DNA of 64,000 nucleotides, from the NCBI RefSeq assembly GCF_014647915.1, contig NZ_BMQC01000008.1, positions 62,001 through 126,000 of the forward strand. The letters are read 5' to 3'. The position numbers were made by a program, and so were the translations under genes. Each line of letters opens with the position of its first letter. Within the stretch, counting starts at the first letter, position 1. Positions 1 through 64,000 of the stretch are shown here, one piece after another. The stretch comes from Pilimelia terevasa. Lineage in GTDB: Bacteria; Actinomycetota; Actinomycetes; Mycobacteriales; Micromonosporaceae. The notes beneath the pieces are model-generated. The model was given only the letters and a program-made list of their open reading frames with translations, made no database searches and was not told the origin of the DNA.

Positions 1-776
1 CGGACGTCGGGCGCGCCGGGCAGGTCCAGGTCGATCGCCAGCCGGCCGGTCGGCAGCCGGACGGTGCGGCGCAGCCAGGGGCCGGCCTGCGCGGCGGTCG
101 CGGTGACCGTGTAGTCGAGGGTGGCGCGGGTGCCGGGCAGGATCGGGTACGTGCCGTCGTCGTCCTCGAAGACCAGCCACGCCTCGGCCGCGGCGACGTC
201 CGCGGCGCTGGGCTGCCAGCGGACGGGTCGCCGCCGGCCGTCGGTGGTCGAGGTGACGCGGGCGCGCAGCGACTCCGCGGTGGGCGCGGCGTCGGCGGTG
301 GCGAGGCCGACCCGGACCGCGAACCGGGTGACCGGGTCCGCGCCCGCGTTGTAGAGGGCGCGGCGCACGGTGCAGCGGTACCGTCGGCCGTCGAAGTGCA
401 GGCTCGTCAGCTCCCGTTCGATCACCAGGCCGGCGGTCGGGGGCAGCCACGGCGGGCCGGCCGGCGTCGGTCCGGGGGTGGCCCGGCGCAGGCGCGCGTA
501 CGCCTCGAAGTGGCGCCAGATGGCGCCCGCGCTCAGCAGTACCGCCTCGGCCCGGCGGGCGAAGTCGGCGGTGGGCCGGTGCCGGCAGCTCTCGATGTGG
601 CTGACGTACGAGGGGTCGAACCGCATCCGCGCCGCGAGCTGCTTCTTGCTCAGGCCGCGCGTGCGCCGCCAGCGGCCCAGCTCTCCCGCGAACGCGGCGG
701 CCGCCGCGTCCGCCCGCCCGGCGGCGCCGTCGGTGGGCGCGGCGGCGGGTGCGCCGCCCGGCGGGCGGGTGGACAT
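1..776 (-). CDS. XRE-family transcriptional regulator, C-terminus cut by window edge
   Basis: Reading leftwards from an ATG at 776 there is an open frame of at least 258 residues that runs off the window. After a short Ala/Pro-rich N-terminus, residues about 28-70 form an XRE helix-turn-helix (GRWRRTRGLSKKQLAARM, followed by DPSYVSHIES). The remainder looks like a beta-rich C-terminal domain without a family I recognise. It faces away from the iron-box promoter at 869-924, so the two genes are divergent. The HTH is clear; the regulated genes are unknown. Confidence 0.8.
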   Translation of the reverse strand, partial: MSTRPPGGAPAAAPTDGAAGRADAAAAAFAGELGRWRRTRGLSKKQLAARMRFDPSYVSHIESCRHRPTADFARRAEAVLLSAGAIWRHFEAYARLRRATPGPTPAGPPWLPPTAGLVIERELTSLHFDGRRYRCTVRRALYNAGADPVTRFAVRVGLATADAAPTAESLRARVTSTTDGRRRPVRWQPSAADVAAAEAWLVFEDDDGTYPILPGTRATLDYTVTATAAQAGPWLRRTVRLPTGRLAIDLDLPGAPDV

Positions 777-868
777 GCGGTCGGGCCTCTCGGTGTCGTC
801 GCGGAACCGCTTCAGTCTGACGCCTGAGTACGTCGAGCGGGGGTATGTGCGCCTTACCGACAGTTCTC

Positions 869-898
869 TTGACAACCGCCCGGCGGCCGGTGGAATGT
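869..898 (+). promoter_or_regulatory. Putative sigma70-type promoter of the FhuF-like gene
   Basis: TTGACA at 869-874 matches the -35 consensus. A weak -10 (GAATGT, 893-898) follows after 18 bp. The iron box lies immediately downstream, which would let a bound repressor block initiation. Inference from motif and spacing only. Confidence 0.45.
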
Positions 899-905
899 GA
901 TCAAG

Positions 906-924
906 TTAGTTAGGCTAGCCTTAG
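906..924 (+). promoter_or_regulatory. IdeR/DmdR iron box
   Basis: The 19-bp element TTAGTTAGGCTAGCCTTAG closely resembles the actinobacterial IdeR/DmdR1 consensus TTAGGTTAGGCTAACCTAA, a palindrome centred on the GGC/GCC core. It sits just downstream of a TTGACA -35 and upstream of a FhuF-like gene, a typical target of iron-dependent repression. Confidence 0.8.
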
Positions 925-954
925 CGTGGTGGCGGTCCCGCCGCGACCCGCGCC

Positions 955-1046
955 CGTCCGGTAGGCACCCGTCCGGCACGCACCTGTCCGGTGCGCAGGC
1001 GTCCGGTACGCCTCTGTCCGGCGCACCTGCGTCCGGTACGCCCGGC
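955..1046 (+). repeat. Imperfect 15-bp tandem repeat in the leader of the FhuF-like gene
   Basis: About six imperfect copies of a 15-bp unit starting GTCCGG (for example GTCCGGTACGCCTCT) lie head to tail between the iron box and the RBS-supported start at 1260. The unit length is a multiple of three, so the frame from a GTG at 897 stays open through it and would encode an (S/A)GTxxSGAxx-type repeat. It may be leader sequence or a translated extension. Confidence 0.7.
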
Positions 1047-1259
1047 GGCGCGGCGAGTCGGGGGCACCGCGCGCGCAGCCGGGGGTCCGGCCCCGGTCCG
1101 ACGGCGGCGGATGTCGAGGTACGCGAACTCAGGAACTCCGGTGCGGTCGGGCCGGACGCGGGTCCACCGGCCCGCACACCACCCTGTCGCTGGCGGCTGC
1201 CCGCCCCGCTCCACCCGTTTCGATCCGCGCCCCCGCGGCGCGCGCAGGAGGTGGTCGAC

Positions 1260-2081
1260 GTGCACACAGTAGCGTCGCGCCACGCGGTGCCGCCGGCCCG
1301 CGCCGGCCTGCCCGACCCGCTCGCCGCCGTCCGCGAGGTCCTCGCCGCGGCAGCCCGCACCCGTGCGCCGCTGGGGCTCGCCCCGCACCTCACGGTCGAC
1401 GAGGGTCACCCCGGCTGGGTACCGGCGACGGCGCTGGCCGACGGCACCCGCATCGCCGACCTCGTGGAGACCAGCCGCCGCCGCTTCGACGCCGCCCCCG
1501 CGGCGGCTGTGGCCCTGGCGTGGAAGTCCTACGGGTACTGGCTGGCGCTGCCCGCCGTCCTCGGCTGGGCGTACGCGCGCCAGGTGCCGCTGATGCGCCC
1601 CGCCGACGTGCTCGTCGGACTCGACACCGGCGAACTGGTCCCGCAGGTCGGGCTGCGCCGCGGTACGGCCGTGGCGGTCCTGCCCAGCGACCCGCTGGCC
1701 GTGACGGCGCCGGACGCGGTCACCGTCGTCGCCGACGAGGCCGCGCTCCTGGCCGCCCTGCGCGACACGCTGCGCACCGCGCACGTCGACCCGGTGATCG
1801 GGCAGCTCCGCCGGCAGGTGCGGATCAGCGGCCGCACCCTGCTCGGCTCACTGGCCTCCGGCGTCGCGTACGGCGTGCTCGGCGCCGCCGAGGTCCTGCC
1901 GGGGACCATCCGCGACACCCTCGACGCGCTGCTCGGCGCGCTCGGCGTCGCCGACCTCGTGGCGGTGGCGCAGGCGCCCGACGGCTCCTGGGCGGTCCAG
2001 CGGCGGACCTGCTGCCTGGCCTTCACGCTCCCCGCGCCCAAGGTCTGCTCCGGCTGCTGCCTGCGCCCCGACCTCGGCTGA
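1260..2081 (+). CDS. FhuF-like (2Fe-2S) ferric-siderophore reductase family protein
   Basis: A 273-residue protein. Its C-terminus carries CC near the end of the domain, then CSGCC ten residues later, resembling the C-terminal Cys motif that binds the 2Fe-2S cluster in E. coli FhuF. FhuF-type proteins reduce cytoplasmic ferric siderophores to release iron. The start chosen is GTG 1260 because GCAGGAGG ends eight bases before it; the frame is open back to a GTG at 897, but that stretch is repetitive and overlaps the iron box. Iron-dependent repression through the upstream iron box fits the function. The rest of the protein is divergent, so the enzymatic role is inferred. Confidence 0.75.
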   Translation: MHTVASRHAVPPARAGLPDPLAAVREVLAAAARTRAPLGLAPHLTVDEGHPGWVPATALADGTRIADLVETSRRRFDAAPAAAVALAWKSYGYWLALPAVLGWAYARQVPLMRPADVLVGLDTGELVPQVGLRRGTAVAVLPSDPLAVTAPDAVTVVADEAALLAALRDTLRTAHVDPVIGQLRRQVRISGRTLLGSLASGVAYGVLGAAEVLPGTIRDTLDALLGALGVADLVAVAQAPDGSWAVQRRTCCLAFTLPAPKVCSGCCLRPDLG

Positions 2082-2327
2082 CCGCGTCCGCTGCGGGTAC
2101 GCCAACCGGTGCGCGTCGGTCACGTCCGACCACTCCGAGAGCGGGACCAGGTGCGCCCGCGCGGCCGTGACGGCCTCCCAGGCGCAGTGGTGGGTGGTGG
2201 TCGAGGTCTCGCCCGTCGCGGCCACGCGCACCTCGACGACGTGGCGGTCGCCGCGCCGGCGCACGAAGATGTCGCGCCGCGCGGCCGCGTCGAAGTGGCC
2301 GTTCCACCAGTGGACGAGAAGATCCAT
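1848..2327 (-). CDS. Small hypothetical protein behind a LexA box
   Basis: The ATG at 2327 opens a frame of up to 159 residues. The first 80 or so (MDLLVHWWNGHFDAAARRD and onward) look like a compact alpha/beta protein with Trp and His residues. The rest overlaps the 3' end of the convergent FhuF-like gene antisense and has the Ala/Gly/Arg bias of a shadow, so the native C-terminus is uncertain. A perfect SOS box lies 12 bp upstream of the start, suggesting DNA-damage induction. I do not recognise the family. Confidence 0.5.
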   Translation of the reverse strand: MDLLVHWWNGHFDAAARRDIFVRRRGDRHVVEVRVAATGETSTTTHHCAWEAVTAARAHLVPLSEWSDVTDAHRLAYPQRTRSAEVGAQAAAGADLGRGEREGQAAGPPLDRPGAVGRLRHRHEVGDAERAEQRVEGVADGPRQDLGGAEHAVRDAGGQ

Positions 2328-2339
2328 CCGGCGAGTCTA

Positions 2340-2355
2340 TCGAACACGTGTTCGA
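2340..2355 (-). promoter_or_regulatory. LexA (SOS) box
   Basis: TCGAACACGTGTTCGA is a perfect 16-bp palindrome matching the actinobacterial LexA consensus TCGAAC-N4-GTTCGA. It lies directly upstream of the minus-strand small gene starting at 2327 and downstream of the gene ending at 2376. Confidence 0.8.
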
Positions 2356-2375
2356 TCGGAAGGGGGTCGGGGAAA

Positions 2376-2741
2376 TCAGCCCCAGGGGCGCGCGAGGGGT
2401 ACGTCGTGGGCGCCGCACGCCGCCACGATGTCGATCGCGGCGCCGAGCCCGACCGCCAGGCCGGCCAGTCCGCCCGCCTGCGCGACGCGCAGCTTGCGCC
2501 CCGCCGCCCGCAGGTCCTCGTGCCGGGAGTCGAGAAGCTCATTCACGATCTCGGTGGTCTCGGCGGAGGTCGGCGGGCGCCGCGCCGCCGCTCCCGCCGC
2601 GAGCGCCTTGCAGGCGGTGACGCCCGGGTCCTCGCGGACGAAGTAGTACCACCCGACGCCGGCAGCCGCGGAGCCGAGGCCGCACAGCAGCAAGGCGCCG
2701 ACGGCGATCGCGGCGACGACGAGGGCCTGGGGCCTGTTCAT
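2376..2741 (-). CDS. Small single-span membrane protein
   Basis: A 121-residue protein. An N-terminal hydrophobic segment (ALVVAAIAVGALLLCGLGSA, about residues 6-25) is followed by an Ala-rich soluble part with one predicted helix pair. The ATG at 2741 is preferred over a GTG 15 bp upstream because GGAGGA lies just before it. Chromosomal, next to the left attachment site. Function unknown. Confidence 0.7.
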   Translation of the reverse strand: MNRPQALVVAAIAVGALLLCGLGSAAAGVGWYYFVREDPGVTACKALAAGAAARRPPTSAETTEIVNELLDSRHEDLRAAGRKLRVAQAGGLAGLAVGLGAAIDIVAACGAHDVPLARPWG

Positions 2742-2826
2742 GGATCCTCCGGTCACGCGGCGGGCGCCGCGGCGGTGAACCCGCTCCGCGCCCTGCGATC
2801 TCAGTCTGGGGTGGTCCGACCGGGGG

Positions 2827-2859
2827 CGGAACCGGCGGAGGGTGTGGGATTCGAACCCA
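2827..2859. repeat. Left attachment site of the prophage (tRNA-Ser 3' fragment)
   Basis: 33 bp identical to 45764-45796. From 2837 it includes the acceptor and T-arm sequence of tRNA-Ser, as in the intact gene at 61294-61380. The flank just outside is also similar in the two copies. The prophage integrase gene ends about 110 bp away, as expected for attL. Confidence 0.85.
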
Positions 2860-2862
2860 GCT

Positions 2863-2883
2863 AAAACCCCTGGTCAGAGGGGT
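2863..2883 (-). terminator. Rho-independent terminator after the integrase gene
   Basis: On the minus strand an ACCCCT/AGGGGT stem with a six-base loop (CTGACC region) is followed by TTTT. It lies between the end of the integrase gene (2967) and attL. Confidence 0.6.
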
Positions 2884-2966
2884 GATAGCTGGCCTGACCT
2901 GCTAGCCAACGCTAACTAGCGCCAGCCATGACTACCTGAATCTACCTCGATCCCCCTAGCCAGCCC

Positions 2967-4112
2967 CTACGCCGCCGCCGGCGTGGGGGCTGCTTCGCGC
3001 TGTTTGGGCAGCATCGCTGACACCGCCGACACGATGCTGTCGTGGACCTCTGGCATCAGGTGCCCGTAAAGGTCGGACGTCACCCGGATCGACGAGTGCC
3101 CGAGTCGCCGCTGCACGGCCGTCAGGGGAGTGCCGGCCGAGATCAGGACCGCGGCGTGCGTGTGCCGTAGGTCATGCAGGCGCAGCCCGTCCAGCCCTGC
3201 GCGCTCGCGGACCCGCAACCAGATCCGCTGCCGGAAGTTCCGGGTCATCGGCGTGCCGTCATCCATCGCGAACAGCGCGTCCCCGCGGTCCTTGGCCGCG
3301 ACCATCCCGGCCAACTCGTCCGCGACCTCCGTCGGGAACACCACGGTTCGCCGGGAGCTGGACGTCTTCGGCTCCGTGAACAGGTACGCCCCACCGTCGA
3401 CCTCGTGGCGGGTTCGCAACACGGTCAGGCTGCCGGCCAGGACATCCACGTCACCGACCCGCAGGCCGGTCGCCTCGCCGTACCGCAGGCCCGTCGCCAG
3501 CATGAGCAGCACGAACGGCCGCCACCGCTGGTACTCGCCCGAGCAGGCGGCCAGCAGGCGGCCGATCTCCGGGGCGGTGAGGAACCGCATCTCCTTGTGG
3601 ACCCGCGGGGGCATCGCCGAGCCGGCCGACGGGTTGAGACGCAGGTACCGCTGGCCGACGGCGGCCTGGAGGAGCTTGTGCAGGATCGCGTGGACGTTGC
3701 GGACGGACTTGGGGGAGAGGGGCCGCCGTAGCCACTTCCCCTCGCGTTGGGGGTCAGGCACGCCGGCGCCGATGTCGTGGACGAACTGCTGCACCGTCAG
3801 GTCACCGATCTCGGCCAGGGGGAGTGCGCCGAGCAGGGGGCGGATGTGGATGCGGACCCGCGACTCCTCCGACCGGCGCGCTGACGGCTTCAGCGTGGAC
3901 TCGTACGACGGCCAGTAGGAGTCGATCCAGTTGTTTAGCAGGATCTTCCCGCCGCGGGGGTCGATGAAGTCGCCGCGGAGCTGGTCGGCGCGCAGGGCGG
4001 TCATGCGCTTCTTGGCGGAGGTCTTGGTGGGGTAGCCGGCCTCCAGCGTGACCTTCTTGCCGGCGACGACATCCCGGATCCGGTAGGTCGGGCCGTTCCT
4101 CTCAACCCACAC
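2967..4112 (-). CDS. int: Prophage tyrosine-family site-specific integrase
   Basis: A 381-residue tyrosine recombinase that would integrate and excise the prophage at the tRNA-Ser 3' end. An N-terminal AP2-like arm-binding part and a SAM-like core-binding domain (about 55-160) precede the catalytic domain. Visible catalytic residues are R210 (TGLRYGEA), K249, H313 and R316 (LHDLRHTH), H339 (LGHSS) and Y349 (SDLYGH). The start overlaps the last codons of the upstream regulator gene, so translation is probably coupled. It lies beside attL and is transcribed towards it. Confidence 0.95.
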   Translation of the reverse strand: MWVERNGPTYRIRDVVAGKKVTLEAGYPTKTSAKKRMTALRADQLRGDFIDPRGGKILLNNWIDSYWPSYESTLKPSARRSEESRVRIHIRPLLGALPLAEIGDLTVQQFVHDIGAGVPDPQREGKWLRRPLSPKSVRNVHAILHKLLQAAVGQRYLRLNPSAGSAMPPRVHKEMRFLTAPEIGRLLAACSGEYQRWRPFVLLMLATGLRYGEATGLRVGDVDVLAGSLTVLRTRHEVDGGAYLFTEPKTSSSRRTVVFPTEVADELAGMVAAKDRGDALFAMDDGTPMTRNFRQRIWLRVRERAGLDGLRLHDLRHTHAAVLISAGTPLTAVQRRLGHSSIRVTSDLYGHLMPEVHDSIVSAVSAMLPKQREAAPTPAAA

Positions 4113-4509
4113 CAGACGGCCCCAGCAGCTCGATCATCCGCCGCGTCTCCTCCAGGGACGCGGCCCGTTCGCGCGCGCGCCGGTCGAGGATCAGGCTGAC
4201 GATGCGCTCCTTGATGCAGTCCGTCAAGCGAGGGTCCGTCATGACCAAGTTGATCTCCTCGTCGTCGCTGCTACCAGCGGCGATGCCGGCGGCAGCACGG
4301 AGGGCATTCACCGGATCGTCGCCAAGTGCTTTCGCAATCGTGACGACGTTGGCGACGGTCATGCCTCGGTCGCCCGAGATCCACTTGAAGATCGACCCTC
4401 GGTGGATTCCTGACTCTCTGGCGAGCTTGGCGACGCTCCACCCGGGGCGCTTCGTCATGCGCTGTAGGTAGTCAGCCCAGGTCTCGCTGCCGCCGCCTGT
4501 GTCGCCCAT
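4102..4509 (-). CDS. Prophage XRE-type repressor candidate
   Basis: A 135-residue protein with an HTH at about residues 12-65 (WSVAKLARESGIHRGSIFKW). ATG 4509 is the best start because it precedes the conserved part; the frame is open to 4665. It is co-oriented and overlapping with int, and divergent from a Cro-like gene, the usual layout of a lysogeny module. Immunity repressor is the most likely role, inferred from position. No peptidase or cleavage domain is visible, so induction would have to use another route such as the antirepressor at 5275. Confidence 0.75.
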   Translation of the reverse strand: MGDTGGGSETWADYLQRMTKRPGWSVAKLARESGIHRGSIFKWISGDRGMTVANVVTIAKALGDDPVNALRAAAGIAAGSSDDEEINLVMTDPRLTDCIKERIVSLILDRRARERAASLEETRRMIELLGPSGVG

Positions 4510-4753
4510 AGGCGCACGGTACCCGGCCACTGACCAGCGTGTATACGGCGCCATGCGTCGCGTACTGGCGTCGTTCAGCATGGGGCCGACGGGTCGCCAT
4601 ATGTCTGCGCCTCGATAGCGCGTTGCTGTGGTGGACACCGCTCCGACCTCCCTCTCTGTCGTCAAGTAGCGACGTTCCAGCGCACCGTACTAGCGATCAT
4701 CGGTACGCCGAAAGGGTGAGGGCGTAACTAAATGGCGACGAAACCTTGCGTCG

Positions 4754-4801
4754 CGTTGTGGCGACGCTTAGTGTGGCTCTCATGAAAGCGACGCCACAAC
4801 G
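4754..4801. promoter_or_regulatory. Inverted-repeat operator in the immunity region
   Basis: CGTTGTGGCGACGCT at 4754-4768 and AGCGACGCCACAACG at 4787-4801 are reverse complements with one mismatch, and flank the ATG of the Cro-like gene at 4782. A partial copy (AATGGCGACGAAAC) occurs at about 4731. This looks like the operator set of the divergent repressor/Cro pair; which protein binds is not known. Confidence 0.65.
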
Positions 4802-5045
4802 CATCGCAGCGTCTCCGGGACGCGACGCGCGAACCACCCGCCTCCGGGTCGATGTCTACGACGCACTCGCCGCAGCCAAGGTCCAGAGGAAGAAGGTCGT
4901 CGACCTCGCCGCCATCCACGGCATCAGTCGACAGCACCTCTTCGACATCCGCTCTGGCAGGTGCGGCGCAAGCCTCGGTCTGGCTCTCCGCATGGCGAGC
5001 GACCTCGACACCACCGTCGAGGTCCTCTTCGAGCGGGCCGCCTGA
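4782..5045 (+). CDS. Cro-like XRE-family regulator
   Basis: An 87-residue protein with a compact HTH (VVDLAAIHGISRQHLFDIRS, about residues 36-55). ATG 4782 lies inside the inverted-repeat operator; an upstream ATG at 4746 is in frame but would place the operator in coding sequence. First gene of the rightward early operon, overlapping the next gene by TGATG. Probably the lytic-phase repressor or an early regulator. Confidence 0.7.
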   Translation: MKATPQRIAASPGRDARTTRLRVDVYDALAAAKVQRKKVVDLAAIHGISRQHLFDIRSGRCGASLGLALRMASDLDTTVEVLFERAA

Positions 5046-5278
5046 TGGACAAGCCGCTGGACATCGACGGGCTCGCCGACTTCCTCGGCGTCTCCCCGGC
5101 CTGGGTCCGCGCCCGAGTCGCCGCCCGCGAGATCCCGCACACCCGGCTGCCCGGCGGGAAGCTCGTCCGCTTCACCGCACAGGACATCGCCGCCATCCTC
5201 GCCGCCGGCTCGGAGCCCGCCCTGAACGGGCCGCTCGCCGCTGGCGCACCTCGACTCGTCAGGAGTACCGCCGCATGA
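5045..5278 (+). CDS. xis: Excisionase-like helix-turn-helix protein
   Basis: A 77-residue protein with a MerR/HTH_17-type fold: ADFLGVSPAWVRARVAAREI then a P-x-x-x-LPGGKLVRF wing. This is the usual form of small excisionases and DNA-binding accessory proteins. It sits in the early operon opposite int. Excision is the likely role, but another early DNA-binding role is possible. Confidence 0.7.
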   Translation: MDKPLDIDGLADFLGVSPAWVRARVAAREIPHTRLPGGKLVRFTAQDIAAILAAGSEPALNGPLAAGAPRLVRSTAA

Positions 5279-6021
5279 GCACCGACCTGACCACCTTCAA
5301 CTTCCCCGCCACCGGCGCCGAGCTCCGCAGCGTCCTGATCGAGGGTGAGCCGCACTTCGTCGCCGTGGACGTGTGCGCGGCCCTCGGCATCGGCAACGCC
5401 CGCCAGGCGGTCACCTACCTGGACGACGACGAGGTGCTGCGGGTACCCGTCACCACTAATGACGGGTCCGGCCGCGAGCTGGACACCAACGTCGTCAACG
5501 AGCCGGGCCTGTACTCGCTGATCCTGCGCAGCCGCAAGCCGGAGGCCAAGGCGTTCAAGCGGTGGATCACCCACGAGGTGCTGCCCGCCATTCGCAAGAC
5601 CGGCCGCTACGAGGCCCCGGCCGCCACGGTCGCCTTGCCCGGCCCGGACCTGGACGCGCAGGCCCGGATCATCGCCACCCTCTCCGGTGTCATCGCCCCG
5701 GACTACCTGGAGGCCAAGGCCCGCATCGTCCTGGCCCGCGCCCTCGGCGAGGCCCCCGAGATCGACCCCGCGCGCCGGCCGCTGACCGTCTCGGACTACT
5801 TCGCCGAGCGCGGCATGACCGAGGACGCCGCCCGCCCCTACGCCTCCCGCTTCGGCAAGGCGATCAAGGGCCTGTACGTGGCCAAGCACGACCGGGAGCC
5901 GGACATGGCCGACCGGTTCATCAACGGCTCGACCCGCCGGGTGAAGGCGTACACGGAGGCCGACCGCGGCCTGTTCGACGCCGCCTGGCAGCAGATGTTC
6001 CCCGCCGCGATCGGCGCCTGA
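5275..6021 (+). CDS. Phage antirepressor (BRO-N family)
   Basis: A 248-residue protein. Residues about 10-105 match the BRO-N domain: HFVAVDVCAALGIGNARQAV, EPGLYSLILRSRKPEAKAFK, WITHEVLPAIRKTG. A separate C-terminal domain (YFAERGMTEDAARPYASRFGK) is probably a DNA- or protein-binding module. Antirepressors of this type counteract the immunity repressor. The ATG at 5275 overlaps the stop of the excisionase-like gene. Confidence 0.85.
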   Translation: MSTDLTTFNFPATGAELRSVLIEGEPHFVAVDVCAALGIGNARQAVTYLDDDEVLRVPVTTNDGSGRELDTNVVNEPGLYSLILRSRKPEAKAFKRWITHEVLPAIRKTGRYEAPAATVALPGPDLDAQARIIATLSGVIAPDYLEAKARIVLARALGEAPEIDPARRPLTVSDYFAERGMTEDAARPYASRFGKAIKGLYVAKHDREPDMADRFINGSTRRVKAYTEADRGLFDAAWQQMFPAAIGA

Positions 6022-6070
6022 GTCGCCCTCCCGCTCACCGCGCGGAGATCGCGGAGGGCGTGAGGAGCCC

Positions 6071-6129
6071 GGGCCGTCCCGCCCACCACGCCGTCACCCA
6101 ACACGTCGGGCGGGCAGGCGGGACGGCCC
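6071..6129 (+). terminator. Long GC-rich stem-loop between early cistrons
   Basis: GGGCCGTCCCGCC at 6071-6083 pairs perfectly with GGCGGGACGGCCC at 6117-6129. No U-tract follows, so it may be an attenuator or an RNA-processing/stability element rather than a classical terminator. Similar structures recur at 9024, 14287, 15356 and 21325. Confidence 0.5.
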
Positions 6130-6163
6130 ACACCCCACCACCAGCCAACGGAAGGACCACGCC

Positions 6164-6472
6164 ATGAACAGCGGAAACCGCACCTGCCGAACGCCCGACA
6201 ACCCGTACGGAATCCCGAACGGCCCCGTCGCGCCGAAGGACAACAGCCCGACCACCGACCCGGTCGAGATGCCCGAGATCACCATCCGCCGGGTCCCGTG
6301 CGACGACGGCACCAAGGACTTCGACCTGAAGGTGACCGGCACCGGCCTGACCAGCGAGGACGAGATGGTCGTCCTGCTGCTGATGGTCGTGGAGAGCTGC
6401 ACCGGCGTCTCGACGGACCAGTACCTGGCTGAGGTCGACCTCGTCCGCCGGATCGTGCAGGCCGCCCGATGA
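6164..6472 (+). CDS. Small early phage protein of unknown function
   Basis: A 102-residue acidic protein starting at ATG 6164 with GGAAGGACC before it. The C-terminal half predicts a beta-hairpin plus helices. It begins a chain of tiny genes linked by ATGA overlaps. Not recognised. Confidence 0.65.
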   Translation: MNSGNRTCRTPDNPYGIPNGPVAPKDNSPTTDPVEMPEITIRRVPCDDGTKDFDLKVTGTGLTSEDEMVVLLLMVVESCTGVSTDQYLAEVDLVRRIVQAAR

Positions 6473-6534
6473 GCCACCTCAGCATCGCCCTGGGTCTGGC
6501 CCTGGGCCTGCTGCGGATCGTCGGTATCCGATGA
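6469..6534 (+). CDS. Very small hydrophobic peptide (21 aa)
   Basis: ATG 6469 overlaps the stop of the previous gene, and its TGA overlaps the next ATG (6531). The product is mostly Leu/Gly/Ala/Ile and could be a membrane peptide. Supported only by the perfect ATGA chain on both sides. Confidence 0.4.
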   Translation: MSHLSIALGLALGLLRIVGIR

Positions 6535-6629
6535 CCCGCCGTCGCCGCAAGGTCACCTCCCGCGGGGTCCTGCTCACCCTCGCCGCGCTCGTCCTGCTGG
6601 CCGCCTGCGCGGTCGTGGTGCCGCGATGA
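6531..6629 (+). CDS. Small single-span membrane peptide (32 aa)
   Basis: A basic N-terminus (MTRRRRK) precedes a hydrophobic segment with a Cys (LLTLAALVLLAACAVVV). It is linked by four-base overlaps to both neighbours. The LLAAC sequence resembles a lipobox, but little mature protein would remain. Function unknown. Confidence 0.45.
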   Translation: MTRRRRKVTSRGVLLTLAALVLLAACAVVVPR

Positions 6630-6757
6630 CCACCCACCGCCGCGGCGACCGCAACCCCGACGACTGGCTCGACTGGCTGCTCGGCCTGCTCATCGTCGCC
6701 GCGCTGTTCACCTTCGCCGGCTGGTGCCTCACCGCCCTGGCCTGGCACCAGCACTGA
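6626..6757 (+). CDS. Small single-span membrane protein (43 aa)
   Basis: A charged N-terminus with DDWLDW, then a transmembrane helix (LLGLLIVAALFTFAGWCL). It overlaps the preceding stop by ATGA. Role unknown; one of several tiny early membrane proteins in this cluster. Confidence 0.5.
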   Translation: MTTHRRGDRNPDDWLDWLLGLLIVAALFTFAGWCLTALAWHQH

Positions 6758-6824
6758 CCACATGGACGAGCCCCCACCGATGCAACCGGCGAGGGCTCTG
6801 GGATCAATCCGAAGGAGATCGATC

Positions 6825-6977
6825 ATGCGACACCTTACCCGCCGAGAGCGAGCCTGGCTCGTCCAGCGCCTCTGCCCCAACCGGGAGCCGTTCCCGCCGC
6901 CGCTGCCCGAGCAGGTTGAGGGGCAGCCCGCCGGTGGCCGCCGGGTCCCCGCCCAGTGGATGGGGTCCGGCCGATGA
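6825..6977 (+). CDS. Small basic early phage protein
   Basis: A 50-residue basic, Pro-rich protein. ATG 6825 is chosen because AAGGAG lies ten bases before it. Contains RRERAWLVQRLCPNREP. Overlaps the next start. Not recognised. Confidence 0.5.
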   Translation: MRHLTRRERAWLVQRLCPNREPFPPPLPEQVEGQPAGGRRVPAQWMGSGR

Positions 6978-7162
6978 TCGCCGACCTGCCGTGGTGGGCC
7001 GCCGTCACCGTCTCCATCACCCTCGGCCTAGCCGTGTCCGCGGTCGCCACCTGGATCGTCGTGCAGGTCACCGCCGCCATCACGAACTGGTGGCTGGGCG
7101 CCCGCGCCGACGCGGTCGAGTTGATCGAGTCCGCACGACGGGCCGGTGCCGGCGATGAGTGA
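6974..7162 (+). CDS. Small single-span membrane protein (62 aa)
   Basis: The N-terminal transmembrane helix (AVTVSITLGLAVSAVATWIV) is followed by a short cytoplasmic helix. ATG 6974 overlaps the stop of the previous gene. Function unknown. Confidence 0.6.
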   Translation: MIADLPWWAAVTVSITLGLAVSAVATWIVVQVTAAITNWWLGARADAVELIESARRAGAGDE

Positions 7163-7295
7163 CTTCGACCAGCACGTGCTCCAGGCGCTCGCGGTCGCCG
7201 CGCTCACCCCCTGCGGGGCGGCCGACGCCGACCAGGACCAGATCGACGCGCAGTGGTGGGCGATCGTCGCCCGCGTCTGGGGCGTGACCCGGTGA
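7155..7295 (+). CDS. Small hypothetical protein (46 aa)
   Basis: ATG 7155 overlaps the end of the preceding membrane protein and its TGA overlaps the GTG at 7292. The product starts MSDFDQHVLQALAVAAL and is mildly acidic. No family recognised. Confidence 0.45.
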   Translation: MSDFDQHVLQALAVAALTPCGAADADQDQIDAQWWAIVARVWGVTR

Positions 7296-7537
7296 TCGGC
7301 CTGATCGAGCACCTGCTCGACGCCATGGAGCCCGACGACCACCCGGGTGGCGACGAGACCTGGGCCGACCAGCTCGCCGCGATGCGCGCCGACACCGTCC
7401 CCCTGCCCCTGGACGGCCGCCCCGCCACCAGCCGCCCCCGCGCGGTCGGCCGGGTTGAGGCCGCCCGGGTCCGCGCCCACCGCTGGCTGCACGCCGGCTT
7501 CCCCGTCCACATCCCGCACCACCGCCTGGAGGACTGA
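7292..7537 (+). CDS. Small hypothetical early protein (81 aa)
   Basis: GTG 7292 overlaps the previous stop. Acidic N-terminal half, basic C-terminal half ending in a His-rich stretch (VHIPHHRLED). Not recognised. Confidence 0.5.
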   Translation: MIGLIEHLLDAMEPDDHPGGDETWADQLAAMRADTVPLPLDGRPATSRPRAVGRVEAARVRAHRWLHAGFPVHIPHHRLED

Positions 7538-7540
7538 CCC

Positions 7541-8089
7541 ATGCCCATCGACATGCCCATCGACATCGACGCCATCAAGCAGCGCGACAGCGCCGCCACG
7601 CCCGGCCCGTGGCAGTGGTTCGGCAACACCGACAACCACCAGGTATTCCTGGGCACCCCCGACCGCGGCCGGCTGTACATCATGCGGTTCGTTCGCTGGG
7701 GGATGCGCGACGCGCAGCCGGTGTTCTACGACCACGCCGGCGACACCGGCCAGGTCAAAGCCGCCGACGTCCCGATCTACCAGGTCGCCCCGGACGCGAC
7801 CAGCCGGGCCGACGAGCGGGTGTACCGGGCCGACATCCGCGGCCTGCGCCAGCCCGACGCCGAGTTCATCGCCGCCGCCCGGCAGGACGTGACCGACCTG
7901 CTCGCCGCACTGACCGACGCCCGCGCCGAGGTCGACCGCCTCCGCACCGGTGTCAAGGCGGTCGCCGACGGTCTGGACCTGGCCGCCGCCGAGGACGCCA
8001 ACCCCTGGCTCACCGCCGAGCACCGCGGCGGCCTGGCCAACACCGCCACCCAGCTCCTGGACCTCCTCGCCGCCGGCGGTGCCCTGTGA
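7541..8089 (+). CDS. Ead/Ea22-like early phage protein
   Basis: A 182-residue protein with features of the Ead/Ea22-like family common in actinophages: RDSAATPGPWQWFG near the N-terminus and ADAEFIAAARQD-type helix (here QPDAEFIAAARQDV) leading into a heptad-rich helix. Family members are early genes of uncertain biochemical role. The stop overlaps the next GTG. Confidence 0.7.
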   Translation: MPIDMPIDIDAIKQRDSAATPGPWQWFGNTDNHQVFLGTPDRGRLYIMRFVRWGMRDAQPVFYDHAGDTGQVKAADVPIYQVAPDATSRADERVYRADIRGLRQPDAEFIAAARQDVTDLLAALTDARAEVDRLRTGVKAVADGLDLAAAEDANPWLTAEHRGGLANTATQLLDLLAAGGAL

Positions 8090-8469
8090 CCGCCGAGATC
8101 GTCCACCGCTTCGCCCCCGCCGCCGAAGGCGACGAGCCCGACCTGAAGCGCCTCGCCGCCCACTACACCGTCGAGGCGTACGCCCTCCACATGCAGGCGT
8201 TCGTCGGCGGCAGTTGGACCCCCGACGCGATCGAAGCCCGCGGGATGACCGTGCGCGCCGCCTGCAACACGTGGACCGCCGCCTGCGCGCTTAACGCCCT
8301 GCTGTGGCCCGACAGCCACGACGCCGCCGAGCTGATCCAGGACGCCCACGACGGCAAGGGCGAGCAGATCGCCGAGTGGCTCGACGACTGGATGGACCGC
8401 CACGGCATCGACCGAGAGGCCGTCATTCAGGCCGTAGAAGCCCAGCGCGCCGAGGCGGTGACCGCGTGA
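8086..8469 (+). CDS. Small alpha-helical early protein (127 aa)
   Basis: GTG 8086 overlaps the previous stop. Predominantly helical and acidic, with AACNTWTAACALNALLW in the middle. It overlaps the next gene by GTGA. Not recognised. Confidence 0.55.
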   Translation: MTAEIVHRFAPAAEGDEPDLKRLAAHYTVEAYALHMQAFVGGSWTPDAIEARGMTVRAACNTWTAACALNALLWPDSHDAAELIQDAHDGKGEQIAEWLDDWMDRHGIDREAVIQAVEAQRAEAVTA

Positions 8470-9017
8470 CCGCCGTCCTCAAGCGCACGCAGACCGAGCT
8501 GCTGATCGCGGTCGCCGCCGGCCGCGTCTACTACTCGCTCACCGCACCCAACCGCAGCGTCAGCTACCGCGACGACCGGACCCTGCCGGTGGACCGGGAC
8601 CTGATCCGCTCCCTGTACCTGGCCGAGCTGATCGCCGAGGGCGACCCGTGCGGCCAGCGCCCCCAGGTCCGCGCCGCCCGCTCCTGGACCCTCACCCCGG
8701 CCGGGCAGCAGTACGTGGCGGCGCTCGCCGACCCCCACGCCGGTGCCGGCGTCGACCGGCTCGCCCGCATCGCCGCCCAGCTCGTGGCCCGCGTCCGGGA
8801 GGACGGGCCGGCGGAGAACGCGATCTGGCTGGAGCACGCCGTGCCGTCGGCCGAGGACCGGTACGCGCTGCTGTTCGTCCTCGCCGCCGCCGTCCCCACC
8901 GACCGGCCATGGCGGGAGCTGACCGCCTGGGCCACCCGCGACGCCGCGGCGCTCGCCGACGAGGTCGCCGTCGAGCGGTTCAGCCCACCCATCGGCGGCG
9001 GCCGGCGCCGGGAGTGA
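8466..9017 (+). CDS. Hypothetical early protein (183 aa)
   Basis: The N-terminal part looks like a winged helix (LIRSLYLAELIAEGDP, then SWTLTPAGQQYVAAL), the pattern of a small DNA-binding module that reads growth-condition-type repeats in other phage proteins. The C-terminal part is helical. Last gene before a strong stem-loop. Function unknown. Confidence 0.55.
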   Translation: MTAVLKRTQTELLIAVAAGRVYYSLTAPNRSVSYRDDRTLPVDRDLIRSLYLAELIAEGDPCGQRPQVRAARSWTLTPAGQQYVAALADPHAGAGVDRLARIAAQLVARVREDGPAENAIWLEHAVPSAEDRYALLFVLAAAVPTDRPWRELTAWATRDAAALADEVAVERFSPPIGGGRRRE

Positions 9018-9023
9018 GAGCAG

Positions 9024-9061
9024 CCGGCCCGCCCCGCACTTCCCCGCGGGGCGGGCCGGCA
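9024..9061 (+). terminator. GC-rich stem-loop before the replication genes
   Basis: 15-bp perfect arms, GCCGGCCCGCCCCGC (9024-9038) and GCGGGGCGGGCCGGC (9047-9061), with an eight-base loop. No U-tract. It separates the small early genes from the replication initiator. Confidence 0.55.
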
Positions 9062-9099
9062 CCCACCAGCACAGACCAGTACAGCCGAGAGAAGGACCG

Positions 9100-10122
9100 A
9101 TGACCTGGTTCAAGGTGGATGACGGGCTCCACAAGCACCGCAAGCGGATCCGCGTCGGTATGTCCCTGGAGGGCATGGCCGCGATGGGCCTCTGGGCCGT
9201 GGCCGGCTCGTGGGCGTCCGACGAACTCACTGACGGCTGGGTACCCGATGACGTCCTGGAGTACCTGGCGCCCATCCACGGTGGGGATCTCGCCAAGCGC
9301 CTGGAGTCCGCTGGCCTGTGGGAGCGGACGGTCCGCGGCGGCGAGGAGGGCTGGCAGTTCCACGAGTGGTCCAGCCACCAGCCCTCGAAGGATCGGGTGT
9401 TGGCCGACCGGGCGGCGGCAGCCGATCGTCAGCAGCGCGCCCGGGACCGGGCCAGGGCGGCTCGCGAGTCACGCAACCGTCACGGCGTGAGTCACGAGCG
9501 AGGTGCAGAGGCCGTCGACCACGACGACGTGAGAGTGCCCTCTGAGGAGGCGCCCGAGTCCACCGCGACCGCCGCACCTTCCATCGACGGCGACGCGTCC
9601 CTGCCGTCGCCCACGGACATTGACGCTCAAATCGGCCCTGGTCACGGCGGTAGTCACGGCGTGCGTCACGGCGTGACGGACCCGTCAGTCACGGTCCCCC
9701 CGACCCGACCCGACCCGACCCGTACTTCCTACGGAAGTAATAAGAGCGTTAGCGCCGCAAGCGGCGCAGCGCGCAAGCGCGCCACGCGACTGCCCGAAGG
9801 CTTCGCCGTCACCGACGAGATGAAGACCTGGTTCGTCGCCAACTGCCCCGGCATCGACGGCCGGCGCGAGCACGAGCGGTTCACCGACTACTGGACCGGC
9901 ATCGGCGGCGCCAAGGGCACCAAGACCGACTGGGTGGCGACCTGGCGCAACTGGATGCGTAAGGCCGCCGACGACCAGCGCGCCCGCCCGGCCGCCCGCG
10001 GGCCGATGACCGGCGCCAACCGCTTCCACAACGACCAGACCGACGAAGAACGCGCCCGCCGCAACCCGTACGCCGGCGGCAAGAACGCCATCATCGCCAG
10101 CCGCACTGGAGCGTCCGCATGA
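9100..10122 (+). CDS. Phage replication initiator-like protein
   Basis: A 340-residue protein. The N-terminus (MTWFKVDDGLHKHRKR, then a winged-helix-like region to about residue 115) matches actinophage replisome-organiser proteins. A low-complexity linker (about 116-220) is encoded by the iteron and AT-rich stretch described below. The C-terminal domain (about 225-300, WVATWRNWMRKAADDQ) resembles initiator C-termini that recruit the helicase loader. The next gene is a DnaC-like ATPase, as in lambda O/P or phage DnaD/DnaC pairs. RBS GAAGGA precedes ATG 9100. Confidence 0.75.
   Translation: MTWFKVDDGLHKHRKRIRVGMSLEGMAAMGLWAVAGSWASDELTDGWVPDDVLEYLAPIHGGDLAKRLESAGLWERTVRGGEEGWQFHEWSSHQPSKDRVLADRAAAADRQQRARDRARAARESRNRHGVSHERGAEAVDHDDVRVPSEEAPESTATAAPSIDGDASLPSPTDIDAQIGPGHGGSHGVRHGVTDPSVTVPPTRPDPTRTSYGSNKSVSAASGAARKRATRLPEGFAVTDEMKTWFVANCPGIDGRREHERFTDYWTGIGGAKGTKTDWVATWRNWMRKAADDQRARPAARGPMTGANRFHNDQTDEERARRNPYAGGKNAIIASRTGASA
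9468..9693 (+). repeat. GTCACG iterons inside the initiator gene (putative phage origin)
   Basis: GTCACG starts at 9468, 9479, 9491, then 9641, 9653, 9665 (exact 12-bp spacing for the last three, most reading GTCACGGCG), with an inverted copy at 9672 and another direct copy at 9688. A relatively AT-rich stretch with the palindrome ACTTCCTACGGAAGT (9723-9737) follows. Iterons plus an AT-rich segment within the initiator gene is the layout of the lambda origin. Confidence 0.65.
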
Positions 10123-10835
10123 CCAGCACCGAACCGACCCGCATCGGTCACGCCTTCACCGAGTTCACCGCACCCGGCCAGCGCCGAGGCCAGGCCGGCG
10201 CGTCCACGATGTCGGCCCGCGACCCGATCCACGACCTCGTCGGCGACGAGTGGGTCGCCGCGATGCGCGCCCGCCGCGCCGCCAACCGCAACGCCGGCTA
10301 CGTCAAGCACCGGCAGGCCCGCTACGCCGACGCCAGCTACACCAAGCTGCGCGCCGACCAGACCGCCGACGGCAAGATCGCCGCCTGGTTCGACCGCGGC
10401 CCCCGCGCCCTGGTCATCGCCGGCCCGTCGCGCACCGGGAAGACCACCGCCGCGTACGCGATCACCAACGACGCCGCCACCCGCGGTGCCTGGGTCGTCG
10501 CCCGCACCGCCCTTGGCCTGTCCGCCGCCCTCAAGCCCGACGGCGAGCCCTTCGCCCTCCAGTACGCCCTGGACTGCGACCTGCTGCTCCTTGATGACCT
10601 GGGTCGGGAGCGGGTCACCGACTGGTGGCTGGAGCAGCTCCAGCACATCGTCGACGAGCGGTGTGGCAACCAGCGGCGCCTGATCGTTACCGCGAACACC
10701 CCCGCCGACTCCGCCGCCGCGTTCGACTCCCTCGCCGAGCGGTACGGCGACCCGCTCGCCGAGCGCCTGATCGACGGCAGCGGCCTGGTCGTCCTCGACG
10801 GGGAGCCGATCCGCGAGGTCGTGACCGAGTGGTGA
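10119..10835 (+). CDS. DnaC-like AAA+ helicase loader
   Basis: A 238-residue P-loop ATPase. Walker A AGPSRTGKT lies at about residues 101-109, Walker B LLLLDDLG at about 155-162, and sensor 1 VTANT follows. This is the DnaC/IstB type that loads the replicative helicase. It overlaps the initiator gene by ATGA, which supports a shared role in starting phage replication. Confidence 0.85.
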   Translation: MTSTEPTRIGHAFTEFTAPGQRRGQAGASTMSARDPIHDLVGDEWVAAMRARRAANRNAGYVKHRQARYADASYTKLRADQTADGKIAAWFDRGPRALVIAGPSRTGKTTAAYAITNDAATRGAWVVARTALGLSAALKPDGEPFALQYALDCDLLLLDDLGRERVTDWWLEQLQHIVDERCGNQRRLIVTANTPADSAAAFDSLAERYGDPLAERLIDGSGLVVLDGEPIREVVTEW

Positions 10836-11008
10836 CCCCCGAAGACCACGCCGCCCGCGTCGAGCGCGCCCACCGCGGCGCAGCCCTCTGCCGCGCCGCC
10901 CTCCAGCCCCGCCCCGAGCCCGAGCCGGCCCGCCCGCTGACCCGCTCCGAGCAAATCCACGCCCGCGCACTGGAGCGCGCCCGCACCGACCGGGAGGCCC
11001 GCCGATGA
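10832..11008 (+). CDS. Small basic protein (58 aa)
   Basis: GTG 10832 overlaps the DnaC-like stop. Rich in Arg, Ala and Pro, mostly helical; no motif recognised. Confidence 0.5.
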   Translation: MTPEDHAARVERAHRGAALCRAALQPRPEPEPARPLTRSEQIHARALERARTDREARR

Positions 11009-11181
11009 CCGCCACCCTGACCGCCGCGACCTGCCCGACCTGCCGCGCCCGCTTCGCCGACGTCGACCTGTTCGACGCCCACCGCCAGCGCGGCGCCTGC
11101 CACGACCCCGCCGCTGCCGGCCTCATCCGCATCGACGGCATCTGGACCGAGTGGCTCCTCCTCATCGGAGCCGACGCATGA
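11005..11181 (+). CDS. Small C2HC zinc-finger-like protein (58 aa)
   Basis: CPTC at residues 9-12, then DLFDAHRQRGAC, gives a C-x2-C-x12-H-x5-C arrangement, close to a C2H2-type finger. Probably nucleic-acid binding. ATGA overlaps on both sides place it in the replication operon. Confidence 0.6.
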   Translation: MTATLTAATCPTCRARFADVDLFDAHRQRGACHDPAAAGLIRIDGIWTEWLLLIGADA

Positions 11182-11315
11182 GCCGCCCACCCGCCAAGCC
11201 GCCCACCCCGCCCCCCTGCACCCGCTGCAACGGCCCGCTGTGGCTGGTCACCCGCCGCTGCGCCAACAACTGCCGCACCAAGCCCACCGCCACCGCACCG
11301 AAGGAGAAGCCGTGA
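11178..11315 (+). CDS. Small Cys- and Pro-rich protein (45 aa)
   Basis: CTRCNGPLWLVTRRCANNC suggests a zinc ribbon. ATG 11178 overlaps the previous stop, and its end (AAGGAGAAGCC) supplies the RBS for the methylase gene. Function unknown. Confidence 0.5.
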   Translation: MSRPPAKPPTPPPCTRCNGPLWLVTRRCANNCRTKPTATAPKEKP

Positions 11316-12160
11316 CCGTCGCCCTCCGCCCCCCGATCCCGTACTTCGGCGGGAAAATCACCGTCGGCCCGGCCATCGCCGCGCTGCTGCCCGCCCACGC
11401 CCACTACATCGAGCCCTACGCCGGCAGCCTCGCCGTCCTCGGCGCGAAGGCGCCGTCGCGGCACGAGACCGTCAACGACCTCGACGAGCACCTGGTGGCG
11501 TTCTTCCGGGTGCTCCGCGACCGGCGCGAGGAGCTGCGCGAGGTGTGCCGGTGGACGCCGCACGCCCGCGCCGAGTACCGCGACAGCCGCATCGACGCCA
11601 TGCCGGCCGACCTGCCGGACCTGGAGCGTGCCCGCCGGGTCTGGGTTCAGCTCACTCAGGGCCGCGCCGGGAACCTGCTGGCGACCGGGTGGCGGCACGT
11701 CGTCAAGCCTGAGGGCTCCTCGATCTCGATGCCGGCCTATCTGGACGGCTACGTCGACCGGATCGCACCGTTCGCCGAGCGGCTGCGGGACGTGTCGCTG
11801 GAGTGCCTGCCGGCGCTGGACCTGATCGCCAAGTACGGCCAGCACCCCAGCGTCCTGCTCTACGTCGACCCGCCGTACCTCGGCGCGGTCCGCGAGGCGC
11901 GCGGCTACCGGCACGAAATGCGCGACGACGTCGACCACCGGCAGCTCGCTGAGGCGCTGCACGGCTGCCACGCCGCGGTCGTCCTGTCCGGGTACGCCTC
12001 CGACCTGTACGACCGGGAGCTGTACACCGGCTGGGACCGGCACTCCATCGCCGCGTCCACCGGTCAGGGCGGCACCTGGGCGAACAGGACCGAGGTCCTC
12101 TGGTCGAACCGGCCGCTCGGCCAGCAGATGTCCCTCCTCGACGCCCTGGACGTCCGATGA
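11312..12160 (+). CDS. Dam-type (D12 class) DNA adenine N6-methyltransferase
   Basis: A 282-residue enzyme. Near the N-terminus are PIPYFGGK and YIEPYAGS (SAM-binding motif I), then NDLDEHL. The catalytic DPPY lies at about residue 190 (LLYVDPPYLG). D12-class enzymes methylate adenine N6, often at GATC; specificity cannot be read here. No cognate endonuclease is adjacent, so it probably protects phage DNA or has a regulatory role. GTG 11312 has AAGGAG eight bases upstream. Confidence 0.9.
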   Translation: MTVALRPPIPYFGGKITVGPAIAALLPAHAHYIEPYAGSLAVLGAKAPSRHETVNDLDEHLVAFFRVLRDRREELREVCRWTPHARAEYRDSRIDAMPADLPDLERARRVWVQLTQGRAGNLLATGWRHVVKPEGSSISMPAYLDGYVDRIAPFAERLRDVSLECLPALDLIAKYGQHPSVLLYVDPPYLGAVREARGYRHEMRDDVDHRQLAEALHGCHAAVVLSGYASDLYDRELYTGWDRHSIAASTGQGGTWANRTEVLWSNRPLGQQMSLLDALDVR

Positions 12161-12522
12161 GCAGCCGCGTCCTGACCGCGATGAGCGAGTCCACCCTCCA
12201 GACCGCCGTCCTCGACCTCGCCGCCCGCCTCCACCTCCGCGTCGCGCACTTCCGACCCGCCCTCGTCGGCGGCCGGTGGATGACCCCCGTCGCCGCGGAC
12301 GGCGCCGGCTGGCCCGACCTGGTCATCGTCGGCGCCCGCGGCGTCCTCTACCGCGAACTCAAAGCAGCCCGCGGCCGGCTGTCTGCTGCCCAACGGACGT
12401 GGCTGGACGCGCTCGCCGAGGCCGGTTGCGACGCCCGGGTGTGGACCCCCGACGACTGGCAGGACCGCCGCGTCCTCGCCGAGATGGCCGCCATCGCCCG
12501 CAGGAAGCCCGCAAGGCCATGA
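12157..12522 (+). CDS. VRR-NUC domain endonuclease
   Basis: A 121-residue stand-alone VRR-NUC (PD-D/ExK type) nuclease: the first helix has ESTLQTAVLDLA, the catalytic core is GWPDLVIVG followed by VLYRELKAARG. Phage proteins of this family act on branched DNA such as Holliday junctions. It overlaps the methylase stop. Confidence 0.85.
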   Translation: MSSRVLTAMSESTLQTAVLDLAARLHLRVAHFRPALVGGRWMTPVAADGAGWPDLVIVGARGVLYRELKAARGRLSAAQRTWLDALAEAGCDARVWTPDDWQDRRVLAEMAAIARRKPARP

Positions 12523-12752
12523 CCCCCACCCGTCCCACCATTCCGGCCCAACGGCGCGGCAGCGACCCTCTCAGCGGGCGGACGGGCCATCTCCACGACA
12601 TGGCACGGCGCCTCATCCGCGACGCCATCCGCCACTACCCGGGCGCGCGGGTCGCCTGCCTCGACCTCAACGACCACCGCCTCGCCGACGTACTCCTGCA
12701 CCTCATCCGCACCGCCCAGCTCCACATCACCTGGCCCGACCAGACGTCCTAG
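12519..12752 (+). CDS. Small hypothetical protein (77 aa)
   Basis: ATG 12519 overlaps the nuclease stop. The central part (MARRLIRDAIRHYPGARVAC) is helical, the rest probably beta. Not recognised. Confidence 0.5.
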   Translation: MTPTRPTIPAQRRGSDPLSGRTGHLHDMARRLIRDAIRHYPGARVACLDLNDHRLADVLLHLIRTAQLHITWPDQTS

Positions 12753-12764
12753 AAGGAGATCAAC

Positions 12765-13049
12765 ATGCCGACCCCCACCCGAGGTACCACCCGGGCCGAT
12801 TCGGCCGCCCACGGCGAGCAGCACAGGCCGCACGGGCACCACCACGACAGCGAACCCGACGCCATCACCGCACTCCGCACCACCATCGGCGCCATCCACA
12901 TGCACGCCACCGGCGTCGCGCCGGTCGACCTTGACCGGGAGATGGACCGCGCCGCCCGGCTCCTCGATCAGCTCAGCGCCGCGCTGACCGGCCAGCACGA
13001 CCAGTGCGGACCCGGCGCCCACACCTGCACCGAGGGAGAGACCCGATGA
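12765..13049 (+). CDS. Small His-rich protein (94 aa)
   Basis: RBS AAGGAG precedes ATG 12765. The N-terminus is His-rich (HRPHGHHHDS) and could bind metal; the second half is a helix pair ending in a Cys pair. Unknown function. Confidence 0.5.
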   Translation: MPTPTRGTTRADSAAHGEQHRPHGHHHDSEPDAITALRTTIGAIHMHATGVAPVDLDREMDRAARLLDQLSAALTGQHDQCGPGAHTCTEGETR

Positions 13050-13252
13050 CCCAGCCCCACACCTACCGGCGCGCCTACTGCCCGACCTGCCGCCGACACC
13101 TGTCCATCACCCGCGACGGCAAGATGCGCCGCCACGTCCGTAACCCCGGCGGCATCTTCCCGCCCGTCGACTGCCCAGGCACCGGCCAGGACGGCACCGA
13201 CAGCCCCGACTGGACCCCGACCCCGACCAGCACCGGGGGGAGCGGGCGATGA
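13046..13252 (+). CDS. Small zinc-finger-like protein (68 aa)
   Basis: YCPTCRRHLSITRDGKMRRH gives C-x2-C and a later H/C set, consistent with a treble-clef or C2H2-type finger. Overlaps neighbours by ATGA. Probably nucleic-acid binding. Confidence 0.55.
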   Translation: MTQPHTYRRAYCPTCRRHLSITRDGKMRRHVRNPGGIFPPVDCPGTGQDGTDSPDWTPTPTSTGGSGR

Positions 13253-13764
13253 GCGACATCGCAGACATCGGCGGCGCCTACGGGCGCGAGCGCGACGGAC
13301 ACATTCAGCAGCTCATGGACTGCGGCGTCCGCATCACTGAGCTGACCGCTCGGGTCGCCGAGCTGGAGGCCGAGAACGAGCGGTTGGCCCGCGAGTACAA
13401 CCAGCTCGGCGAGGTCTACGTCCAGTGCCTGGCCGAGCGGCTGGAGTACAAGGGCGAGGCGGAGAGGGTTGCCGAGCTGGAGGAGCAGCTCGCCAAGGCT
13501 CAGCTTCCTGTCGAGGCGTGGGAGATCCCCGGCGACCTCATCGATCGAGTCGACAGCTTCATCAGCGGCCTCAACACCAAGGTCGACGCCATCCACGCCG
13601 ACGTCCGCCGGCTCGTTGACGTGGTTCCGCCTAACTTCGGCGCAGCTAGCAGCAAATTAGGCGGCAGTGGCGCAGGCGCCCCGGACGCCTGTGAGACCTG
13701 TGAGACCTGTGAGAGCGCCGACACCCCGGACGCCGCTGCCACGACCGGGGAGGCGGCGGCATGA
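13249..13764 (+). CDS. Coiled-coil protein (171 aa)
   Basis: Residues about 20-85 form an extended coiled coil (ITELTARVAELEAENERLAR and following heptads), followed by a globular part and a low-complexity tail with a CETCETCE repeat. Role unknown; coiled-coil early proteins in actinophages are often scaffolds for host takeover. Confidence 0.6.
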   Translation: MSDIADIGGAYGRERDGHIQQLMDCGVRITELTARVAELEAENERLAREYNQLGEVYVQCLAERLEYKGEAERVAELEEQLAKAQLPVEAWEIPGDLIDRVDSFISGLNTKVDAIHADVRRLVDVVPPNFGAASSKLGGSGAGAPDACETCETCESADTPDAAATTGEAAA

Positions 13765-13907
13765 GCGACCTCAAGCAGAGCCGCGCCGACCGGATCACCG
13801 ACTGGGCGCTCCTCGCGATCCTCGTGGTCATCGGCCTGTTCGTGCTCAGCGGCGTCGTCGGCCTCTGGGTGACCGTCATCATCCCCGCCCTCAACGCCCC
13901 CGCCTGA
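13761..13907 (+). CDS. Small single-span membrane protein (48 aa)
   Basis: ATG 13761 overlaps the coiled-coil gene stop. A transmembrane helix (LLAILVVIGLFVLSGVVGLW) follows a short charged N-terminus. Confidence 0.5.
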   Translation: MSDLKQSRADRITDWALLAILVVIGLFVLSGVVGLWVTVIIPALNAPA

Positions 13908-13958
13908 CCTGCTGCCCGGCCGTCACCCGGCGGCCGGCACCCAACCAGAGGAGACACC

Positions 13959-14276
13959 GTGCCCACCTTCCGCAAGAAGCCCGTCGAAGTCGAAGCCATC
14001 CAGTTCGACGGCCAACTCGCCAGCACCGAGGACATCAACCGACTCGGCGCCGGCGCCGTCTACGTACCCCGCGGCTACGAGCACCGGATGCGCTACGACA
14101 GCGAACAGGACCGCAGCAACGGCCACGTCCTCGACGACGCCCCGCCGTACCTCGTGATCCACACCCTCGAAGGTGACCACCGCGCCAACGTCGGCGACTG
14201 GATCATCCGCGGCGTCGCCGGCGAGCTGTACCCGTGCAAGCCCGACATCTTCGAGGCCACGTACGACCCCGCCTGA
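13959..14276 (+). CDS. Conserved actinophage protein of unknown function (105 aa)
   Basis: The start (FRKKPVEVEAIQFDG) and the end (GDWIIRGVAGELYPCKPDIF) are the hallmarks of a small protein common in phages and prophages. Its function is not known. GTG 13959 is preceded by AGAGGAG. Confidence 0.7.
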   Translation: MPTFRKKPVEVEAIQFDGQLASTEDINRLGAGAVYVPRGYEHRMRYDSEQDRSNGHVLDDAPPYLVIHTLEGDHRANVGDWIIRGVAGELYPCKPDIFEATYDPA

Positions 14277-14286
14277 CCCGCCCGTC

Positions 14287-14317
14287 GCCCGGCCGGCGTG
14301 GGGAGGACCGGCCGGGC
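14287..14317 (+). terminator. GC-rich stem-loop between early cistrons
   Basis: GCCCGGCCGG (14287-14296) pairs with CCGGCCGGGC (14308-14317) across an 11-base loop. No U-tract. Same type as at 6071 and 9024. Confidence 0.45.
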
Positions 14318-14346
14318 ACCCACCACCCGCACAACCGAGGAGCACC

Positions 14347-15318
14347 GTGACCGACTGCGTGATCTGCGGCCGCGCCACCGACGGCTACGCCTGCGAACCC
14401 TGCACCCGCCCCGTACACCGCGACCTGATCGCCGCCGCGGCGCTCACCGACGACACGCTCACCACCATCGCCCGCCTCGACCGCCTCCCCGACCGCGGCG
14501 GCCGGACCGCGCCCCTACGCGACGACGAACCCCCGACCACGCCCGGCGGCAAGCCGCGCCAGCCGAACTGGCTCATCGAGGACCGGCCCACCACCCCAGC
14601 CTCCGCGCTGCGGCCCACCGCCGCGCCGGTCAACCTCGACGCATCCTCCCGCGTCGACGCGGCCACCGGCGTCATCACGACCTGGGCGCGCATGGTCATC
14701 GAGGAGCGCGGCCTACCCACCGCCCCAGCACCCGCCCCGCTGGCCGGGCCGACGTGCGAGCCGTTGCAGGACTGCCGCCGGCACCGCACCTGCCGCGCCA
14801 TCCTCGGCCAGCACCGCGCCCGCCCCGGCCTCAGCGCCGCCGGCCGTGCGGCGCTGCTGCTCACCAACCACCTCACCTGGCTGCGCCACCACCCCGCCGC
14901 CGCCGAGGCCCTACCCGAGCTGGGGCAGGCGTGCCGGGACATCATCCGCACCGTCGACCGGCCCGCCGAACTGGAGCTGGTAGGCGCCTGCGACTGCGGC
15001 GTGCGCCTCTACGCCAAGGCCCGCGCCGCCACCATCACCTGCCGGCACTGCGGGAAGGCGTGGAACACCGACAGCGGCCGAGCGGAGATGACCAAACACA
15101 TCCGGGCCAGCCTCGTCACCGGCGCCGAGTACGTCACCCTGCACCTGCGCCAGCACCCCGGCCAGCCCCGCAAGCGTGTCCGCGACCTGATCGCGCAGTG
15201 GGCGCGGCGCGGGCACATCCAGGTCCGCGGGCTGTCCGCCGACGGGGATCCGCTGTACCGGTACGGCGACATCGACACGCGGATGAACCGACTGGAGGAT
15301 GCCAGCTCAGTGGCATGA
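14347..15318 (+). CDS. Zinc-ribbon / winged-helix early phage protein
   Basis: A 323-residue protein with an N-terminal zinc knuckle (CVICGRATDGYACEPC), a helical middle domain (about 150-220), a second zinc ribbon (CDCGVRLYAKARAATITCRH) and a C-terminal winged-helix-like domain (VRDLIAQWARRGHIQVRG). This architecture is common at the end of early operons in actinophages; a DNA-binding regulatory role is likely but unproven. GTG 14347 has GAGGAG upstream. Confidence 0.65.
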   Translation: MTDCVICGRATDGYACEPCTRPVHRDLIAAAALTDDTLTTIARLDRLPDRGGRTAPLRDDEPPTTPGGKPRQPNWLIEDRPTTPASALRPTAAPVNLDASSRVDAATGVITTWARMVIEERGLPTAPAPAPLAGPTCEPLQDCRRHRTCRAILGQHRARPGLSAAGRAALLLTNHLTWLRHHPAAAEALPELGQACRDIIRTVDRPAELELVGACDCGVRLYAKARAATITCRHCGKAWNTDSGRAEMTKHIRASLVTGAEYVTLHLRQHPGQPRKRVRDLIAQWARRGHIQVRGLSADGDPLYRYGDIDTRMNRLEDASSVA

Positions 15319-15355
15319 TCGTGTTACTGTCAGCGCCAGAGCGACTGACGACTGC

Positions 15356-15385
15356 TGCCCACCCACCGGTTCGGTGAGGTGGGCA
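15356..15385 (+). terminator. Strong stem-loop at the early/late boundary
   Basis: TGCCCACC-CACCG pairs with CGGTG-A-GGTGGGCA with a single bulged A. It follows the last early gene and precedes the packaging genes. No U-tract, so termination is likely but not certain. Confidence 0.5.
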
Positions 15386-15498
15386 TCGTCGTGTCTGGAC
15401 CTGCACGTGGCTGGCAGGGTGGTGGAACGGCCGGCGCTCGCTGAGGGGTCAGCGCCGGCCGACACCCCCGCCCCGGAACACCGCGGCAGGGGGCGACC

Positions 15499-15657
15499 AT
15501 GCTCCTGCTGTTCCCGCCCCTGGCCGTCGCGCTCGGCGCCACGCTGCTCATCCCGGCGCTGGCCCTGCACGCCTGGGCGCAGGACTGGCTGGACGTCCTA
15601 CCGTGGGCGGCGCTGGCCCTGATCTACCTGGTCGGGCATGTAGCCCAACGCCTGTGA
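15499..15657 (+). CDS. Small membrane protein (52 aa)
   Basis: Two hydrophobic segments (LLLFPPLAVALGATLLIPAL and WAALALIYLVGHVA). ATG 15499 has AGGGGG upstream and its stop overlaps the HNH gene. Function unknown. Confidence 0.55.
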   Translation: MLLLFPPLAVALGATLLIPALALHAWAQDWLDVLPWAALALIYLVGHVAQRL

Positions 15658-15932
15658 CCGGGCGTCCCGATCTGCATGGTGACTGGTCGGAGCGGCAGCG
15701 CCGTGCGGCTGTGGTGCGCGCTCACCGTGCCCAGTACGGCGACTGGTGCCCAGGCTGGCGCAGGACGCCACACCCCAGCGGGGACCTGTGTGCCGATCAC
15801 ATCGTTGCGGTGGCTGCCGGTGGCGATCCACGTGGTGACCTTGCGGTGCTGTGTCGGTCCTGCAACAGCCGCAAGCGTGACGGTAGAGGCCCGATGCGGC
15901 GTGTTCCGTCGGTGACCTCGCGCGCGTGGTGA
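15654..15932 (+). CDS. HNH endonuclease
   Basis: A 92-residue HNH nuclease with the core CADHIVAVAAGG, LAVLCRSCNSRKR. In HK97-like phages an HNH protein next to terminase is needed for cos cleavage and packaging. GTG 15654 overlaps the previous stop, and the terminase genes follow 135 bp later. Confidence 0.85.
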   Translation: MTGRPDLHGDWSERQRRAAVVRAHRAQYGDWCPGWRRTPHPSGDLCADHIVAVAAGGDPRGDLAVLCRSCNSRKRDGRGPMRRVPSVTSRAW

Positions 15933-16067
15933 TCGGTCGCCTGGCCCTGGGGCCCGGGGGGTGGGGTCGGCACGGGCACGCAGGGTCATCGACCCCAAGC
16001 CCTTAAGTCGAGGCGTCTCCCTCCGCCGTTTCACACGGAGATCAACTAGGCGGGTGGGGGGTGGCTG
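15933..16067. other. Non-coding gap upstream of terminase (possible cos region)
   Basis: 135 bp without a convincing gene, G-rich (GGGGCCCGGGGGGTGGGG region), between HNH and small terminase. In related phages cos lies here. No cohesive end can be read from sequence alone. Confidence 0.3.
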
Positions 16068-16277
16068 GTGGTTACGCGTAGGGAGGCGCTGGAGGCCATC
16101 AAGGACCGCCTGACGGCCGAGCTGGACGTGGTTGAGGGTCGGGACACGGCGGTGCTCGCCAAGGAGCTGCGGGCCACGTGGGCGGAGCTGGACGGCCTGC
16201 CGGCTGTCGACTCGGATGCGCCGGCTGATGAGATCGCCCGGCGGCGGGAGCAGCGGCGTCGGAGCGCGGCCGGATGA
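16068..16277 (+). CDS. Small terminase subunit candidate
   Basis: A 69-residue highly charged helical protein (TRREALEAIKDRLTAELD, then ARRREQRRRS) directly before the large terminase, with which it overlaps by ATGA. Short small-terminase-like proteins of this type occur in actinophages; the assignment rests on position and composition. Confidence 0.65.
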   Translation: MVTRREALEAIKDRLTAELDVVEGRDTAVLAKELRATWAELDGLPAVDSDAPADEIARRREQRRRSAAG

Positions 16278-17755
16278 CCGTCATCGACCTGGCCGCCGCC
16301 GACCGGCCGAGGGTGCTGCACCTGCCCAGCTACTCGACGTCGGCCGGTGACGAGGCGATCGACCTGGCGGCGTCGGCGGGCCTGCACCTGGACCCGTGGC
16401 AGAAGTACGTGCTGCGCCACAGCCTCGGTGAGCGCGCCGACGGGCGGTGGGCGGCGTTCGAGGTCGGCCTGATCGTGGCCCGGCAGCAAGGCAAGGGCGC
16501 GGTGCTGGAGGCGCGCGAACTGGCCGGGCTGATCCTGTTCGGCGAAGAGCTGATCATGCACACGGCGCATGAGCTGAAGACGTCGATGCGGCACTTCAAG
16601 CGTTTGATGGGTCTGTTCGAGAAGTCGGCGGACCTGTCGCGCCGCCTGAAGCGGGTCAGCCGTTCCAACGGCAAAGAGGGCCTGGAGATGGTCAGCGGCG
16701 CCGAGTTGCAGTGCCTGGCCCGGTCCAAGGGGTCCGGCCGCGGCTACTCCGGTGACCTGGTGGTCCTGGACGAGGCGTATGACCTGGTCGAGGATGAGAT
16801 GGACGCGACCATGCCCACGATGCTGGCCCGCGACAACGCCCAGGTCTGGTACTGCTCCTCACCGCCGCTGAATCCGGTGTCGGGGCAGATCCTGATGTCG
16901 GTGCGCGACCGGGCGGAGGCCGGCGCCGCTACCCGGCTGGCGTGGTTCGACTACGGCCTGGCCGGGCGCCTGGACCGGATCGACCAGATCGACCTGGATG
17001 ACCGGGCGAACTGGTGGGCGGCGCTGCCAGCGATGCGGTCGGGCCGGGTACGCGAGGAGAACGTCCAAGCCCTGCGCGACCAGCTCAGTGACATCGGGTT
17101 CGCCCGCGAAATCATGGGGATCTGGCCGCCGGGCCTGGCCGGCGCGTTCCGGGTGATCTCCGAGGCCGATTGGGAGTCCGCGCGGGATCCGCAGTCGCGG
17201 ATCGTCGGCGCGCCAGTGTTCGCCCCGGCGGTGTCCCTGGACCGCAGGTGGTCGGCGATCGGCTCGTGCGGGTTCCGCGCCGACGGGCTGCGGCACGTGG
17301 AGGTCGTGGAGACCGGGCCCGGCACCGGCTGGGTGGCGCCGCGGCTGGCCGAGCTCAAGCGCGCCCACCGATCCGGGGCTGTGGTGGTGGACGAGTTCGG
17401 GCCGACCGGGTCGCTGATCCCGGAGGTGGAGAAAGCCGGGGTGAAGGTCGAGCGGATCGGCGCCGGCGACGCCGCACGCGCCTACGGCATGTTCTACGAC
17501 GCGTTCGCCGGCCTGCCGTACGTGGACAAGGACTCCGGCCTGGAGGTGGATCCGCGCAACGCCCGCCACATCGGCCAGGAGGAGCTGACCGAGGCAGTGA
17601 AGGTGGCCGTGGACCGCAAGCTCGGCGAGGGCAAGGCGTGGGATCGGCGCAGCCCCGAAGACGACATCACACCGCTGGTGTCGGTGACCAATGCCTACTG
17701 GGGCCTGTCGAAGTTCGGGTCGAGGAAACGCAAGCCGATGGCGGCGTACGTGTGA
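16274..17755 (+). CDS. Terminase large subunit
   Basis: A 493-residue packaging motor. The ATPase domain has a phage-type Walker A (VARQQGKG, about 69-76), Walker B LVVLDEA (about 162-168) and a coupling motif YCSSPP. The C-terminal nuclease domain carries VSLDRRW, VVVDEFGP and SPEDDITPLVSV. It cuts concatemers and drives DNA into the prohead through the portal. Confidence 0.95.
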   Translation: MTVIDLAAADRPRVLHLPSYSTSAGDEAIDLAASAGLHLDPWQKYVLRHSLGERADGRWAAFEVGLIVARQQGKGAVLEARELAGLILFGEELIMHTAHELKTSMRHFKRLMGLFEKSADLSRRLKRVSRSNGKEGLEMVSGAELQCLARSKGSGRGYSGDLVVLDEAYDLVEDEMDATMPTMLARDNAQVWYCSSPPLNPVSGQILMSVRDRAEAGAATRLAWFDYGLAGRLDRIDQIDLDDRANWWAALPAMRSGRVREENVQALRDQLSDIGFAREIMGIWPPGLAGAFRVISEADWESARDPQSRIVGAPVFAPAVSLDRRWSAIGSCGFRADGLRHVEVVETGPGTGWVAPRLAELKRAHRSGAVVVDEFGPTGSLIPEVEKAGVKVERIGAGDAARAYGMFYDAFAGLPYVDKDSGLEVDPRNARHIGQEELTEAVKVAVDRKLGEGKAWDRRSPEDDITPLVSVTNAYWGLSKFGSRKRKPMAAYV

Positions 17756-17766
17756 GGGGGCCGGTG

Positions 17767-17973
17767 ATGACTGCTGTGCAGGAGGATCCGCGGCTGACCT
17801 CGACCTCGACATCGCCGGGCTGGGCGCCGATCGTGGCGGTGCTGGTGGCCGTCCTGGCCGCGCTGCCGTACGCAGTCGGGTGGATGCCTGGGGCGGTCAC
17901 GCGGGCGGCGCTGTGGGTGGCCGACGCCGCCCGGCTGGGGTGGCGTGACGGCCGGCACGGCGGCGCGGCGTGA
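17767..17973 (+). CDS. Small membrane protein between terminase and portal (68 aa)
   Basis: A hydrophobic stretch (WAPIVAVLVAVLAALPYAVG) in the centre. ATG 17767 is used; a GTG at 17752 is in frame and overlaps the terminase stop. The end overlaps the portal GTG. Unknown role. Confidence 0.5.
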   Translation: MTAVQEDPRLTSTSTSPGWAPIVAVLVAVLAALPYAVGWMPGAVTRAALWVADAARLGWRDGRHGGAA

Positions 17974-19337
17974 GATTCCTGGACCGCATCGCCGCCGTCC
18001 ACGGCGCACGCAAGTCGTTCACCCAGTCGCCGTTCTGGGCCGATGAGCGGCTGTCCCTGCCGATGCTGGCCTCGCTGCCGGCCCGCCCGGACCGGGAGGT
18101 CATCGAACACGACCTGGCCGGCTACATCCAGGGCGCCTACAAGGATAACGGGATCGTGTTCGGGTGCATCCTGACCCGGCAGCTCATCTTCTCCGAGGCC
18201 CGGTTCCTGTGGCAGCAGATGGCCGGCGGCCGGCCCGGGGACCTGTTCGGGGCGGCGTCGCTGGCGCCGCTGGAGCGGCCGTGGCCCGGCGGCACCACCG
18301 GGGAACTGCTGGCCCGGATGGAAGTCACCGCCAGCCTGGCCGGCTCCTACTACTCCACGTTCTGCGACGCCGAGGGCGTCCTGGGTAAGGCTTCGGATCC
18401 GGGGTCGCGGCGGATCGTGCACATGGACCCGGCCCGCACCCAGATCGTCATCAAGGCCCCGTCGGGGAACCCGTACGGGCTGGACGCCTACCCGGCCGGT
18501 TACCTGTACGAGCCGCCGGCCGCCGTCGGCGTCACCGCGCCGAAGGCCACGATGCTGCTGGCCGACGAGGTGTGCCACTACTCGCCGATCCCGGACCCGG
18601 CCGCCCGGTGGCGGGGCATGTCCTGGCTGACTCCGATCCTGCGGGAGATCACCGCCGACAAGGCGGCCACCAGGCACAAGGGGAAGTTCTTCGAAAACGG
18701 CGGCTCCCCGAAGTTGACGGTGGCGCTCAAGGACGTCACCGACCCCGACGAGTTCGAGGCGTTCGTGGAGCTGATGCGCTCCCAGCACGAGGGCGTGGAC
18801 AACGCCTACCGCACCCTGTTCCTGGCCGGCGGCGCCGACGTCACCACTACCGGCGCCGACCTCAAGCAGCTGGACTTCAAGGCCACCCAGGGCGCCGGGG
18901 AGACCCGCATCGCTCTGGCCGCCGGGGTGCCTGCGGTGGTGCTGGGCATCTCCGAGGGGCTGGCCGGGTCGTCGCTGAACACCGGCAACTTCCGCGCCGC
19001 CGCCCGGCTGATGGCCGACCGGACCCTGCGCCCGCTGTGGCGGATGGCGTGCGCCTCGTGGGAGCAGCTGGTCACCCCGCCGCGGGAGGACGTGCGCCTG
19101 TGGTTCGACCCTGACATTGCGTTCCTGCGCGAGGACCAACGCGACGCCGCCGACATCCAGCAGATCAAGGCGCAGACCATCCGCACCTACGTCGATGCCG
19201 GCTACACACCCGATTCGGCGGTCGCCGCCGTTGACGCCGACGACCGTTCGCTGCTGGTGCATACCGGCCTGTACAGCGTGCAGCTGACCGCGCCCGGCAC
19301 CGCCGCGCCCGTTCCCGCACCGCCCGAGGAGGGCTGA
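17970..19337 (+). CDS. HK97-type portal protein
   Basis: A 455-residue protein with the HK97-family portal layout: N-terminal extended part, a wing/stem region (WRGMSWLTPILREITADKAA, then SPKLTVALKD), and the motif GISEGLAGSSLNTGNFRAAA before the C-terminal crown. It forms the dodecameric channel for DNA entry and is a stop-start overlap partner of the protease gene. Confidence 0.9.
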   Translation: MRFLDRIAAVHGARKSFTQSPFWADERLSLPMLASLPARPDREVIEHDLAGYIQGAYKDNGIVFGCILTRQLIFSEARFLWQQMAGGRPGDLFGAASLAPLERPWPGGTTGELLARMEVTASLAGSYYSTFCDAEGVLGKASDPGSRRIVHMDPARTQIVIKAPSGNPYGLDAYPAGYLYEPPAAVGVTAPKATMLLADEVCHYSPIPDPAARWRGMSWLTPILREITADKAATRHKGKFFENGGSPKLTVALKDVTDPDEFEAFVELMRSQHEGVDNAYRTLFLAGGADVTTTGADLKQLDFKATQGAGETRIALAAGVPAVVLGISEGLAGSSLNTGNFRAAARLMADRTLRPLWRMACASWEQLVTPPREDVRLWFDPDIAFLREDQRDAADIQQIKAQTIRTYVDAGYTPDSAVAAVDADDRSLLVHTGLYSVQLTAPGTAAPVPAPPEEG

Positions 19338-20065
19338 TGGACACCAAGCACCTCCGTGTGGAGGTCAAGGACGCCGACCGCGGTGAGTTCGCCGCGATCT
19401 TCTCCACGTTCGACGTGGTCGACCACGACCGGGACGTCACCAAGGTCGGCGCGTTCACCGACGGCGCCCCCGTGCGGGTGTCCGCGTACGGGCACGCCAT
19501 CTGGGGTGGTGCGCTGCCGGTGGGTAAGGGCGTCATCCGCACCACCGGCCGGGAGGCCATCGCCGAAGGCGCGTTCTTCCTGGACACCGCCGCCGGCCGG
19601 GACACGTTCACCGTCGTCAAGGAACTGGGCGACCTTCAGGAATGGTCCTACGGCTACGACGCCACGAAGTTCTCCTTCGGCGAGGTCGACGGCAAGCAGG
19701 TCCGCTTCCTGGAGGAACTGAAGGTCCACGAGGTATCCCCGGTGCTGTTAGGCGCCGGTGTGGGCACCCGCACCCTGTCCGCGAAGTCGGGCGGGTCCAC
19801 ATTCTCCGACGAGGCGCAGGCGGTCGTGGCCGCCCTGGACGCCCTCGTCGTACGCGCTGCCGACGTCATGGCGAAGCGGCGCGAGAAAGGCAAGGGGCTG
19901 GGCGCCGACAGTGCGGCCCTGCTGGGCCAGGTCGACGGGCAGTTGAAGGCGCTCGCCGGGCTGCTGGCCGAACCGGACCCCGAGCCAGACCACGGCGACG
20001 TGCAGCGGGAGTTCCTGCGGTTCGTCGCCATTTCTCGTGACCTGAACAAGGAGATGACACCGTGA
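19337..20065 (+). CDS. HK97-family prohead protease
   Basis: A 242-residue serine protease. The catalytic His is in AYGHAIW, and the Ser in VHEVSPVLLGA; EWSYGY is conserved. It cleaves the scaffold-like delta domain of the capsid protein during maturation. The charged C-terminal tail (from about 155) may act as scaffold. It overlaps the capsid gene start. Confidence 0.9.
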   Translation: MDTKHLRVEVKDADRGEFAAIFSTFDVVDHDRDVTKVGAFTDGAPVRVSAYGHAIWGGALPVGKGVIRTTGREAIAEGAFFLDTAAGRDTFTVVKELGDLQEWSYGYDATKFSFGEVDGKQVRFLEELKVHEVSPVLLGAGVGTRTLSAKSGGSTFSDEAQAVVAALDALVVRAADVMAKRREKGKGLGADSAALLGQVDGQLKALAGLLAEPDPEPDHGDVQREFLRFVAISRDLNKEMTP

Positions 20066-21309
20066 CGGTGATGGAGTTCCCGCGCCTGAAGGAGGCCGAG
20101 GGGAAGCTGGCGGCCAAGCAGAAGGAGCTGCACGGCATCTTCGCCGAGGCCGGCCCCGACATGGACATGGGCAAGGTGAAGTCCCTGCCCGGCGACAGTG
20201 CGGCGAAGGTCGCCGAGATCCGCTCCCGTAACGAGGAGCTGGACGACCTGGGTAAGCAGGTCGAGGAGCTGAAGTCGCTGTACGACATCGCCGGCCGGGT
20301 CCAGTCGCAGCGGCGCGAGGACGCCGGGCACGGTGAGGCCGGCGCCGAGCAGGGCGACACCGGCTCCGGGCGCAAGGCGTTCAAGTCCTTCGGTGACTCG
20401 TTCGTGGAGTCGAAGGCGTACAAGGGTCGGGCGCCGGGCAGCGTCGGTGAGGTCGCCACGATCGAGGTGGAGCTGAAGACGCTGATGGAGACCGGCGCCG
20501 GATGGGCGCCGGAAACCACCCGCACCGGGAAGGTCGTGGAGTACGCGACCCGACCGATCCAGGTCACCGACATCATCCCGCACACCACCACCAGCCAGGC
20601 AGCTGTCGTCTACATGGAGGAGACGACGTTCACCAACGCCGCCGCTGAGACCGCGGAGGCCGGCACCTACCCGGAGTCGGCGCTGGCGCTGACCGAGCGG
20701 TCCGTGACCGTCCGGAAGATCGCCACGTGGCTGCCGGTCACCGACGAGCAGCTGGAGGACGAGCCGCAGGCCCGCGGCTACATCAACAACCGGCTGCCGT
20801 TCATGCTGCGCCAGCGCCTCGACGGGCAGATCCTCACCGGTGACGGGTCCGCGCCGAACCTGCGCGGCCTACTCAACGTCTCGGGCATCCAGACCCAGGC
20901 CAAGGGCGCCGACCCGATCCCGGACGCGGTGTACAAGGCGATGACGAAGATCCGCGTCACCGGCCGGGCTACCCCCACGGCGGCGGTGTTCCACCCCAAC
21001 GACTGGCAGGAGGTGCGGCTGCTGCGCACCACCGACGGCATCTACATCTGGGGTAGCCCCACCGAGACCGGCCCGGAGCGGATCTGGGGTCTGCGGGTGG
21101 TCCAGGCTGACGGGATCACGGAGAACACCGGCGCGGTCGGTGACTTCGCCAACTTCTCGGAACTGGCCGTGCGGCGCGGGGTGGATGTGCAGGTCACCAA
21201 CGCGCACTCCGACTTCTTCATCAAGGGCAAGCAGGCGATCCGGGCGGACCTCAGGGCGGCTCTGGTCTTCTACCGCCCTGCGGCCTTCTGCACCGTGACG
21301 GGCCTCTGA
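20062..21309 (+). CDS. HK97-type major capsid protein
   Basis: A 415-residue protein. The N-terminal about 110 residues are a coiled-coil delta domain (EGKLAAKQKELHGIFAE), removed by the protease. The HK97 fold follows, with conserved VYMEETTFTN, KIATWLPVTDEQLED, DGQILTGDGSAPNLRGLL and the C-terminal FINGS-like stretch. RBS AAGGAG precedes GTG 20062. Confidence 0.95.
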   Translation: MTVMEFPRLKEAEGKLAAKQKELHGIFAEAGPDMDMGKVKSLPGDSAAKVAEIRSRNEELDDLGKQVEELKSLYDIAGRVQSQRREDAGHGEAGAEQGDTGSGRKAFKSFGDSFVESKAYKGRAPGSVGEVATIEVELKTLMETGAGWAPETTRTGKVVEYATRPIQVTDIIPHTTTSQAAVVYMEETTFTNAAAETAEAGTYPESALALTERSVTVRKIATWLPVTDEQLEDEPQARGYINNRLPFMLRQRLDGQILTGDGSAPNLRGLLNVSGIQTQAKGADPIPDAVYKAMTKIRVTGRATPTAAVFHPNDWQEVRLLRTTDGIYIWGSPTETGPERIWGLRVVQADGITENTGAVGDFANFSELAVRRGVDVQVTNAHSDFFIKGKQAIRADLRAALVFYRPAAFCTVTGL

Positions 21310-21324
21310 CCGATCGACTTGCGA

Positions 21325-21352
21325 CGCCCGGCCGCCGATGCGCGGCCGGGCG
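21325..21352 (+). terminator. Stem-loop after the capsid gene
   Basis: CGCCCGGCCGC (21325-21335) pairs with GCGGCCGGGCG (21342-21352). A short T-containing stretch follows. It could set capsid mRNA levels apart from the next genes. Confidence 0.55.
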
Positions 21353-21370
21353 TTCGTGGTGAGGAGAGCA

Positions 21371-21793
21371 ATGGGCATCATCGAAGGGGCCGGGAAGGTC
21401 GGCGACGGCCTGAGCCTCGGCCGGCGCAAGGTCGCCCGCGGCAGCTACAGCTTCGCCATCGACGGCGGCGCGGTTGGCGACATCACCCTGCGCGGGGACA
21501 CGATCCCCGCTGGCGCGGTCATCGTGGATGCGCTGATCAAGGTCGGTACCGCGCTGACGTCGGGCGGGTCGGCGACCGTCGCGGTCAAGGTCGAGGGCGC
21601 CGCTGACATCAACGCCGCTGACGCCATCGGTGGGGCGCCCTGGTCGACCACTGGCGCCAAGCGCGGCGACTTCACCGCCACGTCCGCGCCGGTCACGACC
21701 ACGGCCGTCCGGTCGATCGTGGCGACGGTCGGCACGGCGGCGCTGACCGCGGGGGTGTTCGACGTCCTGGTCGAGTATTGGGAGCTGGCATGA
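21371..21793 (+). CDS. Virion structural protein, possible head decoration (140 aa)
   Basis: Predicted all-beta (ITLRGDTIPAGAVIVDALIK, SVEATVAVKVEG-like strands). It lies directly after the major capsid gene, where decoration proteins are often encoded. RBS GAGGAG precedes ATG 21371. Assignment is by position and fold impression. Confidence 0.55.
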   Translation: MGIIEGAGKVGDGLSLGRRKVARGSYSFAIDGGAVGDITLRGDTIPAGAVIVDALIKVGTALTSGGSATVAVKVEGAADINAADAIGGAPWSTTGAKRGDFTATSAPVTTTAVRSIVATVGTAALTAGVFDVLVEYWELA

Positions 21794-22032
21794 ATGCAGG
21801 CAGGCGGATCTACCGGACGGCCGAGGGCCGGCATGTGGTTGAGGGGCACCCGGACGCGGCGTTCCTGGCCTACGGGGTCGCCGACGAGGTGCCCGAGGAA
21901 GTCCTGGCCGAGCTGCCGGCCGCGGCCGGCGACGACACCGAGGCGGCCGGTGACGCGCAGGACGATGCCAAGCAGCGGCCGGCGCCTGCGAACAAGGCGC
22001 GTCGGGCCACAGCGAACAAGGCAGGAGGGTGA
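21790..22032 (+). CDS. Small acidic then basic head-region protein (80 aa)
   Basis: The N-terminus (RRIYRTAEGRHVVEGHPDAA) resembles small phage proteins that wrap head components. A low-complexity Ala/Lys tail follows. ATG 21790 overlaps the previous stop. Function unknown. Confidence 0.55.
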   Translation: MNAGRRIYRTAEGRHVVEGHPDAAFLAYGVADEVPEEVLAELPAAAGDDTEAAGDAQDDAKQRPAPANKARRATANKAGG

Positions 22033-22035
22033 CCT

Positions 22036-22404
22036 GTGGCTGAGGGACTGTCGGCGACGGCCGCCAACGACGCCCTGGACGACAGCATCCTGGCGACGTA
22101 CACGTGGATCAAGCTGCACGTCGGTGCGCCGGGTGCGGCCGGCACCTCCAACCCGGCCACCGAAACCGACCGCGTCCAGGCGACGTGGGCGCCGGCCAGT
22201 GGTGGGGCGTCGTCGAACAGCAACACGCTGACCTGGTCGGCGGTCGCCGGAGCCGAGGACTACACCTACTTCACCGCCTGGACCGCCTCGACGGCGGGCA
22301 CGTTCGGGTTCTCCGGCACGGTGACGGCCAACGCGGTCGGCGTCGGTGACGACTTCACCGTGGCGATCGGTGGGCTGGACGTGTCGCTGCCTGTGGCGTC
22401 CTGA
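22036..22404 (+). CDS. Beta-rich virion protein (122 aa)
   Basis: Predicted immunoglobulin- or jelly-roll-like strands (TYTWIKLHVGAPGAAG, NTLTWSAVAGAEDYTYF). Similar small proteins in actinophages are called minor tail or decoration proteins. It immediately precedes the glycine-rich adhesin. Confidence 0.55.
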   Translation: MAEGLSATAANDALDDSILATYTWIKLHVGAPGAAGTSNPATETDRVQATWAPASGGASSNSNTLTWSAVAGAEDYTYFTAWTASTAGTFGFSGTVTANAVGVGDDFTVAIGGLDVSLPVAS

Positions 22405-23258
22405 TGTCGGGCGGGATCTGGCCGGTCGGCAGCGTCGACGTGCAGGAGTTCGCGGCGTCGGGCACCTGGACCAAGCCGGCGGCCGCGCGGCTGGTGCAGG
22501 TGGTCCTGTGTGGTGGCGGTGGCGGGGGCGGGTCTGGGCGGCGCGGTGCGGCGGCGGCGAACCGGTGCGGCGGTGCCGGCGGCGGCCCGGGTGCCCGGAC
22601 GCTGGCCACGTTCGACCCGGCCGACCTGACCGCCACGGTCGCGGTGACCGTCGGCGCGGGCGGCGCGGGCGGGGCGGCGCGGACCGCCGACGACACTACG
22701 GGCGCCAATGGCACCACGGGCGGGTCGACGTCGTTCGGGGCGTACGTGCGCGCGGGCGGCGGCGCGCAGGGCTCCGGCGGCGGGACGTCGACGTCGGCCT
22801 CCGGCGGGTCGGCGGGCAACGGCATGTTTATGGGCGGCACCGCCGCGGCGGCCACCGGCGGCAACGGCACCACCAGTACCGGCCAGACCTCGCTGTTCGC
22901 CGTCGGCTGCGCCTCCGGCGGAGGCGGGGGCGGTGGCATCTCGACGGCCAACGCCACCGGTGCGGGTGGCGGCTCCGGGGTGGTCGCGGTCTACGGCAAC
23001 GGCGTCAACGGCGGCGCGGTCGCCGGGGCCGGCGGCGCGGGAGACCCGGGCACCGCCGGTGTCGGCGGCGGCGTCGGTGTCGGCGGCGGCGGAGGTGCCT
23101 CCGGGGACACCGGCGGCACGGTGGCCGGCGGTGCCGGCGGCGTGGGCGGCTACCCCTCCGGCGGCGGTGGGGGCGGGGGCGGGTCCACCAACGGCGCCAA
23201 CTCCGGCGCCGGGGCGGCCGGCGGCGACGGCTACGCCATCATCACCACCTACTTCTGA
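22404..23258 (+). CDS. Glycine-rich putative adhesin
   Basis: A 284-residue protein. A short N-terminal beta part (VDVQEFAASGTWTKP, the usual start of glycine-rich tail-tip proteins) is followed by about 230 residues dominated by Gly runs (up to nine in a row) broken by Ala, Ser, Thr and Asn. It ends DGYAIITTYF, a typical closing strand. Gly-rich adhesins such as T2/S16 gp38 form polyglycine-II sheets and bind the host receptor. Its position inside the head module is unusual. Confidence 0.7.
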   Translation: MSGGIWPVGSVDVQEFAASGTWTKPAAARLVQVVLCGGGGGGGSGRRGAAAANRCGGAGGGPGARTLATFDPADLTATVAVTVGAGGAGGAARTADDTTGANGTTGGSTSFGAYVRAGGGAQGSGGGTSTSASGGSAGNGMFMGGTAAAATGGNGTTSTGQTSLFAVGCASGGGGGGGISTANATGAGGGSGVVAVYGNGVNGGAVAGAGGAGDPGTAGVGGGVGVGGGGGASGDTGGTVAGGAGGVGGYPSGGGGGGGGSTNGANSGAGAAGGDGYAIITTYF

Positions 23259-23270
23259 GCGGAGAGCACT

Positions 23271-23555
23271 GTGGGCCAGCGGCAGTGGTACAAGGTCATC
23301 CGCAACCCGGACGGCTCCCGCGGCACCGAACTGGTGGTCGAGGACGTGCCCGATGAGGTCCTGGCCGCCGAGGCCAACCAGGCCGCGGTCCTGGACCGGG
23401 CCCGGCGGGCGCTCGTGGCCAACGCCGCCTACCTGGCGGTCGCCGCGCCGACCAACGCCCAGGTCGTGGCGCAGGTGCGGCGGCTGACACAGCAGAGCAA
23501 CGCGCTGATCCGCCTGGCGGTCGCCGACTTCACCTCAGCCGACGGCACCGAGTGA
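23271..23555 (+). CDS. Small tail-fibre-associated protein (94 aa)
   Basis: Contains YLAVAAPTNAQVVAQVRRL followed by TQQSNALIRLAVADF, a recurring motif in small proteins encoded near tail fibre genes of siphophages. GTG 23271 has GGAGAG upstream. Possibly a chaperone or trimerisation partner of the adhesin; inference. Confidence 0.55.
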   Translation: MGQRQWYKVIRNPDGSRGTELVVEDVPDEVLAAEANQAAVLDRARRALVANAAYLAVAAPTNAQVVAQVRRLTQQSNALIRLAVADFTSADGTE

Positions 23556-23568
23556 GCAGGAGGCCGCC

Positions 23569-23898
23569 ATGTCGAGCATCAAGGCCGAAGGTCAGCAGAC
23601 CGCGACGCTGACCACCGAGCACACCCTCCTGGACACCTCCGACGCCGGGAACTACCAGCTCAAGGTCGACACCACGAACCTCGCGGGCGCCGAGTACGTC
23701 GACCTGAAGATCTACGACAAGGCCAAGACCGGCGGCAGCTACCGGCTCGTCCAGTCGGTACGCGTCGCCGCGGGTGCCGCCTACCCGATCTCCGAGTCGG
23801 TGCCCCTGACCGCCCCGCTGGGCGCCAAGTTCACCCTGACGCAGACCGGCGGGACCGGCCGGTCCTTCGACTGGTCCGTCGTCCAGCTCGACGCGTAG
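23569..23898 (+). CDS. Beta-sandwich virion protein (109 aa)
   Basis: Predicted all-beta, with LLDTSDAGNYQLKVDTTNL and AEYVDLKIYDKAKTGGSYR. Resembles small carbohydrate-binding or decoration modules. RBS GGAGG precedes ATG 23569. Confidence 0.55.
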   Translation: MSSIKAEGQQTATLTTEHTLLDTSDAGNYQLKVDTTNLAGAEYVDLKIYDKAKTGGSYRLVQSVRVAAGAAYPISESVPLTAPLGAKFTLTQTGGTGRSFDWSVVQLDA

Positions 23899-23907
23899 GA
23901 GGCGGCG

Positions 23908-24636
23908 GTGCACGCCTACGGCCTATGGCTAGCCGCCTACCAGGCGGCGGCCGGCGGCGGCCCGGTCACCGGCACGATGGCCGCCGACCTCGGCGCTCTA
24001 GCGGCCACCGCTGCCGGTACCCGCACCGTCCACGGCACCGCCGGGGCGGACCTGGGGGCGCTGGCCGCGACCGCGGTCGGGCAGCGCACCGTCCACGGCA
24101 TCGCCGACGCGAGCCTGGGCGGGTTCACCGCTACGGCCGGCGGCGCGCGGACCGTCCACGGCACGGCGGTCGCCGGCCTGGGGCCGCTGACGGCCACGAT
24201 GGTCCAGGACGGCGCTGGCGCGGTCGTCGGGACCATGACCGCCGACCTCGGCGCGCTGACCGGCGCCGCGGCCGGGCGGCGGACCGTGCGCGGCGCCGCT
24301 GCTGCTGGCCTCGGCGCGGTGACGGCGGCTGTCGTCGGCGGCAGGACCGTGGCCGGCGCCGCTGTGGCGGCCTTCGGCCCGCTCGCCGCCTCGACGCAGG
24401 GGCAGCGCACCATCCGCGGCGCTGCGGCGGCGACATTCGACCTCACCGCGACCGCGGCCGGCCGGTGCGCGGTACACGGCGCGATCACCGCCACCCTCGG
24501 CGCGCTGACCGCGACCATCACCGTCGTCACCGCCCCGACCCCGGCGCGCAGCACCCCGGCAGTCACCGCCGGCCGCACCAGCACCGCCGCGGTCATCGCG
24601 CGGCGTACCTCAACCCCGACCGTGGAGGGAGGCTGA
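23908..24636 (+). CDS. Ala/Gly repeat protein, probable virion fibre (242 aa)
   Basis: After about 20 residues the protein is built from about nine imperfect 20-23-residue repeats of the type ADLGALAATAxGxRTVHG. The repeats predict beta-turn-beta units. It lies between the adhesin genes and the head-tail connector, so a fibre or spike is likely. The C-terminus is a Thr/Arg-rich tail. No family recognised. Confidence 0.6.
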   Translation: MHAYGLWLAAYQAAAGGGPVTGTMAADLGALAATAAGTRTVHGTAGADLGALAATAVGQRTVHGIADASLGGFTATAGGARTVHGTAVAGLGPLTATMVQDGAGAVVGTMTADLGALTGAAAGRRTVRGAAAAGLGAVTAAVVGGRTVAGAAVAAFGPLAASTQGQRTIRGAAAATFDLTATAAGRCAVHGAITATLGALTATITVVTAPTPARSTPAVTAGRTSTAAVIARRTSTPTVEGG

Positions 24637-24637
24637 C

Positions 24638-25531
24638 GTGGGCGCCACCATCTTCTACGAGTCCGCCACCGAGCTGGCGACCCTGACCAACACCTTCGCC
24701 GTCGCCGGCACCCCCACCGACCCGACGACGGTGTCCCTGACCGTCACCACTCCCACCGGCGCCAGTACCACCTACACCCACGCCGCCGGTGAGATCACCC
24801 GCACCGGCGCCGGGGGGTACACCAAGGACATCGCTAGCTCCGAGGCCGGGGCCTGGGCGTACGTGTGGACCGGCACCGGCGCCGCCTCCGACACGGTGGC
24901 CGGCACCTGGACGGTGTTCTCCGCCGCCCTGGCGCACCTGTACTGCACCGCCGCGGAGCTGAAAAACCGCGTCGGGGTGGAGGACACCGAAGACGACTTC
25001 GAGATCCAGCAGGCCGTGGAGACCGCGGCGCGGGAGATCGACGACTGGTGCAAGCGGCACTTCTTCCGTCAGGCCGGCACCCGGGTGTACGCCGCCGACA
25101 GCCCGTACCGGTGCACCGTCGATGACCTGGTGTCGGTGACGTCGGTGCGCACCGACGAGGCCGGTGACGGCGCTTTCGAGACCACCTGGGCGGGGTCGGA
25201 CTATCAACTGCGGCCGGTCAACGCGACCGCCGGGGCGGTGCCGCGCCCCTACCGGCAGGTGTGGGCCGTCGGCGGCCGGACTTGGCCGCATCACCGGGCG
25301 GTGCTGGCCCGCGCCGAGCGGGTGGAGGTGACCGGCGTGTTCGGCTGGCCGGCCGTCCCCACCAACGTCAAGGCCGCCGCCCGGATCCTGGCCGCCGAAC
25401 AGCTCAAGCTCAAGGACGCCCCGTTCGGTGTGGCCGGGTTCGGGGAGTTCGGGGCGGTGCGGGTGCGCGACAACCCGATCGCGGTGCGGCTGCTGCGCTC
25501 CTACCGCCGACGCCCGGTCCTGGTCGCCTGA
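24638..25531 (+). CDS. Head-tail connector with an N-terminal Ig-like domain
   Basis: A 297-residue protein. Residues about 1-105 form a BppU/Ig-like beta domain (TVSLTVTTPTGASTTYTH). From about 106 the sequence becomes a gp6-type connector (YCTAAELKNRVGVEDTEDD, AAREIDDWCKRHFF, VTGVFGWPAVPTNVKAAARI). The connector extends the portal channel. The fusion of the two parts in one reading frame is notable. Confidence 0.75.
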   Translation: MGATIFYESATELATLTNTFAVAGTPTDPTTVSLTVTTPTGASTTYTHAAGEITRTGAGGYTKDIASSEAGAWAYVWTGTGAASDTVAGTWTVFSAALAHLYCTAAELKNRVGVEDTEDDFEIQQAVETAAREIDDWCKRHFFRQAGTRVYAADSPYRCTVDDLVSVTSVRTDEAGDGAFETTWAGSDYQLRPVNATAGAVPRPYRQVWAVGGRTWPHHRAVLARAERVEVTGVFGWPAVPTNVKAAARILAAEQLKLKDAPFGVAGFGEFGAVRVRDNPIAVRLLRSYRRRPVLVA

Positions 25532-25950
25532 TGGCACCGACGATTTTGCAGGTGATGCAGGGCATCGAGGCCAGGCTCAACACCATCACGGGGCTGCGGG
25601 TGTCGGATATCGCCCCGGACCAGATCAACCCGCCCGCGGCGGTCGTGGGTGTGCCGGCGGTGCCGGCGTACCACGCCACGATGGGCCGCGGCCGTTTCCA
25701 GCTCGCCCCCACCGTCACCGTGCTGGTGTCGGCTGGCCTGGACCGGGTCGGGCAGCACAAGTTGGCCGGCTACGCCAACCCCACCGGCGCCCTGTCGGTC
25801 GTGGCGGCGGTGGAGGCGGACAAAACCCTCGGCGGTGTGGTGGATGACTGCCACGTCGTCGGGTTCCGGCCGCTGGGCCTGGAGGAGATCGGGCTGATCG
25901 GCTACTACGGCGGCGTGTTCGAGCTACGAGTGATCGCAACAGGAGTGTGA
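25531..25950 (+). CDS. Head-tail joining / tail terminator-like protein (139 aa)
   Basis: The predicted fold is beta-alpha with MQGIEARLNTITGLRVSD and TVLVSAGLDRVGQHKLAGY, as in gpU-like minor capsid and tail terminators. ATG 25531 overlaps the connector stop. Assigned by position and pattern. Confidence 0.65.
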   Translation: MAPTILQVMQGIEARLNTITGLRVSDIAPDQINPPAAVVGVPAVPAYHATMGRGRFQLAPTVTVLVSAGLDRVGQHKLAGYANPTGALSVVAAVEADKTLGGVVDDCHVVGFRPLGLEEIGLIGYYGGVFELRVIATGV

Positions 25951-25951
25951 G

Positions 25952-26287
25952 ATGGCCCAAGACTTTTGTGTCGAGACCGGCTGTGACCAGTTCGGGCAGG
26001 CGGCCGGCTACTGGCAGGGGCGCCGCGGCGACGACAACCCGGCCCGGCCCCGGCCGCGGCTGTGCCGGGACCACTACCTGGACCGGTTCGGCGCCGAGTT
26101 CGTGCGGTTCGAGGTGACCGGGGCGGCGCGGATCGTTGACGTGCGCACCCGGGAGTCGGTGCCGGCGCCGGGGGTGGTGGAGCTGGACCCGGTCGCCACG
26201 AACATCCGCATGCTCGTCGGGATGGGCTACGGCCGGGTGGTCGAGGACAAGCCGGCCGGCAAGCCTGCGGGCGCGAAGAAGGCCTGA
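25952..26287 (+). CDS. Small Cys-containing structural-module protein (111 aa)
   Basis: Contains FCVETGCDQFGQ and LCRDHYLDRFGAEF, suggesting a zinc knuckle, then a basic Lys/Ala tail. Located between head-tail joining genes and the tail tube. Not recognised. Confidence 0.5.
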   Translation: MAQDFCVETGCDQFGQAAGYWQGRRGDDNPARPRPRLCRDHYLDRFGAEFVRFEVTGAARIVDVRTRESVPAPGVVELDPVATNIRMLVGMGYGRVVEDKPAGKPAGAKKA

Positions 26288-26289
26288 CC

Positions 26290-27021
26290 GTGTCGACGTT
26301 CGTCGCGCTCAACGTCACGACGTGGGTGGCCGGCTACGACATGACCGGCGACACCAACAAGACCAAGCTCGACGCCGGCCACGACCCGCAGGACGCCACG
26401 ACGATGACCTGTGTGGCCCGGGTCCGCAGGGCCGGCCTGCGCACCGTCGAGGGCAGCGTGGAGGGCTACTGGCAGGCCGGCACGGGGTCGGTGGACGAGG
26501 CGGCGATCACGGGCCTGGGCGGGTTGCAGGTTGTCACCCACACCCCCACCGGCACCGTCGGGGACGTGTCCTACTCGTATCAGGCCAGGGCGCTCAAGTA
26601 CGAGATGTTCGGCGCCGTCGGCGAGATGGTGCCGTTCGCGCTGGAGACCCACGGGGCGCGCGGCAACGGCACCCTCTCGGTGGGTGCGGTCCGCGGCCGG
26701 GTCCTGGCCGCCAAGGGCAACATTTCCGCCACCGGCGTGGTCGGGGCGGCGTACGAGCTGGGCGCGGTCGGCGCCGGTCAGCACCTGTACGCGACGGTGC
26801 ACACCTTCGCCATCGGCACCAGCTTCACGCTGGTGATCGAGTCCGACGCCGACAACACGTTCGCCTCCGCGACGACCCGGATGACGGTCGGGTCGATCAC
26901 CGCCGCCGGCGGCACCTGGGGTGTGCGGGTGGCCGGGCCGGTCACGGACACGTGGTGGCGGGCCCGGGTCACCGCCGCCTCTGGCACGTCCACGATCGCC
27001 GTGACCGCCGGCATTCGCTGA
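26290..27021 (+). CDS. Tail tube-like protein A (243 aa)
   Basis: The first about 130 residues follow the tail tube pattern: VTTWVAGYDMTGDTNKTKLD, TVEGSVEGYWQ, and a beta-rich core. The remainder is an extra beta domain, possibly surface exposed. GTG 26290 follows the previous gene by two bases. A second, shorter tube-like gene follows. Confidence 0.65.
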   Translation: MSTFVALNVTTWVAGYDMTGDTNKTKLDAGHDPQDATTMTCVARVRRAGLRTVEGSVEGYWQAGTGSVDEAAITGLGGLQVVTHTPTGTVGDVSYSYQARALKYEMFGAVGEMVPFALETHGARGNGTLSVGAVRGRVLAAKGNISATGVVGAAYELGAVGAGQHLYATVHTFAIGTSFTLVIESDADNTFASATTRMTVGSITAAGGTWGVRVAGPVTDTWWRARVTAASGTSTIAVTAGIR

Positions 27022-27077
27022 CCCCCTTCAACCCTCCAGCCCCGACGCGGGGCCGTCTGCCCGGAAAGGGGTGACGC

Positions 27078-27491
27078 ATGTCCACGTTCGCAGCCCTCGA
27101 CCTCCGCGTCGAGGTCAACTCGGTGGACCTGTCCGACTGGTGCACGAAGGTGACCTGGCCGGTCGAGTACGACCAGCAGGAAGACACCGCCTTCGGCGAC
27201 AACGCCCGCTCCCGGCTGGCCGGGTTGCAGGACATCGACCTCAGCCTGGAGTTCAACCAGGACTTCGGCGCCTCGGCGGTCGACCAGACGATCTCGGCGA
27301 TCGACGGCACGGTCGTCGCGGTGAAGGTGCGGCCCACTTCGGCGGCGATCTCGGCGACGAACCCCGAATATGTGGCGTCGTTCCTGGTGGCCGAGTACAG
27401 CCCGTTCGACAACTCCGTCGGGGATCTGGCCACCACGAGCATGTCGTGGCCGCTGTCTGACGCCGACGGCTACGCCCGCAACACCGCCTGA
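27078..27491 (+). CDS. Major tail (tube) protein B (137 aa)
   Basis: Contains VEVNSVDLSDWCTKVTW and LQDIDLSLEFNQDFGASAVD, the pattern of actinophage major tail proteins. RBS GAAAGGGG precedes ATG 27078. Which of the two tube-like genes is the main tube is not decided by sequence alone. Confidence 0.7.
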   Translation: MSTFAALDLRVEVNSVDLSDWCTKVTWPVEYDQQEDTAFGDNARSRLAGLQDIDLSLEFNQDFGASAVDQTISAIDGTVVAVKVRPTSAAISATNPEYVASFLVAEYSPFDNSVGDLATTSMSWPLSDADGYARNTA

Positions 27492-27982
27492 TGGACCTGC
27501 ACTTCCTCGGCGCCCGCGAGTTCTTCCTGCTGGCCGCGGACTGCCGGGATGCCGGCCGCAAGGACCTGGAGCGGGAGCTGCAACGCGGCCTGACCGGGGC
27601 GGTCGCGCCGACCCGGCAGGCCATCAAGACCGCCGCCGGGAAGGCGATGCCCCGCGCGGGCGGGTACGCCGGCCTGCTGGTGCCGGTGTTGAACGTGGCC
27701 GCCCGCAAGTCCTCGGCCATCGGGATCCGGCTCGTCGTCTCAGCCAAGGGCGAGACCGAGCAGCGCGACGTGCGCGCCCTGGACGCCGGCACGCTGCGGC
27801 ACCCGGTGCATGGCCGGTCCAGGTACAGCCGCAAGGCCGGCCGGCGGGTGTCCAACCCGTGGGCGATCACCGACATTCCCGCCGGGTTCGCCAGCAAGAC
27901 CTTTGAACGGCAGGCCGACGCCATCGTGGTGCGGCTCGGCGACGCCGTCCAGGCGGTCGCCGACAAGATCGCAGGAGGCTAG
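27491..27982 (+). CDS. HK97 gp10-like tail completion protein (163 aa)
   Basis: Helical N-terminus with KDLERELQRGLTGAVAPTRQ and a basic mid-region, similar to gp10-like tail-completion proteins of siphophages. ATG 27491 overlaps the previous stop. Confidence 0.55.
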   Translation: MDLHFLGAREFFLLAADCRDAGRKDLERELQRGLTGAVAPTRQAIKTAAGKAMPRAGGYAGLLVPVLNVAARKSSAIGIRLVVSAKGETEQRDVRALDAGTLRHPVHGRSRYSRKAGRRVSNPWAITDIPAGFASKTFERQADAIVVRLGDAVQAVADKIAGG

Positions 27983-27984
27983 AC

Positions 27985-28317
27985 GTGGCGCGGATCCGCA
28001 TGTGCGACGCCGACCGGGAAACCTACGGCGGCCCGGAGTGGCTGGGCTTCAACCTCGCCACCCTCACTGACGACACCGACCTGGGTGAGCTGGAGGCCAT
28101 CGAGGCGGCCACCGACACAGTCCTGGCCGTCGCGGTCGCCGAGCCGGCCGGGGTCCGGGCGATCCGGCTGTGGCTGTGGATCGGCCTGCGCAACGCCGGC
28201 GTCAACGTCGAGTGGGCGAAGTTCCGGCCCAAGGTGCTGCGCGTGGCGTGGGAGGCCGGTGATGCCCTCCCCCCGGATGGCGGCCCCCCTTCGACCGACC
28301 CGTCACCCAGTTCCTGA
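27985..28317 (+). CDS. Tail assembly chaperone, zero-frame product
   Basis: A 110-residue protein from GTG 27985. It lies immediately upstream of the tape measure gene, the conserved place of the G/GT tail chaperones. Helical core with LWIGLRNAGVNVEWAKFRPK. Near the end a CCCCCCT slippery heptamer allows a longer product. Confidence 0.75.
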   Translation: MARIRMCDADRETYGGPEWLGFNLATLTDDTDLGELEAIEAATDTVLAVAVAEPAGVRAIRLWLWIGLRNAGVNVEWAKFRPKVLRVAWEAGDALPPDGGPPSTDPSPSS

Positions 28318-28436
28318 CCGTCATCGAGCCGTGGTTCACGTTCCTGGCCCGCATTCCGCCCCGTGAGTTGCGGGCGCTGAGTATGCGGCAGGTCGAGGCG
28401 CACATGTCCTGGTACGCCAAGCAGCAGCGGGGGTGA
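27985..28436 (+). CDS. Tail assembly chaperone, -1 frameshift product
   Basis: Ribosomes that slip back one base at 28284-28290 continue in the -1 frame to TGA 28434-28436, adding about 48 residues starting FDRPVTQFLTVIEPWFTFLA. The extension has no start codon or RBS of its own and shows protein-like composition (LARIPPRELRALSMRQVEAH). G/GT frameshifts at this locus are conserved across long-tailed phages. Confidence 0.75.
28284..28290 (+). promoter_or_regulatory. -1 programmed frameshift slippery site
   Basis: C CCC CCT in the zero frame matches the X XXY YYZ rule exactly, and a -1 slip joins the chaperone frame to the downstream open frame without an intervening stop. Confidence 0.75.
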
Positions 28437-28440
28437 GATC

Positions 28441-30408
28441 GTGGCCGACCGGAAGTTGATCCTGGACATCCTGGCCCGGGACCGGGCCTCCCGGCCGATC
28501 GAGCGGGTCGGGGACGCCGCCGACGGTGCTGGCACCTCGCTGGAGGGCATGGCCAAGGACGCCGCCCACCTCGATGACGAGCTGGGCCGCACCCAGAAGG
28601 CGATGCAGGTCCTCACCGGGGAGATGGCCCGCCTGGACCGCGGGTCGGCCCGCTTCAAGGAGCTGCGCAAGGAGTTCGGCGCCCTGTCCCGCGACGCCGG
28701 GCAGCTCGGCAAGATGCGCAAGGTCCTCGGTGACGTCGGGGCCGATGGTGCCGAGGCGATGTCGATGTCGTTCTCCCAACGCATCGGGCCGCTACTGGCC
28801 AAGGCGCCGGTGTCGGCGCCGCTGGTCGGCGCGGTGGCCGCGGCGGCCCCGGCGATCGGCGCGGCCGTCGGCGCGGCAGTGCTGTCCGGCCTGGCCGCCG
28901 GCACGGTCGGCGCCGGGGTCGCCATGGCGTTCCGGCACCCCTCGGTCAAGGCCGCCGGCCGGGAACTGGCCACCGACTTCGAGTCGGCGATGATGGACGC
29001 GACCGCCGACTTCGTGCCCGCCACCGTCTCGGCGATCGGTGTCATCCGCGGCGAGGTGCGGTCACTGGGGCCGGAACTGCGCGGGGTCTTCGCCCCAGCC
29101 GCCCAGTACGTGGCGCCGCTGACCCGCGGCCTGACCGGGTTCATCCGCGGGGTGCTGCCCGGTCTGGCCTCGGGCCTGCGCCGGGCCAAGCCGGTCGTGG
29201 ACGCCCTGGCCGCCGGGTTCGCGCTGGTCGGTGAGCAGACCGGGGAGGCGCTGGAGGCCATCGGCGACGGGTCGGCCGGCGCGGCGATGGCGCTCAAGGA
29301 CATGCTGGTCGTCACCGCCTACGGCGTGCGCGCCCTGGGCGAGACGGTCGGATTCCTGTCGAAGATGTACGGCGGGATGCGGGTGGTGGCCTCCGGGTTC
29401 TCGGCGTCCACGATCGCGGAGTTGGCGCAGAACGAGGCGTCGGCCCGGCAGATGAACGCGGCGTTCGGCAACCTCACCAGCGGGCTGGGCTCCTACAGCA
29501 GCGCCGCCGGTGGGGCAGCGGGCGCGACCCGACACCTGACCGAGGCGCAGATCGAGAACGCCGACCGGGCGCTGGCAGCCTTCGACGCCGAGACGGCGCT
29601 GGCCACCGCGATCCGCGACGCCGGCAAGGCCGCACAGGGCGCCTCCGGCGGGATCAACCTGAACACCGCCGCCGGGCTACGCAACCGGGAAGCCCTGTCG
29701 AAGCTGTCGGCGTCGATCATCAAGTCCGTCGCCGACTACGAAGCCCAGCACGGCGCCACGGCCCGGTCAGCGCAGATGCAGCAGCAGGGCTACGACGCGT
29801 TCCTCAAGGCCGCCCGCGGCATGGGCGTCACCGGCGCCGCGGCCCGGAACCTCGCCAAGCAGCTCGGGCTGCTGCCCCGCACCGTGCGGATCAACGTGGA
29901 CACCCACTACCGGATGTTCGGCAAGCCCGGCACCTCGGTCGGTGGGATCGGCGGCCAGGGCTTCAAGGGCTACTCCAAGGGCGGCCCAATCGAAGGCCCA
30001 GGCCCGCGCGGCCGGGACTCCGTACCGATCCTGGGCGCACCGGGCGAGGGTGTGCTGAACCTGCGCGGCATGGCCGCCGTCGGCGGTAAGCGGGGCCTGG
30101 CCGCACTGAACAAGGGCGACCGGCCGGTCGCCTCGACCCCGGCCGCCGCCGCCAGCCGCGGTCCAGCGGTGGCCGCAGCCGCCCAGCGCGCCGCCCGCAG
30201 CGCCACCATGGTCCGCCAGGCCCTCACCTCCTCAGTCCCCGTGCCCGCGCCCGCGGCCGACCGAACCACCCCCGGCGCCGCTGGCCGGCTGGCCCTGTCG
30301 TGGGAAGGCTCGTCCAACCGGCTGATCGACGCGTTCATGCAGGGGCTGCGGTATGAGATCCGCACCCAGGGCGGCAACGTCCAGGCCGTCCTGGGCACCG
30401 GCGCCTGA
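28441..30408 (+). CDS. Tape measure protein
   Basis: A 655-residue protein. The N-terminal region is helical and coiled-coil (DELGRTQKAMQVLTGEMARL), followed by several hydrophobic segments (SAPLVGAVAAAAPAIGAAVG), a long helical middle and a Gly/Pro-rich C-terminal part. Fairly short for the family, which predicts a tail of about 100 nm at the usual 0.15 nm per residue. GTG 28441 follows the frameshifted chaperone by four bases. Confidence 0.9.
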   Translation: MADRKLILDILARDRASRPIERVGDAADGAGTSLEGMAKDAAHLDDELGRTQKAMQVLTGEMARLDRGSARFKELRKEFGALSRDAGQLGKMRKVLGDVGADGAEAMSMSFSQRIGPLLAKAPVSAPLVGAVAAAAPAIGAAVGAAVLSGLAAGTVGAGVAMAFRHPSVKAAGRELATDFESAMMDATADFVPATVSAIGVIRGEVRSLGPELRGVFAPAAQYVAPLTRGLTGFIRGVLPGLASGLRRAKPVVDALAAGFALVGEQTGEALEAIGDGSAGAAMALKDMLVVTAYGVRALGETVGFLSKMYGGMRVVASGFSASTIAELAQNEASARQMNAAFGNLTSGLGSYSSAAGGAAGATRHLTEAQIENADRALAAFDAETALATAIRDAGKAAQGASGGINLNTAAGLRNREALSKLSASIIKSVADYEAQHGATARSAQMQQQGYDAFLKAARGMGVTGAAARNLAKQLGLLPRTVRINVDTHYRMFGKPGTSVGGIGGQGFKGYSKGGPIEGPGPRGRDSVPILGAPGEGVLNLRGMAAVGGKRGLAALNKGDRPVASTPAAAASRGPAVAAAAQRAARSATMVRQALTSSVPVPAPAADRTTPGAAGRLALSWEGSSNRLIDAFMQGLRYEIRTQGGNVQAVLGTGA

Positions 30409-33149
30409 TGCCGTTCCCGGGGGTGCCGCTGCCGGTGCGCGTCTACCTGGACCCCGGCGGCGCGCCTGCCGATCCGGGGTCGTGGGCGTGGACCGACATC
30501 ACCGGGTACGTGCGGGACCGGGACGGCATCGAGATCGCCGTCGGCCGCCCCGACGAGCGCGGGGAGGTCGGGCCGGGTCGGTGCACGCTGCGGCTGGACA
30601 ACACCGACGGCCGGTTCTCCCCGCGCAACCCGCTCGGGGCCTGGTATGGGGAGCTGGGGCGGAACACGCCGATCCGGGTGGCGCTGGCGTGGCTGTCGGA
30701 CACCTTCGGCCGCACGGTGGTCAACGGGTGGGGCACGTCCAGCTCCGGGCACGCCTGGACCCTGTCGGGCACCGCCGCGGACTTCGACGTCACCGCCGGG
30801 GCCGGCACCATCGTCGTGGCCACGGCCGGTACGGCGCCGTCGGCGACCCTGGCCCCGACCCTGCATGACGTGTCCGCCCGGATCACCGGCACCCTGTCCA
30901 CGGCCAACGTCACCGGCAACCAGGCCGGCTTCGGCGTCGACCTGCGCGGCGGCACCAGCGGGGCGTGGTCGTGCATGGCCCTGGTCAACGCCGACGAGTC
31001 GGTGACCGCGATCATCTACGGCCGCACCGGCGCGGTCCTGGCCTCAGCGACCGTGCCGACGCTGACCCACTCCGGGCAGGCGTTGACCGTCCGCGGTGAG
31101 GCGTCTGGTACGGATCTGCGGGTGCGGGTATGGGCGGCGGCCGGCGCCGAGCCGGCCGTGTGGCACGCGACCGCGGCGGCCACCGATCTGGATCCGGGCA
31201 CCGTCGGGGTGCTGGCCTACCGGCACGCCTCCAACACCAACGCCGGCCTGACCGTCACGTTCGACAACTTCGGCGTGGAGGTGGAGCGGTTTACCGGGCT
31301 GGTGTCGGAGTGGCCGCCGCGGTGGGACCTGTCGGGCAACGACGCCACCACCCCCATCGTCGCCAACGGCATCCTGCGCCGCCTCGCCCAAGGGCAGGCG
31401 CCTGCCGCGCCCGCGCTGCGTCGGGCGATCGGCGTCCACAGCCCGGTGGCGCACTGGCCGCTGGACGACGGCGCCAGCGCCCGCTCCGGCGCCTCCCTGG
31501 TGCCCGGCGGCACACCGCTGGCGGCGGCCGGGACGTTCACGTGGTCGGACGGCACGCCGCCGCTCGGGGCGACCGGATGCGTACGCGCCGACGGCGTCTA
31601 CAACACCACCCTGGGCACCACGCTGGGCGTGTTGAAGGGCTCGGCCGTCCCCAACGCCGCCGCCGCAGCCGGCTGGACGTTCGTGCTCTGGGAGCGGCAG
31701 GTCAACGCCTGGGCGGCCGGGCAGACGATGAACACCTACGGCTGGATCTACGACGCCGGTGGGTCCGGCACCGTCTGGGTGTGGCAGATCAACCACCAGA
31801 CCCAGCAAATCGACTGCGCCTGGTACTCCGACGCCAACACCTTCGGCGGCGCCGTCGGCTCACTGACCACCATCGACATCCTCGGCGACTGGCGGCAGAT
31901 CGCCGTCACCCTCGCCCAGGCCGGCGCCGACATCTCCGCCGCGGTGCACATCACCTCCAGCTACGACGGCGCCCCCGTGGCCACCTACACCGCCGCGTCC
32001 ACCGTCGCCGGCCGCACACTGGGCGCCCCGGACCGGCTGGAGCTGTGGATCCAGGGCTACACCGGCGCCGGGGTCGTCCTACCGGTCGCCTACCTGTCCA
32101 CGTGCGCCCTCCTCCCGGCCGCCCTGACCACCGCCCAGCTCACCGCCCTGGGTGAGGCCGGGTTCGGCGGGTCCGGGCAGACCGCAGTGCAGCGGATCGC
32201 CGCGCTGTGCGCCCAGGAAGGCGTACCGGTGCACCTGCCCGGCGTCGACCACTCCAGCGTCCTGGGCGCGCAGCCGGCCCGGCAGCTGCTGGACCTTATC
32301 CGCGAAGCTGAGCGCACCGACGCCGGGGTGCTGTACGAGCGTGGAGGCGGCCTGGCGTACCGGCCGCGCGCTGACACCTACAATGCGGCGGCGGACCTGA
32401 CCATCGGGTGGGAACACACCTCGCCCGCACCCGAGCCCACCGACGACGACCAGCGCCTCCGCAACCGCATCGTCGCCTCCCGGGAGAACGCCGAGTCGGT
32501 CACCGTCGAAGACGCCGCCTCGATCGCCGCCGCCGGCCTGTACGAGGATCCCGTGCAGGTGTCCCTGCCCGGCCCCGGGATGCTGCCCTCGCACGCCACC
32601 TGGCGGCTACGCGCCGGCACCATCACCGACCAGCGGTACCCGGCCATCGGCATCAACCTCGCCGGCCAGACCGCCCTGGCTGATGGGTGGCTGGGCTGCC
32701 AGATCGGCTCCCGCATCGACCTGGTCGACCCGCCGGCCGGCCAGGCCCCCGATGACGCCCCGCTGATCCTGGAGGGCTGGACCGAGCGGCTGCACATCTT
32801 CGGCTGGGACCTGGAGCTGGCCACCAGCCCCGCCACCGTCTACCGCGTCGGCGTCTACGACGACACCGACCTGGGCCGGGCCGACACCGGCGGCAGCCAA
32901 CTCAACTCCGCCGCCACCGCCGGGGCCACGTCGCTGTCGGTGCTCACCACCGTCCCGCCGACCTGGTCAACCACCGCCGTCCCCTACGACATCGCCGTGG
33001 GCGGGGAGCGAATCACCGTCACCGCCGTCACCGCAGCCGTGGCCAACGTCCAGACGTTCACGGTCGTGCGCGCGGTCAACGGCGTAGCCAAGGCCCACGC
33101 GGCCGGCGCGCCGGTGTCGCTGTGGGCGCCCGTCCGCTACGCCCTCTAG
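30408..33149 (+). CDS. Minor tail / tail-tip protein with LamG-like domain
   Basis: A 913-residue protein. The N-terminus (about 1-90, WTDITGYVRDRDGIEIAVGR and RCTLRLDNTDGRFSP) is the conserved start of actinophage minor tail proteins. A concanavalin/LamG-like beta region spans about 340-560 (SPVAHWPLDDGASARSG). The C-terminal part ends with a conserved repeat-like domain (ERITVTAVTAAVANVQTFTV). Probably binds the host envelope. Confidence 0.8.
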   Translation: MPFPGVPLPVRVYLDPGGAPADPGSWAWTDITGYVRDRDGIEIAVGRPDERGEVGPGRCTLRLDNTDGRFSPRNPLGAWYGELGRNTPIRVALAWLSDTFGRTVVNGWGTSSSGHAWTLSGTAADFDVTAGAGTIVVATAGTAPSATLAPTLHDVSARITGTLSTANVTGNQAGFGVDLRGGTSGAWSCMALVNADESVTAIIYGRTGAVLASATVPTLTHSGQALTVRGEASGTDLRVRVWAAAGAEPAVWHATAAATDLDPGTVGVLAYRHASNTNAGLTVTFDNFGVEVERFTGLVSEWPPRWDLSGNDATTPIVANGILRRLAQGQAPAAPALRRAIGVHSPVAHWPLDDGASARSGASLVPGGTPLAAAGTFTWSDGTPPLGATGCVRADGVYNTTLGTTLGVLKGSAVPNAAAAAGWTFVLWERQVNAWAAGQTMNTYGWIYDAGGSGTVWVWQINHQTQQIDCAWYSDANTFGGAVGSLTTIDILGDWRQIAVTLAQAGADISAAVHITSSYDGAPVATYTAASTVAGRTLGAPDRLELWIQGYTGAGVVLPVAYLSTCALLPAALTTAQLTALGEAGFGGSGQTAVQRIAALCAQEGVPVHLPGVDHSSVLGAQPARQLLDLIREAERTDAGVLYERGGGLAYRPRADTYNAAADLTIGWEHTSPAPEPTDDDQRLRNRIVASRENAESVTVEDAASIAAAGLYEDPVQVSLPGPGMLPSHATWRLRAGTITDQRYPAIGINLAGQTALADGWLGCQIGSRIDLVDPPAGQAPDDAPLILEGWTERLHIFGWDLELATSPATVYRVGVYDDTDLGRADTGGSQLNSAATAGATSLSVLTTVPPTWSTTAVPYDIAVGGERITVTAVTAAVANVQTFTVVRAVNGVAKAHAAGAPVSLWAPVRYAL

Positions 33150-33158
33150 GAGGCACCG

Positions 33159-33626
33159 GTGGCGATCCACGCCGGAGACCTGATCCACGCCGCCGACCGA
33201 CAAATCGACGTCATCGGCCTCACCGCCACCAACGACACCAGCGCGTCCACCAGCTACATCACCGGCACCAGCCACGGCGTCGCGTTCACCGCGCCGACCT
33301 CCGGCGCCGTCCTCATCCGGTTCGGTGGGCTGCTGGGCTCCAACCACAACGTCAGCACGCTGTGCTCCTACCTGACGTTGCAGGTCCGTGCCGGCGCCAC
33401 CGTCGGCTCCGGCGCCCTCGTGCTGACCGCCGCCGACGGCAACGCCTGCCGCTACTACAAGCCCAACACCGCCGCCGGCTACCACTACAGCCACGTCGAG
33501 GTCCCGTACCTACTCACCGGCCTCACCCCCGGCAACGACCACAACGTGCAGACCCTGTTCCGGGCCGTCGTCGGCTCGGCCGGCGTCGCGCAGCGGTGGG
33601 TCACCGTCTCCTCCGCCAACGCCTGA
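33159..33626 (+). CDS. Minor tail protein (155 aa)
   Basis: All-beta, with TATNDTSASTSYITGTSHGV and a C-terminal VGSAGVAQRWVTVSSANA. The pattern is close to C1q-like tail-tip domains in actinophages. RBS AGGAGG precedes GTG 33159. Confidence 0.65.
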   Translation: MAIHAGDLIHAADRQIDVIGLTATNDTSASTSYITGTSHGVAFTAPTSGAVLIRFGGLLGSNHNVSTLCSYLTLQVRAGATVGSGALVLTAADGNACRYYKPNTAAGYHYSHVEVPYLLTGLTPGNDHNVQTLFRAVVGSAGVAQRWVTVSSANA

Positions 33627-33651
33627 TCCTCAACCTGATAGGGGCTTCCGC

Positions 33652-33894
33652 GTGTCTATCCACACCTTCTGCGTCGAGCTGTACCACCCCGGCGACGACC
33701 CGGTCCCCGGCCACGACGACGGCCGCCTGGACGCCGTCGCCCGCCGCGCCCGCCAAGACATCCGCGACGCCGGCCTCCTGCCCGCCGGGGTGACCGTCAT
33801 CGAACCCCCGGACCCCACCAACCCGGGCGAGGACGTCGACACCCCGCCGCCGGCCGGGCCCGTCGTGGACATCGCCGCCGCCCGCGGCGCCTGA
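33652..33894 (+). CDS. Small tail-region protein (80 aa)
   Basis: Acidic, with a helix (RLDAVARRARQDIRDAGLLP) and a Pro/Asp-rich tail. GTG 33652. Unknown role between tail-tip and lysis genes. Confidence 0.5.
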   Translation: MSIHTFCVELYHPGDDPVPGHDDGRLDAVARRARQDIRDAGLLPAGVTVIEPPDPTNPGEDVDTPPPAGPVVDIAAARGA

Positions 33895-33904
33895 GGGATC
33901 CGCC

Positions 33905-34603
33905 ATGGACTGGTACCTGAACCGCGCGCTCACCACCATGCGCAACGAGGTCAACGCCGCCTACCCCCGCCGGGACAAGACCTCCGACGGCACCATCGGC
34001 GACACCGCCCACCAGAACACCAACAGCGACCACAACCCCGACCGCGACGGCTCGGTCGACGCCTGGGACATGGACGTCGACCTCGGCACGCCGAACAACC
34101 CGGCCGCAGTCGAGCACATCAAGGCCCGATTCCAGGAGCACCCGGCCGCCGAGTACTGGATCCACAACGACCAGATCGCCATCCGCGGCGAGGGCTGGCG
34201 GCGCCGCTCCTACGCCTACGCCGGCCCGGGCCGCAACCGGCACAACCACCACGTGCACTTCAACACCCGACCGCAGCACGAGGGCTCCACCCAGCCGTGG
34301 GGCATCACCGGAGAGGACGACGACATGCAGCTGTCCGACGTGATCTACAAGGACACCACCGGTAAGGACCGCACCGTCAAGCAGGTCCTGGGCACCCTGG
34401 ACGTCATCGTGCGCCGCGACGAGCAGGCGTGCGCCAACGCGTTCAAGCAGGTCCTCGCCGCCGTGGCCGCCGACGACACCCCAGTCACCATCCCACCGGA
34501 GCACCTGCCGGCCCTGGCCGCGCAGCTCGCCGCCGCGATGCCCACGGCCGCGACCATCGCGGACGCGGTCAACGACGACGCCGCCGCGCGCCTGACCTCG
34601 TGA
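33905..34603 (+). CDS. Endolysin: M15-like peptidase
   Basis: A 232-residue protein. The N-terminal domain has zinc-peptidase motifs of the M15/VanY-like type: SDHNPDRDGSVDAWDMDVD and HNHHVHFN. It would cleave peptidoglycan cross-links at the end of the lytic cycle. The C-terminal half is helical and may bind the cell wall. No signal peptide, so export depends on the holin downstream. Confidence 0.8.
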   Translation: MDWYLNRALTTMRNEVNAAYPRRDKTSDGTIGDTAHQNTNSDHNPDRDGSVDAWDMDVDLGTPNNPAAVEHIKARFQEHPAAEYWIHNDQIAIRGEGWRRRSYAYAGPGRNRHNHHVHFNTRPQHEGSTQPWGITGEDDDMQLSDVIYKDTTGKDRTVKQVLGTLDVIVRRDEQACANAFKQVLAAVAADDTPVTIPPEHLPALAAQLAAAMPTAATIADAVNDDAAARLTS

Positions 34604-34938
34604 CCACATGGATCTACCCGCGGTCGAAGGTGATCCGCGTCGTGGACGCCGACACCATCGAGGTGGACGCCAACCAGGGACTGCGCAACAAGCGCGGCAT
34701 CGAGGTCCGCCTGGCAGAGGTGGACGCACCCGAACGGAACACCGCCGCTGGGAAGACCGCGAAAGCGTTCGTCGAGGCGCTGCTGCCGTCGGGGACGGAG
34801 GTGACGGTGGTATCCCACGAGATCTACTCGTTCACCCGGGTCATCGGCGAAGTCCGCCTGGCTGACGGCCAGTCCCTGGGCGATGTCCTGATCCGGCACG
34901 GCCACGCCGTCCGCTACGACGGGGGGCCGCGGGGATGA
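34600..34938 (+). CDS. Thermonuclease (SNase-like) domain protein
   Basis: A 112-residue SNase-like OB-fold nuclease: VIRVVDADTIEVD, VRLAEVDAPERN and a C-terminal DVLIRHGHAVRYD. No signal peptide is visible. GTG 34600 overlaps the endolysin stop, so it is expressed with lysis genes and may degrade host or released DNA. In the family Arg35, Glu43 and Arg87 are catalytic; the Arg and Glu of VRLAEVDAPER are present. Confidence 0.8.
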   Translation: MTTWIYPRSKVIRVVDADTIEVDANQGLRNKRGIEVRLAEVDAPERNTAAGKTAKAFVEALLPSGTEVTVVSHEIYSFTRVIGEVRLADGQSLGDVLIRHGHAVRYDGGPRG

Positions 34939-35174
34939 CCGACCCGCTCGGCCCCGTCACGATCACGCCGCGGGACATCTACGACCAGCTCGTCCAGCTC
35001 CGCTCCGCCGTCGAGCGGCTGATCGACGCCGAGGCCGACACCGGCAAGAAGCTGGACGACCACGAGGCCCGCATCCGCGGCCTGGAACGGGGCAGGTGGC
35101 CGCTGCCGTCGCTGGCCCTGCTGGTGTCGATCCTGGCGCTGGTCCTGCCCGTCGTGCTGCTGATCAAGAAGTGA
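34935..35174 (+). CDS. XhlA/holin-like membrane protein (79 aa)
   Basis: A helical N-terminal part (ITPRDIYDQLVQLRSAVERL) then one C-terminal transmembrane segment (LPSLALLVSILALVLPVVLL) with a short basic tail. The layout matches XhlA-type lysis proteins. ATG 34935 overlaps the SNase stop. Confidence 0.7.
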   Translation: MTDPLGPVTITPRDIYDQLVQLRSAVERLIDAEADTGKKLDDHEARIRGLERGRWPLPSLALLVSILALVLPVVLLIKK

Positions 35175-35182
35175 GGACCCCG

Positions 35183-35479
35183 ATGCAGAAGCCCACCCTC
35201 GGCCGGATCGTGCACTACCGCGGCAAGCAGGGCTATCAGGCGGCGCGGGCGGCGATCGTCACCGCCACCGAGGAAACCCTCGACCCCCGCGGCGTCGAAG
35301 CCGGACACGTCCCGGCCCTGACCGACGACACCCACGTGCACCTGTGGGTGTACAGCCCCGGCGACTCCGGCGGCTTCGCCGAGTACAACGTCGCGCCCGG
35401 CCGCCCGGACGACCCGCTCACGCAGGCGACCGCCGCGAACATCCCGCCCGGCACCTGGTGCTGGCCGCCCCGAATCTGA
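35183..35479 (+). CDS. Small lysis-region protein (98 aa)
   Basis: Conserved-looking soluble protein (TLGRIVHYRGKQGYQAARAA, VHLWVYSPGDSGGF), a type common in actinophage lysis or tail-end regions. Function unknown. Confidence 0.6.
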   Translation: MQKPTLGRIVHYRGKQGYQAARAAIVTATEETLDPRGVEAGHVPALTDDTHVHLWVYSPGDSGGFAEYNVAPGRPDDPLTQATAANIPPGTWCWPPRI

Positions 35480-35488
35480 GGAGAGCAC

Positions 35489-35851
35489 GTGAAGAAGTAC
35501 GCCAAGTCGCTGGCTCAGGTCGCCGCCGCCGCGCTGGCCGCCCTCGTGGCGGTCCTCGCCGACAACCAGGTCAGCGTCGGCGAATGGATCAACGTGGCGA
35601 TCGCGGTCACGACCGCCGCCGCGGTGTTCACCGCCCCGAACATCCCCCAGCACAAGACCATCAAGTCGGTCCTGGCCGTCCTCGGCGCGATGCTGACCCT
35701 GGCGGTGTCGCTGATCACCGACGGGCTCACCACCGCTGAGGTGATCCAGCTCGCCCTGGCCGGCCTCGGCGCGCTCGGGGTGTACGCGTTCCCGAACGCC
35801 GGGGATACGCTCGCTCGCGCCGCCCGGCCGCAGCCGGCGATGCGCCTCTGA
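35489..35851 (+). CDS. Holin (120 aa)
   Basis: Three hydrophobic segments: QVAAAALAALVAVLA, WINVAIAVTTAAAVFTA and SVLAVLGAMLTLAVSL, plus a C-terminal charged tail. GTG 35489 has GGAGAG upstream. It is the last gene of the rightward late operon, with endolysin four genes upstream. Confidence 0.75.
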   Translation: MKKYAKSLAQVAAAALAALVAVLADNQVSVGEWINVAIAVTTAAAVFTAPNIPQHKTIKSVLAVLGAMLTLAVSLITDGLTTAEVIQLALAGLGALGVYAFPNAGDTLARAARPQPAMRL

Positions 35852-35898
35852 CCGGTCGGGCGCCGTCGACCCCCGCGATGGTGCCCGACCTCCCCCGC

Positions 35899-35945
35899 GA
35901 AGGAGCCCCCCGCTTCGGCCTCACGGCCGGGCGGGGGGCTCCTTC
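35899..35945. terminator. Bidirectional terminator between convergent operons
   Basis: GAAGGAGCCCCCCGC pairs with the complementary arm ending in GGGGGGCTCCTTC around a GC-rich inner loop. It separates the late operon from the leftward lipoprotein gene ending at 35957. Confidence 0.75.
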
Positions 35946-35956
35946 GTCGTGTCCGG

Positions 35957-36463
35957 CTACGGGATGCGCCAGGACACCGACCTCAGCTCCCGGCCGGGAA
36001 GGCTCGGCCGGTACACCACCATCACCGGCCGCCTCGCTGACTTCGGAAGCTCCACCGGCACCCAGCCTCGCACGCATTGACCCGGGCGCAGCTTCCGGCC
36101 GTCGAACGGGTACTCGGGGCGCAGCACGCCGGTCCCGCCAGCCTCGGCCTCGGTGTCATCGGCGAACGACAGCAGCCACGGCCCTTGGGACACGGTCCGG
36201 TCCTCGGCGACGCGGTTGCACGCCTTGGCGTCGATCACGCCGTGCTGTGTCGCCCCGGCGGCCGGGAGGGCTTTGTAGGCGTAGGCGGTGACGGTGATGT
36301 CGTCGGCGTCCACGCTGGCGCCGAGGGCGTGCACAGTGTCGGCGGTTGGGGTGGGTGCTGGCGCCTGGCTGGCCTCGGCGCGCGGGGTGGTCGGCGCTGG
36401 GGCAGACGCCGTCGTGCACCCGGCGAGGAGTAGGGCGGGCGCGGCGAGTAGGGCGGTACGCAT
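35957..36463 (-). CDS. Prophage lipoprotein (168 aa)
   Basis: Signal peptide with lipobox (LLAAPALLLAGC), then a Thr/Ala/Pro linker and a DUF4352-like beta domain (VDADDITVTAYAYKALP). Start ATG 36463; the long frame upstream lacks support. Expressed from the minus strand outside the lytic operon, so it may be made by lysogens; superinfection exclusion is a reasonable but unproven role. Confidence 0.7.
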   Translation of the reverse strand: MRTALLAAPALLLAGCTTASAPAPTTPRAEASQAPAPTPTADTVHALGASVDADDITVTAYAYKALPAAGATQHGVIDAKACNRVAEDRTVSQGPWLLSFADDTEAEAGGTGVLRPEYPFDGRKLRPGQCVRGWVPVELPKSARRPVMVVYRPSLPGRELRSVSWRIP

Positions 36464-36555
36464 AGCGGCTCCCGTGGCTGAGGGGTGTGTCCGCTCAACG
36501 ATGGGAGGCGTGCGCAAGGCGTCAGCCGGGCGGCCGTAGCCCGCGCCCACAACGG

Positions 36556-36590
36556 CGGCACCCCACCGCCGGGAGGCTGGTGGGGTGCCG
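36556..36590 (-). terminator. Stem-loop after the small membrane protein gene
   Basis: CGGCACCCCACC (36556-36567) and GGTGGGGTGCCG (36579-36590) pair perfectly. On the minus strand it lies downstream of the gene ending at 36606. Confidence 0.55.
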
Positions 36591-36605
36591 GTCGCGCGCG
36601 CGGGG

Positions 36606-36863
36606 TCAGTCCCAGTCGTAGTCGTCTCGCTCGCGGCGTCCGATGCGGCCGGCGCGGCGTAGGAGCATGACGGCGGCGATGCCGCCGAGGGGCCAGGCCC
36701 ACCAGGGCAGGTCGGCGCGGTGGTCCCAGGCGGCGATCGCGGCGCCGAACACGACCACGAGGGCGGCCAGGCGGAGTAGGCCGGGGCCGAGGACGGCCAG
36801 GATCGGATGGCGCATGCCGACGCTGAACCCGGCGGCATCCCGGGCGGTCCGAAAGAAACTCAC
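36606..36863 (-). CDS. Small two-span membrane protein (85 aa)
   Basis: Two transmembrane segments (LAALVVVFGAAIAAW and WWAWPLGGIAAVMLL) and a basic-acidic tail. Directly downstream of the iteron-like repeats. It resembles Spd-type small spread proteins by size and topology, but no family is recognised. Confidence 0.6.
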   Translation of the reverse strand: MSFFRTARDAAGFSVGMRHPILAVLGPGLLRLAALVVVFGAAIAAWDHRADLPWWAWPLGGIAAVMLLRRAGRIGRRERDDYDWD

Positions 36864-36884
36864 GGCTCACTCCTTGTGGTCGTT

Positions 36885-37003
36885 GCGTGTAGTGCACGCG
36901 TGTAGTGCACGGCTTCTCCAGCGTGTAGTGCACGCCTCGCGCGCGCGTAGGGCCTGGGGCTGAGCCCCGAATCCACGCTTCTACACGGTCGTGCACTACA
37001 CGC
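36885..37003. repeat. TGTAGTGCAC repeat cluster at the 3' end of the FtsK-like gene
   Basis: TGTAGTGCAC is present at 36888-36897, 36901-36910 and 36923-36932, and inverted at 36991-37000, always in the wider context GCGTGTAGTGCACG. A further inverted copy is at 39791-39805. The cluster lies in the gap between the FtsK-like gene and the small membrane protein gene. It could be an operator or a translocase recognition (clt-like) locus. Confidence 0.75.
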
Positions 37004-37008
37004 CGCGG

Positions 37009-39123
37009 CTAGTCACTGGCGGTGATGGCGGTGCGGGGGTTGAGCAGGTAGTGCCCGCGGCCGTCGCCGCGGCGGAGCAGGTCGTCGGCCGGGTCGTCAG
37101 CCCAGGCTCCGAGCCACTTCGACAGCCATGAGGCTTTCATGCCGGTGGCGGACAGGACGTCCTCTGCGATGTCGCCGGGGCGCACGTCGGCGCTGTGGGC
37201 GGCGAGCTGCCGCAGGTGATCGCGGAGGTGGGCGCGGGCCTGGTGGTCATCCATCCGCGGCTGGAGCGCGAGCTGCATTCCGCAGTCGTCGTCGCTGATG
37301 GTGTAGCCGTCCAGGTCGTGGATGTCGGCGAGGTCGTCGGGGACGGTGTGCTGCTCCAGCTCGGAGTCCTCCTCGTCCTCGTCGTCGAGGTCTTCGAGGG
37401 CTTCACGCAGCAGGTCGCTGGCGTCACCGTCGAGGTCCTCCAGGCTGGCGTCCTCGCCGACGGCCGCGAGTAGGCCGCCGTCGTCTTCGTCGTCGTCGTG
37501 GAGGTCCTCGTCGTCCAGGTCTAGGCCGTCGTCCCCGTCGGGGTCGTCGTGGGTGTGAGTCTGCATCGTGCTGGCGGGCAGGGGTGTGGGGGTGGTCTGG
37601 CCGGCGCGGAGGGCGATGAGGTGTTCGGCCCAGCGGACGAGCAGGTCAGGGGCGCGGTCGTAGGTGCGGCCGGGCTCGGTCTGGAGCTGCTTGTCGATGC
37701 CGACGCCGGCCAGGTAGCAGGCGCCGGGCTTCTCGGCGCCCCAAACGTGCGGGCCGCCTTCGCCGAGGGCGTCGACGACGTCTTCGGGTAGGGCGTAGGT
37801 GGCGTCGTCGGCGTCTTCCACGCCGTAGCACAGGTAGAGGTTGAGGTTGGCGCGCATGGAGGTGGGGAGCCGGTCGAACGTGGCGCGCTGCAGGCCCAGG
37901 GCCAGGCCGACGCCGAGGCTGCGCAGGGTCTCGGACAGGTCCACGGCGACCCGCTCCACGTCCTTAGCCACGGCGGCGAACTCGTCGATGACGACCCACC
38001 GGTAGGGCACCGGGGCGCCGGGCGCCCACTGCTCGTAGCCGGCCTCGCCGAGCAGCTTGGCCCGGCCTGGCATCTCGGCCTCCAGCTCGCGCAGCAGCGC
38101 CTTCACGCCCGCCTTGCTGTCGGCGGTCCGGGCGGCGCCCTTGGCGACCCAGGCGGGCTCCTGGTCGAACTTGCGGGGGTTGAGGTACCAGTACTCGACC
38201 TCGGCCGGGGCGCCGCGGGACATGAGGGTGACCAGCATCTTGCGGATGCCCTCGCTCTTGCCGGCCCCGGACATGCCGGTGATCAGCAGCAGCGCCGCGT
38301 TGCGGCCCTCGGCGGCGTCGCCGGGCAGGTGGAAGGCCAACGGTCGGCCGGACTGGCGGCGGCCGATGACGATCGGGTCCATGATCGTGCCGAACCCGTA
38401 GGTGCCGGTGCCCGTGGACACGATGCCCGGCCACGGCGGCGGCGTGGCGAGGTGGTCGACCGGGGACATCCGCAGCGTGCCCACGCGGGTCGACGTCCCC
38501 GGCTTGCCCGGAATGATCTGCGCAGACCCGGGCGGCAGGTCGTGCACGGACTCCAGCGTGGCCGCGACTCCGTTCTTCTGGAGGTCGGCGATGGACGCGC
38601 CGGGCTCGGCGACGATGTCGGCCACGATCGTGCCGTTCTCCTCGTGGGGGGCTTTGATGTCGCGGACGTCGGCCAGGGCGCGGGCGAGCCGGTCGCTCAT
38701 GCCGCTCTTGCCGCCTTCCTCGGCCGCCGGGCGGGTGCGGGAGGCGAACAGGACGTTCGCCGCCGCCGCGGCGGTGAACGCGGCCATGCCGTAGGCGGCG
38801 AACGGCCGCCACGTCAGGTCAGGCAGTATCCCCAGAACCCACGACCAGCCCCCAGCCACCGCGGCGCCGCCGACGGCGAGCTGGTGGACGGTCTTGCCGT
38901 GGGCGGAGGTGGCCAGGTGCTTGGTGGCCCGGTGCACCACGTAGGTGATCCCGCCGTACATCGTCAGGGTCAGCGGGGACCACGCCCACGCGTACGCCTG
39001 GTCGGCGGCCAGGACGAACCGCACGGGCAGCGCGGACACCCCCATCCCGGCCGCGACGGCCCAGGGGGCCACGATCGGGACCGGGGCGAAGTGCCCGGGG
39101 CGGGTGGAGCGCATCGTGGTCAT
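37009..39123 (-). CDS. FtsK/TraB-type DNA translocase in the prophage
   Basis: A 704-residue protein. Several N-terminal transmembrane segments (about 15-130), then an FtsK/SpoIIIE motor with Walker A ITGMSGAGKSE (about 280) and Walker B WVVIDEFAAV (about 375). A long acidic linker (DDDEDDG and similar) leads to a C-terminal winged-helix-like domain (LSATGMKASWLSKWLGAW). This is the architecture of TraB proteins that pump double-stranded DNA during actinomycete conjugation. It is unexpected in a prophage. Confidence 0.85.
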   Translation of the reverse strand: MTTMRSTRPGHFAPVPIVAPWAVAAGMGVSALPVRFVLAADQAYAWAWSPLTLTMYGGITYVVHRATKHLATSAHGKTVHQLAVGGAAVAGGWSWVLGILPDLTWRPFAAYGMAAFTAAAAANVLFASRTRPAAEEGGKSGMSDRLARALADVRDIKAPHEENGTIVADIVAEPGASIADLQKNGVAATLESVHDLPPGSAQIIPGKPGTSTRVGTLRMSPVDHLATPPPWPGIVSTGTGTYGFGTIMDPIVIGRRQSGRPLAFHLPGDAAEGRNAALLLITGMSGAGKSEGIRKMLVTLMSRGAPAEVEYWYLNPRKFDQEPAWVAKGAARTADSKAGVKALLRELEAEMPGRAKLLGEAGYEQWAPGAPVPYRWVVIDEFAAVAKDVERVAVDLSETLRSLGVGLALGLQRATFDRLPTSMRANLNLYLCYGVEDADDATYALPEDVVDALGEGGPHVWGAEKPGACYLAGVGIDKQLQTEPGRTYDRAPDLLVRWAEHLIALRAGQTTPTPLPASTMQTHTHDDPDGDDGLDLDDEDLHDDDEDDGGLLAAVGEDASLEDLDGDASDLLREALEDLDDEDEEDSELEQHTVPDDLADIHDLDGYTISDDDCGMQLALQPRMDDHQARAHLRDHLRQLAAHSADVRPGDIAEDVLSATGMKASWLSKWLGAWADDPADDLLRRGDGRGHYLLNPRTAITASD

Positions 39124-39125
39124 GG

Positions 39126-39467
39126 TCAGTCTCCGAACTTCAGCTCACGGCGCCCGGACCGCTTCTTACGGCGGCCGGCGGCCTGCAACTCCGGGGCGTA
39201 CTGGGTTTCGAACCGGCGGCACGCCAGCTTCAGGTAGCGGGCGGCGGCGAACATCAGCACCGACGCCAACGCGATCGGACGCACGATCTGCCCGGCCCGC
39301 TTCCGGGAGGCCCGCTGGTCGTGGATCCGCAGCATCGCCCCCAACGTGCCGGCGGCCATGGCCAGCTCACGGGCGTGGTAGGCCAACGCCTTGGCGTAGG
39401 TGCGGAAGTAGGCGCGCAGCTCCTTGTCGGTGACCACGTCGTCGATCGTCATCAGGCGGTTCGTCAT
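39126..39467 (-). CDS. Hypothetical protein of the transfer-like module (113 aa)
   Basis: Mostly helical with one hydrophobic stretch (IVRPIALASVLMFAAARYL). Encoded four bases upstream of the FtsK-like start, so probably co-translated. Not recognised. Confidence 0.55.
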   Translation of the reverse strand: MTNRLMTIDDVVTDKELRAYFRTYAKALAYHARELAMAAGTLGAMLRIHDQRASRKRAGQIVRPIALASVLMFAAARYLKLACRRFETQYAPELQAAGRRKKRSGRRELKFGD

Positions 39468-39477
39468 GGCGTTCTCC

Positions 39478-39897
39478 CTAGAATCCGAGGTCTTCGCGCA
39501 GCAGCAGGTACAGGGCGTAGATCAAATCCGGGTCGCCGGTGGTGAACCGGATGGCATGGGGGCGCCGTCGGCGCCGCCACCAGGTGGGCCGCCGCCACGG
39601 GTCGTTGTGGCCGGGGGCGTCCACGGCCAGTAGCCCGGGCAGCCACCACCGGGCCGGCCGCAACGCCACCGAGGTGACATCCCGGACCGGGAAGGTGACC
39701 TGCGTCGGGGGCTTGGGTAGCCGCGGCGGCTTCAGGCCGACCGCGCGGGCGCCGCGGGTGGCCTTGGCCTGGGCGCGGGCGTGACGCCACGCGTGCACTA
39801 CACGCACCCACCAGCGTGGCTCCACGCGAATCCACGCCCCGTCATAGGACAGGTGCCGGTCCAGGCCGGTCACCACGATCGGGTCGACGGCGCTCAT
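39478..39897 (-). CDS. Hypothetical protein (139 aa)
   Basis: Contains VEPRWWVRVVHAWRHARAQA and YALYLLLREDLGF; beta-rich with many Trp/Arg residues. ATG 39897 overlaps the upstream gene's stop. One inverted TGTAGTGCAC copy lies inside it. Not recognised. Confidence 0.55.
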   Translation of the reverse strand: MSAVDPIVVTGLDRHLSYDGAWIRVEPRWWVRVVHAWRHARAQAKATRGARAVGLKPPRLPKPPTQVTFPVRDVTSVALRPARWWLPGLLAVDAPGHNDPWRRPTWWRRRRRPHAIRFTTGDPDLIYALYLLLREDLGF

Positions 39898-40256
39898 GCC
39901 GCCCACGCCCCCACCCCGGACACGACCAGGACCACGAGGACGGCCGGCCAGTTCCCGGTGCTCAGGGCGAGCCCGGCCGCGCCGAGGACGGTGACGCCAC
40001 CCGCCACCGCGGCGGCCGCGCGCGGGCTGACCGACGGCGCAGCGCGCCGGGGCGGGGGCGGCCAGTACGCGGCCACGTCGGCGGCCGCCCGGGTGGCGAG
40101 GACCTTGCCGGTGGCGGACGCCAGGCCCCCCGGGAGCCGGTCCACGACGACCCTCGCCACTTCGCGGTCGCCACTCCACTGCGCCACCTGGCGGCGGACG
40201 GTGGCGGGGTCGCCGGTGGCGCGGTAGCGGGTGACGTAGGTGGCGGGGAGGTTCAT
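39894..40256 (-). CDS. Small membrane protein (120 aa)
   Basis: A soluble N-terminal half (ATYVTRYRATGDPATVRRQV) and two C-terminal transmembrane helices (AAAAVAGGVTVLGAAGLAL and WPAVLVVLVVSGVGAW). Possibly a spread protein by context. Confidence 0.55.
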   Translation of the reverse strand: MNLPATYVTRYRATGDPATVRRQVAQWSGDREVARVVVDRLPGGLASATGKVLATRAAADVAAYWPPPPRRAAPSVSPRAAAAVAGGVTVLGAAGLALSTGNWPAVLVVLVVSGVGAWAA

Positions 40257-41284
40257 CGGTCACTCCTGTCGGTGGCGGAAGAGGTGGCGGACTGGCGCAG
40301 GCCCGCCAGGTCCCGGGACACGGACCGCTCCGCCACTTCGGTGCCGAATGCCTCGCTGAGCTGCGCGGCGATGGTGGCGGCGGAGGCGTCGGGGTCGTTC
40401 CGCCACAGCTCCGCCACTGCCTGCCGGCGGCGGCTGGCGGGGACCTTCCCGCCACTGGCGGAAGTGGCGGACGCCGGAGAAGTGGCGGACGGCTTCGCCA
40501 CTTCGGCGGGCGGGCTCGCCACAACGGTGTGGCGGACGAGCGTCTTGGTGGCGGACCCGTTCGCCACCTTCGCCACTACGCGGGTGGCGGGCTCCGCCAC
40601 TGGCAGGGTCAGAAGTGGCGTGGCGGGAAGTGGCGTGGCGGACGCTGGCGGGCTCGCCACCTTGCGGGTGGCGGACGGCGAAGTGGCGGGCCGTGGCGTG
40701 GCGGGCTTCGCCACTTCACGGGTGGCGGACGGCTCGACGGCCGGCTTCGCCACCGGAGGCGGAGTGGCGGACGCTGGCGCCAACTTCGGGGCCGGCCGCG
40801 TTGGCGCGACCGTCGCCGGCAGCAACTCGTCTTGGCGCGCCACGTCTGCCGCCGGTTCGTCGGCCATGTGCGCCAGGGCCGACCCCATCCCCAGCACCAG
40901 GACCGGCAGGCACGCCACGATCGTCGTGATCCACCACGGCGCCGACCCGGCCTGGACCGGCACGAGGAGGTGGTAGGCGATCTGCCCTGCCGCCCCCAGC
41001 AGCAGGGAGGCGACAGCGGAGGTGCGGGCGAAGCGGCGGGCCTTGGCGCTGCCGTGCCCGGACAGCCACACCCACAGCGCGTACGCGGCGTACGTCTCGA
41101 CGCCGATCGGGAGGGTGATGGCGGTGTCGACGGTCCAGCCGCCACCGATGCCGGGCAGGAGGTTGACCTTCCCGAAGCCGGTCATCTTCCCGAGGCCGAC
41201 CCAGCCGGCCCACACGGCGACGAACGCGGGCAGGCACAGCACGAGCAGCGGCCACCTGGGCAGGCTGCGTGCGGTGCTGGTCAT
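40253..41284 (-). CDS. DUF2637/Spd-like membrane protein with C-terminal HTH
   Basis: A 343-residue protein. Four transmembrane segments span about 10-145 (LLVLCLPAFVAVWAGWVGLG and others), as in DUF2637/SpdB proteins of actinobacterial plasmids. A linker of about 130 residues is made of Ser-Ala-Thr and Val-Ala-Lys repeats. The C-terminus (about 285-335, ASAATIAAQLSEAFGTEV) is a helix-turn-helix. The gene contains a very high density of GTGGCGGA/TCCGCCAC. Encoded with the FtsK-like gene, so a role in transfer or spread is likely. Confidence 0.7.
   Translation of the reverse strand: MTSTARSLPRWPLLVLCLPAFVAVWAGWVGLGKMTGFGKVNLLPGIGGGWTVDTAITLPIGVETYAAYALWVWLSGHGSAKARRFARTSAVASLLLGAAGQIAYHLLVPVQAGSAPWWITTIVACLPVLVLGMGSALAHMADEPAADVARQDELLPATVAPTRPAPKLAPASATPPPVAKPAVEPSATREVAKPATPRPATSPSATRKVASPPASATPLPATPLLTLPVAEPATRVVAKVANGSATKTLVRHTVVASPPAEVAKPSATSPASATSASGGKVPASRRRQAVAELWRNDPDASAATIAAQLSEAFGTEVAERSVSRDLAGLRQSATSSATDRSDR
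40261..40800. repeat. Dense TGGCGG/CCGCCA repeats
   Basis: By eye about 20 TGGCGG plus at least six CCGCCA and eight TCGCCA lie within 540 bp, many as AGTGGCGGAC or TTCGCCACTT. They encode the SAT/VAK linker. A weaker continuation reaches about 40090. Confidence 0.7.
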
Positions 41285-41333
41285 GAGGTGCTCCTGTCGT
41301 TGTGCGGGGTGGCACGGGTGGCGCGGGTGGGGG

Positions 41334-41660
41334 TCAGCTACTGGGCGAAGGGTCGGGCTGCCGGCCGGCGTGGACGCACGCGGCGACGAACACCCGGTCG
41401 CCCTCGGCGAGCAGGGCGGCGTAGCCCTCGCGGCTCTCGCCGGGAAGCCGCTCCGGGGACAGCGCGTCCCGGACTGCGGCGCGGGCCTGGTCGCACCGTT
41501 CGGTGGTGGCCTGCTCGCCGCGGGTCTTGAGGGCGGTCCCGGCGTCGGTGCCGTGCTTGCTCATGGTGGCGAGGTAGTCGGTGTAGGCCTTGGGGCTGGC
41601 TCCGCATCCGGCGAGGGCGACGAGGGCGGCGAGGGCGATGGCGGCGGTGGTCTTGTGCAT
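41334..41660 (-). CDS. Small lipoprotein (108 aa)
   Basis: Signal peptide with lipobox (AIALAALVALAGC) followed by a helical mature part (KAYTDYLATMSKHGTDAG) with two Cys. ATG 41660 is chosen for the signal peptide. Upstream of the DUF2637-like gene in the same direction. Superinfection exclusion or envelope role is possible. Confidence 0.65.
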   Translation of the reverse strand: MHKTTAAIALAALVALAGCGASPKAYTDYLATMSKHGTDAGTALKTRGEQATTERCDQARAAVRDALSPERLPGESREGYAALLAEGDRVFVAACVHAGRQPDPSPSS

Positions 41661-41694
41661 GGCGGGCTCCTTGGCGGTCGTGTGGTGCGGTGGG

Positions 41695-41730
41695 CCTGGG
41701 CGCCCCGCGGGGGATGTCGGGGCGCCCAGG
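41695..41730 (-). terminator. Stem-loop in the right-arm operon
   Basis: CCTGGGCGCCCC (41695-41706) pairs with GGGGCGCCCAGG (41719-41730). No U-tract in either direction. Confidence 0.5.
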
Positions 41731-41734
41731 CAGA

Positions 41735-41974
41735 TCAGGGGGCGGGCGGGGCGTGCTCGGTGGCGCGCCAGCGCCGCCAGTTGCGGACGTGGACGGCGCC
41801 GTAGCCGGCCACCGAGGCCAGGAACCCCCACTGGGAGGTGGCGACCGCGTAGGCCAGCCAGAGGGCTTGGGAGGCGATCCCGATGGCCCAGCCGGCTCGC
41901 CGGCCGCTACCGGCCAGCCACAGGCCGGTGATCCCGACCGCGGCGAGGATCCACGACCACGCCTGGTGGGCCAT
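41735..41974 (-). CDS. Small multi-span membrane protein (79 aa)
   Basis: Two or three hydrophobic helices (WSWILAAVGITGLWLAG, AIGIASQALWLAYAVAT), ending in a basic VHVRNWRRWR tail. Similar small proteins are common in actinophage genomes; function unknown. Confidence 0.6.
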   Translation of the reverse strand: MAHQAWSWILAAVGITGLWLAGSGRRAGWAIGIASQALWLAYAVATSQWGFLASVAGYGAVHVRNWRRWRATEHAPPAP

Positions 41975-41977
41975 CGC

Positions 41978-42388
41978 TCAGACCCCCGCCGTCACGGCCG
42001 GCGCCACGATGGGCAGCGGGATGACGTTGAGCAGGGTCACGTCCTTGCCCTTGGCGAGCAGGTCGGGGATGTCGGTCCAGTCCCCGTCGATCGGGGCGCT
42101 GCGGTTGATCTCGGCGTTGCCGTAGCCGGCGCCGCCGTTGATGGTGTAGGTGACCAGGTAGCGGTACTCCCGCCGCTCGGCCAGCTCGTCCAGGTCGTCG
42201 GCCAGGACGGTGTCGGGGATGAGGCGGCGCAGGATCAGGGCGGCGCGGGCGGGGTCGCCGTCGGCCTGGTCGATGGCCTCAACCCCGAGGGTGTACTGGC
42301 GGGCCATGGACGGCAGGCCGTCGGCGGTGGCGACGGGGATCATGCCGGCCCAGCGGGCGCGCAGCTCGGTGATGGTCTCGGTGCTCAC
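41978..42388 (-). CDS. Hypothetical protein (136 aa)
   Basis: Alpha/beta protein with LGVEAIDQADGDPARAALIL and YRYLVTYTINGGAGYGNAEI. RBS is GAGGAGA before ATG 42388. Not recognised. Confidence 0.55.
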   Translation of the reverse strand: MSTETITELRARWAGMIPVATADGLPSMARQYTLGVEAIDQADGDPARAALILRRLIPDTVLADDLDELAERREYRYLVTYTINGGAGYGNAEINRSAPIDGDWTDIPDLLAKGKDVTLLNVIPLPIVAPAVTAGV

Positions 42389-42475
42389 GGTCTCTCCTCG
42401 GCGCTGTTCGGTCCGCTCCCTGGCGGCTCCGCGTGCGTCCGGGTGATGGGCCGGACGCCACGGGGCCGTCAGGGG

Positions 42476-42757
42476 CTAGTCGCGCAGCTCGTGGGCGGGG
42501 TCGGTGCAGTGGTCCAGGTCCCGGAAGTGGGCGTGGAGAGTCAGGTACGCCTCGCGGAGGTTCGCGCAGGCGGTGCGCCGGTAGCGGGCGGCGTCGGCGA
42601 GGTGGCTCTTGGCCTTCTCGGGCTCGAAGCCGGCCTTCGACTCGGCGGCATTGGCGTGCTGGCGGTAGGTGCTCCATGCCTCGATCTGGTCGAGGGCGAT
42701 GGTGCCGACGGCGTTCTGGCTGATCTCGGCGGTGGGCTCGTTGACGGTCTCGCTCAT
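42476..42757 (-). CDS. Small helical protein (93 aa)
   Basis: Predicted three-helix (QIEAWSTYRQHANAAESKAG, ANLREAYLTLHAHFRDL). RBS GAAGGACC precedes ATG 42757. Not recognised. Confidence 0.5.
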   Translation of the reverse strand: MSETVNEPTAEISQNAVGTIALDQIEAWSTYRQHANAAESKAGFEPEKAKSHLADAARYRRTACANLREAYLTLHAHFRDLDHCTDPAHELRD

Positions 42758-42797
42758 CTCGGGTGGTCCTTCCGTCGGTGCGGTCAGTGGGCGGTGG

Positions 42798-43355
42798 TCA
42801 GGGGCGGAACGGGTGCTCGGTGCCGTCGGGCTCGACCACCAGGCCGTCGATCTCGGACAGGTTGGAGGTGGCGTCGGCGAGCAGGTCGCGGAGTTCGCCG
42901 TCGCGGACGGCCCGCTCGTAGTCGGCGCGGCGGTAGGTGAAGGTGTCGCTGGCGACGACGACGACGCGGACGTTGATGTGGTCGGGGCTGGGGTTGGTGG
43001 TGGGTGACTTCACGGCGATCCAGGTCGTCACGTCCACGTCGGCGGGCTCCGGGGCCGTGGCGGGGGTCGCCTGGGCGATCAGCCGGCAGTTTCCGCCCTT
43101 CGCGCCCTTGGCGCCCATGACCAACCCTCGTCCCGACGGGGTCGACGCGAGGCACTCGACGTTCTTCGGCCCGACCTTGACGGCGACAGCGCGGCGGAAC
43201 CGGTCGCAGGAGTGGACGGCGACGATGTCGCCGACGGCGATCGGAGCGTCCGCGGGGAGCGCAGCGAACTGATCCGGGGTGAGGGTGTCGATGTTCGCGC
43301 GGGCGACGTCGGCGTACTGCTCGTAGGCGCTTGCTGCGGTGATGTTGGGGTGCAT
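42798..43355 (-). CDS. Hypothetical protein (185 aa)
   Basis: ATG 43355 has GAGGAGAC upstream; the longer frame to 43487 overlaps the next gene. A beta-rich N-terminal part (PIAVGDIVAVHSCDRFRRAV) resembles KOW/SH3-like folds, followed by an alpha/beta part. Not recognised. Confidence 0.55.
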   Translation of the reverse strand: MHPNITAASAYEQYADVARANIDTLTPDQFAALPADAPIAVGDIVAVHSCDRFRRAVAVKVGPKNVECLASTPSGRGLVMGAKGAKGGNCRLIAQATPATAPEPADVDVTTWIAVKSPTTNPSPDHINVRVVVVASDTFTYRRADYERAVRDGELRDLLADATSNLSEIDGLVVEPDGTEHPFRP

Positions 43356-43383
43356 CGCTGTCTCCTCGGTCGGTGCGGTCAGG

Positions 43384-43695
43384 TCAGGCGGCGTTGGCGT
43401 GGCCGGTGTACACGGCGATGTCCAGCAGTCCGTCCTCCTCGTCGGCGCTGTAGTGCCAACTGCCGTCACCCATCTGCCTGAAGCCACCGGCCGGCATGCC
43501 GGCCGCGGAGGCGATGGCGTCGACGGCGGCGATCCGCTGGGCGCGGTCCAGGTTCTGGCCGATCTGGATGCGGATGTAGCCAGAGGCGATCTGCCCGGGC
43601 TGCCCGGCGTGGGCGTCGAGGGCGTCGGCGATGCGGCGGAAGGTGTTGGCGGTGGTCTGGCAGGAGTCGGTGGCGCTGGTGGTGGCGGTCGGCAT
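43384..43695 (-). CDS. Hypothetical protein (103 aa)
   Basis: Contains TANTFRRIADALDAHAGQPG and IQIGQNLDRAQRIAAVDAIA. Encoded in the same leftward operon with a very similar leader segment to its neighbours. Not recognised. Confidence 0.5.
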   Translation of the reverse strand: MPTATTSATDSCQTTANTFRRIADALDAHAGQPGQIASGYIRIQIGQNLDRAQRIAAVDAIASAAGMPAGGFRQMGDGSWHYSADEEDGLLDIAVYTGHANAA

Positions 43696-43735
43696 CGCTC
43701 GGTCCTCCTCGCTCGGTGCGGTCAGTGGGCGGCGG

Positions 43736-43822
43736 TCAGCGGCCGGTGCGCCACTCGGTGCCGCGCCACTCGGTGCCGTTGGTGCGCCACTCGGTGCCGG
43801 TGGCGGTGGTGTTGGCGTGCAT
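43736..43822 (-). CDS. Micro-ORF with three GTEWR repeats (28 aa)
   Basis: ATG 43822 is preceded by GGGAGACC. The peptide is built around GTEWRTNGTEWRGTEWRTGR. The DNA has four near-identical GCGCCACTCGGTGCC units. First cistron of the leftward right-arm operon. A coding role is plausible but could be replaced by a repeat-based regulatory role. Confidence 0.35.
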   Translation of the reverse strand: MHANTTATGTEWRTNGTEWRGTEWRTGR

Positions 43823-43876
43823 GTGGGTCTCCCTCAGTCGATGCGGGTGCCTTGCGGTGCCCCACCACTCTGTCAT

Positions 43877-43951
43877 AAGAGTCGTGACTGGCGCAACTGT
43901 CGTAACTAAGGAAGGATGTGCCTGGCACCACTGGCGCAATTGACGCGCGTG
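43877..43951. promoter_or_regulatory. Divergent regulatory region with direct repeats
   Basis: Between the leftward micro-ORF and the rightward HTH gene, the near-identical segments ACTGGCGCAACTGTCG (from about 43887) and ACTGGCGCAATTGACG (from about 43929) occur. Likely operator sites for the neighbouring HTH protein. Confidence 0.45.
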
Positions 43952-43964
43952 GGATCATCGACGG

Positions 43965-44186
43965 ATGCGAGAGGACGAAGCGGTGGAGTGGATCAGTGGC
44001 GCCCAGGCGGCGGCGATCCTCGGCGTCTCCGCGCGCACCGTGCTGCGCACGCTTCAGAGCGCCGCGGCCGGAGAGAGCACGCAGTGGGGCGAGCGCGGTG
44101 TCGGCTGGAGGCACAAGCCGCTGAGCACCCGTGGCGCCTTCCAGGTAAGCCGCCAGGTCGCCGAGCGCATCGCCGCCGAGTCCTAG
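43965..44186 (+). CDS. Small HTH DNA-binding protein (73 aa)
   Basis: WISGAQAAAILGVSARTVLR is a clear MerR/HTH_17-like recognition helix. It lies next to a divergent promoter with direct repeats, so it probably regulates the leftward right-arm operon and itself. Confidence 0.65.
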   Translation: MREDEAVEWISGAQAAAILGVSARTVLRTLQSAAAGESTQWGERGVGWRHKPLSTRGAFQVSRQVAERIAAES

Positions 44187-44234
44187 TCACGCATCGACGG
44201 TCACCCCTCATGACCTGCCGGCGCCAGACCCCCG

Positions 44235-44258
44235 CTGTCGGCAGACGTCTGCCGACAG
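44235..44258. promoter_or_regulatory. 24-bp perfect palindromic operator
   Basis: CTGTCGGCAGA followed by CG then TCTGCCGACAG reads identically on both strands. It ends ten bases before the GTG of the XRE/TPR regulator gene and overlaps its RBS (CAGGAG), so binding would block translation-proximal transcription. Autoregulation is likely. Confidence 0.7.
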
Positions 44259-44268
44259 GAGCGAACAC

Positions 44269-45408
44269 GTGACCCCCTTCGCTGCCCGCCTCGCCGCCCT
44301 ACGGTCATCCCGTGACCTCACCCTCGACGCACTCGGCAGCCGCGCCAACCTGTCCCGCTCCTACGTCTCCGAGCTGGAGCACGGCAAGAAGAAGCCCAGC
44401 GCCAAAGCCGCCCGCCTGCTCGACGCCGCACTCGACGCCGACGGCGCCCTCGCCGCACTCGCCGACGCCCCACCCGTCCGCGCACCGGGGCTCCTCGTGG
44501 TGACCACCGACCCGCGAGCGCCGCTGTCCCTGGACGACATCGCCGCCGTCCACGGGGCGATCGGGCAGCTCGTGGCCACCGACACCGCGCACGGGTCGAC
44601 CGGGCTCGCCGAGCGGGCCGCCGCCGCGTTCCGGGACGTCGAGAGCCGCCTGGCGACCGCTGGCGCCGACCCGCACGCCGGCCGGGACGCCGCCGCCGCG
44701 GTCGCCGAGCTGGGCGAGGTCGCCGCGTGGGTGTCCTACGACGCCGACGAGCAAGGACTGTCCCGGCAGCTCGCCACCGACGCGCTCCTCGTCGCCCAAG
44801 CCGCCGGGGACGCCGACATGCAGCGGTTCCTCGCCTCGCACCTCTCGATGCAGTCGGCGTACGTGGGCCGCGGGGCGGAGGCGCTGGCGATCGCCGATCG
44901 GGCGCTGGCCGAACAGCCGGCCTCGCCGCGGGTCCGCGCGATGTTCATGGTCCGGCGCGCCCGCGCGCTCGCCGTCCTTGGCGACATGGCCGGGGCGCTG
45001 GCCGAGATCGCGCACGCCCGCGCGCTGCTGGCCGACGGGCTCAAGGCATCCGACCCGTCGTGGACGTGGTGGCTGCACGAGGCCGAGCTGGCCGTACACG
45101 AGGCCCGGGTGCGGGCGGCCGGCGGTGACATGGCCGGCGCCGTGGACCTGTCCGCCCAGTCCGTGGCCGCGCTGCCCTCGCGGCAGGGACGCGACGGGGT
45201 GCTGTACCGGGCGTGGCTACTCCACGACCTGGTGGCCGCCGGCTCGTGGGCCGAGGTCGACGGGCTGGCGCGCGAGCTGATCGTCCGCGGCGGCGCGGCC
45301 AAGACGGCCCGGGTCCGCGCGATCATCGCTCAGGCCCAGGCGCGCGCCCGCGCGGCCCGCGCTCCAGCGGCCGTGCTGGACGCCCTCGACGGCATCCTCG
45401 CCACGTAG
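44269..45408 (+). CDS. XRE-family regulator with TPR-like domain
   Basis: A 379-residue protein. HTH at about residues 8-60 (LDALGSRANLSRSYVSELEH). The remainder is helical repeats (ARALAVLGDMAGALAEIAHA and others) resembling TPRs, as in peptide- or ligand-responsive actinobacterial regulators. It lies near the right end of the prophage and may be a lysogenic-state gene. The upstream palindrome suggests self-control. Confidence 0.75.
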   Translation: MTPFAARLAALRSSRDLTLDALGSRANLSRSYVSELEHGKKKPSAKAARLLDAALDADGALAALADAPPVRAPGLLVVTTDPRAPLSLDDIAAVHGAIGQLVATDTAHGSTGLAERAAAAFRDVESRLATAGADPHAGRDAAAAVAELGEVAAWVSYDADEQGLSRQLATDALLVAQAAGDADMQRFLASHLSMQSAYVGRGAEALAIADRALAEQPASPRVRAMFMVRRARALAVLGDMAGALAEIAHARALLADGLKASDPSWTWWLHEAELAVHEARVRAAGGDMAGAVDLSAQSVAALPSRQGRDGVLYRAWLLHDLVAAGSWAEVDGLARELIVRGGAAKTARVRAIIAQAQARARAARAPAAVLDALDGILAT

Positions 45409-45544
45409 GTAAGCCTCACCGTCGCGACAGATGCGCGCCCGCTCCCTCTAGCCGGTGACCCCTGCTGTCGCCTACCGGACAGTCCGGTGTGGCCGGCGGG
45501 GGACGCCGAGTTGACTCGACCATTCCCCTCGTGAAAGGCCCCTC

Positions 45545-45712
45545 ATGCTCAGCGTCTGTGCCCTGCTCGCCGTCCTCTTCCTCGCCAGCAACCGACGCCG
45601 CACGACCCATCGGATCTTCGCCGAGGCGCGCGCGCAGGGGAGGGCCGAGGGCCACGCCGAGGGCTTCGCGGAGGGGTACGTGGCCGGCATGTCGCGCCGC
45701 TACGTCAGTTGA
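45545..45712 (+). CDS. Small membrane-anchored protein (55 aa)
   Basis: An N-terminal hydrophobic helix (SVCALLAVLFLASNRR), then an amphipathic stretch with the repeated RAEGHAEGFAEGY pattern. RBS GAAAGG. Last gene before the right attachment site. Function unknown. Confidence 0.5.
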   Translation: MLSVCALLAVLFLASNRRRTTHRIFAEARAQGRAEGHAEGFAEGYVAGMSRRYVS

Positions 45713-45763
45713 TCTCCCCTACTGCGCCCCTACGACTACCGGCCCCGGTCGTCTGACCAGGGC

Positions 45764-45796
45764 CGGAACCGGCGGAGGGTGTGGGATTCGAACCCA
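45764..45796. repeat. Right attachment site of the prophage
   Basis: Identical 33-bp copy of 2827-2859. It overlaps the left attachment site of the AICE, so one tRNA 3' fragment serves both elements. Confidence 0.85.
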
Positions 45797-45830
45797 CGAA
45801 GAGGTTGCCCCCTTACCGGTTTTCAAGACC
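45771..45830. repeat. Left attachment site of the AICE (tRNA-Ser 3' half)
   Basis: 60 bp identical to 61292-61351, from just outside the 3' end of tRNA-Ser into the anticodon loop and stem. Beyond 45830 the sequence diverges, so this is not a functional tRNA. Confidence 0.9.
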
Positions 45831-45913
45831 TACCAGGAACCGCCGTTTACCTGCGACGGACCATCGCCGGTCATAGTAGCCGACACGCATCCGACATCTA
45901 GTCACCTGAGGGC

Positions 45914-46480
45914 TCAGCCGGGCATCGGTGGTGCCAGGGCTCCGTCACGGCGATGATCTGGCATCTGCGCGTGGATGAGGGCTGCGGTGACCGGCGGTTT
46001 GGTTACGCCGGTATCAATGCGCAAACATGGAGAAAGTATCTCAGGGGTGTCATCCCATGCCTTAAGTCGCGCGGCAACTGAAACGCTATCGCGCAGCTTC
46101 AATCGCCTAATTGCCTCTACCCGCGCGCACCACAGATGGACGACCACGCATCGTTTTGGTCCAACATGACGAACCACCGCCTCTATTCCTTCTGGTTGAC
46201 CCATGTGCAGAATCGGAATGTTTCCTTTGGTGAGCATCATATCGAGCATGGGTCGATCGATTGCATAAAGGGCGGCATATCGCCGATTTTCCCAAACGAT
46301 CTCTTTTGCCGCTCGCAAAGCCTCAATTGCGGCCTCGGAACTCATCCGATAACCTGCCGTCTTGCCTGGCCCGACTTTTAGGCGCGGAAACAGCGAGTAT
46401 CTAGGTGAGATCCGTTTCAGTGCGTCCGTCACCGTATCTTTTCCTGCGGCTGGCGCCCCATAGAGTACTAGTGCTGGCAT
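45914..46480 (-). CDS. Guanylate-kinase-like P-loop protein of the AICE
   Basis: A 188-residue protein with Walker A GAPAAGKDT (residues 8-16) and a later YAIDRPMLDMML, resembling guanylate/nucleoside-monophosphate kinases. Translation is coupled to the upstream GntR-kinase fusion (ATG 46480 overlaps its stop region). Base composition is clearly lower in GC than the rest of the window. Substrate unknown; nucleotide sensing or phosphorylation of a small molecule is possible. Confidence 0.7.
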   Translation of the reverse strand: MPALVLYGAPAAGKDTVTDALKRISPRYSLFPRLKVGPGKTAGYRMSSEAAIEALRAAKEIVWENRRYAALYAIDRPMLDMMLTKGNIPILHMGQPEGIEAVVRHVGPKRCVVVHLWCARVEAIRRLKLRDSVSVAARLKAWDDTPEILSPCLRIDTGVTKPPVTAALIHAQMPDHRRDGALAPPMPG

Positions 46481-47331
46481 TACAGCGCACCGTCAAGAAC
46501 GTTTGATAACAAATTTTTGGCTTGAGTTTGAAGGGGTACCCCCGAAGAACAGTTGTCGATTACGTCATGCCTGATCGCCGGGCGGAAGTCGGTATCAATC
46601 GAGGCCAAGTAGCCGGGCCAATCGGCGAGCTTTGCCGCGTCGCGAGCCGCCCCCCGATGCCGGATGTACGTATGCATGGTGTCGGGATCACAGTGCATCC
46701 ACACAAAGTGCGTACTCGCATTGTGCGTGGAGAAAGTCGCCTGAGTACGAGCGAGCCACGCCGTGTCGCCGAATTCGCGCAGAAACGGCGCAGTTACGAT
46801 TGCACTGTTTCCGCAGGAGACATTTTCGAGGGTCGCTGCTGCCAGCGCTTCATACTCGCGCGGACGGATCACGGATAGATAAGCCTCTGACTCGCGGTCA
46901 TTGGGCGAAAGCCCTAATACCTCAAGTGCCGCTTCAACTACTGGTCTGGTAAGCGTGTCTTTGTCGAGAATGGGCCATCCGGTCTCACGAGCCAGAATTC
47001 GTCCAAGCTCAGTTTTGCCGCTACCCGCGAAGCCACCCACCATAATCACCAAAGGGTTTCGTAAACGAACCTTTTCCTGAGCGGCTGTATGGTTCGAATT
47101 CACAATACGCTTTGAGCGTGACTTTGTAACGACCAAACCCTCGGCAATCAGAAGCTTCATCGCCTCCGAGATAGTGAAAACGCTTACGCCCCACTGTTCC
47201 GCTAATTCACGCGTGGACGGAAGGACGTCGCCGTCCCGCAGGGTGCCCGCTTCGATGTGGTTGCGCAAGGTTCGCGCCACTTGGCGGTGTAGTGAGTCCG
47301 ACCGGGTCAATCCCGACCTCTCCGGCGTCAC
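46480..47331 (-). CDS. GntR-family repressor fused to a P-loop kinase
   Basis: A 283-residue protein. The N-terminal GntR winged helix (about 10-80) has VLPSTRELAEQWGVSVFTIS. After a short linker a kinase-like domain carries Walker A GGFAGSGKT (about 99-107) and LDKDTLTRPVVEAAL, similar to AAA_33/zeta-toxin-type kinases. In pSAM2-like elements a GntR protein (KorSA) represses excision and replication; here the C-terminal part could make repression respond to a phosphorylated ligand. GTG 47331 has GAGGAG upstream. GC content is low for the host. Confidence 0.75.
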   Translation of the reverse strand: MTPERSGLTRSDSLHRQVARTLRNHIEAGTLRDGDVLPSTRELAEQWGVSVFTISEAMKLLIAEGLVVTKSRSKRIVNSNHTAAQEKVRLRNPLVIMVGGFAGSGKTELGRILARETGWPILDKDTLTRPVVEAALEVLGLSPNDRESEAYLSVIRPREYEALAAATLENVSCGNSAIVTAPFLREFGDTAWLARTQATFSTHNASTHFVWMHCDPDTMHTYIRHRGAARDAAKLADWPGYLASIDTDFRPAIRHDVIDNCSSGVPLQTQAKNLLSNVLDGAL

Positions 47332-47388
47332 AGTCGCTCCTCGCCTAGCTGCGGTGTCAACGCCTCAGTATACCAGGCACATATCAGA

Positions 47389-47471
47389 TGTTAGGTCCAG
47401 TGTCTAGGTCTGACCAGTACAACCAAGGTCTACTTCCTAACAGTTGTGCTGACTGCCAAACAGTTGTTAGG
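47389..47471. promoter_or_regulatory. TGTTAGG operator cluster upstream of the GntR fusion
   Basis: TGTTAGG at 47389-47395 and 47465-47471 and its inverse CCTAACA at 47436-47442 lie within 85 bp. The last two frame an inverted repeat with internal ACAGTTGT copies. This is the divergent promoter region of the low-GC operon, a likely GntR operator. Confidence 0.55.
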
Positions 47472-47572
47472 TTCCTCGTGTCGCCGGTTGACGAGCGACG
47501 GAGCGGCCCCGGCTGTGACGTCCGCTACGAGCCGTCGCACGCAGGTTCGTTGAGAACTCCACAGAGGCAGCG

Positions 47573-47788
47573 TTGACCGGGCTGCACCACGAACGGTCAG
47601 GCGTCCTACCCGATCCGCTGGGAAGCGGCACGCGGGCGATGCCAGCACCAAACGAGAAGACGAAGACGCTGACCTGCCCGGATGTGTCCTGGCGGGTTGG
47701 TGGCCTGCACCCCCTGAGGGGTGTGGGTGCGGCGCCCTGGCCGGTGTTAGCGCACCGGCCGGGCTGCCGCCTCCCCCTCTGGCACTGA
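47573..47788 (+). CDS. Doubtful small ORF in the AICE leader (71 aa)
   Basis: Starts with ATG 47573 without a clear RBS and covers the hairpin-rich leader (GVLPDPLGSGTRAMPAPNEK). Composition is not convincing. More likely structured untranslated RNA. Confidence 0.2.
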   Translation: MTGLHHERSGVLPDPLGSGTRAMPAPNEKTKTLTCPDVSWRVGGLHPLRGVGAAPWPVLAHRPGCRLPLWH

Positions 47789-47863
47789 CGCCCTGGGGGG
47801 CTTGGCTGCGGGTCGACGTTGACGCGTCGGCCCGCCCTGTATTGCTCACCGAAAGGACAAACG
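47580..47863 (+). ncRNA. Structured leader of the AICE transfer operon
   Basis: Several hairpins can be drawn: CACCCCCTGAGGGGTG (around 47709), and GGCCGGTG-TTAGCG-CACCGGCC (around 47740), plus a GC-rich CCCCCTCTGG/CCTGGGGGG pair. The region is about 280 nt with no convincing gene and leads to a strong RBS (GAAAGGA) before 47864. A cis-acting RNA or attenuator is possible. Not matched to a known class. Confidence 0.35.
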
Positions 47864-48148
47864 ATGAACACAAATCAGAGTACGGGCCGGCGCCGGTTGG
47901 CGCTGGTGGCACCGCTGGACCCGGTGCCGGTGGAGGGGCCGACGACGGCGGAGTTGGAGGAGATTGAGGCGGAGTGGCCGTTGATCGCGGCCGAGCTGGA
48001 AGTGGTCGACGCGGAGTGCGCGATGGCCCGCACCGGCTCGCCGTCGGAGCTGGATCACCGCAGGCTGCGGCGGGCGCGGGATCGGGTGCTGCGGGAAGCC
48101 GCCGCCCTGTCCACCGGCCGCCGGGTTGTCACCTCGTGGGCCGCGTGA
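47864..48148 (+). CDS. DUF6284-like small AICE protein
   Basis: A 94-residue acidic protein with the pattern TTAELEEIEAEWPLIAAELE followed by a basic helix (RRLRRARDRVLREAAAL). Proteins of this type are a recurrent first gene of AICE operons in Streptomyces-like bacteria. Function unknown. ATG 47864 has GAAAGGA upstream; its stop overlaps the next start. Confidence 0.65.
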   Translation: MNTNQSTGRRRLALVAPLDPVPVEGPTTAELEEIEAEWPLIAAELEVVDAECAMARTGSPSELDHRRLRRARDRVLREAAALSTGRRVVTSWAA

Positions 48149-48381
48149 TGGCCGCCGCCAAGGTTCGCACGGTGGTGCCGGCGGTGGAGCTGCGTCCGGG
48201 TGATGAGGTGCGTACCCCGTCGCTGCGGTGGGAGAAGGTCGCCACGGCGACGCGGGCGGGTCGGCACGTGCGGGTCGTCACCGACGGCACCGGCCCGGAC
48301 TATCCGTGGTTGTGGGTCTGCGGCCACCGCCTTACCGTTCGCCGCCGGATGACCGCCGTCCCCCCGGCGGTGGCGGCGTGA
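48148..48381 (+). CDS. Small AICE protein (77 aa)
   Basis: Beta-rich with VELRPGDEVRTPSLRWEKVA and RHVRVVTDGTGPDYPW, resembling the small SH3-like proteins that accompany DUF6284 genes. TGATG overlap with the upstream gene. Confidence 0.55.
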   Translation: MAAAKVRTVVPAVELRPGDEVRTPSLRWEKVATATRAGRHVRVVTDGTGPDYPWLWVCGHRLTVRRRMTAVPPAVAA

Positions 48382-48515
48382 CCGCTGTACTCGCCGCCGC
48401 GGTCGCTGCGGGGCTGTCGGCGGTGGTGACGCATCGGGTTGATGTGTGGTGGTGGCGCGGTGCCGCCGCCCGGACCGCCCGCCGCCTGGCTGTACGCGGC
48501 CGGGAGGTGGTGTGA
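48378..48515 (+). CDS. Small single-span membrane protein (45 aa)
   Basis: GTG 48378 overlaps the previous stop. A hydrophobic N-terminus (VLAAAVAAGLSAVV) and a basic tail (RGAAARTARRLAVRGREVV). Confidence 0.5.
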   Translation: MTAVLAAAVAAGLSAVVTHRVDVWWWRGAAARTARRLAVRGREVV

Positions 48516-48928
48516 GCGTGGTGGGCCGGTTTGTGGATGTGTCGATGACCGGCACCCCGGCCGAGGTCGCCGCCATGCTGCACCGTCACCAGGCCGGCGG
48601 GGATCTGGTCCTGGTGAACCCGCCCCGCCCGGTGGCCGATGGCCGTATCGCGGTCACGGTTCGCACGGTGCCCGCCCCTGGCGCCGCCCTGGCCGTGCCC
48701 GCGGCCTCCCCGCCGGTTCCGCTCGGGCTGGTGGTGGTGCGGCGGTACTGGCGCCCGGTGCTGGCCGGCGGGTCTGCGCTGGCGGTGGTCGGCGCGGCTG
48801 GCTGGGCGGTGTGGCTGGTGGTGGGGTTCGTGGCCGTGTGGTGGCCGCTGCTGCTGGCCGGCGTCGCGGTGGTGTGGCTGGGGTGGGCGGTCGCTGGTCG
48901 TGGTGGCCGGCACTGTCCCGGCTGCTGA
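48512..48928 (+). CDS. Membrane protein of the transfer operon (138 aa)
   Basis: An N-terminal soluble beta region then two transmembrane helices (GGSALAVVGAAGWAVWLVVG and WPLLLAGVAVVWLGWAV). GTG 48512 overlaps the previous stop. Probably a spread (Spd-type) protein by context. Confidence 0.6.
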   Translation: MSVVGRFVDVSMTGTPAEVAAMLHRHQAGGDLVLVNPPRPVADGRIAVTVRTVPAPGAALAVPAASPPVPLGLVVVRRYWRPVLAGGSALAVVGAAGWAVWLVVGFVAVWWPLLLAGVAVVWLGWAVAGRGGRHCPGC

Positions 48929-48997
48929 CCAGCCCCGCCCATCCTCTCTCCTCCTTCTTTCTCTCCCCTTTTTTGCTCCTGATTGGAGTTGTTTGGC

Positions 48998-49369
48998 ATG
49001 GCTAGTGCTGTGAACCCGTTTGCGGAGGTCCCCGCCGCCCGGGTGGCTGATGGCCTGGTGGAGGCCGCTGCCGCGCTGCGGACGGTGGACGACGGGCATC
49101 GGATGTGGGCGGCGCTGTATGTGCGCCCGGGACTGCTTCTCTCGCAAGACGAGGCTGCCGCGGTCGCGGCGGTGGACGCTGTCGCTGCCGCCCTGGGCGT
49201 GCCCGCGATGACCGGGAAGGAACACGGGCAGTGGCGGCACGCCGCGGTGCGCGAGTGGGACGGTTTCAGTACCGACGTCAAAACCACAGTCACCCCGCCG
49301 CGGGTGTGCGCCTGCGGTGCCACCTGCCACCACGCCGCCCCACCGGTGGTGCCGGTGGTGGGTGGATGA
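48998..49369 (+). CDS. Small soluble AICE protein (123 aa)
   Basis: Helical N-terminal part (VADGLVEAAAALRTVDDGHR) and a Cys/His cluster at the C-terminus (CACGATCHHAAP). RBS TTGGAG. Function unknown. Confidence 0.55.
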   Translation: MASAVNPFAEVPAARVADGLVEAAAALRTVDDGHRMWAALYVRPGLLLSQDEAAAVAAVDAVAAALGVPAMTGKEHGQWRHAAVREWDGFSTDVKTTVTPPRVCACGATCHHAAPPVVPVVGG

Positions 49370-50286
49370 CCGCCCCTGCGGTGGTCCGCAGCGCGTATCC
49401 GCCGCCGGTGGACCGGCTGTTGCCTGAGGCCCGGAAGCTGGCTGAGGAGATGTCGGGTGTGCCGTCGCGGAACCGGCTGATGCGCGAATTCCGTATCGGG
49501 GCCTCGAAAGCCGACGCCCTACGCGCCGCCCTCACCCAGCCCGGGGACGTACCGGAACGCGGCCCCGACATCGACACCTTGGAGCCGGACCGGATCCCGG
49601 ATCCGGGGACGCGACCTGATGACCCGGACCCGGACCCGATGGTGACCGAAACGGATGCGGTCACGCACGACGTGGCGGCGCAGGTCGACCCGGACCGGCA
49701 GGACGCCGAGGACACCGCGGACCCGGATCCGGTCCGGGACCGCGACGCCGGCACGGTGAAACGCCGCCGGGTCCGGTGGCCACGGCGCCGCCGATCTAGG
49801 CCGGCGGTATCTGGGCTGGTCACCGGGGTCGGACACCCGGGCACGGCAGCCCGTGATGTCGGGGACATCGGGCACCTGAAACGGGTCCGCTGGGGCGTCC
49901 GCCTGGTCCTTGCCCTGGGGGTGGCTGCGTCGATTGCGGGCAACGTTTTGCACGCCCGGGACAACATCGTCAGTCAGGTCATCTCCGCCTGGTCACCCCT
50001 GGCCCTGCTCCTCACGGTGGAGCTGATTTCCCGGGTCCCGGTCCACCGGGCGGGTCTGGCGGTGGGCCGGTGGGCGGCAACCACACTCATCGCCGGCATC
50101 GCGGCGTGGGTGTCGTACTGGCACATGACGGCCGTGGCGGTCCGCTACGGCGAAACCAGCGGATCGGCCCACCTGTTGCCCCTGTCGGTAGACGGCCTGA
50201 TCGTTGTCGCGTCGATCTGTCTGGTGGAGCTGGGCGGACGCATCACCACCCACATTCGCACTCCCCTGGTGAAGGAGATCCCCTGA
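49366..50286 (+). CDS. DUF2637 (Spd-type) membrane protein with N-terminal HTH
   Basis: A 306-residue protein. An HTH-like part (GVPSRNRLMREFRIGASKAD, about 30-60) is followed by an acidic Asp/Pro linker, a basic stretch and four transmembrane helices with the DUF2637 signature ASIAGNVLHAR, SAWSPLALLLTVELISRVP and LLPLSVDGLIVVASICLVEL. Members occur next to traB in AICEs and plasmids and are thought to help intramycelial spread. ATG 49366 overlaps the previous stop. Confidence 0.8.
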   Translation: MTAPAVVRSAYPPPVDRLLPEARKLAEEMSGVPSRNRLMREFRIGASKADALRAALTQPGDVPERGPDIDTLEPDRIPDPGTRPDDPDPDPMVTETDAVTHDVAAQVDPDRQDAEDTADPDPVRDRDAGTVKRRRVRWPRRRRSRPAVSGLVTGVGHPGTAARDVGDIGHLKRVRWGVRLVLALGVAASIAGNVLHARDNIVSQVISAWSPLALLLTVELISRVPVHRAGLAVGRWAATTLIAGIAAWVSYWHMTAVAVRYGETSGSAHLLPLSVDGLIVVASICLVELGGRITTHIRTPLVKEIP

Positions 50287-50426
50287 TGTTGCGCGGAAAG
50301 ATTCTCGGCTACCTGATCACCGCCGCTGTGCTGTTCGTGGTCCTGAAAAACCCCACCGGCGCCGCCGACAACATCCGCAATCTCGCTGAGGCGGTCGGTC
50401 GGTTCCTGTCCGCCCTCATCAAGTAA
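50286..50426 (+). CDS. Small membrane protein (46 aa)
   Basis: One transmembrane segment (LGYLITAAVLFVVL) and a helical C-terminus (NIRNLAEAVGRFLSALI). ATG 50286 overlaps the DUF2637 stop; a common companion of this family in AICEs. Confidence 0.6.
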   Translation: MLRGKILGYLITAAVLFVVLKNPTGAADNIRNLAEAVGRFLSALIK

Positions 50427-50480
50427 CCCGCTCGACCTGCTGTTTCTGCTGTTCACCACCTGATGTTGAGGGAGATTTGT

Positions 50481-51227
50481 ATGTGTAGGAGTAAGTCCAG
50501 TGGCGGCCGTCGCTGCCCCGGCCGCAACAGCACCACCGCCGCGGCTGCGTCGGCGTCCGGGGCCGCCCCCACCGCGGCGCCGGACCTCCCCCCGGCCGCA
50601 GCGCAGGATCCGGGCGCCTACTACGCCCACCGCGCCGACGCCTGGCGCGCCACCGCCGACGACCCGACCGCGCATCCGGTCGACCGGGACCGTGCCCGCG
50701 CCGAGGTCAGGCAGTGGGACACGCTGGCCGGTCAGGCCCGCGCGCAGGCCACCCCCGCCGTGTCCAGTGAGGCAGTCGACGCCACCCCGGGCGAGGTGAG
50801 GTCGGGTCCGGTCGCGTTCGGGCCGAACGCGACGGTCGTGGGTCGGGTGGTGACCCCGCAGGGCACGTTCCGAGGCGACCAGATGCCCGCCGACGTCGCC
50901 GCCCGGGTCCAAGGCGCTATGGACATGCTGGACCGGATGGGCGTCACCAACGGCAACCGGCCGACCAGCAACCCCGACGCCGGTGCCGACCGCCGGCCGA
51001 CGGTGACCATCGGGACCAACCGCGGGCAGGTCGCCGCCCACGCGGAGGGGACGTTCACCTTCGGCGGCCCGGGTGGGTTCACGTTCACCGGCACCACCAC
51101 CTCGCCGGATGCGCCCACCGGTGACGGGGAGCGGGTTGAGACTCCGAACGTCACGATCGACCGCAATTTCGGGCAGGTCCACGAGCGGGTGGAGGGCACG
51201 TTCCACTTCGGCGGCGGCCCCCGCTGA
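50481..51227 (+). CDS. MCRSKxxGGRRCP-type protein with C-terminal repeats
   Basis: A 248-residue protein. It begins with MCRSKSSGGRRCPGR, a Cys-containing N-terminal motif found in many actinobacterial mobile-element and phage proteins. A helical middle (YYAHRADAWRATADDPTAHP) follows. The C-terminal half has at least two related units, VTIGTNRGQVAAHAEGTFTF and VTIDRNFGQVHERVEGTFHF, with a weaker third. ATG 50481 is preceded by GAGGGAGA. Function unknown. Confidence 0.6.
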   Translation: MCRSKSSGGRRCPGRNSTTAAAASASGAAPTAAPDLPPAAAQDPGAYYAHRADAWRATADDPTAHPVDRDRARAEVRQWDTLAGQARAQATPAVSSEAVDATPGEVRSGPVAFGPNATVVGRVVTPQGTFRGDQMPADVAARVQGAMDMLDRMGVTNGNRPTSNPDAGADRRPTVTIGTNRGQVAAHAEGTFTFGGPGGFTFTGTTTSPDAPTGDGERVETPNVTIDRNFGQVHERVEGTFHFGGGPR

Positions 51228-51376
51228 TGGGTTCCCCGACGTCACCCCGTACTAGACGCACTGTACATGTGCTGACCTGCACGTTCTGAAACGCCGAGGC
51301 GCGGCCCACTGGGCTGGACACCTCCGGCCGCGCCCCGGCCTCCCCCTTGCCACCTTTCGATGACAGGAGTGTCTCC

Positions 51377-51841
51377 ATGTTCGCAGATCCTCACGCCGAG
51401 ATGGGCGCCGTGGCCGCGGTTTTCGCCGCCCTGTACGCCGCCCACCACGTCGGGGACTACTGGGTTCAGACCGACCACCAGGCGTGCACCAAAGCCGCCC
51501 CGGGATGGTCGGGCCGGTGGGCGTGCGCCAAACACGTGGCCACCTACACCCTCACCGGCTGTCTGGCGCTGCTGTTCCTGGCCGCAGCCACCGGCTGGCG
51601 CCCCGACCCCGACATGGCAGGCACCGGTCTGGCCGTGTCGGCGGTCACCCACTACCTGGCCGACCGGCGCCAAATTCTCGCCTGGCTGGCGCAGCAGAGC
51701 GGCGCGGTCCGCTTCTACCTGCTGGGCGCACCCCGCCCCGACCGCGACGACAAGCCCTGTCTGGGCACCGGCGCCCACGCCCTAGACCAGTCCTGGCACA
51801 TCGGCTGGCTGTTCATCGCCGCCCTGTTCATCGCCGGCTAA
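51377..51841 (+). CDS. DUF3307-like membrane protein
   Basis: A 154-residue protein with His-containing transmembrane motifs: AAHHVGDYWVQTDHQ near the N-terminus, VTHYLADRR in the middle and ALDQSWHIGWLFIAALFIAG at the end, as in DUF3307. Four hydrophobic segments. RBS CAGGAG precedes ATG 51377. Common in AICE operons; activity unknown. Confidence 0.75.
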   Translation: MFADPHAEMGAVAAVFAALYAAHHVGDYWVQTDHQACTKAAPGWSGRWACAKHVATYTLTGCLALLFLAAATGWRPDPDMAGTGLAVSAVTHYLADRRQILAWLAQQSGAVRFYLLGAPRPDRDDKPCLGTGAHALDQSWHIGWLFIAALFIAG

Positions 51842-51956
51842 CCCGCCCCGCGGCACCCGCCGCCCGGGTCCGGCCGCCCTGCCGGTCCCGGCGGCGCGGG
51901 CCGCCTTGTCCGCATCTGAGCGTCCCGGAATCACTCACCCCCGTCAGGAGACCCGA

Positions 51957-52214
51957 TTGTCCGACCAGCCATGCGGGGTCTGCCCCGTCCTACAGGCCCG
52001 CATCAACCATTTGACCGGCGTGAACGCCCACCTCAACCGCACTTTGACCCACCTGCGGCGGCTGTTCGCCGCGGTGGTCGCCGGGGTGCGGGCGACGGCG
52101 GTGTTCATCGACCGGGAGATCGAACAGCCCACCATGCCGCGCCGAGAGCTGATCCGCGCGGTGGTTCAGCGGCTCGGCCATGTCCTCGACGTTGCGGAGG
52201 GACGCACCCGATGA
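51957..52214 (+). CDS. Small protein before traB (85 aa)
   Basis: TTG 51957 follows AGGAG; an ATG at 51906 is in frame but has no RBS. N-terminal CGVCPVLQARINHL then helices. ATGA overlap with traB. Probably a transfer accessory protein. Confidence 0.55.
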   Translation: MSDQPCGVCPVLQARINHLTGVNAHLNRTLTHLRRLFAAVVAGVRATAVFIDREIEQPTMPRRELIRAVVQRLGHVLDVAEGRTR

Positions 52215-54298
52215 CCACCAACAATCCTGACGGCAGCCCACGTTTGACCCTCATCCCCGGCGGCGCCGACGGTGACGCTGAGGCGGTGCCGGTCGACGCC
52301 GCCGGCCAGCCGGTCGACGCCGACTCGTCCCCGCCGCCGGCCGTGCTGGCGGACGGCGCCCGGCCGCCGGTGATTCCGACGTGGCTGCGCTCGGCTGCTG
52401 ACCGCCGGCACACCGTGGCCCGCGCTGCTGACCTGGCCGGTTACACGGTGGCTTTCCATGCGGTCCGGTCCCCGAAATACCTGGCCAAAACCCTCTACTA
52501 CGCCCCGAAAGGCGCCCTGGCCACGGTGGGCAGGCTGCTGCACTGGGCCAGCGCCGAACGCGGCAACTTCGAGTTGCGGCAGCACGCGGCCACCAGCGGG
52601 GACGCGTTCACCTGGCAGGCGCTAAACCGTACCCGGTCCAAAGAGTCCCGCGGCCGGTGGTGGACCCTGGGCCTGGGCGCGTTCGCGCTGCTCATCACCG
52701 TGATGACCGTCGGGTTATCCGAGGTGGTGCCCTCGTGGGCGTGGTGGGCTGGCGCCGCCGCCCTCGTCCCCCTCGCCGCCCGCGCCGGACGGCCGGCGGA
52801 TGTGCCGATCACCGATCGGGTGTCGGCGGGGAAGCGGTTCACGAAGCTGACCGGGGAGATGGTCCGCGACGCGCTGGTGTCGCTGAACCTGTCCGGGCTC
52901 AAAGAGCCCGGTGCGGTGGAGTTCGTCCAGCCCGGCATCCACCGCGACGGACCCGGCTGGCTGGCCCGGGTCAACCTCCCCGCCGGCCTCGAAGCCGTCA
53001 AAGTCCTCGAACGGCGCGGATCCTTGTCCTCGGCGCTACGGCTGCCAGTCGACCAGGTATGGCCGGCGGTCGGGCCGCAGCACGCCGGACAACTGGACCT
53101 GTGGGTCGGCTACCAACCGGCCTCCAAGATGGGCGCCCCGCCCTGGCCGCTACTGGCCGCCCGCCGCATCTCCGTATTCGACCCGATCGAACCCGGCTTC
53201 GACGCCCGGATGCGGGCGGTCACCGCCCTGTTCATGGAAACCAACTGGCTGATCGGCGGTCAGCCCGGATCCGGGAAAACCTACGGCGCCCGGTCCCTGG
53301 CCCTGATCGCCGCCATGGACCCGTGCGTGGAGTTGAAGATTGCGGCGTTCAAACCATCCGGCGACTTCGCCGACCTGGCGCCGCTGTGCTCGACGTACGT
53401 GTGCGGGATCGATGATGCGGCGTTCGAGGCCGGCGCCGACATCATCGCCTGGGCCGAGGCCGAGGTGATGCGCCGCGGCCGGCGCATCGCCGCAGCCCGG
53501 GAACGGGGACACGCCCCCGACGGCAAAGTCACCCGCGAGCTTGCGGAGCGGCCGGGGTCGGGGCTGCACCCGGTGGTCATCATCCTGGACGAAGTCCACG
53601 AACTACTGGCCCAAGCCAAGGCCATCGGGGAACGCCTGGCCCGGGTGATCCGCCTGGCCCGCGCATTCGGGATCACGTTCGTCCTGGCCACGCAGGTCGC
53701 CGACGCCAACTCCGTCCCCTCGGTGATCACCCGGTGTGTGTCGGTGCGGTGGTGCATGAGCGTCCGCGATCACACCGCTAACGACATGATCCTGGGCACC
53801 GGCGCCTACAAATCCGGCCTGACCGCCACCGCGTTCCGTCCCCGCATCGATGCCGGGTGGGGGGTCCTGACCGGGGCAGATGTCACCGGCCACGCCCGCG
53901 CCTGGTACCCGACACCCGAACAGGTCGCCAAAGTGATCGCCAAAGCCGCCGCGCTACGCGGTCGGGTGGTGGGGACACCCATCGAGGAAAAGACCGACGC
54001 CCGCGACGTGCTGACCGACGTACGCGCGGTGTTCGCCTCCGGCGAGGCCGGCCTGCCGTGGAAGACCATCGCCGAACGGCTCGCCGACCTGCTACCCGAC
54101 CCCTACGGCGGCACCACCGGCGACATGGTCCGCGAATCCCTGGCCCGGTTCGGCGTCACCTCGCAAGACGTGAAGGTCGCCGGATCCAACCTCAAAGGCG
54201 CCCGACGCACCGCCATCGACGCCGCGATCGCCCAACGCGACACCGACAACGACGCCGACGCCGTCGGCGACGGTGCTGCGGGGCGCAGCACGGCCTAG
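52211..54298 (+). CDS. traB: AICE conjugative DNA translocase TraB (FtsK/SpoIIIE)
   Basis: A 695-residue protein. Two transmembrane helices (about 155-200, LGLGAFALLITVMTVGLSEV and WAWWAGAAALVPLAA) precede the motor. Walker A is GGQPGSGKT (about 348-356), Walker B VVIILDEVHEL (about 455-463). The C-terminus (about 610-660) is a winged-helix domain that in TraB homologues reads TRS repeats in clt. It pumps double-stranded DNA from donor to recipient. The candidate clt follows directly. Confidence 0.9.
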   Translation: MTTNNPDGSPRLTLIPGGADGDAEAVPVDAAGQPVDADSSPPPAVLADGARPPVIPTWLRSAADRRHTVARAADLAGYTVAFHAVRSPKYLAKTLYYAPKGALATVGRLLHWASAERGNFELRQHAATSGDAFTWQALNRTRSKESRGRWWTLGLGAFALLITVMTVGLSEVVPSWAWWAGAAALVPLAARAGRPADVPITDRVSAGKRFTKLTGEMVRDALVSLNLSGLKEPGAVEFVQPGIHRDGPGWLARVNLPAGLEAVKVLERRGSLSSALRLPVDQVWPAVGPQHAGQLDLWVGYQPASKMGAPPWPLLAARRISVFDPIEPGFDARMRAVTALFMETNWLIGGQPGSGKTYGARSLALIAAMDPCVELKIAAFKPSGDFADLAPLCSTYVCGIDDAAFEAGADIIAWAEAEVMRRGRRIAAARERGHAPDGKVTRELAERPGSGLHPVVIILDEVHELLAQAKAIGERLARVIRLARAFGITFVLATQVADANSVPSVITRCVSVRWCMSVRDHTANDMILGTGAYKSGLTATAFRPRIDAGWGVLTGADVTGHARAWYPTPEQVAKVIAKAAALRGRVVGTPIEEKTDARDVLTDVRAVFASGEAGLPWKTIAERLADLLPDPYGGTTGDMVRESLARFGVTSQDVKVAGSNLKGARRTAIDAAIAQRDTDNDADAVGDGAAGRSTA

Positions 54299-54303
54299 AA
54301 CGC

Positions 54304-54407
54304 GGTCGCGGGGCCGGTCGCACCCCCGAGCCCGGTCGCGGATCCGCGACCGGGCGGTGCGACCGGCCCCACCAGCCCAAACACCCACCGGTCGCGGGAC
54401 TGCGACC
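54304..54407. repeat. GGTCGC palindromic repeat cluster (candidate clt)
   Basis: GGTCGC starts at 54304, 54316, 54334 and 54390; the inverse GCGACC at 54346, 54359 and 54402. A 26-bp perfect palindrome (54330-54355) is centred in a larger nested inverted repeat. Position right after traB matches clt loci of actinomycete conjugative elements. Confidence 0.65.
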
Positions 54408-54448
54408 GGCCTCCACCCTGCCCGAAACCCTCCCAGGAGGCCCAACCT

Positions 54449-54703
54449 ATGACCTCGACCCTGCTTGCGACCTTGACCCTGCTCGCCGTGGCCGGCGGCT
54501 ACGGCCTCGTGTGCTGGCTGTGGCCGTTCGGCACCTGCTCCGCCTGCTCCGGCGCCGGGGCGCGTCCCCACCTGATCACCCGGAACCTGCGCATCTGCCG
54601 CCGCTGCCGCGGCGCCGGAAAGCGGCTGCGGACCGGCCGGGCGATGTGGAACTACGGCCGCCGCATCCACCACGACGCCACCACCAGCCGGGACGCCCGG
54701 TGA
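54449..54703 (+). CDS. Small membrane zinc-ribbon protein (84 aa)
   Basis: An N-terminal transmembrane helix (LLATLTLLAVAGGYGLVCWL) then CSACSGAGA and CRRCRGAGKR, a DnaJ-type CxxCxGxG zinc-binding pattern. RBS CCAGGAGG precedes ATG 54449. Possibly a chaperone-like transfer accessory. Confidence 0.6.
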   Translation: MTSTLLATLTLLAVAGGYGLVCWLWPFGTCSACSGAGARPHLITRNLRICRRCRGAGKRLRTGRAMWNYGRRIHHDATTSRDAR

Positions 54704-54751
54704 TCGCCCCGTCAACCTGCCCGCCCTTCTCTGACGCGAGGGAGTAGCCCT

Positions 54752-55252
54752 ATGACCGCCACCATCACCGGTGATCGGCTCTATGACCTGCGCGCCGCCG
54801 TGCGCGCGGAATGTGGACGCACCATCCACGCCGCTCTGGCCGTGGCCGGATACGAGTACACCGACGCCGACCTGTGCCCCATGAGCGTCGAGTACGCCGA
54901 AGAGACCCTGGCCCTGCACGCCCGGGACTTGGCCCACACCGTCGATGCCCTCCCGATCGCGGCCCGGCCTGACGGTTGGGACACCCCGACCGGGGACACG
55001 CACCGGCCGGACACGCTGAGCCTGGCGGTGCGGGCGGTGGTCCGGGCCGCCCTCGACGCCGCCGCCCACGACTTCACCGCCAGCCGGATCGACACCCCAC
55101 GCGGTGAGGCCGCCCGCCAGCACCTGGCCCTGGCCGCCCGCCTCCTGGCCCAAGTGGTCGACGGCCTGCCGCCAGGCTGCCAGCCGTTGGGCTGGGGCGA
55201 CACCGGGGACGCGGCGTGGTGGCGGCACGGCCGAACCCTGGGCCGGGCATGA
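54752..55252 (+). CDS. Hypothetical AICE protein (166 aa)
   Basis: Helical, with YDLRAAVRAECGRTIHAALA and RQHLALAARLLAQVVDGLP. RBS GAGGGAG. Stop overlaps the next start. Not recognised. Confidence 0.55.
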   Translation: MTATITGDRLYDLRAAVRAECGRTIHAALAVAGYEYTDADLCPMSVEYAEETLALHARDLAHTVDALPIAARPDGWDTPTGDTHRPDTLSLAVRAVVRAALDAAAHDFTASRIDTPRGEAARQHLALAARLLAQVVDGLPPGCQPLGWGDTGDAAWWRHGRTLGRA

Positions 55253-55590
55253 GCGCCCCCACCCGGCCGGTCGGCCGCCTGGATCCTCGGCTGCGCCGCG
55301 GGCTGGCCGTCACCGTCGCCGACCTGGTGGCGGTGTTCCTGACCCACCATCACCGTGACCGGCCGGCGTGCGCGGTGTGTGGGCACGTCTACACCACCGC
55401 CGCCCGCTGGTGTCCCTCCGAAACCCTGGCCCGGCAACTCCTGGCCTGCCGCCGCCACGAACGGCCCGCCGCCGTCGCCCCGATCATCGACGTGCTGACT
55501 GCCCGGGACACCCGCGCGCTACCCGACCCGGCGGCGACCGCGCCGGCCGCCGCCGGAACAGGGGAGCTGTTCCCGGTCGCCGACGCGTGA
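55249..55590 (+). CDS. Small zinc-ribbon protein (113 aa)
   Basis: Contains CAVCGHVYTTAARWCPSE, a C-x2-C plus Cys arrangement. ATG 55249 overlaps the previous stop; its stop overlaps a GTG of the methylase frame. A nucleic-acid-binding role is likely. Confidence 0.5.
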   Translation: MSAPTRPVGRLDPRLRRGLAVTVADLVAVFLTHHHRDRPACAVCGHVYTTAARWCPSETLARQLLACRRHERPAAVAPIIDVLTARDTRALPDPAATAPAAAGTGELFPVADA

Positions 55591-55619
55591 CGGGTCACGA
55601 CCGGGCGCAGGGGGACCCC

Positions 55620-56381
55620 GTGAACGCGCTCTCGGTGTTCGCCGGCATCGGCGGTCTCGACCTGGGTTTGGAGCGGGCCGGGATGACGGTGGTCGGTCAG
55701 GTCGAGATGGACCCGTTCTGCCGGTCGGTCCTTTCTCGGCATTGGCCGGATGTCCCCCGTCACGACGACGTACGCACCGCCCCCGCCTGGTGGGCGAGTC
55801 AGGAGAGGCCGGATGTCGATGTTGTCTGCGGAGGCTTCCCCTGCCAGCCGTTCAGCAACGCCGGGAACCGCCAGGGCGTCGGCGATGCCCGGTGGGGATG
55901 GCCGTGGATGGCCGACGTCGTTCGCGTGGTTCGACCCCGATACGTGCTCGTGGAGAACGTCGCAGCCCTGCTTACCGCTGGCGGGGCTTTCGGAACCGTG
56001 CTCGCCGACCTGGCCGCGCTCGGGTTCGATGCGCAGTGGTCAGTGCTTTCCGCGTGCGCTGTGGGTGCCCCACACACACGGGAACGGCTGTTCGTTGTGG
56101 CCTACCCCCACCGCGAGCATGGGCCGGTCGGGCTGGCCGATCCGCGCCAACCCCCAACGCGGCACCGGCCGCAGGATGCGCCCGGACACCACCGCCCGGG
56201 TGCGTGGCCTGATCCGCTCCACCGGCCGATGGAGACCGAGCGCACCCACGGTCGAGTACCTGATGGGCTTCCCGACCGGCTGGAGTGCGCCCGCGTCCGC
56301 GCACTCGGTAACGCCGTCGTCCCCCAGGTCGCCGAGCACGTTGGCCGCCTGATCACCGCACACGCCCTGACCTGCCCTTAG
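55620..56381 (+). CDS. DNA cytosine-5 methyltransferase, possibly frame-disrupted
   Basis: A 253-residue frame with C5-methylase motif I (FAGIGGLDLGLE), motif IV with the catalytic Cys (GGFPCQPFSNAG), ENV motif VI (LVENVAALL), motif VIII RERLFVV and motif X (ARVRALGNAVVPQVAEHVGR). The stretch between motifs VIII and X is atypical and Pro/His/Arg-rich. The +1 frame over the same DNA encodes LWPTPTASM and PTVEYLMGFPTGW, expected of a target-recognition region. GTG 55620 has AGGGGGA upstream; GTG 55587 is an alternative. Confidence 0.75.
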   Translation: MNALSVFAGIGGLDLGLERAGMTVVGQVEMDPFCRSVLSRHWPDVPRHDDVRTAPAWWASQERPDVDVVCGGFPCQPFSNAGNRQGVGDARWGWPWMADVVRVVRPRYVLVENVAALLTAGGAFGTVLADLAALGFDAQWSVLSACAVGAPHTRERLFVVAYPHREHGPVGLADPRQPPTRHRPQDAPGHHRPGAWPDPLHRPMETERTHGRVPDGLPDRLECARVRALGNAVVPQVAEHVGRLITAHALTCP

Positions 56382-56421
56382 CTGCTCGCCGCGCGCGGCG
56401 ACTCTCGGAAGGAGTGACCTC

Positions 56422-57363
56422 ATGTCCCATCTGCTTGATGCCGCCCTGGCCGCCGCCGCGCGCGGCTGGCACGTCTTCCCCCTACGACCACACGACAAGC
56501 GGCCCGCGTTCCCCGACCACACCGCCGCCACCTGCCGCCGCACCGACCCGAGGTGCGTCGGCGGGCATCAGGGGTGGGAGCAGCGGGCCACCACCGACCC
56601 CGACCGGATCCGGCGGGCGTGGTCGGCGCGGCCGTACAACGTCGGGATTGCCTGCGGCCCCTCCGGGCTGCTGGTGGTCGACCTCGACCAGCCCAAGGCG
56701 GGGAAGCCGAGGCCGGCGGTGTGGACCGACCGCGGCGCCACGTGCGGGGCGGACGTGTTCGCGCTGATCTGCGCCGACGCCGGACACCCCGTCCCCGACC
56801 ACACCCGCACCGTGTACACCACCGGTGGGGGGACACACCTGTACTTCCACCAACCCCCCGGCGTCGGGCTGCGCAACACCAACTCCGACAACGGCGGCGG
56901 CCTGGGATGGCTGATCGACACCCGCGGACACGGCGGCTACGTCGTCGCCCCCGGCTGCGTCGTGGACGGTAAGCCCTACACCCTGGCCCGCGACGGCGAC
57001 CCCGGCGACCTACCCGACTGGCTGGTAGCCCGGCTACGGCCGGCGCCGCTGCCGCCACCCGGACCGGTCCGCGTCCAACTGGCCGCGGGTGGGGACCGCA
57101 AGGGCAGATATGTTGCCGCCGCGGTGCGGCGGCAGCTCACCCACCTTGCCGGCGCTGCCCAAGGGCAGCGCAACACCGCCCTCTACGTCTCGGCGGTGGC
57201 GTTCGGCCAGTTGGTCGCCGGTGGCGCCCTGGCCGAGCACGACGCCCGGGTGCTCCTGGAAGACGCTGCCGGTCAGCTCAGGCTGAGCCAGGCCGAGAGC
57301 GTCCGCACGATCGCGTCCGGGATGCGGGCCGGCGCCAAGCGTCCCCGGCAGGTGGCCGCATGA
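56422..57363 (+). CDS. Bifunctional primase-polymerase (prim-pol) of the AICE
   Basis: A 313-residue protein. The prim-pol fold shows GWHVFPLRPHDKRPA, LLVVDLDQ (catalytic Asp pair, about 84-90), GGGTHLYFH (about 133-141) and DTRGHGGYVVAPG. Prim-pol plus helicase replication modules are typical of one AICE class, replacing a rolling-circle RepSA. The stop overlaps the helicase start. Acts at the nearby iteron region. Confidence 0.9.
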   Translation: MSHLLDAALAAAARGWHVFPLRPHDKRPAFPDHTAATCRRTDPRCVGGHQGWEQRATTDPDRIRRAWSARPYNVGIACGPSGLLVVDLDQPKAGKPRPAVWTDRGATCGADVFALICADAGHPVPDHTRTVYTTGGGTHLYFHQPPGVGLRNTNSDNGGGLGWLIDTRGHGGYVVAPGCVVDGKPYTLARDGDPGDLPDWLVARLRPAPLPPPGPVRVQLAAGGDRKGRYVAAAVRRQLTHLAGAAQGQRNTALYVSAVAFGQLVAGGALAEHDARVLLEDAAGQLRLSQAESVRTIASGMRAGAKRPRQVAA

Positions 57364-58931
57364 GTGAGCGTCTGGCGATTGGTTCCGGCCCCGAATCGAT
57401 TCGCGTGTTGAAGAAGGCCCTGGTGGACGGGATCCTGCCCGACACCTACGTATCCGCCGGTGCCCTGGTGCATATGGAGCAGGTGTCCGGGGGCCTGGCC
57501 AGCGTGGCGGCGGATGAGGACTCGCCGCTGCCGGTGTCGGCGTCTGCGCTGTCCCCGCCCGTGCTGGCCGGGCTGTTGGCCGCGCACGCCTACGTGTACC
57601 GGCTGCGGTCCCGCAAAACCAACGACGGGGTTGAAACCTACGAGGAGGAAACCACCCCGCCCCGGGAGATCCTGTCCGCCGTGCTGGCCGCTAAGACGTG
57701 GTCCGGTGTCCCCGCCCTACGCGGCGTCATCGGCGCGCCGGTCCTGCGCCGCGACGGGACCCTGTTGCAGAAACCCGGCTACGACCCGGCCACCGGCCTC
57801 TACCTGGCCGCGAAAGTCGCCCTGCCGGAAGTACCGTCCAAGCCGACCGCCGAACAGGTGGCCGAGGCCAGGGCGTTCCTACTCAACCGGTTCCTACGGG
57901 ACTTCCCGTGGTCGGCGCCTGCGGATCGGGCGAACTATCTGGCGTTGCTGGCAACGCCGATCCTGCGCCACTACACCCGATCCCTGACCCCCTTCGCCCT
58001 CATCGACGCCACCATGCCCGCGTCGGGGAAGACGATCCTGACCGGCGGCCCCGGCATGCTCTACGGCCAACGCGTCCTGCCCTGGACCTACAGCGAAGAA
58101 GAACTACGCAAATCCATCACCGCCGTCCTCGCCGAACAGGTCGGAGTCGTGGTGTTCGACAACCTGGCCGAAGGGACCACGATCGACTCCGCGATCCTCG
58201 CCCAACTCGTCACCGGCGGGGTGTGGGCCGACCGGCAGTTGGGGTCGTCGCGGACCCTCGCCGTGGTCAACGACCGGTTGTGGATGGCCACCGGGAACAA
58301 CCTGCAAGTCGGTGGGGACATGGCCTCCCGCACCATCCGCGTCCACCTCGACCCCAACATGCCCCGACCCGAAGAACGCGACCAGTCCGGGTTCGGGATC
58401 CCGCACCTTGACCAGTGGATCACCGTCCCGGCCAACCAACTCACCGTGCTGTGGCACCTGCTGGTCCTGGTCCTGGACTGGACCCGCGCGGGCGGGCCGA
58501 AAGCCGCCGGGCTGTCGATGCGGCAGTTCACCCCTTGGGCGCAAGCCCTGGGCGGGTTCCTGGCCCACCACGGCATCGGCGGGTTCCTGACCAACACCGC
58601 CGACGTCCGGGCCATCGATGAAGACGAATCACGGTGGGCGACGTTCCTGACCTGCTGGCACGACCGCCACGGCAACAAGCCGTTCACCTCCGCCGAGCTG
58701 CGCCGTGACGCCGAACCTGTACGGCTGGGCAGCGACGAACACGACCCGTGGGACGGGCAGTTCATCACCACCCCCACCGGGCGCCTACCCAACCCACTAC
58801 AACTCGGCCGGCTCCTCACCGGGCAAGCCGGCCGGTGGCGCGGCAACCACGTCCTACGCACCGGCCCCCACGAACGCGGCAACCGCGGCGTCTACTGGGT
58901 CGAACGCGCCGACACCCCCAACCCCGGCTGA
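57360..58931 (+). CDS. Replication helicase/ATPase of the AICE
   Basis: A 523-residue protein. Walker A is TMPASGKT (about 218-226), Walker B VVVFDNL (about 262-268), sensor region LWMATGNNLQ, and an Arg-finger-like ASRTIRVHLD. The C-terminal region is a wHTH-like domain (FTSAELRRDAEPVRLG). It would unwind DNA at the downstream iterons together with the prim-pol. ATG 57360 overlaps its stop. Confidence 0.85.
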   Translation: MSERLAIGSGPESIRVLKKALVDGILPDTYVSAGALVHMEQVSGGLASVAADEDSPLPVSASALSPPVLAGLLAAHAYVYRLRSRKTNDGVETYEEETTPPREILSAVLAAKTWSGVPALRGVIGAPVLRRDGTLLQKPGYDPATGLYLAAKVALPEVPSKPTAEQVAEARAFLLNRFLRDFPWSAPADRANYLALLATPILRHYTRSLTPFALIDATMPASGKTILTGGPGMLYGQRVLPWTYSEEELRKSITAVLAEQVGVVVFDNLAEGTTIDSAILAQLVTGGVWADRQLGSSRTLAVVNDRLWMATGNNLQVGGDMASRTIRVHLDPNMPRPEERDQSGFGIPHLDQWITVPANQLTVLWHLLVLVLDWTRAGGPKAAGLSMRQFTPWAQALGGFLAHHGIGGFLTNTADVRAIDEDESRWATFLTCWHDRHGNKPFTSAELRRDAEPVRLGSDEHDPWDGQFITTPTGRLPNPLQLGRLLTGQAGRWRGNHVLRTGPHERGNRGVYWVERADTPNPG

Positions 58932-58944
58932 AACAGCCCGGGGC

Positions 58945-59161
58945 ATCTCGGCATCTCGGCAACTCGGCAAACAACCGGCCTGACCAGCTAAAACACCCTG
59001 CCGAGATCCAGTCAAGAGACAACCATCAATCTCGGCATCTCGGCAACCACCTGCCGAGAACAGAGCACTTTGCCGAGATGACCCCAACCTCTCCGAGGTG
59101 ATCTCGGCAAGCGTTTTCCCAGCTCGCAGCCATGTTTGCCGAGATGCCGAGATGCCGAGAT
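58945..59161. repeat. TGCCGAGAT iteron cluster, putative AICE replication origin
   Basis: ATCTCGGCA starts at 58945, 58953, 59029, 59037 and 59101; TGCCGAGAT at 58999, 59071, 59137, 59145 and 59153, with near copies at 58962 and 59052. Adjacent copies overlap by one base, giving an 8-bp period. The region lacks genes and follows the replication genes. It is relatively AT-rich in places (AACCATCAAT). This is the best origin candidate in the element. Confidence 0.8.
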
Positions 59162-59374
59162 GTTTCAGCCCGTTCTCACAACACCGCGCACGACGCGCCG
59201 CGACCCTCCACAACGGCCTGTCCAGAACGCCGTAGCCGGTTTCACCCACCCAATCCCACCAGGCCAACGAAAATCTTGGCTCTAGGGCGCTCTCAGCGGG
59301 TCGCCTGTGCGTCGTGGCGCACCGTGCCTCCCGAACCTTGTCCCGACCCTCCCAAGTCCCGAAAGGACCCCACC
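59162..59374. other. Non-coding segment between the iterons and the xis operon
   Basis: About 210 bp with no convincing gene. It includes moderately AT-rich stretches (CCAACGAAAATCTTGGCTC) and ends at an RBS (GAAAGGA) before 59375. Probably promoter of the xis/int operon. Confidence 0.4.
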
Positions 59375-59545
59375 GTGCGAATCAGACTCCACGGCACCCC
59401 CACCGAATGCACCGCCACCCTCGCCGCCCTGGCCGAAGTCCTCGACATCCACACCGTCAGCCGCCCCTATCCCGACCGAACAACCTTCGCGTACGCCCGC
59501 ATCTACATCGAGGCCACCCCGCTACCCCCTCAGGAGGACCGATGA
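59375..59545 (+). CDS. Small AICE protein (56 aa)
   Basis: GTG 59375 with GAAAGGACC upstream. Beta-alpha-beta pattern (RIRLHGTPTECTATLAALAE) similar to small proteins preceding xis in AICEs. Overlaps the xis start. Confidence 0.6.
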   Translation: MRIRLHGTPTECTATLAALAEVLDIHTVSRPYPDRTTFAYARIYIEATPLPPQEDR

Positions 59546-59757
59546 CCGTTACCCCGATCCGCCGACCGGCCCGGACCGGCGAACTCATGACCGTCCCCGA
59601 AGTGCTGGCCGAACTCGACGTGCCTAAGTCGACCTTCTACCGGTGGAAAGCCCTCGGCATCGCACCCCGAACGATCAAATATCCCAACGGCAGCCTCCGA
59701 GTCCGCCGCCGCGACCTGGATACCTGGATTGAGTCACGCGAGGAGAACGCTGCTTGA
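59542..59757 (+). CDS. xis: AICE excisionase (MerR/HTH_17 type)
   Basis: A 71-residue protein with TVPEVLAELDVPKSTFYRWK and a basic wing (RVRRRDLDTWIES). It overlaps the integrase start, the standard xis-int arrangement. It would favour excision of the element with Int. Confidence 0.85.
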   Translation: MTVTPIRRPARTGELMTVPEVLAELDVPKSTFYRWKALGIAPRTIKYPNGSLRVRRRDLDTWIESREENAA

Positions 59758-61157
59758 GTGTCTACGACGTTCGGATTCACGCTATCCTCGAAAACACGCT
59801 GGCTAAAAAGCGCAAGTCCTACACGGTGCGATGGAAGGTCGCCGCCACGCCGTTCCGCGACACCTTCGCCACTCGTGCTCTGGCGGAGAGCTTCCGGTCT
59901 AAGCTGATTGTCGCGCAACGCGAGGGCGTTGCATTTGACGGGAAGTCCGGCCTTCCCGAGCCGATGGCGCGCGAGCTTAACGCAATCTCGTGGTACGACC
60001 TCGCGGTTTCCTACGTCGACATGAAGTGGGCGCGAGCGGCGGCGACACAACGAAAAAGCGTCGCCGAGTCTCTGGCATTCGCTACGTTGGCCCTTCTCAA
60101 GACTGACCGAGGCGCACCGGACGACAATACCCTGAGATTGGCGCTCTACCGTTGGTCGTTTAATAAGGCCCAGCGTAATGTGGGGGAGCCACCCCTGGAG
60201 TTGTCTCGTGTTGTTGCCTGGGTGGAGCGTAATACGGTGCCGATCTCGGAGCTGAAGGACGCCGGAGTTGTTCGCAAAGCTCTTGACCGACTTGCAATTC
60301 TCGTAGACGGCCGTGCTGCTGCCGCTAATACTATCGCCCGCAAGCGCGCCATCTTTTACGGCGCTCTCAAGTACGCAGTTGAACTGCGGCATCTCGAAAC
60401 CCACCCGATGGACTATGTCCAATGGAAGCTACCCAAGAGTGCGGAGGAGGTCGACCCCAAAGTGGTCGTGAACGCAATGCAGGCTCGGAGACTGCTAGCG
60501 GCTGTTGCTAAGACAGACCCGCAACTAGAGGGGTTCTTTGCCTGCATGTACTTCGCCGCCATGCGCCCATCCGAAGTGGCTCACCTGCGGGAAGACGAGT
60601 GTGAGTTGCCCACAGAAGGATGGGGCTGGCTGCATCTGAGCGGGTCGACTCAGCATGTAGGTGGGGAGTGGAGCGACAGCGGCGAGAACCGGGAGGATCG
60701 GGAGTTGAAGCACCGCGCGAAGTCGGCGACCCGCGATGTGCCCGCCTGCCCTGAGCTGGTCGCCGTCCTCCGCCGGCATCTGGCCGAGAAGCGGCAGCGC
60801 GGCGGTCGGATGTTCCACGCCGCCAGGGCAGGGGCCGGCCCGGTCACCAAGAGCACCTACCTTCGAGCGTGGCGCGGTGCGCGCAGAGCGGCACTGACGC
60901 CCGTACAGCAGGCTTCGCCGCTGGCCAGCAGACCGTACGACCTGCGGCACGCCGCAGTGTCGTTGTGGCTGAACGCTGGGGTTCCGGCTACCCAGGTCGC
61001 CCAGTGGGCAGGGCACAGCGTGCACGTCCTGCTCAAGGTGTACGCATCCTGCGTCTACGGCCAGGACGAAGCCGCGCGGCGGCGGATTGAGAGCGCGCTT
61101 GGTGAGCCGCCGACAGTCGCCCCAGAGCCGCCTCCAGGCGACGAGGCGGCGGCTTGA
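59754..61157 (+). CDS. int: AICE tyrosine integrase
   Basis: A 467-residue tyrosine recombinase from TTG 59754, overlapping the xis stop. N-terminal AP2-like and SAM-like domains precede the catalytic part with R271 (AAMRPSEV), K323 region, box II YDLRH (Y395, R398; the usual His is Tyr, seen in related actinobacterial integrases), H421 (WAGHS) and nucleophile Y430 (LKVYASC). It sits beside the tRNA attachment site. GC content is a little lower than neighbours. Confidence 0.95.
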   Translation: MSVYDVRIHAILENTLAKKRKSYTVRWKVAATPFRDTFATRALAESFRSKLIVAQREGVAFDGKSGLPEPMARELNAISWYDLAVSYVDMKWARAAATQRKSVAESLAFATLALLKTDRGAPDDNTLRLALYRWSFNKAQRNVGEPPLELSRVVAWVERNTVPISELKDAGVVRKALDRLAILVDGRAAAANTIARKRAIFYGALKYAVELRHLETHPMDYVQWKLPKSAEEVDPKVVVNAMQARRLLAAVAKTDPQLEGFFACMYFAAMRPSEVAHLREDECELPTEGWGWLHLSGSTQHVGGEWSDSGENREDRELKHRAKSATRDVPACPELVAVLRRHLAEKRQRGGRMFHAARAGAGPVTKSTYLRAWRGARRAALTPVQQASPLASRPYDLRHAAVSLWLNAGVPATQVAQWAGHSVHVLLKVYASCVYGQDEAARRRIESALGEPPTVAPEPPPGDEAAA

Positions 61158-61193
61158 TCGACGACACGTATCCGACACGACCGGTGAGCCAGA

Positions 61194-61223
61194 GTGAGAT
61201 TCGCTGAGAATCCGTGAGAATCA
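61194..61223 (+). repeat. Three 10-bp phased direct repeats near the right AICE end
   Basis: GTGAGATTCG, CTGAGAATCC and GTGAGAATCA start at 61194, 61204 and 61214, exactly one helical turn apart, between int and the attachment site. Possible integrase arm or Xis binding sites. Confidence 0.55.
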
Positions 61224-61239
61224 CTCACCTAAGCGGAGG

Positions 61240-61280
61240 CGCCCCCAGCGACCTGTTTTCGCAGGTCCGGGGGCGTTTTT
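61240..61280 (+). terminator. Rho-independent terminator after AICE int
   Basis: CGCCCCC...GACCTG pairs with CAGGTC...GGGGGCG around a TTTTCG loop, followed by TTTTT at 61276-61280. It ends the xis-int transcript before the tRNA. Confidence 0.8.
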
Positions 61281-61291
61281 GCTGCCCTCAG

Positions 61292-61351
61292 GGCGGAGGG
61301 TGTGGGATTCGAACCCACGAAGAGGTTGCCCCCTTACCGGTTTTCAAGACC
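61292..61351. repeat. Right attachment site of the AICE
   Basis: 60 bp identical to 45771-45830. It covers the 3' half of tRNA-Ser up to and including the anticodon loop, so integration leaves an intact tRNA on this side. Confidence 0.9.
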
Positions 61352-61380
61352 AGCGCCATCGGCCACTAGGCGAACCCTCC
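61294..61380 (-). tRNA. tRNA-Ser (UGA anticodon)
   Basis: 87 nt including the discriminator base. GGAGGGT/ACCCTCC acceptor stem, class II long variable arm (GGTAAGGGGGCAACCTCTTC region), T-loop TTCGAAT, anticodon TCA on the plus strand (61344-61346) meaning UGA. CCA is not encoded. Intact despite two integrations at its 3' end. Confidence 0.95.
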
Positions 61381-61382
61381 CG

Positions 61383-61406
61383 CGGCCGGCGGCGCGCCGC
61401 CGGCCG
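61383..61406. other. 24-bp perfect palindrome beside tRNA-Ser
   Basis: CGGCCGGCGGCG followed by its complement lies just upstream of the tRNA 5' end. Could be a stem-loop in a transcript or chance in GC-rich sequence. Confidence 0.35.
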
Positions 61407-61483
61407 GTGCCAAGTGTGCCAGACCCCGCACCCGGGGGCGGCCCGGGTGACGGCGGGGGCGGGCGCACGGTAAGACTGTCGAC

Positions 61484-62431
61484 ATGCGCGCCGTCACGAT
61501 TACCGCCCCCGGCGGACCCGAGGTGCTGACGTGGGCCGAGGTCCCCGACCCGGTACCCGACGAGGGCGAGGTGCTCGTCGCCGTGGCGGCCACCGCCGTC
61601 AACCGGGCCGACCTGCTGCAACGGGAGGGGCGGTACCCGCCGCCGCCCGGCGCGTCGCCGTACCCCGGGCTGGAGTGCGCCGGCCACCGGGAGGACACCG
61701 GCGAGCCGGTGTGCGCGCTGCTGTCCGGCGGCGGGTACGCCGAGCGGGTGGCGGTCCCGGCGGCCCAGCTCCTGCCCGTGCCGGCGGGGGTGGCGCTGAC
61801 CGGGGCGGCGGCGCTGCCGGAGGTCGCGTGCACGGTCTGGTCCACCGTGGTCCGGGCGGCCGGGCTGCGGGTGGGGGAGACCCTGCTGGTGCACGGCGGC
61901 GGGAGCGGCATCGGTACCTTCGCGGTCCAGCTCGGCGTCGCCCTGGGGGCGCGGGTGCTGACCACGGCGCGGCCGGCGAAGCACGAGGCACTGCGGGCGC
62001 TGGGCGCCCACCGGACGATCGACTACACGGCCGGGGACTTCGCGGAGGTCGTGCGGGCCGACGGCGGCGCGGACGTGATCCTGGACATCATCGGCGGCCC
62101 GTACCTGGGCCGCAACGTGGCCGCGCTGCGGACCGGTGGCCGGCTGGCGGTGATCGGGATGCAGGGCGGCCGGCGCGGTGAGCTGGACCTCGGCGCCGTG
62201 CTGGCCCGGCGCGCGACCCTGATCGGGACGACGCTGCGGGCGCGGCCGGCGGCGGAGAAGGCGGAGATCGTCGCCGGGGTGCGGGCCCAGGTGTGGCCCC
62301 TGGTCGAGGCCGGGCGGATCCGGCCGGTCGTGGACCGGGTGCTGCCGGTGACCGAGGCGGCGCAGGCGCACCGGGTCGTGGCCGGCGGCGACCACGTCGG
62401 CAAGGTGGTGCTGCGGGTCAGCGGCGGGTGA
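61484..62431 (+). CDS. NAD(P)H:quinone oxidoreductase (zeta-crystallin/PIG3 type)
   Basis: A 315-residue medium-chain dehydrogenase/reductase without zinc ligands. N-terminal domain with VNRADLLQREGRYPPPPG, the hallmark of PIG3-like enzymes; cofactor-binding HGGGSGIGTFAVQL and LDIIGGPYLGRN; C-terminal VLPVTEAAQAHRVVAGGDHVG. It reduces quinones using NADPH. A TAAGAC -10 just before ATG 61484 and no RBS suggest a leaderless mRNA. Confidence 0.9.
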   Translation: MRAVTITAPGGPEVLTWAEVPDPVPDEGEVLVAVAATAVNRADLLQREGRYPPPPGASPYPGLECAGHREDTGEPVCALLSGGGYAERVAVPAAQLLPVPAGVALTGAAALPEVACTVWSTVVRAAGLRVGETLLVHGGGSGIGTFAVQLGVALGARVLTTARPAKHEALRALGAHRTIDYTAGDFAEVVRADGGADVILDIIGGPYLGRNVAALRTGGRLAVIGMQGGRRGELDLGAVLARRATLIGTTLRARPAAEKAEIVAGVRAQVWPLVEAGRIRPVVDRVLPVTEAAQAHRVVAGGDHVGKVVLRVSGG

Positions 62432-63119
62432 CCGGCCGGCGGCGGCCGCGCTCGCGGCCGAGGATCCAGATCGCCTCGACGCCGTCCCGCCAGGTGATCT
62501 TCTTGCCCTCGTCGCGGGTGCGGGCGTTGTAGGAGATCGGTACCTCGAAGGGGCGGATCTGGCGGCGCAGCAGCTTGGCGGTGACCTCGGCCTCCATGCC
62601 GAAGCCGCGGGAGCGGATCTCCAGCGAGCGGTACAGGGCGACCGGCATCAGCTTGAAGCAGGTCTCCAGGTCGCCGATGTACGAGTTGAACAGCACGTTC
62701 GCGGCGAGCGTGACCGCCTTGTTGCCCATCACGTACCAGAACGAGTACGAGCTGTGGCTGCCGAACGTCCGGTTGCCGTAGACGACCTCCGCCCGGCCGT
62801 CCAGGACGGGGCCGAGCAGGCGCGGGATGTCCTGCGGGTCGTACTCCAGGTCGGCGTCGAGGATGACCATGTAGTCGCCCGTGGCGCTGTCCACCGCCGT
62901 GCGGATCGCGGCGCCCTTGCCGGCGTTGCGGGGGTGGGTGACGACGCGCAGCCGGGGGTCGTCCATGGTGGCCAGGATGTCGGCGGTGCCGTCGCGGCTG
63001 CCGTCGTCGACGACGACCATCTCGATCGGGCAGGGGTAGTCGACGGCCAACGCCTGTTTCAACGCGTCGCCGATGCGTGCGGCTTCGTTGAATACCGGCA
63101 TCAGGATCGAGAGCTTCAC
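62418..63119 (-). CDS. Family 2 glycosyltransferase (dolichol-phosphate-sugar-like)
   Basis: A 233-residue GT-A enzyme: SILMPVFNEA at the start, VVVDDGSRDGT, then DADLEYDP (DxD) and GNRTFGSHSSYSFWYVMGN. The pattern is that of polyprenyl-phosphate mannosyl/glucosyltransferases. No C-terminal membrane domain, so it probably acts at the cytoplasmic face with a separate membrane partner. Its 3' end overlaps the convergent oxidoreductase gene by 14 bp. Confidence 0.9.
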   Translation of the reverse strand: MKLSILMPVFNEAARIGDALKQALAVDYPCPIEMVVVDDGSRDGTADILATMDDPRLRVVTHPRNAGKGAAIRTAVDSATGDYMVILDADLEYDPQDIPRLLGPVLDGRAEVVYGNRTFGSHSSYSFWYVMGNKAVTLAANVLFNSYIGDLETCFKLMPVALYRSLEIRSRGFGMEAEVTAKLLRRQIRPFEVPISYNARTRDEGKKITWRDGVEAIWILGRERGRRRPVTRR

Positions 63120-63223
63120 CGCGGTCTCCGCGTCTGAGGGGGTGGTGAGACCGGGTCAGCCTACCCGCTCGCCTTCCGGGGGCCGGGGCGCGGACCGCCG
63201 GTGGCGGTCGACCGGCCGCCGGG

Positions 63224-63757
63224 TCAGGCCGGAGCGAGGGTGCGGAAGCCGCGCGGGACGAGGTCGCGGTGGCCCGCCAGGGCGGTCTCGGCGGCGACGG
63301 CGTGGGCCAAGACCGGGCGCCGCGCGGCGGCGGCGGCCTCGCCGCGGAAGACCTGGGTGAACAGGTCGTCGAGGCGCCAGAGCTGGTGCGGCTGGGGGAC
63401 CCGGGTGCAGAAGCGCTCGCGGACCCCGTCGACGGCGGTGGCGGCCAGCTCGATGACGCCGTTGCGCGGGTCGGCGGTCCAGCTTACGTGGCGCAGGTGG
63501 CGCAGTTCGGCGTTGAGGTGCAGGCGCAGCCGGCTCAGCGGCCAGCCCTGGCGGGTGACGACGAGGCGGCGCCGGGTGAGCAGCAGCAGGAAGTCCTCCC
63601 GCTGCGGCCGCTCGGGCCGGAAGCAGCGGGCGACGAGGCTGACGGCGTCGCCAGGGCCGACGCACTGGCGCAGTACCGGCAGGTGGCGACTGACCGTCGA
63701 CACCGCCAGACCCGCCTCGCGGGCGGCGGGGAGGAACGTGCGGGAGAAGACGTTCAT
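63224..63757 (-). CDS. Conserved-looking hypothetical protein (177 aa)
   Basis: Alpha/beta protein with VSLVARCFRPERPQREDFLL and LLTRRRLVVTRQGW, a PH-like or DUF pattern. ATG 63757. A TTAAT -10-like sequence lies directly upstream on the minus strand, so it may be leaderless. Not recognised. Confidence 0.6.
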   Translation of the reverse strand: MNVFSRTFLPAAREAGLAVSTVSRHLPVLRQCVGPGDAVSLVARCFRPERPQREDFLLLLTRRRLVVTRQGWPLSRLRLHLNAELRHLRHVSWTADPRNGVIELAATAVDGVRERFCTRVPQPHQLWRLDDLFTQVFRGEAAAAARRPVLAHAVAAETALAGHRDLVPRGFRTLAPA

Positions 63758-63845
63758 GTCAGATTAACGACAGCTTCGCGGGCGGTGAAACGGTCAGGCG
63801 CGCAACTTCCACACGCGAACTTGTTACTCCACCCTTACGGGCGGT

Positions 63846-64000
63846 TTAGCCCGAGAGGCGTAGAGTTCCGATCGCCGCAGCCACCATAAGTAGCCCGAAA
63901 AGGAGTGCGCAAGCGCCCGCCTGGATGAGTGTGCGGTGGCGCCGCGGGGCGTACGCCAGCGCCAGCGCCGCCAGCGCCCCCACGACCAGGCCGCCGATGT
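63846..64000 (-). CDS. Membrane protein, N-terminus beyond the window
   Basis: The last about 51 residues are visible, ending at TAA 63846-63848: two hydrophobic segments (LVVGALAALALAY and ALLFGLLMVAAAIGTL) and a short LRLSG tail. Family unknown because the rest is missing. Confidence 0.6.
   Translation of the reverse strand, partial: IGGLVVGALAALALAYAPRRHRTLIQAGACALLFGLLMVAAAIGTLRLSG

Follow-up and report, generated by a model that had tools for sequence, protein, structure and literature searches.

TraB hexamers load at repeats and form a pore through which double-stranded DNA is pumped; a type IV secretion system is not required (PMC3218068, PMC4170104; here and below, statements are those of the available passages of the papers cited). 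The cis-acting transfer site, clt, of plasmid pWTY27 comprises 16 bp of the tra gene plus the adjoining 159 bp and contains four 7-bp repeats (TGACACC); it has been footprinted and is bound by Tra (PMC3583192). A report quoted in the same paper attributes recognition of the repeats to helix alpha3 in the winged helix of pSVH1 TraB (PMC3583192).

Elements that combine phage genes with TraB are already known, namely pCQ4 and pZL12. The latter is termed a plasmid-phage with transfer and a lytic phage cycle in a title in the reference list of PMC4487206, and its conjugal transfer needs a tra gene and two neighbours (PMC3583192). Among the P1-like phage-plasmids, a 2024 study describes elements in which phage genes were lost and functions related to conjugation acquired (PMC10879196). 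In Streptococcus pyogenes, prophage Phi1207.3 reportedly moves by a process compatible with conjugation, with the mechanism still to be elucidated according to the paper (PMC4260502). The locus described here belongs to an integrated prophage and is very probably a transfer cassette of the TraB-clt kind, which AICEs (actinomycete integrative conjugative elements) have as well.

A prophage and an AICE at a tRNA-Ser gene

The window, i.e., the whole 64-kb stretch of DNA analysed, is part of a 4.5-Mb host genome and contains a tandem pair of mobile elements at a tRNA-Ser(TGA) gene, the integration site (61292..61380, minus strand). One is a prophage of 42,970 bp (~43-kb), bounded by identical 33-bp direct repeats, the left att repeat at 2827-2859 and the right at 45764-45796. 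The other is a separate 15.6-kb AICE (45771..61351, plus strand) flanked by 60-bp direct repeats at 45771-45830 and 61292-61351; its left att site overlaps the right att repeat of the prophage. All three att sites of the tandem array have a 26-bp core in common.

The prophage encodes a tyrosine integrase (2967..4112, minus strand), a phage replication initiation protein (9100-10122, plus strand) and a DnaC-like helicase loader (10119-10835, plus strand). Matches to PHROGs identify genes for the terminase large subunit, portal, head protease and major head protein (16274..21309, plus strand), as well as a tape-measure-like protein (phrog_34159) and a large tail-region protein (phrog_5313) at 28441..33149 (plus strand), two families listed by PHROGs as of unknown function. 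The integrase, att repeats, terminase, portal and capsid genes of a temperate phage are thus present, and with the head genes between the 33-bp repeats the phage setting of the original prediction is confirmed. Known here from its genes, the element would be a temperate, siphophage-like one, a label given because of the layout of the tape-measure-like, tail-region and head genes, from which virions with a long, non-contractile tail are predicted. Integrase and att repeats also point to an integrated state, not plasmid replication, as the lysogen.

The AICE encodes a DUF2637 protein, a DUF3307 protein, an FtsK-like pump (52211-54298) with its own 3′ repeats, a Prim-Pol, an HTH protein and an integrase. 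Of the three components that an AICE combines in one element, i.e., integrase, AICE-type replication gene and Tra, the integrase and Tra are found in the prophage. Its replication genes are of phage type, and the sole match of the window region in a Prim-Pol search is in the neighbouring AICE. The suggestion that the phage had taken over AICE functions holds for the transfer genes only, the prophage having its own integrase and replication genes and the AICE adjoining it as a separate element. Assignment of the transfer module to the AICE is ruled out by its location inside the prophage att repeats and by the AICE having a pump of its own. Both the AICE at 45771-61351 and the repeat cluster at 36864-37008, described below, are additional to the original prediction.

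The TraA-TraB module and the repeats 3′ of traB

The module (36606-41284) lies wholly inside the prophage, at the coordinates predicted, with all genes on the minus strand and convergent with the late genes. From its upstream end it consists of a 343-aa membrane protein (40253..41284), a 120-aa protein with a hydrophobic C-terminal part (39894..40256), a 139-aa protein (39478..39897, with the start picked by the gene caller used here), a 113-aa traA-like gene (39126..39467) and, directly downstream of that gene, the 704-aa traB-like pump (37009..39123). Neither the 120-aa nor the 139-aa protein has a Pfam match. The pump gene is followed by a 145-bp gap (36864..37008, minus strand) and by a small membrane protein of 85 aa (36606..36863), whose position in other prophages is occupied by a 65-72 aa protein.

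The pump matches the plasmid TraB profile NF041214 end to end, residues 16-698 aligning with profile positions 8-636 of 639. In the order of NCBIfam matches TraB comes far first (E 9.1e-75), followed by EccCa (7.2e-7) and FtsK (7e-5), and on this order a chromosomal FtsK and a type VII ATPase are both rejected. FtsK_SpoIIIE (PF01580) is matched above cut-off (E 1.6e-7), and Walker A and B motifs are present. An AlphaFold2 model displays N-terminal helices and an FtsK-type motor with a whole-model pLDDT of only 61.5; compared with FtsK, the motor model gives Z 24.6 across 244 residues. Modelled alone, the C-terminal part is a winged helix (pLDDT 82.9), and fold searches with it return winged helices of a generic kind (Foldseek E 0.011 at best; VIA Z 10.0, then 7.7). 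The winged helix of FtsK itself is absent from the matches listed, to which no weight is given. The predicted FtsK/TraB-like pump is confirmed, with N-terminal helices and a C-terminal winged helix in the model, and can be refined to the TraB type.

The NF041214 score of the pump is 252 bits, under the curated equivalog cut-off of 800 bits; for comparison, an Amycolatopsis plasmid protein, with 693 bits, is also short of it and pCQ4 TraB (848) passes. The 113-aa protein matches the plasmid TraA profile NF041213 at E 6.1e-4 and 19.9 bits, under the 80-bit cut-off, where its counterpart in genome G106 has 38.9 bits (E 8.9e-10) and pCQ4 TraA 111 bits. Because both scores are under the NCBI curated cut-offs, the two proteins are named TraB-like and TraA-like and are not termed equivalogs. 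The TraA-TraB order of the module is that of pCQ4, pSN22 and pS4.7b. With a TraA-like neighbour and a TraB-type pump, the gene naming of the original prediction is therefore corrected.

The 343-aa protein has an Ala/Pro-rich linker and a C-terminal HTH-like part, and is by its position a candidate Spd protein. It had been predicted to be DUF2637/Spd-like. No Pfam match to DUF2637 (PF10935) is found in it at E up to 1, but its positional counterparts in G104 and G106, only 22-24% identical to it, match this domain at 2.3e-16 and 1.7e-23. Its membrane part is ~71-72% identical to AICE proteins (L104, L105, L107, L112), 65% to a protein of IMG/VR locus L031 and 56% to one of phage P1312.

Four exact copies of GTGCACTACACG are found in the gap 3′ of traB, at 36886-36897, 36899-36910 and 36922-36933 on the minus strand and at 36991-37002 on the plus strand, i.e., three copies run one way and the copy nearest traB is inverted. 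The fifth and last exact copy of the 4.5-Mb genome (39793..39804, plus strand) is within the 139-aa gene; all five are within the module, with ~0.5 expected in the genome. Allowing up to 2 mismatches adds one copy in the window, and these 6, against 6.7 expected, are at chance level. The repeat signal thus consists of the exact copies and their clustering.

Repeat pairs were assessed against 1000 dinucleotide shuffles in 40 gaps 3′ of traB. The score of the gap described here was attained by 0/1000 shuffles. Scores attained in at most 2 of 1000 shuffles are found in 10/11 prophage-type loci (G223 fails, with 38/1000), in all 13 AICEs with a phage-type TraA, in 8 of 11 other AICEs (the exceptions being G030 with 33, G101 with 5 and G177 with 3), in 4/4 plasmids and in the AICE of the window itself. 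In IMG/VR, 9 of 11 gaps are at 2/500 or better, with L123 (22) and L125 (359) as exceptions. When a uniform procedure is applied, 9/11 prophage traB gaps reach 1/1000, as against 11/111 other gaps of at least 100 bp in the same loci (Fisher p 6.3e-7).

Important is the similarity in place and size between the prophage gap and the footprinted clt of pWTY27 (PMC3583192): both are clusters of short repeats beside traB. The TGACACC core of pWTY27 is also present 3′ of traB in pS4.7b and in the Amycolatopsis plasmid, and the pSN22 gap contains CGCACAGC, a sequence similar to the clt repeat of pJV1 as quoted in PMC3583192. Judged from its sequence, the gap at 36864-37008 is very probably a clt and is treated here as a candidate for this cis-acting transfer site.

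Relatives of the cassette and their repeats

A search with the pump found matches of 1e-10 or better in 20 of 201 genomes, counting the host genome. A TraA profile gave 30 matches in 25 of the 354 genomes of the host family. Six are weak and located just upstream of AICE TraBs; the other 24, in 19 genomes, are strong (E below 1e-38), and every one of them is adjoined by TraB. Classified by their neighbours, 13 loci are of AICE type, i.e., with Prim-Pol or Xis-type neighbours (one each in G058, G292, G351 and G415, two each in G309, G374 and G418, three in G329), and 11 loci, from 7 genera, are of prophage type. The search of related actinomycete prophages for the same module, proposed with the original prediction, has therefore yielded ten further prophage-type loci in the host family. 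The same tRNA-Ser locus is occupied by AICEs in G309, G418 and G351.

The phage-gene evidence is uneven across the 11 prophage-type loci. Terminase, portal or head genes are beside the cassette in 5 of them: terminase and portal in the window, G117 and G106, portal in G046, and major head protein in G035. Tape-measure families are beside it in G243, G223, G256 and G104, with no head gene noticed in the last of these. For G210 and G420 the evidence consists of the tape-measure-like phrog_34159 and BLAST matches to tail or lysis genes. The place of the cassette between lysis genes and regulators is conserved in phages with differing head genes.

IMG/VR contributed 12 loci, with TraB in 11 and TraA, by profile, in 7, three of which are repeats of G046, G106 and G223. 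Tape-measure-type genes are beside the cassette in L118 and L121, and only BLAST tail or lysis matches in L122; L125 was left out of this placement. A class-wide TraA scan of 394 genomes found the own genome only (1/394), and a scan of viral contigs with the 704-aa pump as query gave no lead. Scanning genome contigs with a TraB alignment returned at least 80 loci, which match mostly over the motor.

In a TraB tree of 25 rows, six prophage TraBs, that of G058 and seven AICE TraBs form a group with 97/99 support. The prophage TraBs are not one clade, the tree requiring 2 changes, and g061 and g082 are on long branches; a single origin of the prophage TraBs may nonetheless apply despite these changes.

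To assess the relation of repeats to TraB sequence, the 40 elements were reduced to 27 prophages or AICEs in which the available stretch has an open frame of 550 residues or more up to the stop; the others were dropped. Repeat sharing is correlated with identity of the C-terminus when the motor is controlled for (partial Mantel r 0.33, p 0.0005), whereas the reverse, motor identity with the C-terminus controlled for, gives r 0.03 (p 0.38). Across these 27 elements, as compared at the sequence level, the repeat follows the C-terminal winged helix of TraB rather than the motor. Two AICEs from one genome, G418a and G418b, are an example: their motors are 98% alike, their C-termini 83%, and their repeats differ (overlap 0.06). 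Fourteen alignment columns separate two pairs of repeat groups; 8 are in a predicted helix at 664-676, one, 663, is just before it and 5 are elsewhere, and residue 665 recurs in both comparisons. This clustering agrees with the reading of repeats by helix alpha3 of pSVH1 TraB (PMC3583192). The link between repeat and helix is carried mostly by AICEs, and among prophages clear repeat sharing is found only between G223 and G256 (0.83).

Possible roles of the cassette and comparison with known systems

The gene identities, the repeat cluster, the correspondence between repeat and winged helix, and the recurrence in other prophages were established by computation. The cassette is probably a TraA-TraB-clt unit of the kind found in Streptomyces conjugative plasmids and AICEs, which would pump prophage DNA into a neighbouring hypha or compartment. 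The prophage would excise and then replicate as a circle. TraB hexamers would load, via the C-terminal winged helix, on the gap repeats 3′ of traB and pump the double-stranded prophage across the membrane into the adjacent hypha or compartment, assisted by TraA and the small membrane proteins, with no relaxase or type IV secretion system required. By analogy with the plasmid systems, TraB would be expected to bind DNA and form a pore, and prophage DNA to pass between mycelia or along them. The prediction of a conjugation-type translocase module in a siphophage is strongly supported by the TraA-TraB pair, the clt-like repeats, the lineage common with AICE TraBs and the ten further loci, and the data fit a prophage that could spread, as was proposed, as a virion and by cell-to-cell transfer. 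Points that weigh against the transfer reading are the TraB and TraA scores under the curated cut-offs, the G223 gap, the chance-level count when mismatches are allowed, the 11/111 other gaps that are just as rich in repeats, the dependence of the repeat-helix link mostly on AICEs, the apparent frameshift in the traB of G420, and phage records with no strong match to TraA or TraB.

The same parts could be used for intramycelial spread only, whereby TraB and the membrane proteins move the excised prophage through septa, one infection reaches many compartments, and none passes between separate mycelia. Plasmids depend on Spd proteins for spread, and one of these, the membrane protein SpdB2 of pSVH1, binds both DNA and TraB (PMC4170104); a membrane part and an HTH-like end are present in the 343-aa protein. 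However plasmid transfer between mycelia needs TraB with clt (PMC3583192, PMC3218068), and such a restriction of the prophage is regarded as unlikely, with the caveat that no sequence feature separates movement between mycelia from movement within them. Quite improbable is a function in partition or maintenance, in which TraB and the repeats aid segregation of the replicating phage circle or exclude related elements and take no part in transfer. FtsK-family motors are active in segregation too, and SpdA2 of pIJ101 and its site affect stability, not transfer (PMC4170104), but the family match of the pump is to TraB far above FtsK, and the pairing with TraA and the layout of the gap are of the transfer-locus type. 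For defence or superinfection exclusion through a membrane DNA pump there is a very small likelihood: PADLOC matches mads_8 (1e-12) and SspH (1e-4) to the pump, but over the motor only (residues about 250-447), and gives no defence match for other module proteins except helix-turn-helix regulator models on 44269-45408.

Hardly more credible is that the cassette, captured from an AICE, is a passenger, in decay or of no consequence for the phage. Prophage and AICE TraBs are intermingled on the tree, and the traB of G420 looks frameshifted. Against this, traB is open in 10/11 prophage-type loci, its place in the phages is conserved despite their different head genes, and dN/dS, a rough measure at this base composition, is below 1 in 4/4 prophage pairs (0.27, 0.36, 0.42 and 0.76; 0.16 in two AICE pairs), which suggests that traB is kept for use. 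The least probable reading makes the prophage chiefly a passenger, moved by the tandem AICE. The 26-bp core shared by the att sites would permit excision across the outer att pair (2834, 61292) as a 58-kb unit, and the AICE pump with its own 3′ repeats would transfer it; this excision is a prediction, and it would account for the present genome only.

The reading preferred here remains transfer of the prophage by its own TraB. If the cassette works, spread of a prophage through mycelia without lysis would be possible. Phages and conjugative elements are mostly viewed as separate routes of gene flow, and the cassette has been found in prophages of 7 genera of one family. A broader proposition, to which about even weight is given for and against, is that integrated temperate phages of the host family include a recurrent class with two routes, one as virions and one by TraB-clt transfer, in which the intact double-stranded prophage passes from hypha to hypha. 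A private repeat would be present in each phage, read by the winged helix of its own TraB, and TraB specificity, in AICEs too, would be readable from sequence.

A search of the open-access literature, which excludes most subscription journals, found no integrated prophage described as having a TraA-TraB-clt cassette. In the phage records searched, also with TraB and TraA of the relatives as queries, there was no strong match to either protein. The FtsK-like pumps of free phages (the mycobacteriophage LittleE group, Bacillus phages, Streptomyces phage Gilgamesh and Thermobifida phage P1312) have the FtsK-type motor in common with the prophage pump. They differ in that matches to TraB are only partial (P1312 8.2e-7, Gilgamesh 7.9e-15) and that the phage collection has no TraA match. 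P1312 has, besides its relative of the membrane part of the 343-aa protein, modest 3′ repeats (4/1000 shuffles). Gilgamesh, with a partial TraB match and no repeats after the pump gene, is ruled out as a free-phage relative. The likeness to Phi1207.3 is in the conjugation-type movement of a prophage; the word FtsK is absent from the text of PMC4260502 in its available part.

The closest described loci are the TraA-TraB-clt loci of plasmids pSN22 and pS4.7b and, from the literature, pWTY27, which are alike in having TraA followed by TraB, repeats 3′ of traB and a C-terminal winged helix in TraB. Unlike here, the cassette of Streptomyces conjugative plasmids is not in a prophage; the prophage lacks plasmid replication genes, and its TraB score is under the family cut-off. 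AICEs are similar in their close TraA and TraB, in the layout of the gap and in having relatives of the 343-aa protein. However, between the att sites of the prophage there is neither Prim-Pol/RepPP nor a gene set of AICE type, and phage replication, head and tail genes are present instead. In the Streptomyces plasmid-phage pCQ4, traA-traB is located beside terminase, portal and capsid genes, as in the prophage, but pCQ4 TraB is outside the prophage TraB group on the tree. Both pCQ4 and pZL12 replicate as plasmids, whereas the element described here has an integrase, att repeats and its own private repeat.

Tandem attachment sites and neighbouring host genes

One tRNA-Ser gene is occupied by both the prophage and the AICE, in tandem (2827-61351). 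A 26-bp att core is common to three sites in the window, at 2834, 45771 and 61292, and from this shared core and the tandem layout it follows that a 58-kb prophage-AICE composite could excise. The left end of the AICE (46001-48000) is a low-GC patch, with a GC content of 0.589 vs about 0.72.

Relatives of the right-flank host genes of the window also adjoin AICEs of genomes G309, G418 and G351 (loci L103, L108 and L112), and likewise the G035 prophage (L040). These shared neighbours point to an integration hotspot common to all of these elements.

Related elements in other genomes

In three loci (L101, L102 and L103), which represent the prophage of G420 and the two AICEs of G309, the traB reading frame is seemingly interrupted. 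In a short element of genome G104 (L035-L036; G104:C9:1853831-1868200), TraA-TraB is accompanied by an integrase, a DUF3987 protein and a tape-measure gene, and no head gene was noticed there. This element may be a remnant, a satellite or a phage-AICE hybrid.

Repeats of the AICE and of the 343-aa gene

Directly after its pump gene (54299-54448) the AICE has repeats of its own, consisting of six copies of the 8-mer CCGGTCGC or its complement, and these differ from the repeats of the prophage. In addition, TGCCGAGAT/ATCTCGGCA repeats are numerous in the intergenic region beside the AICE replication gene (58932-59374), and are possible origin iterons.

The linker of the 343-aa membrane protein gene (40464-40773) contains seven copies of GTGGCGGACG on the plus strand. 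These copies may reflect a low-complexity stretch of the protein, or they may form a binding array. The relative of this protein in Thermobifida phage P1312 also has a repeated linker, but a different one.
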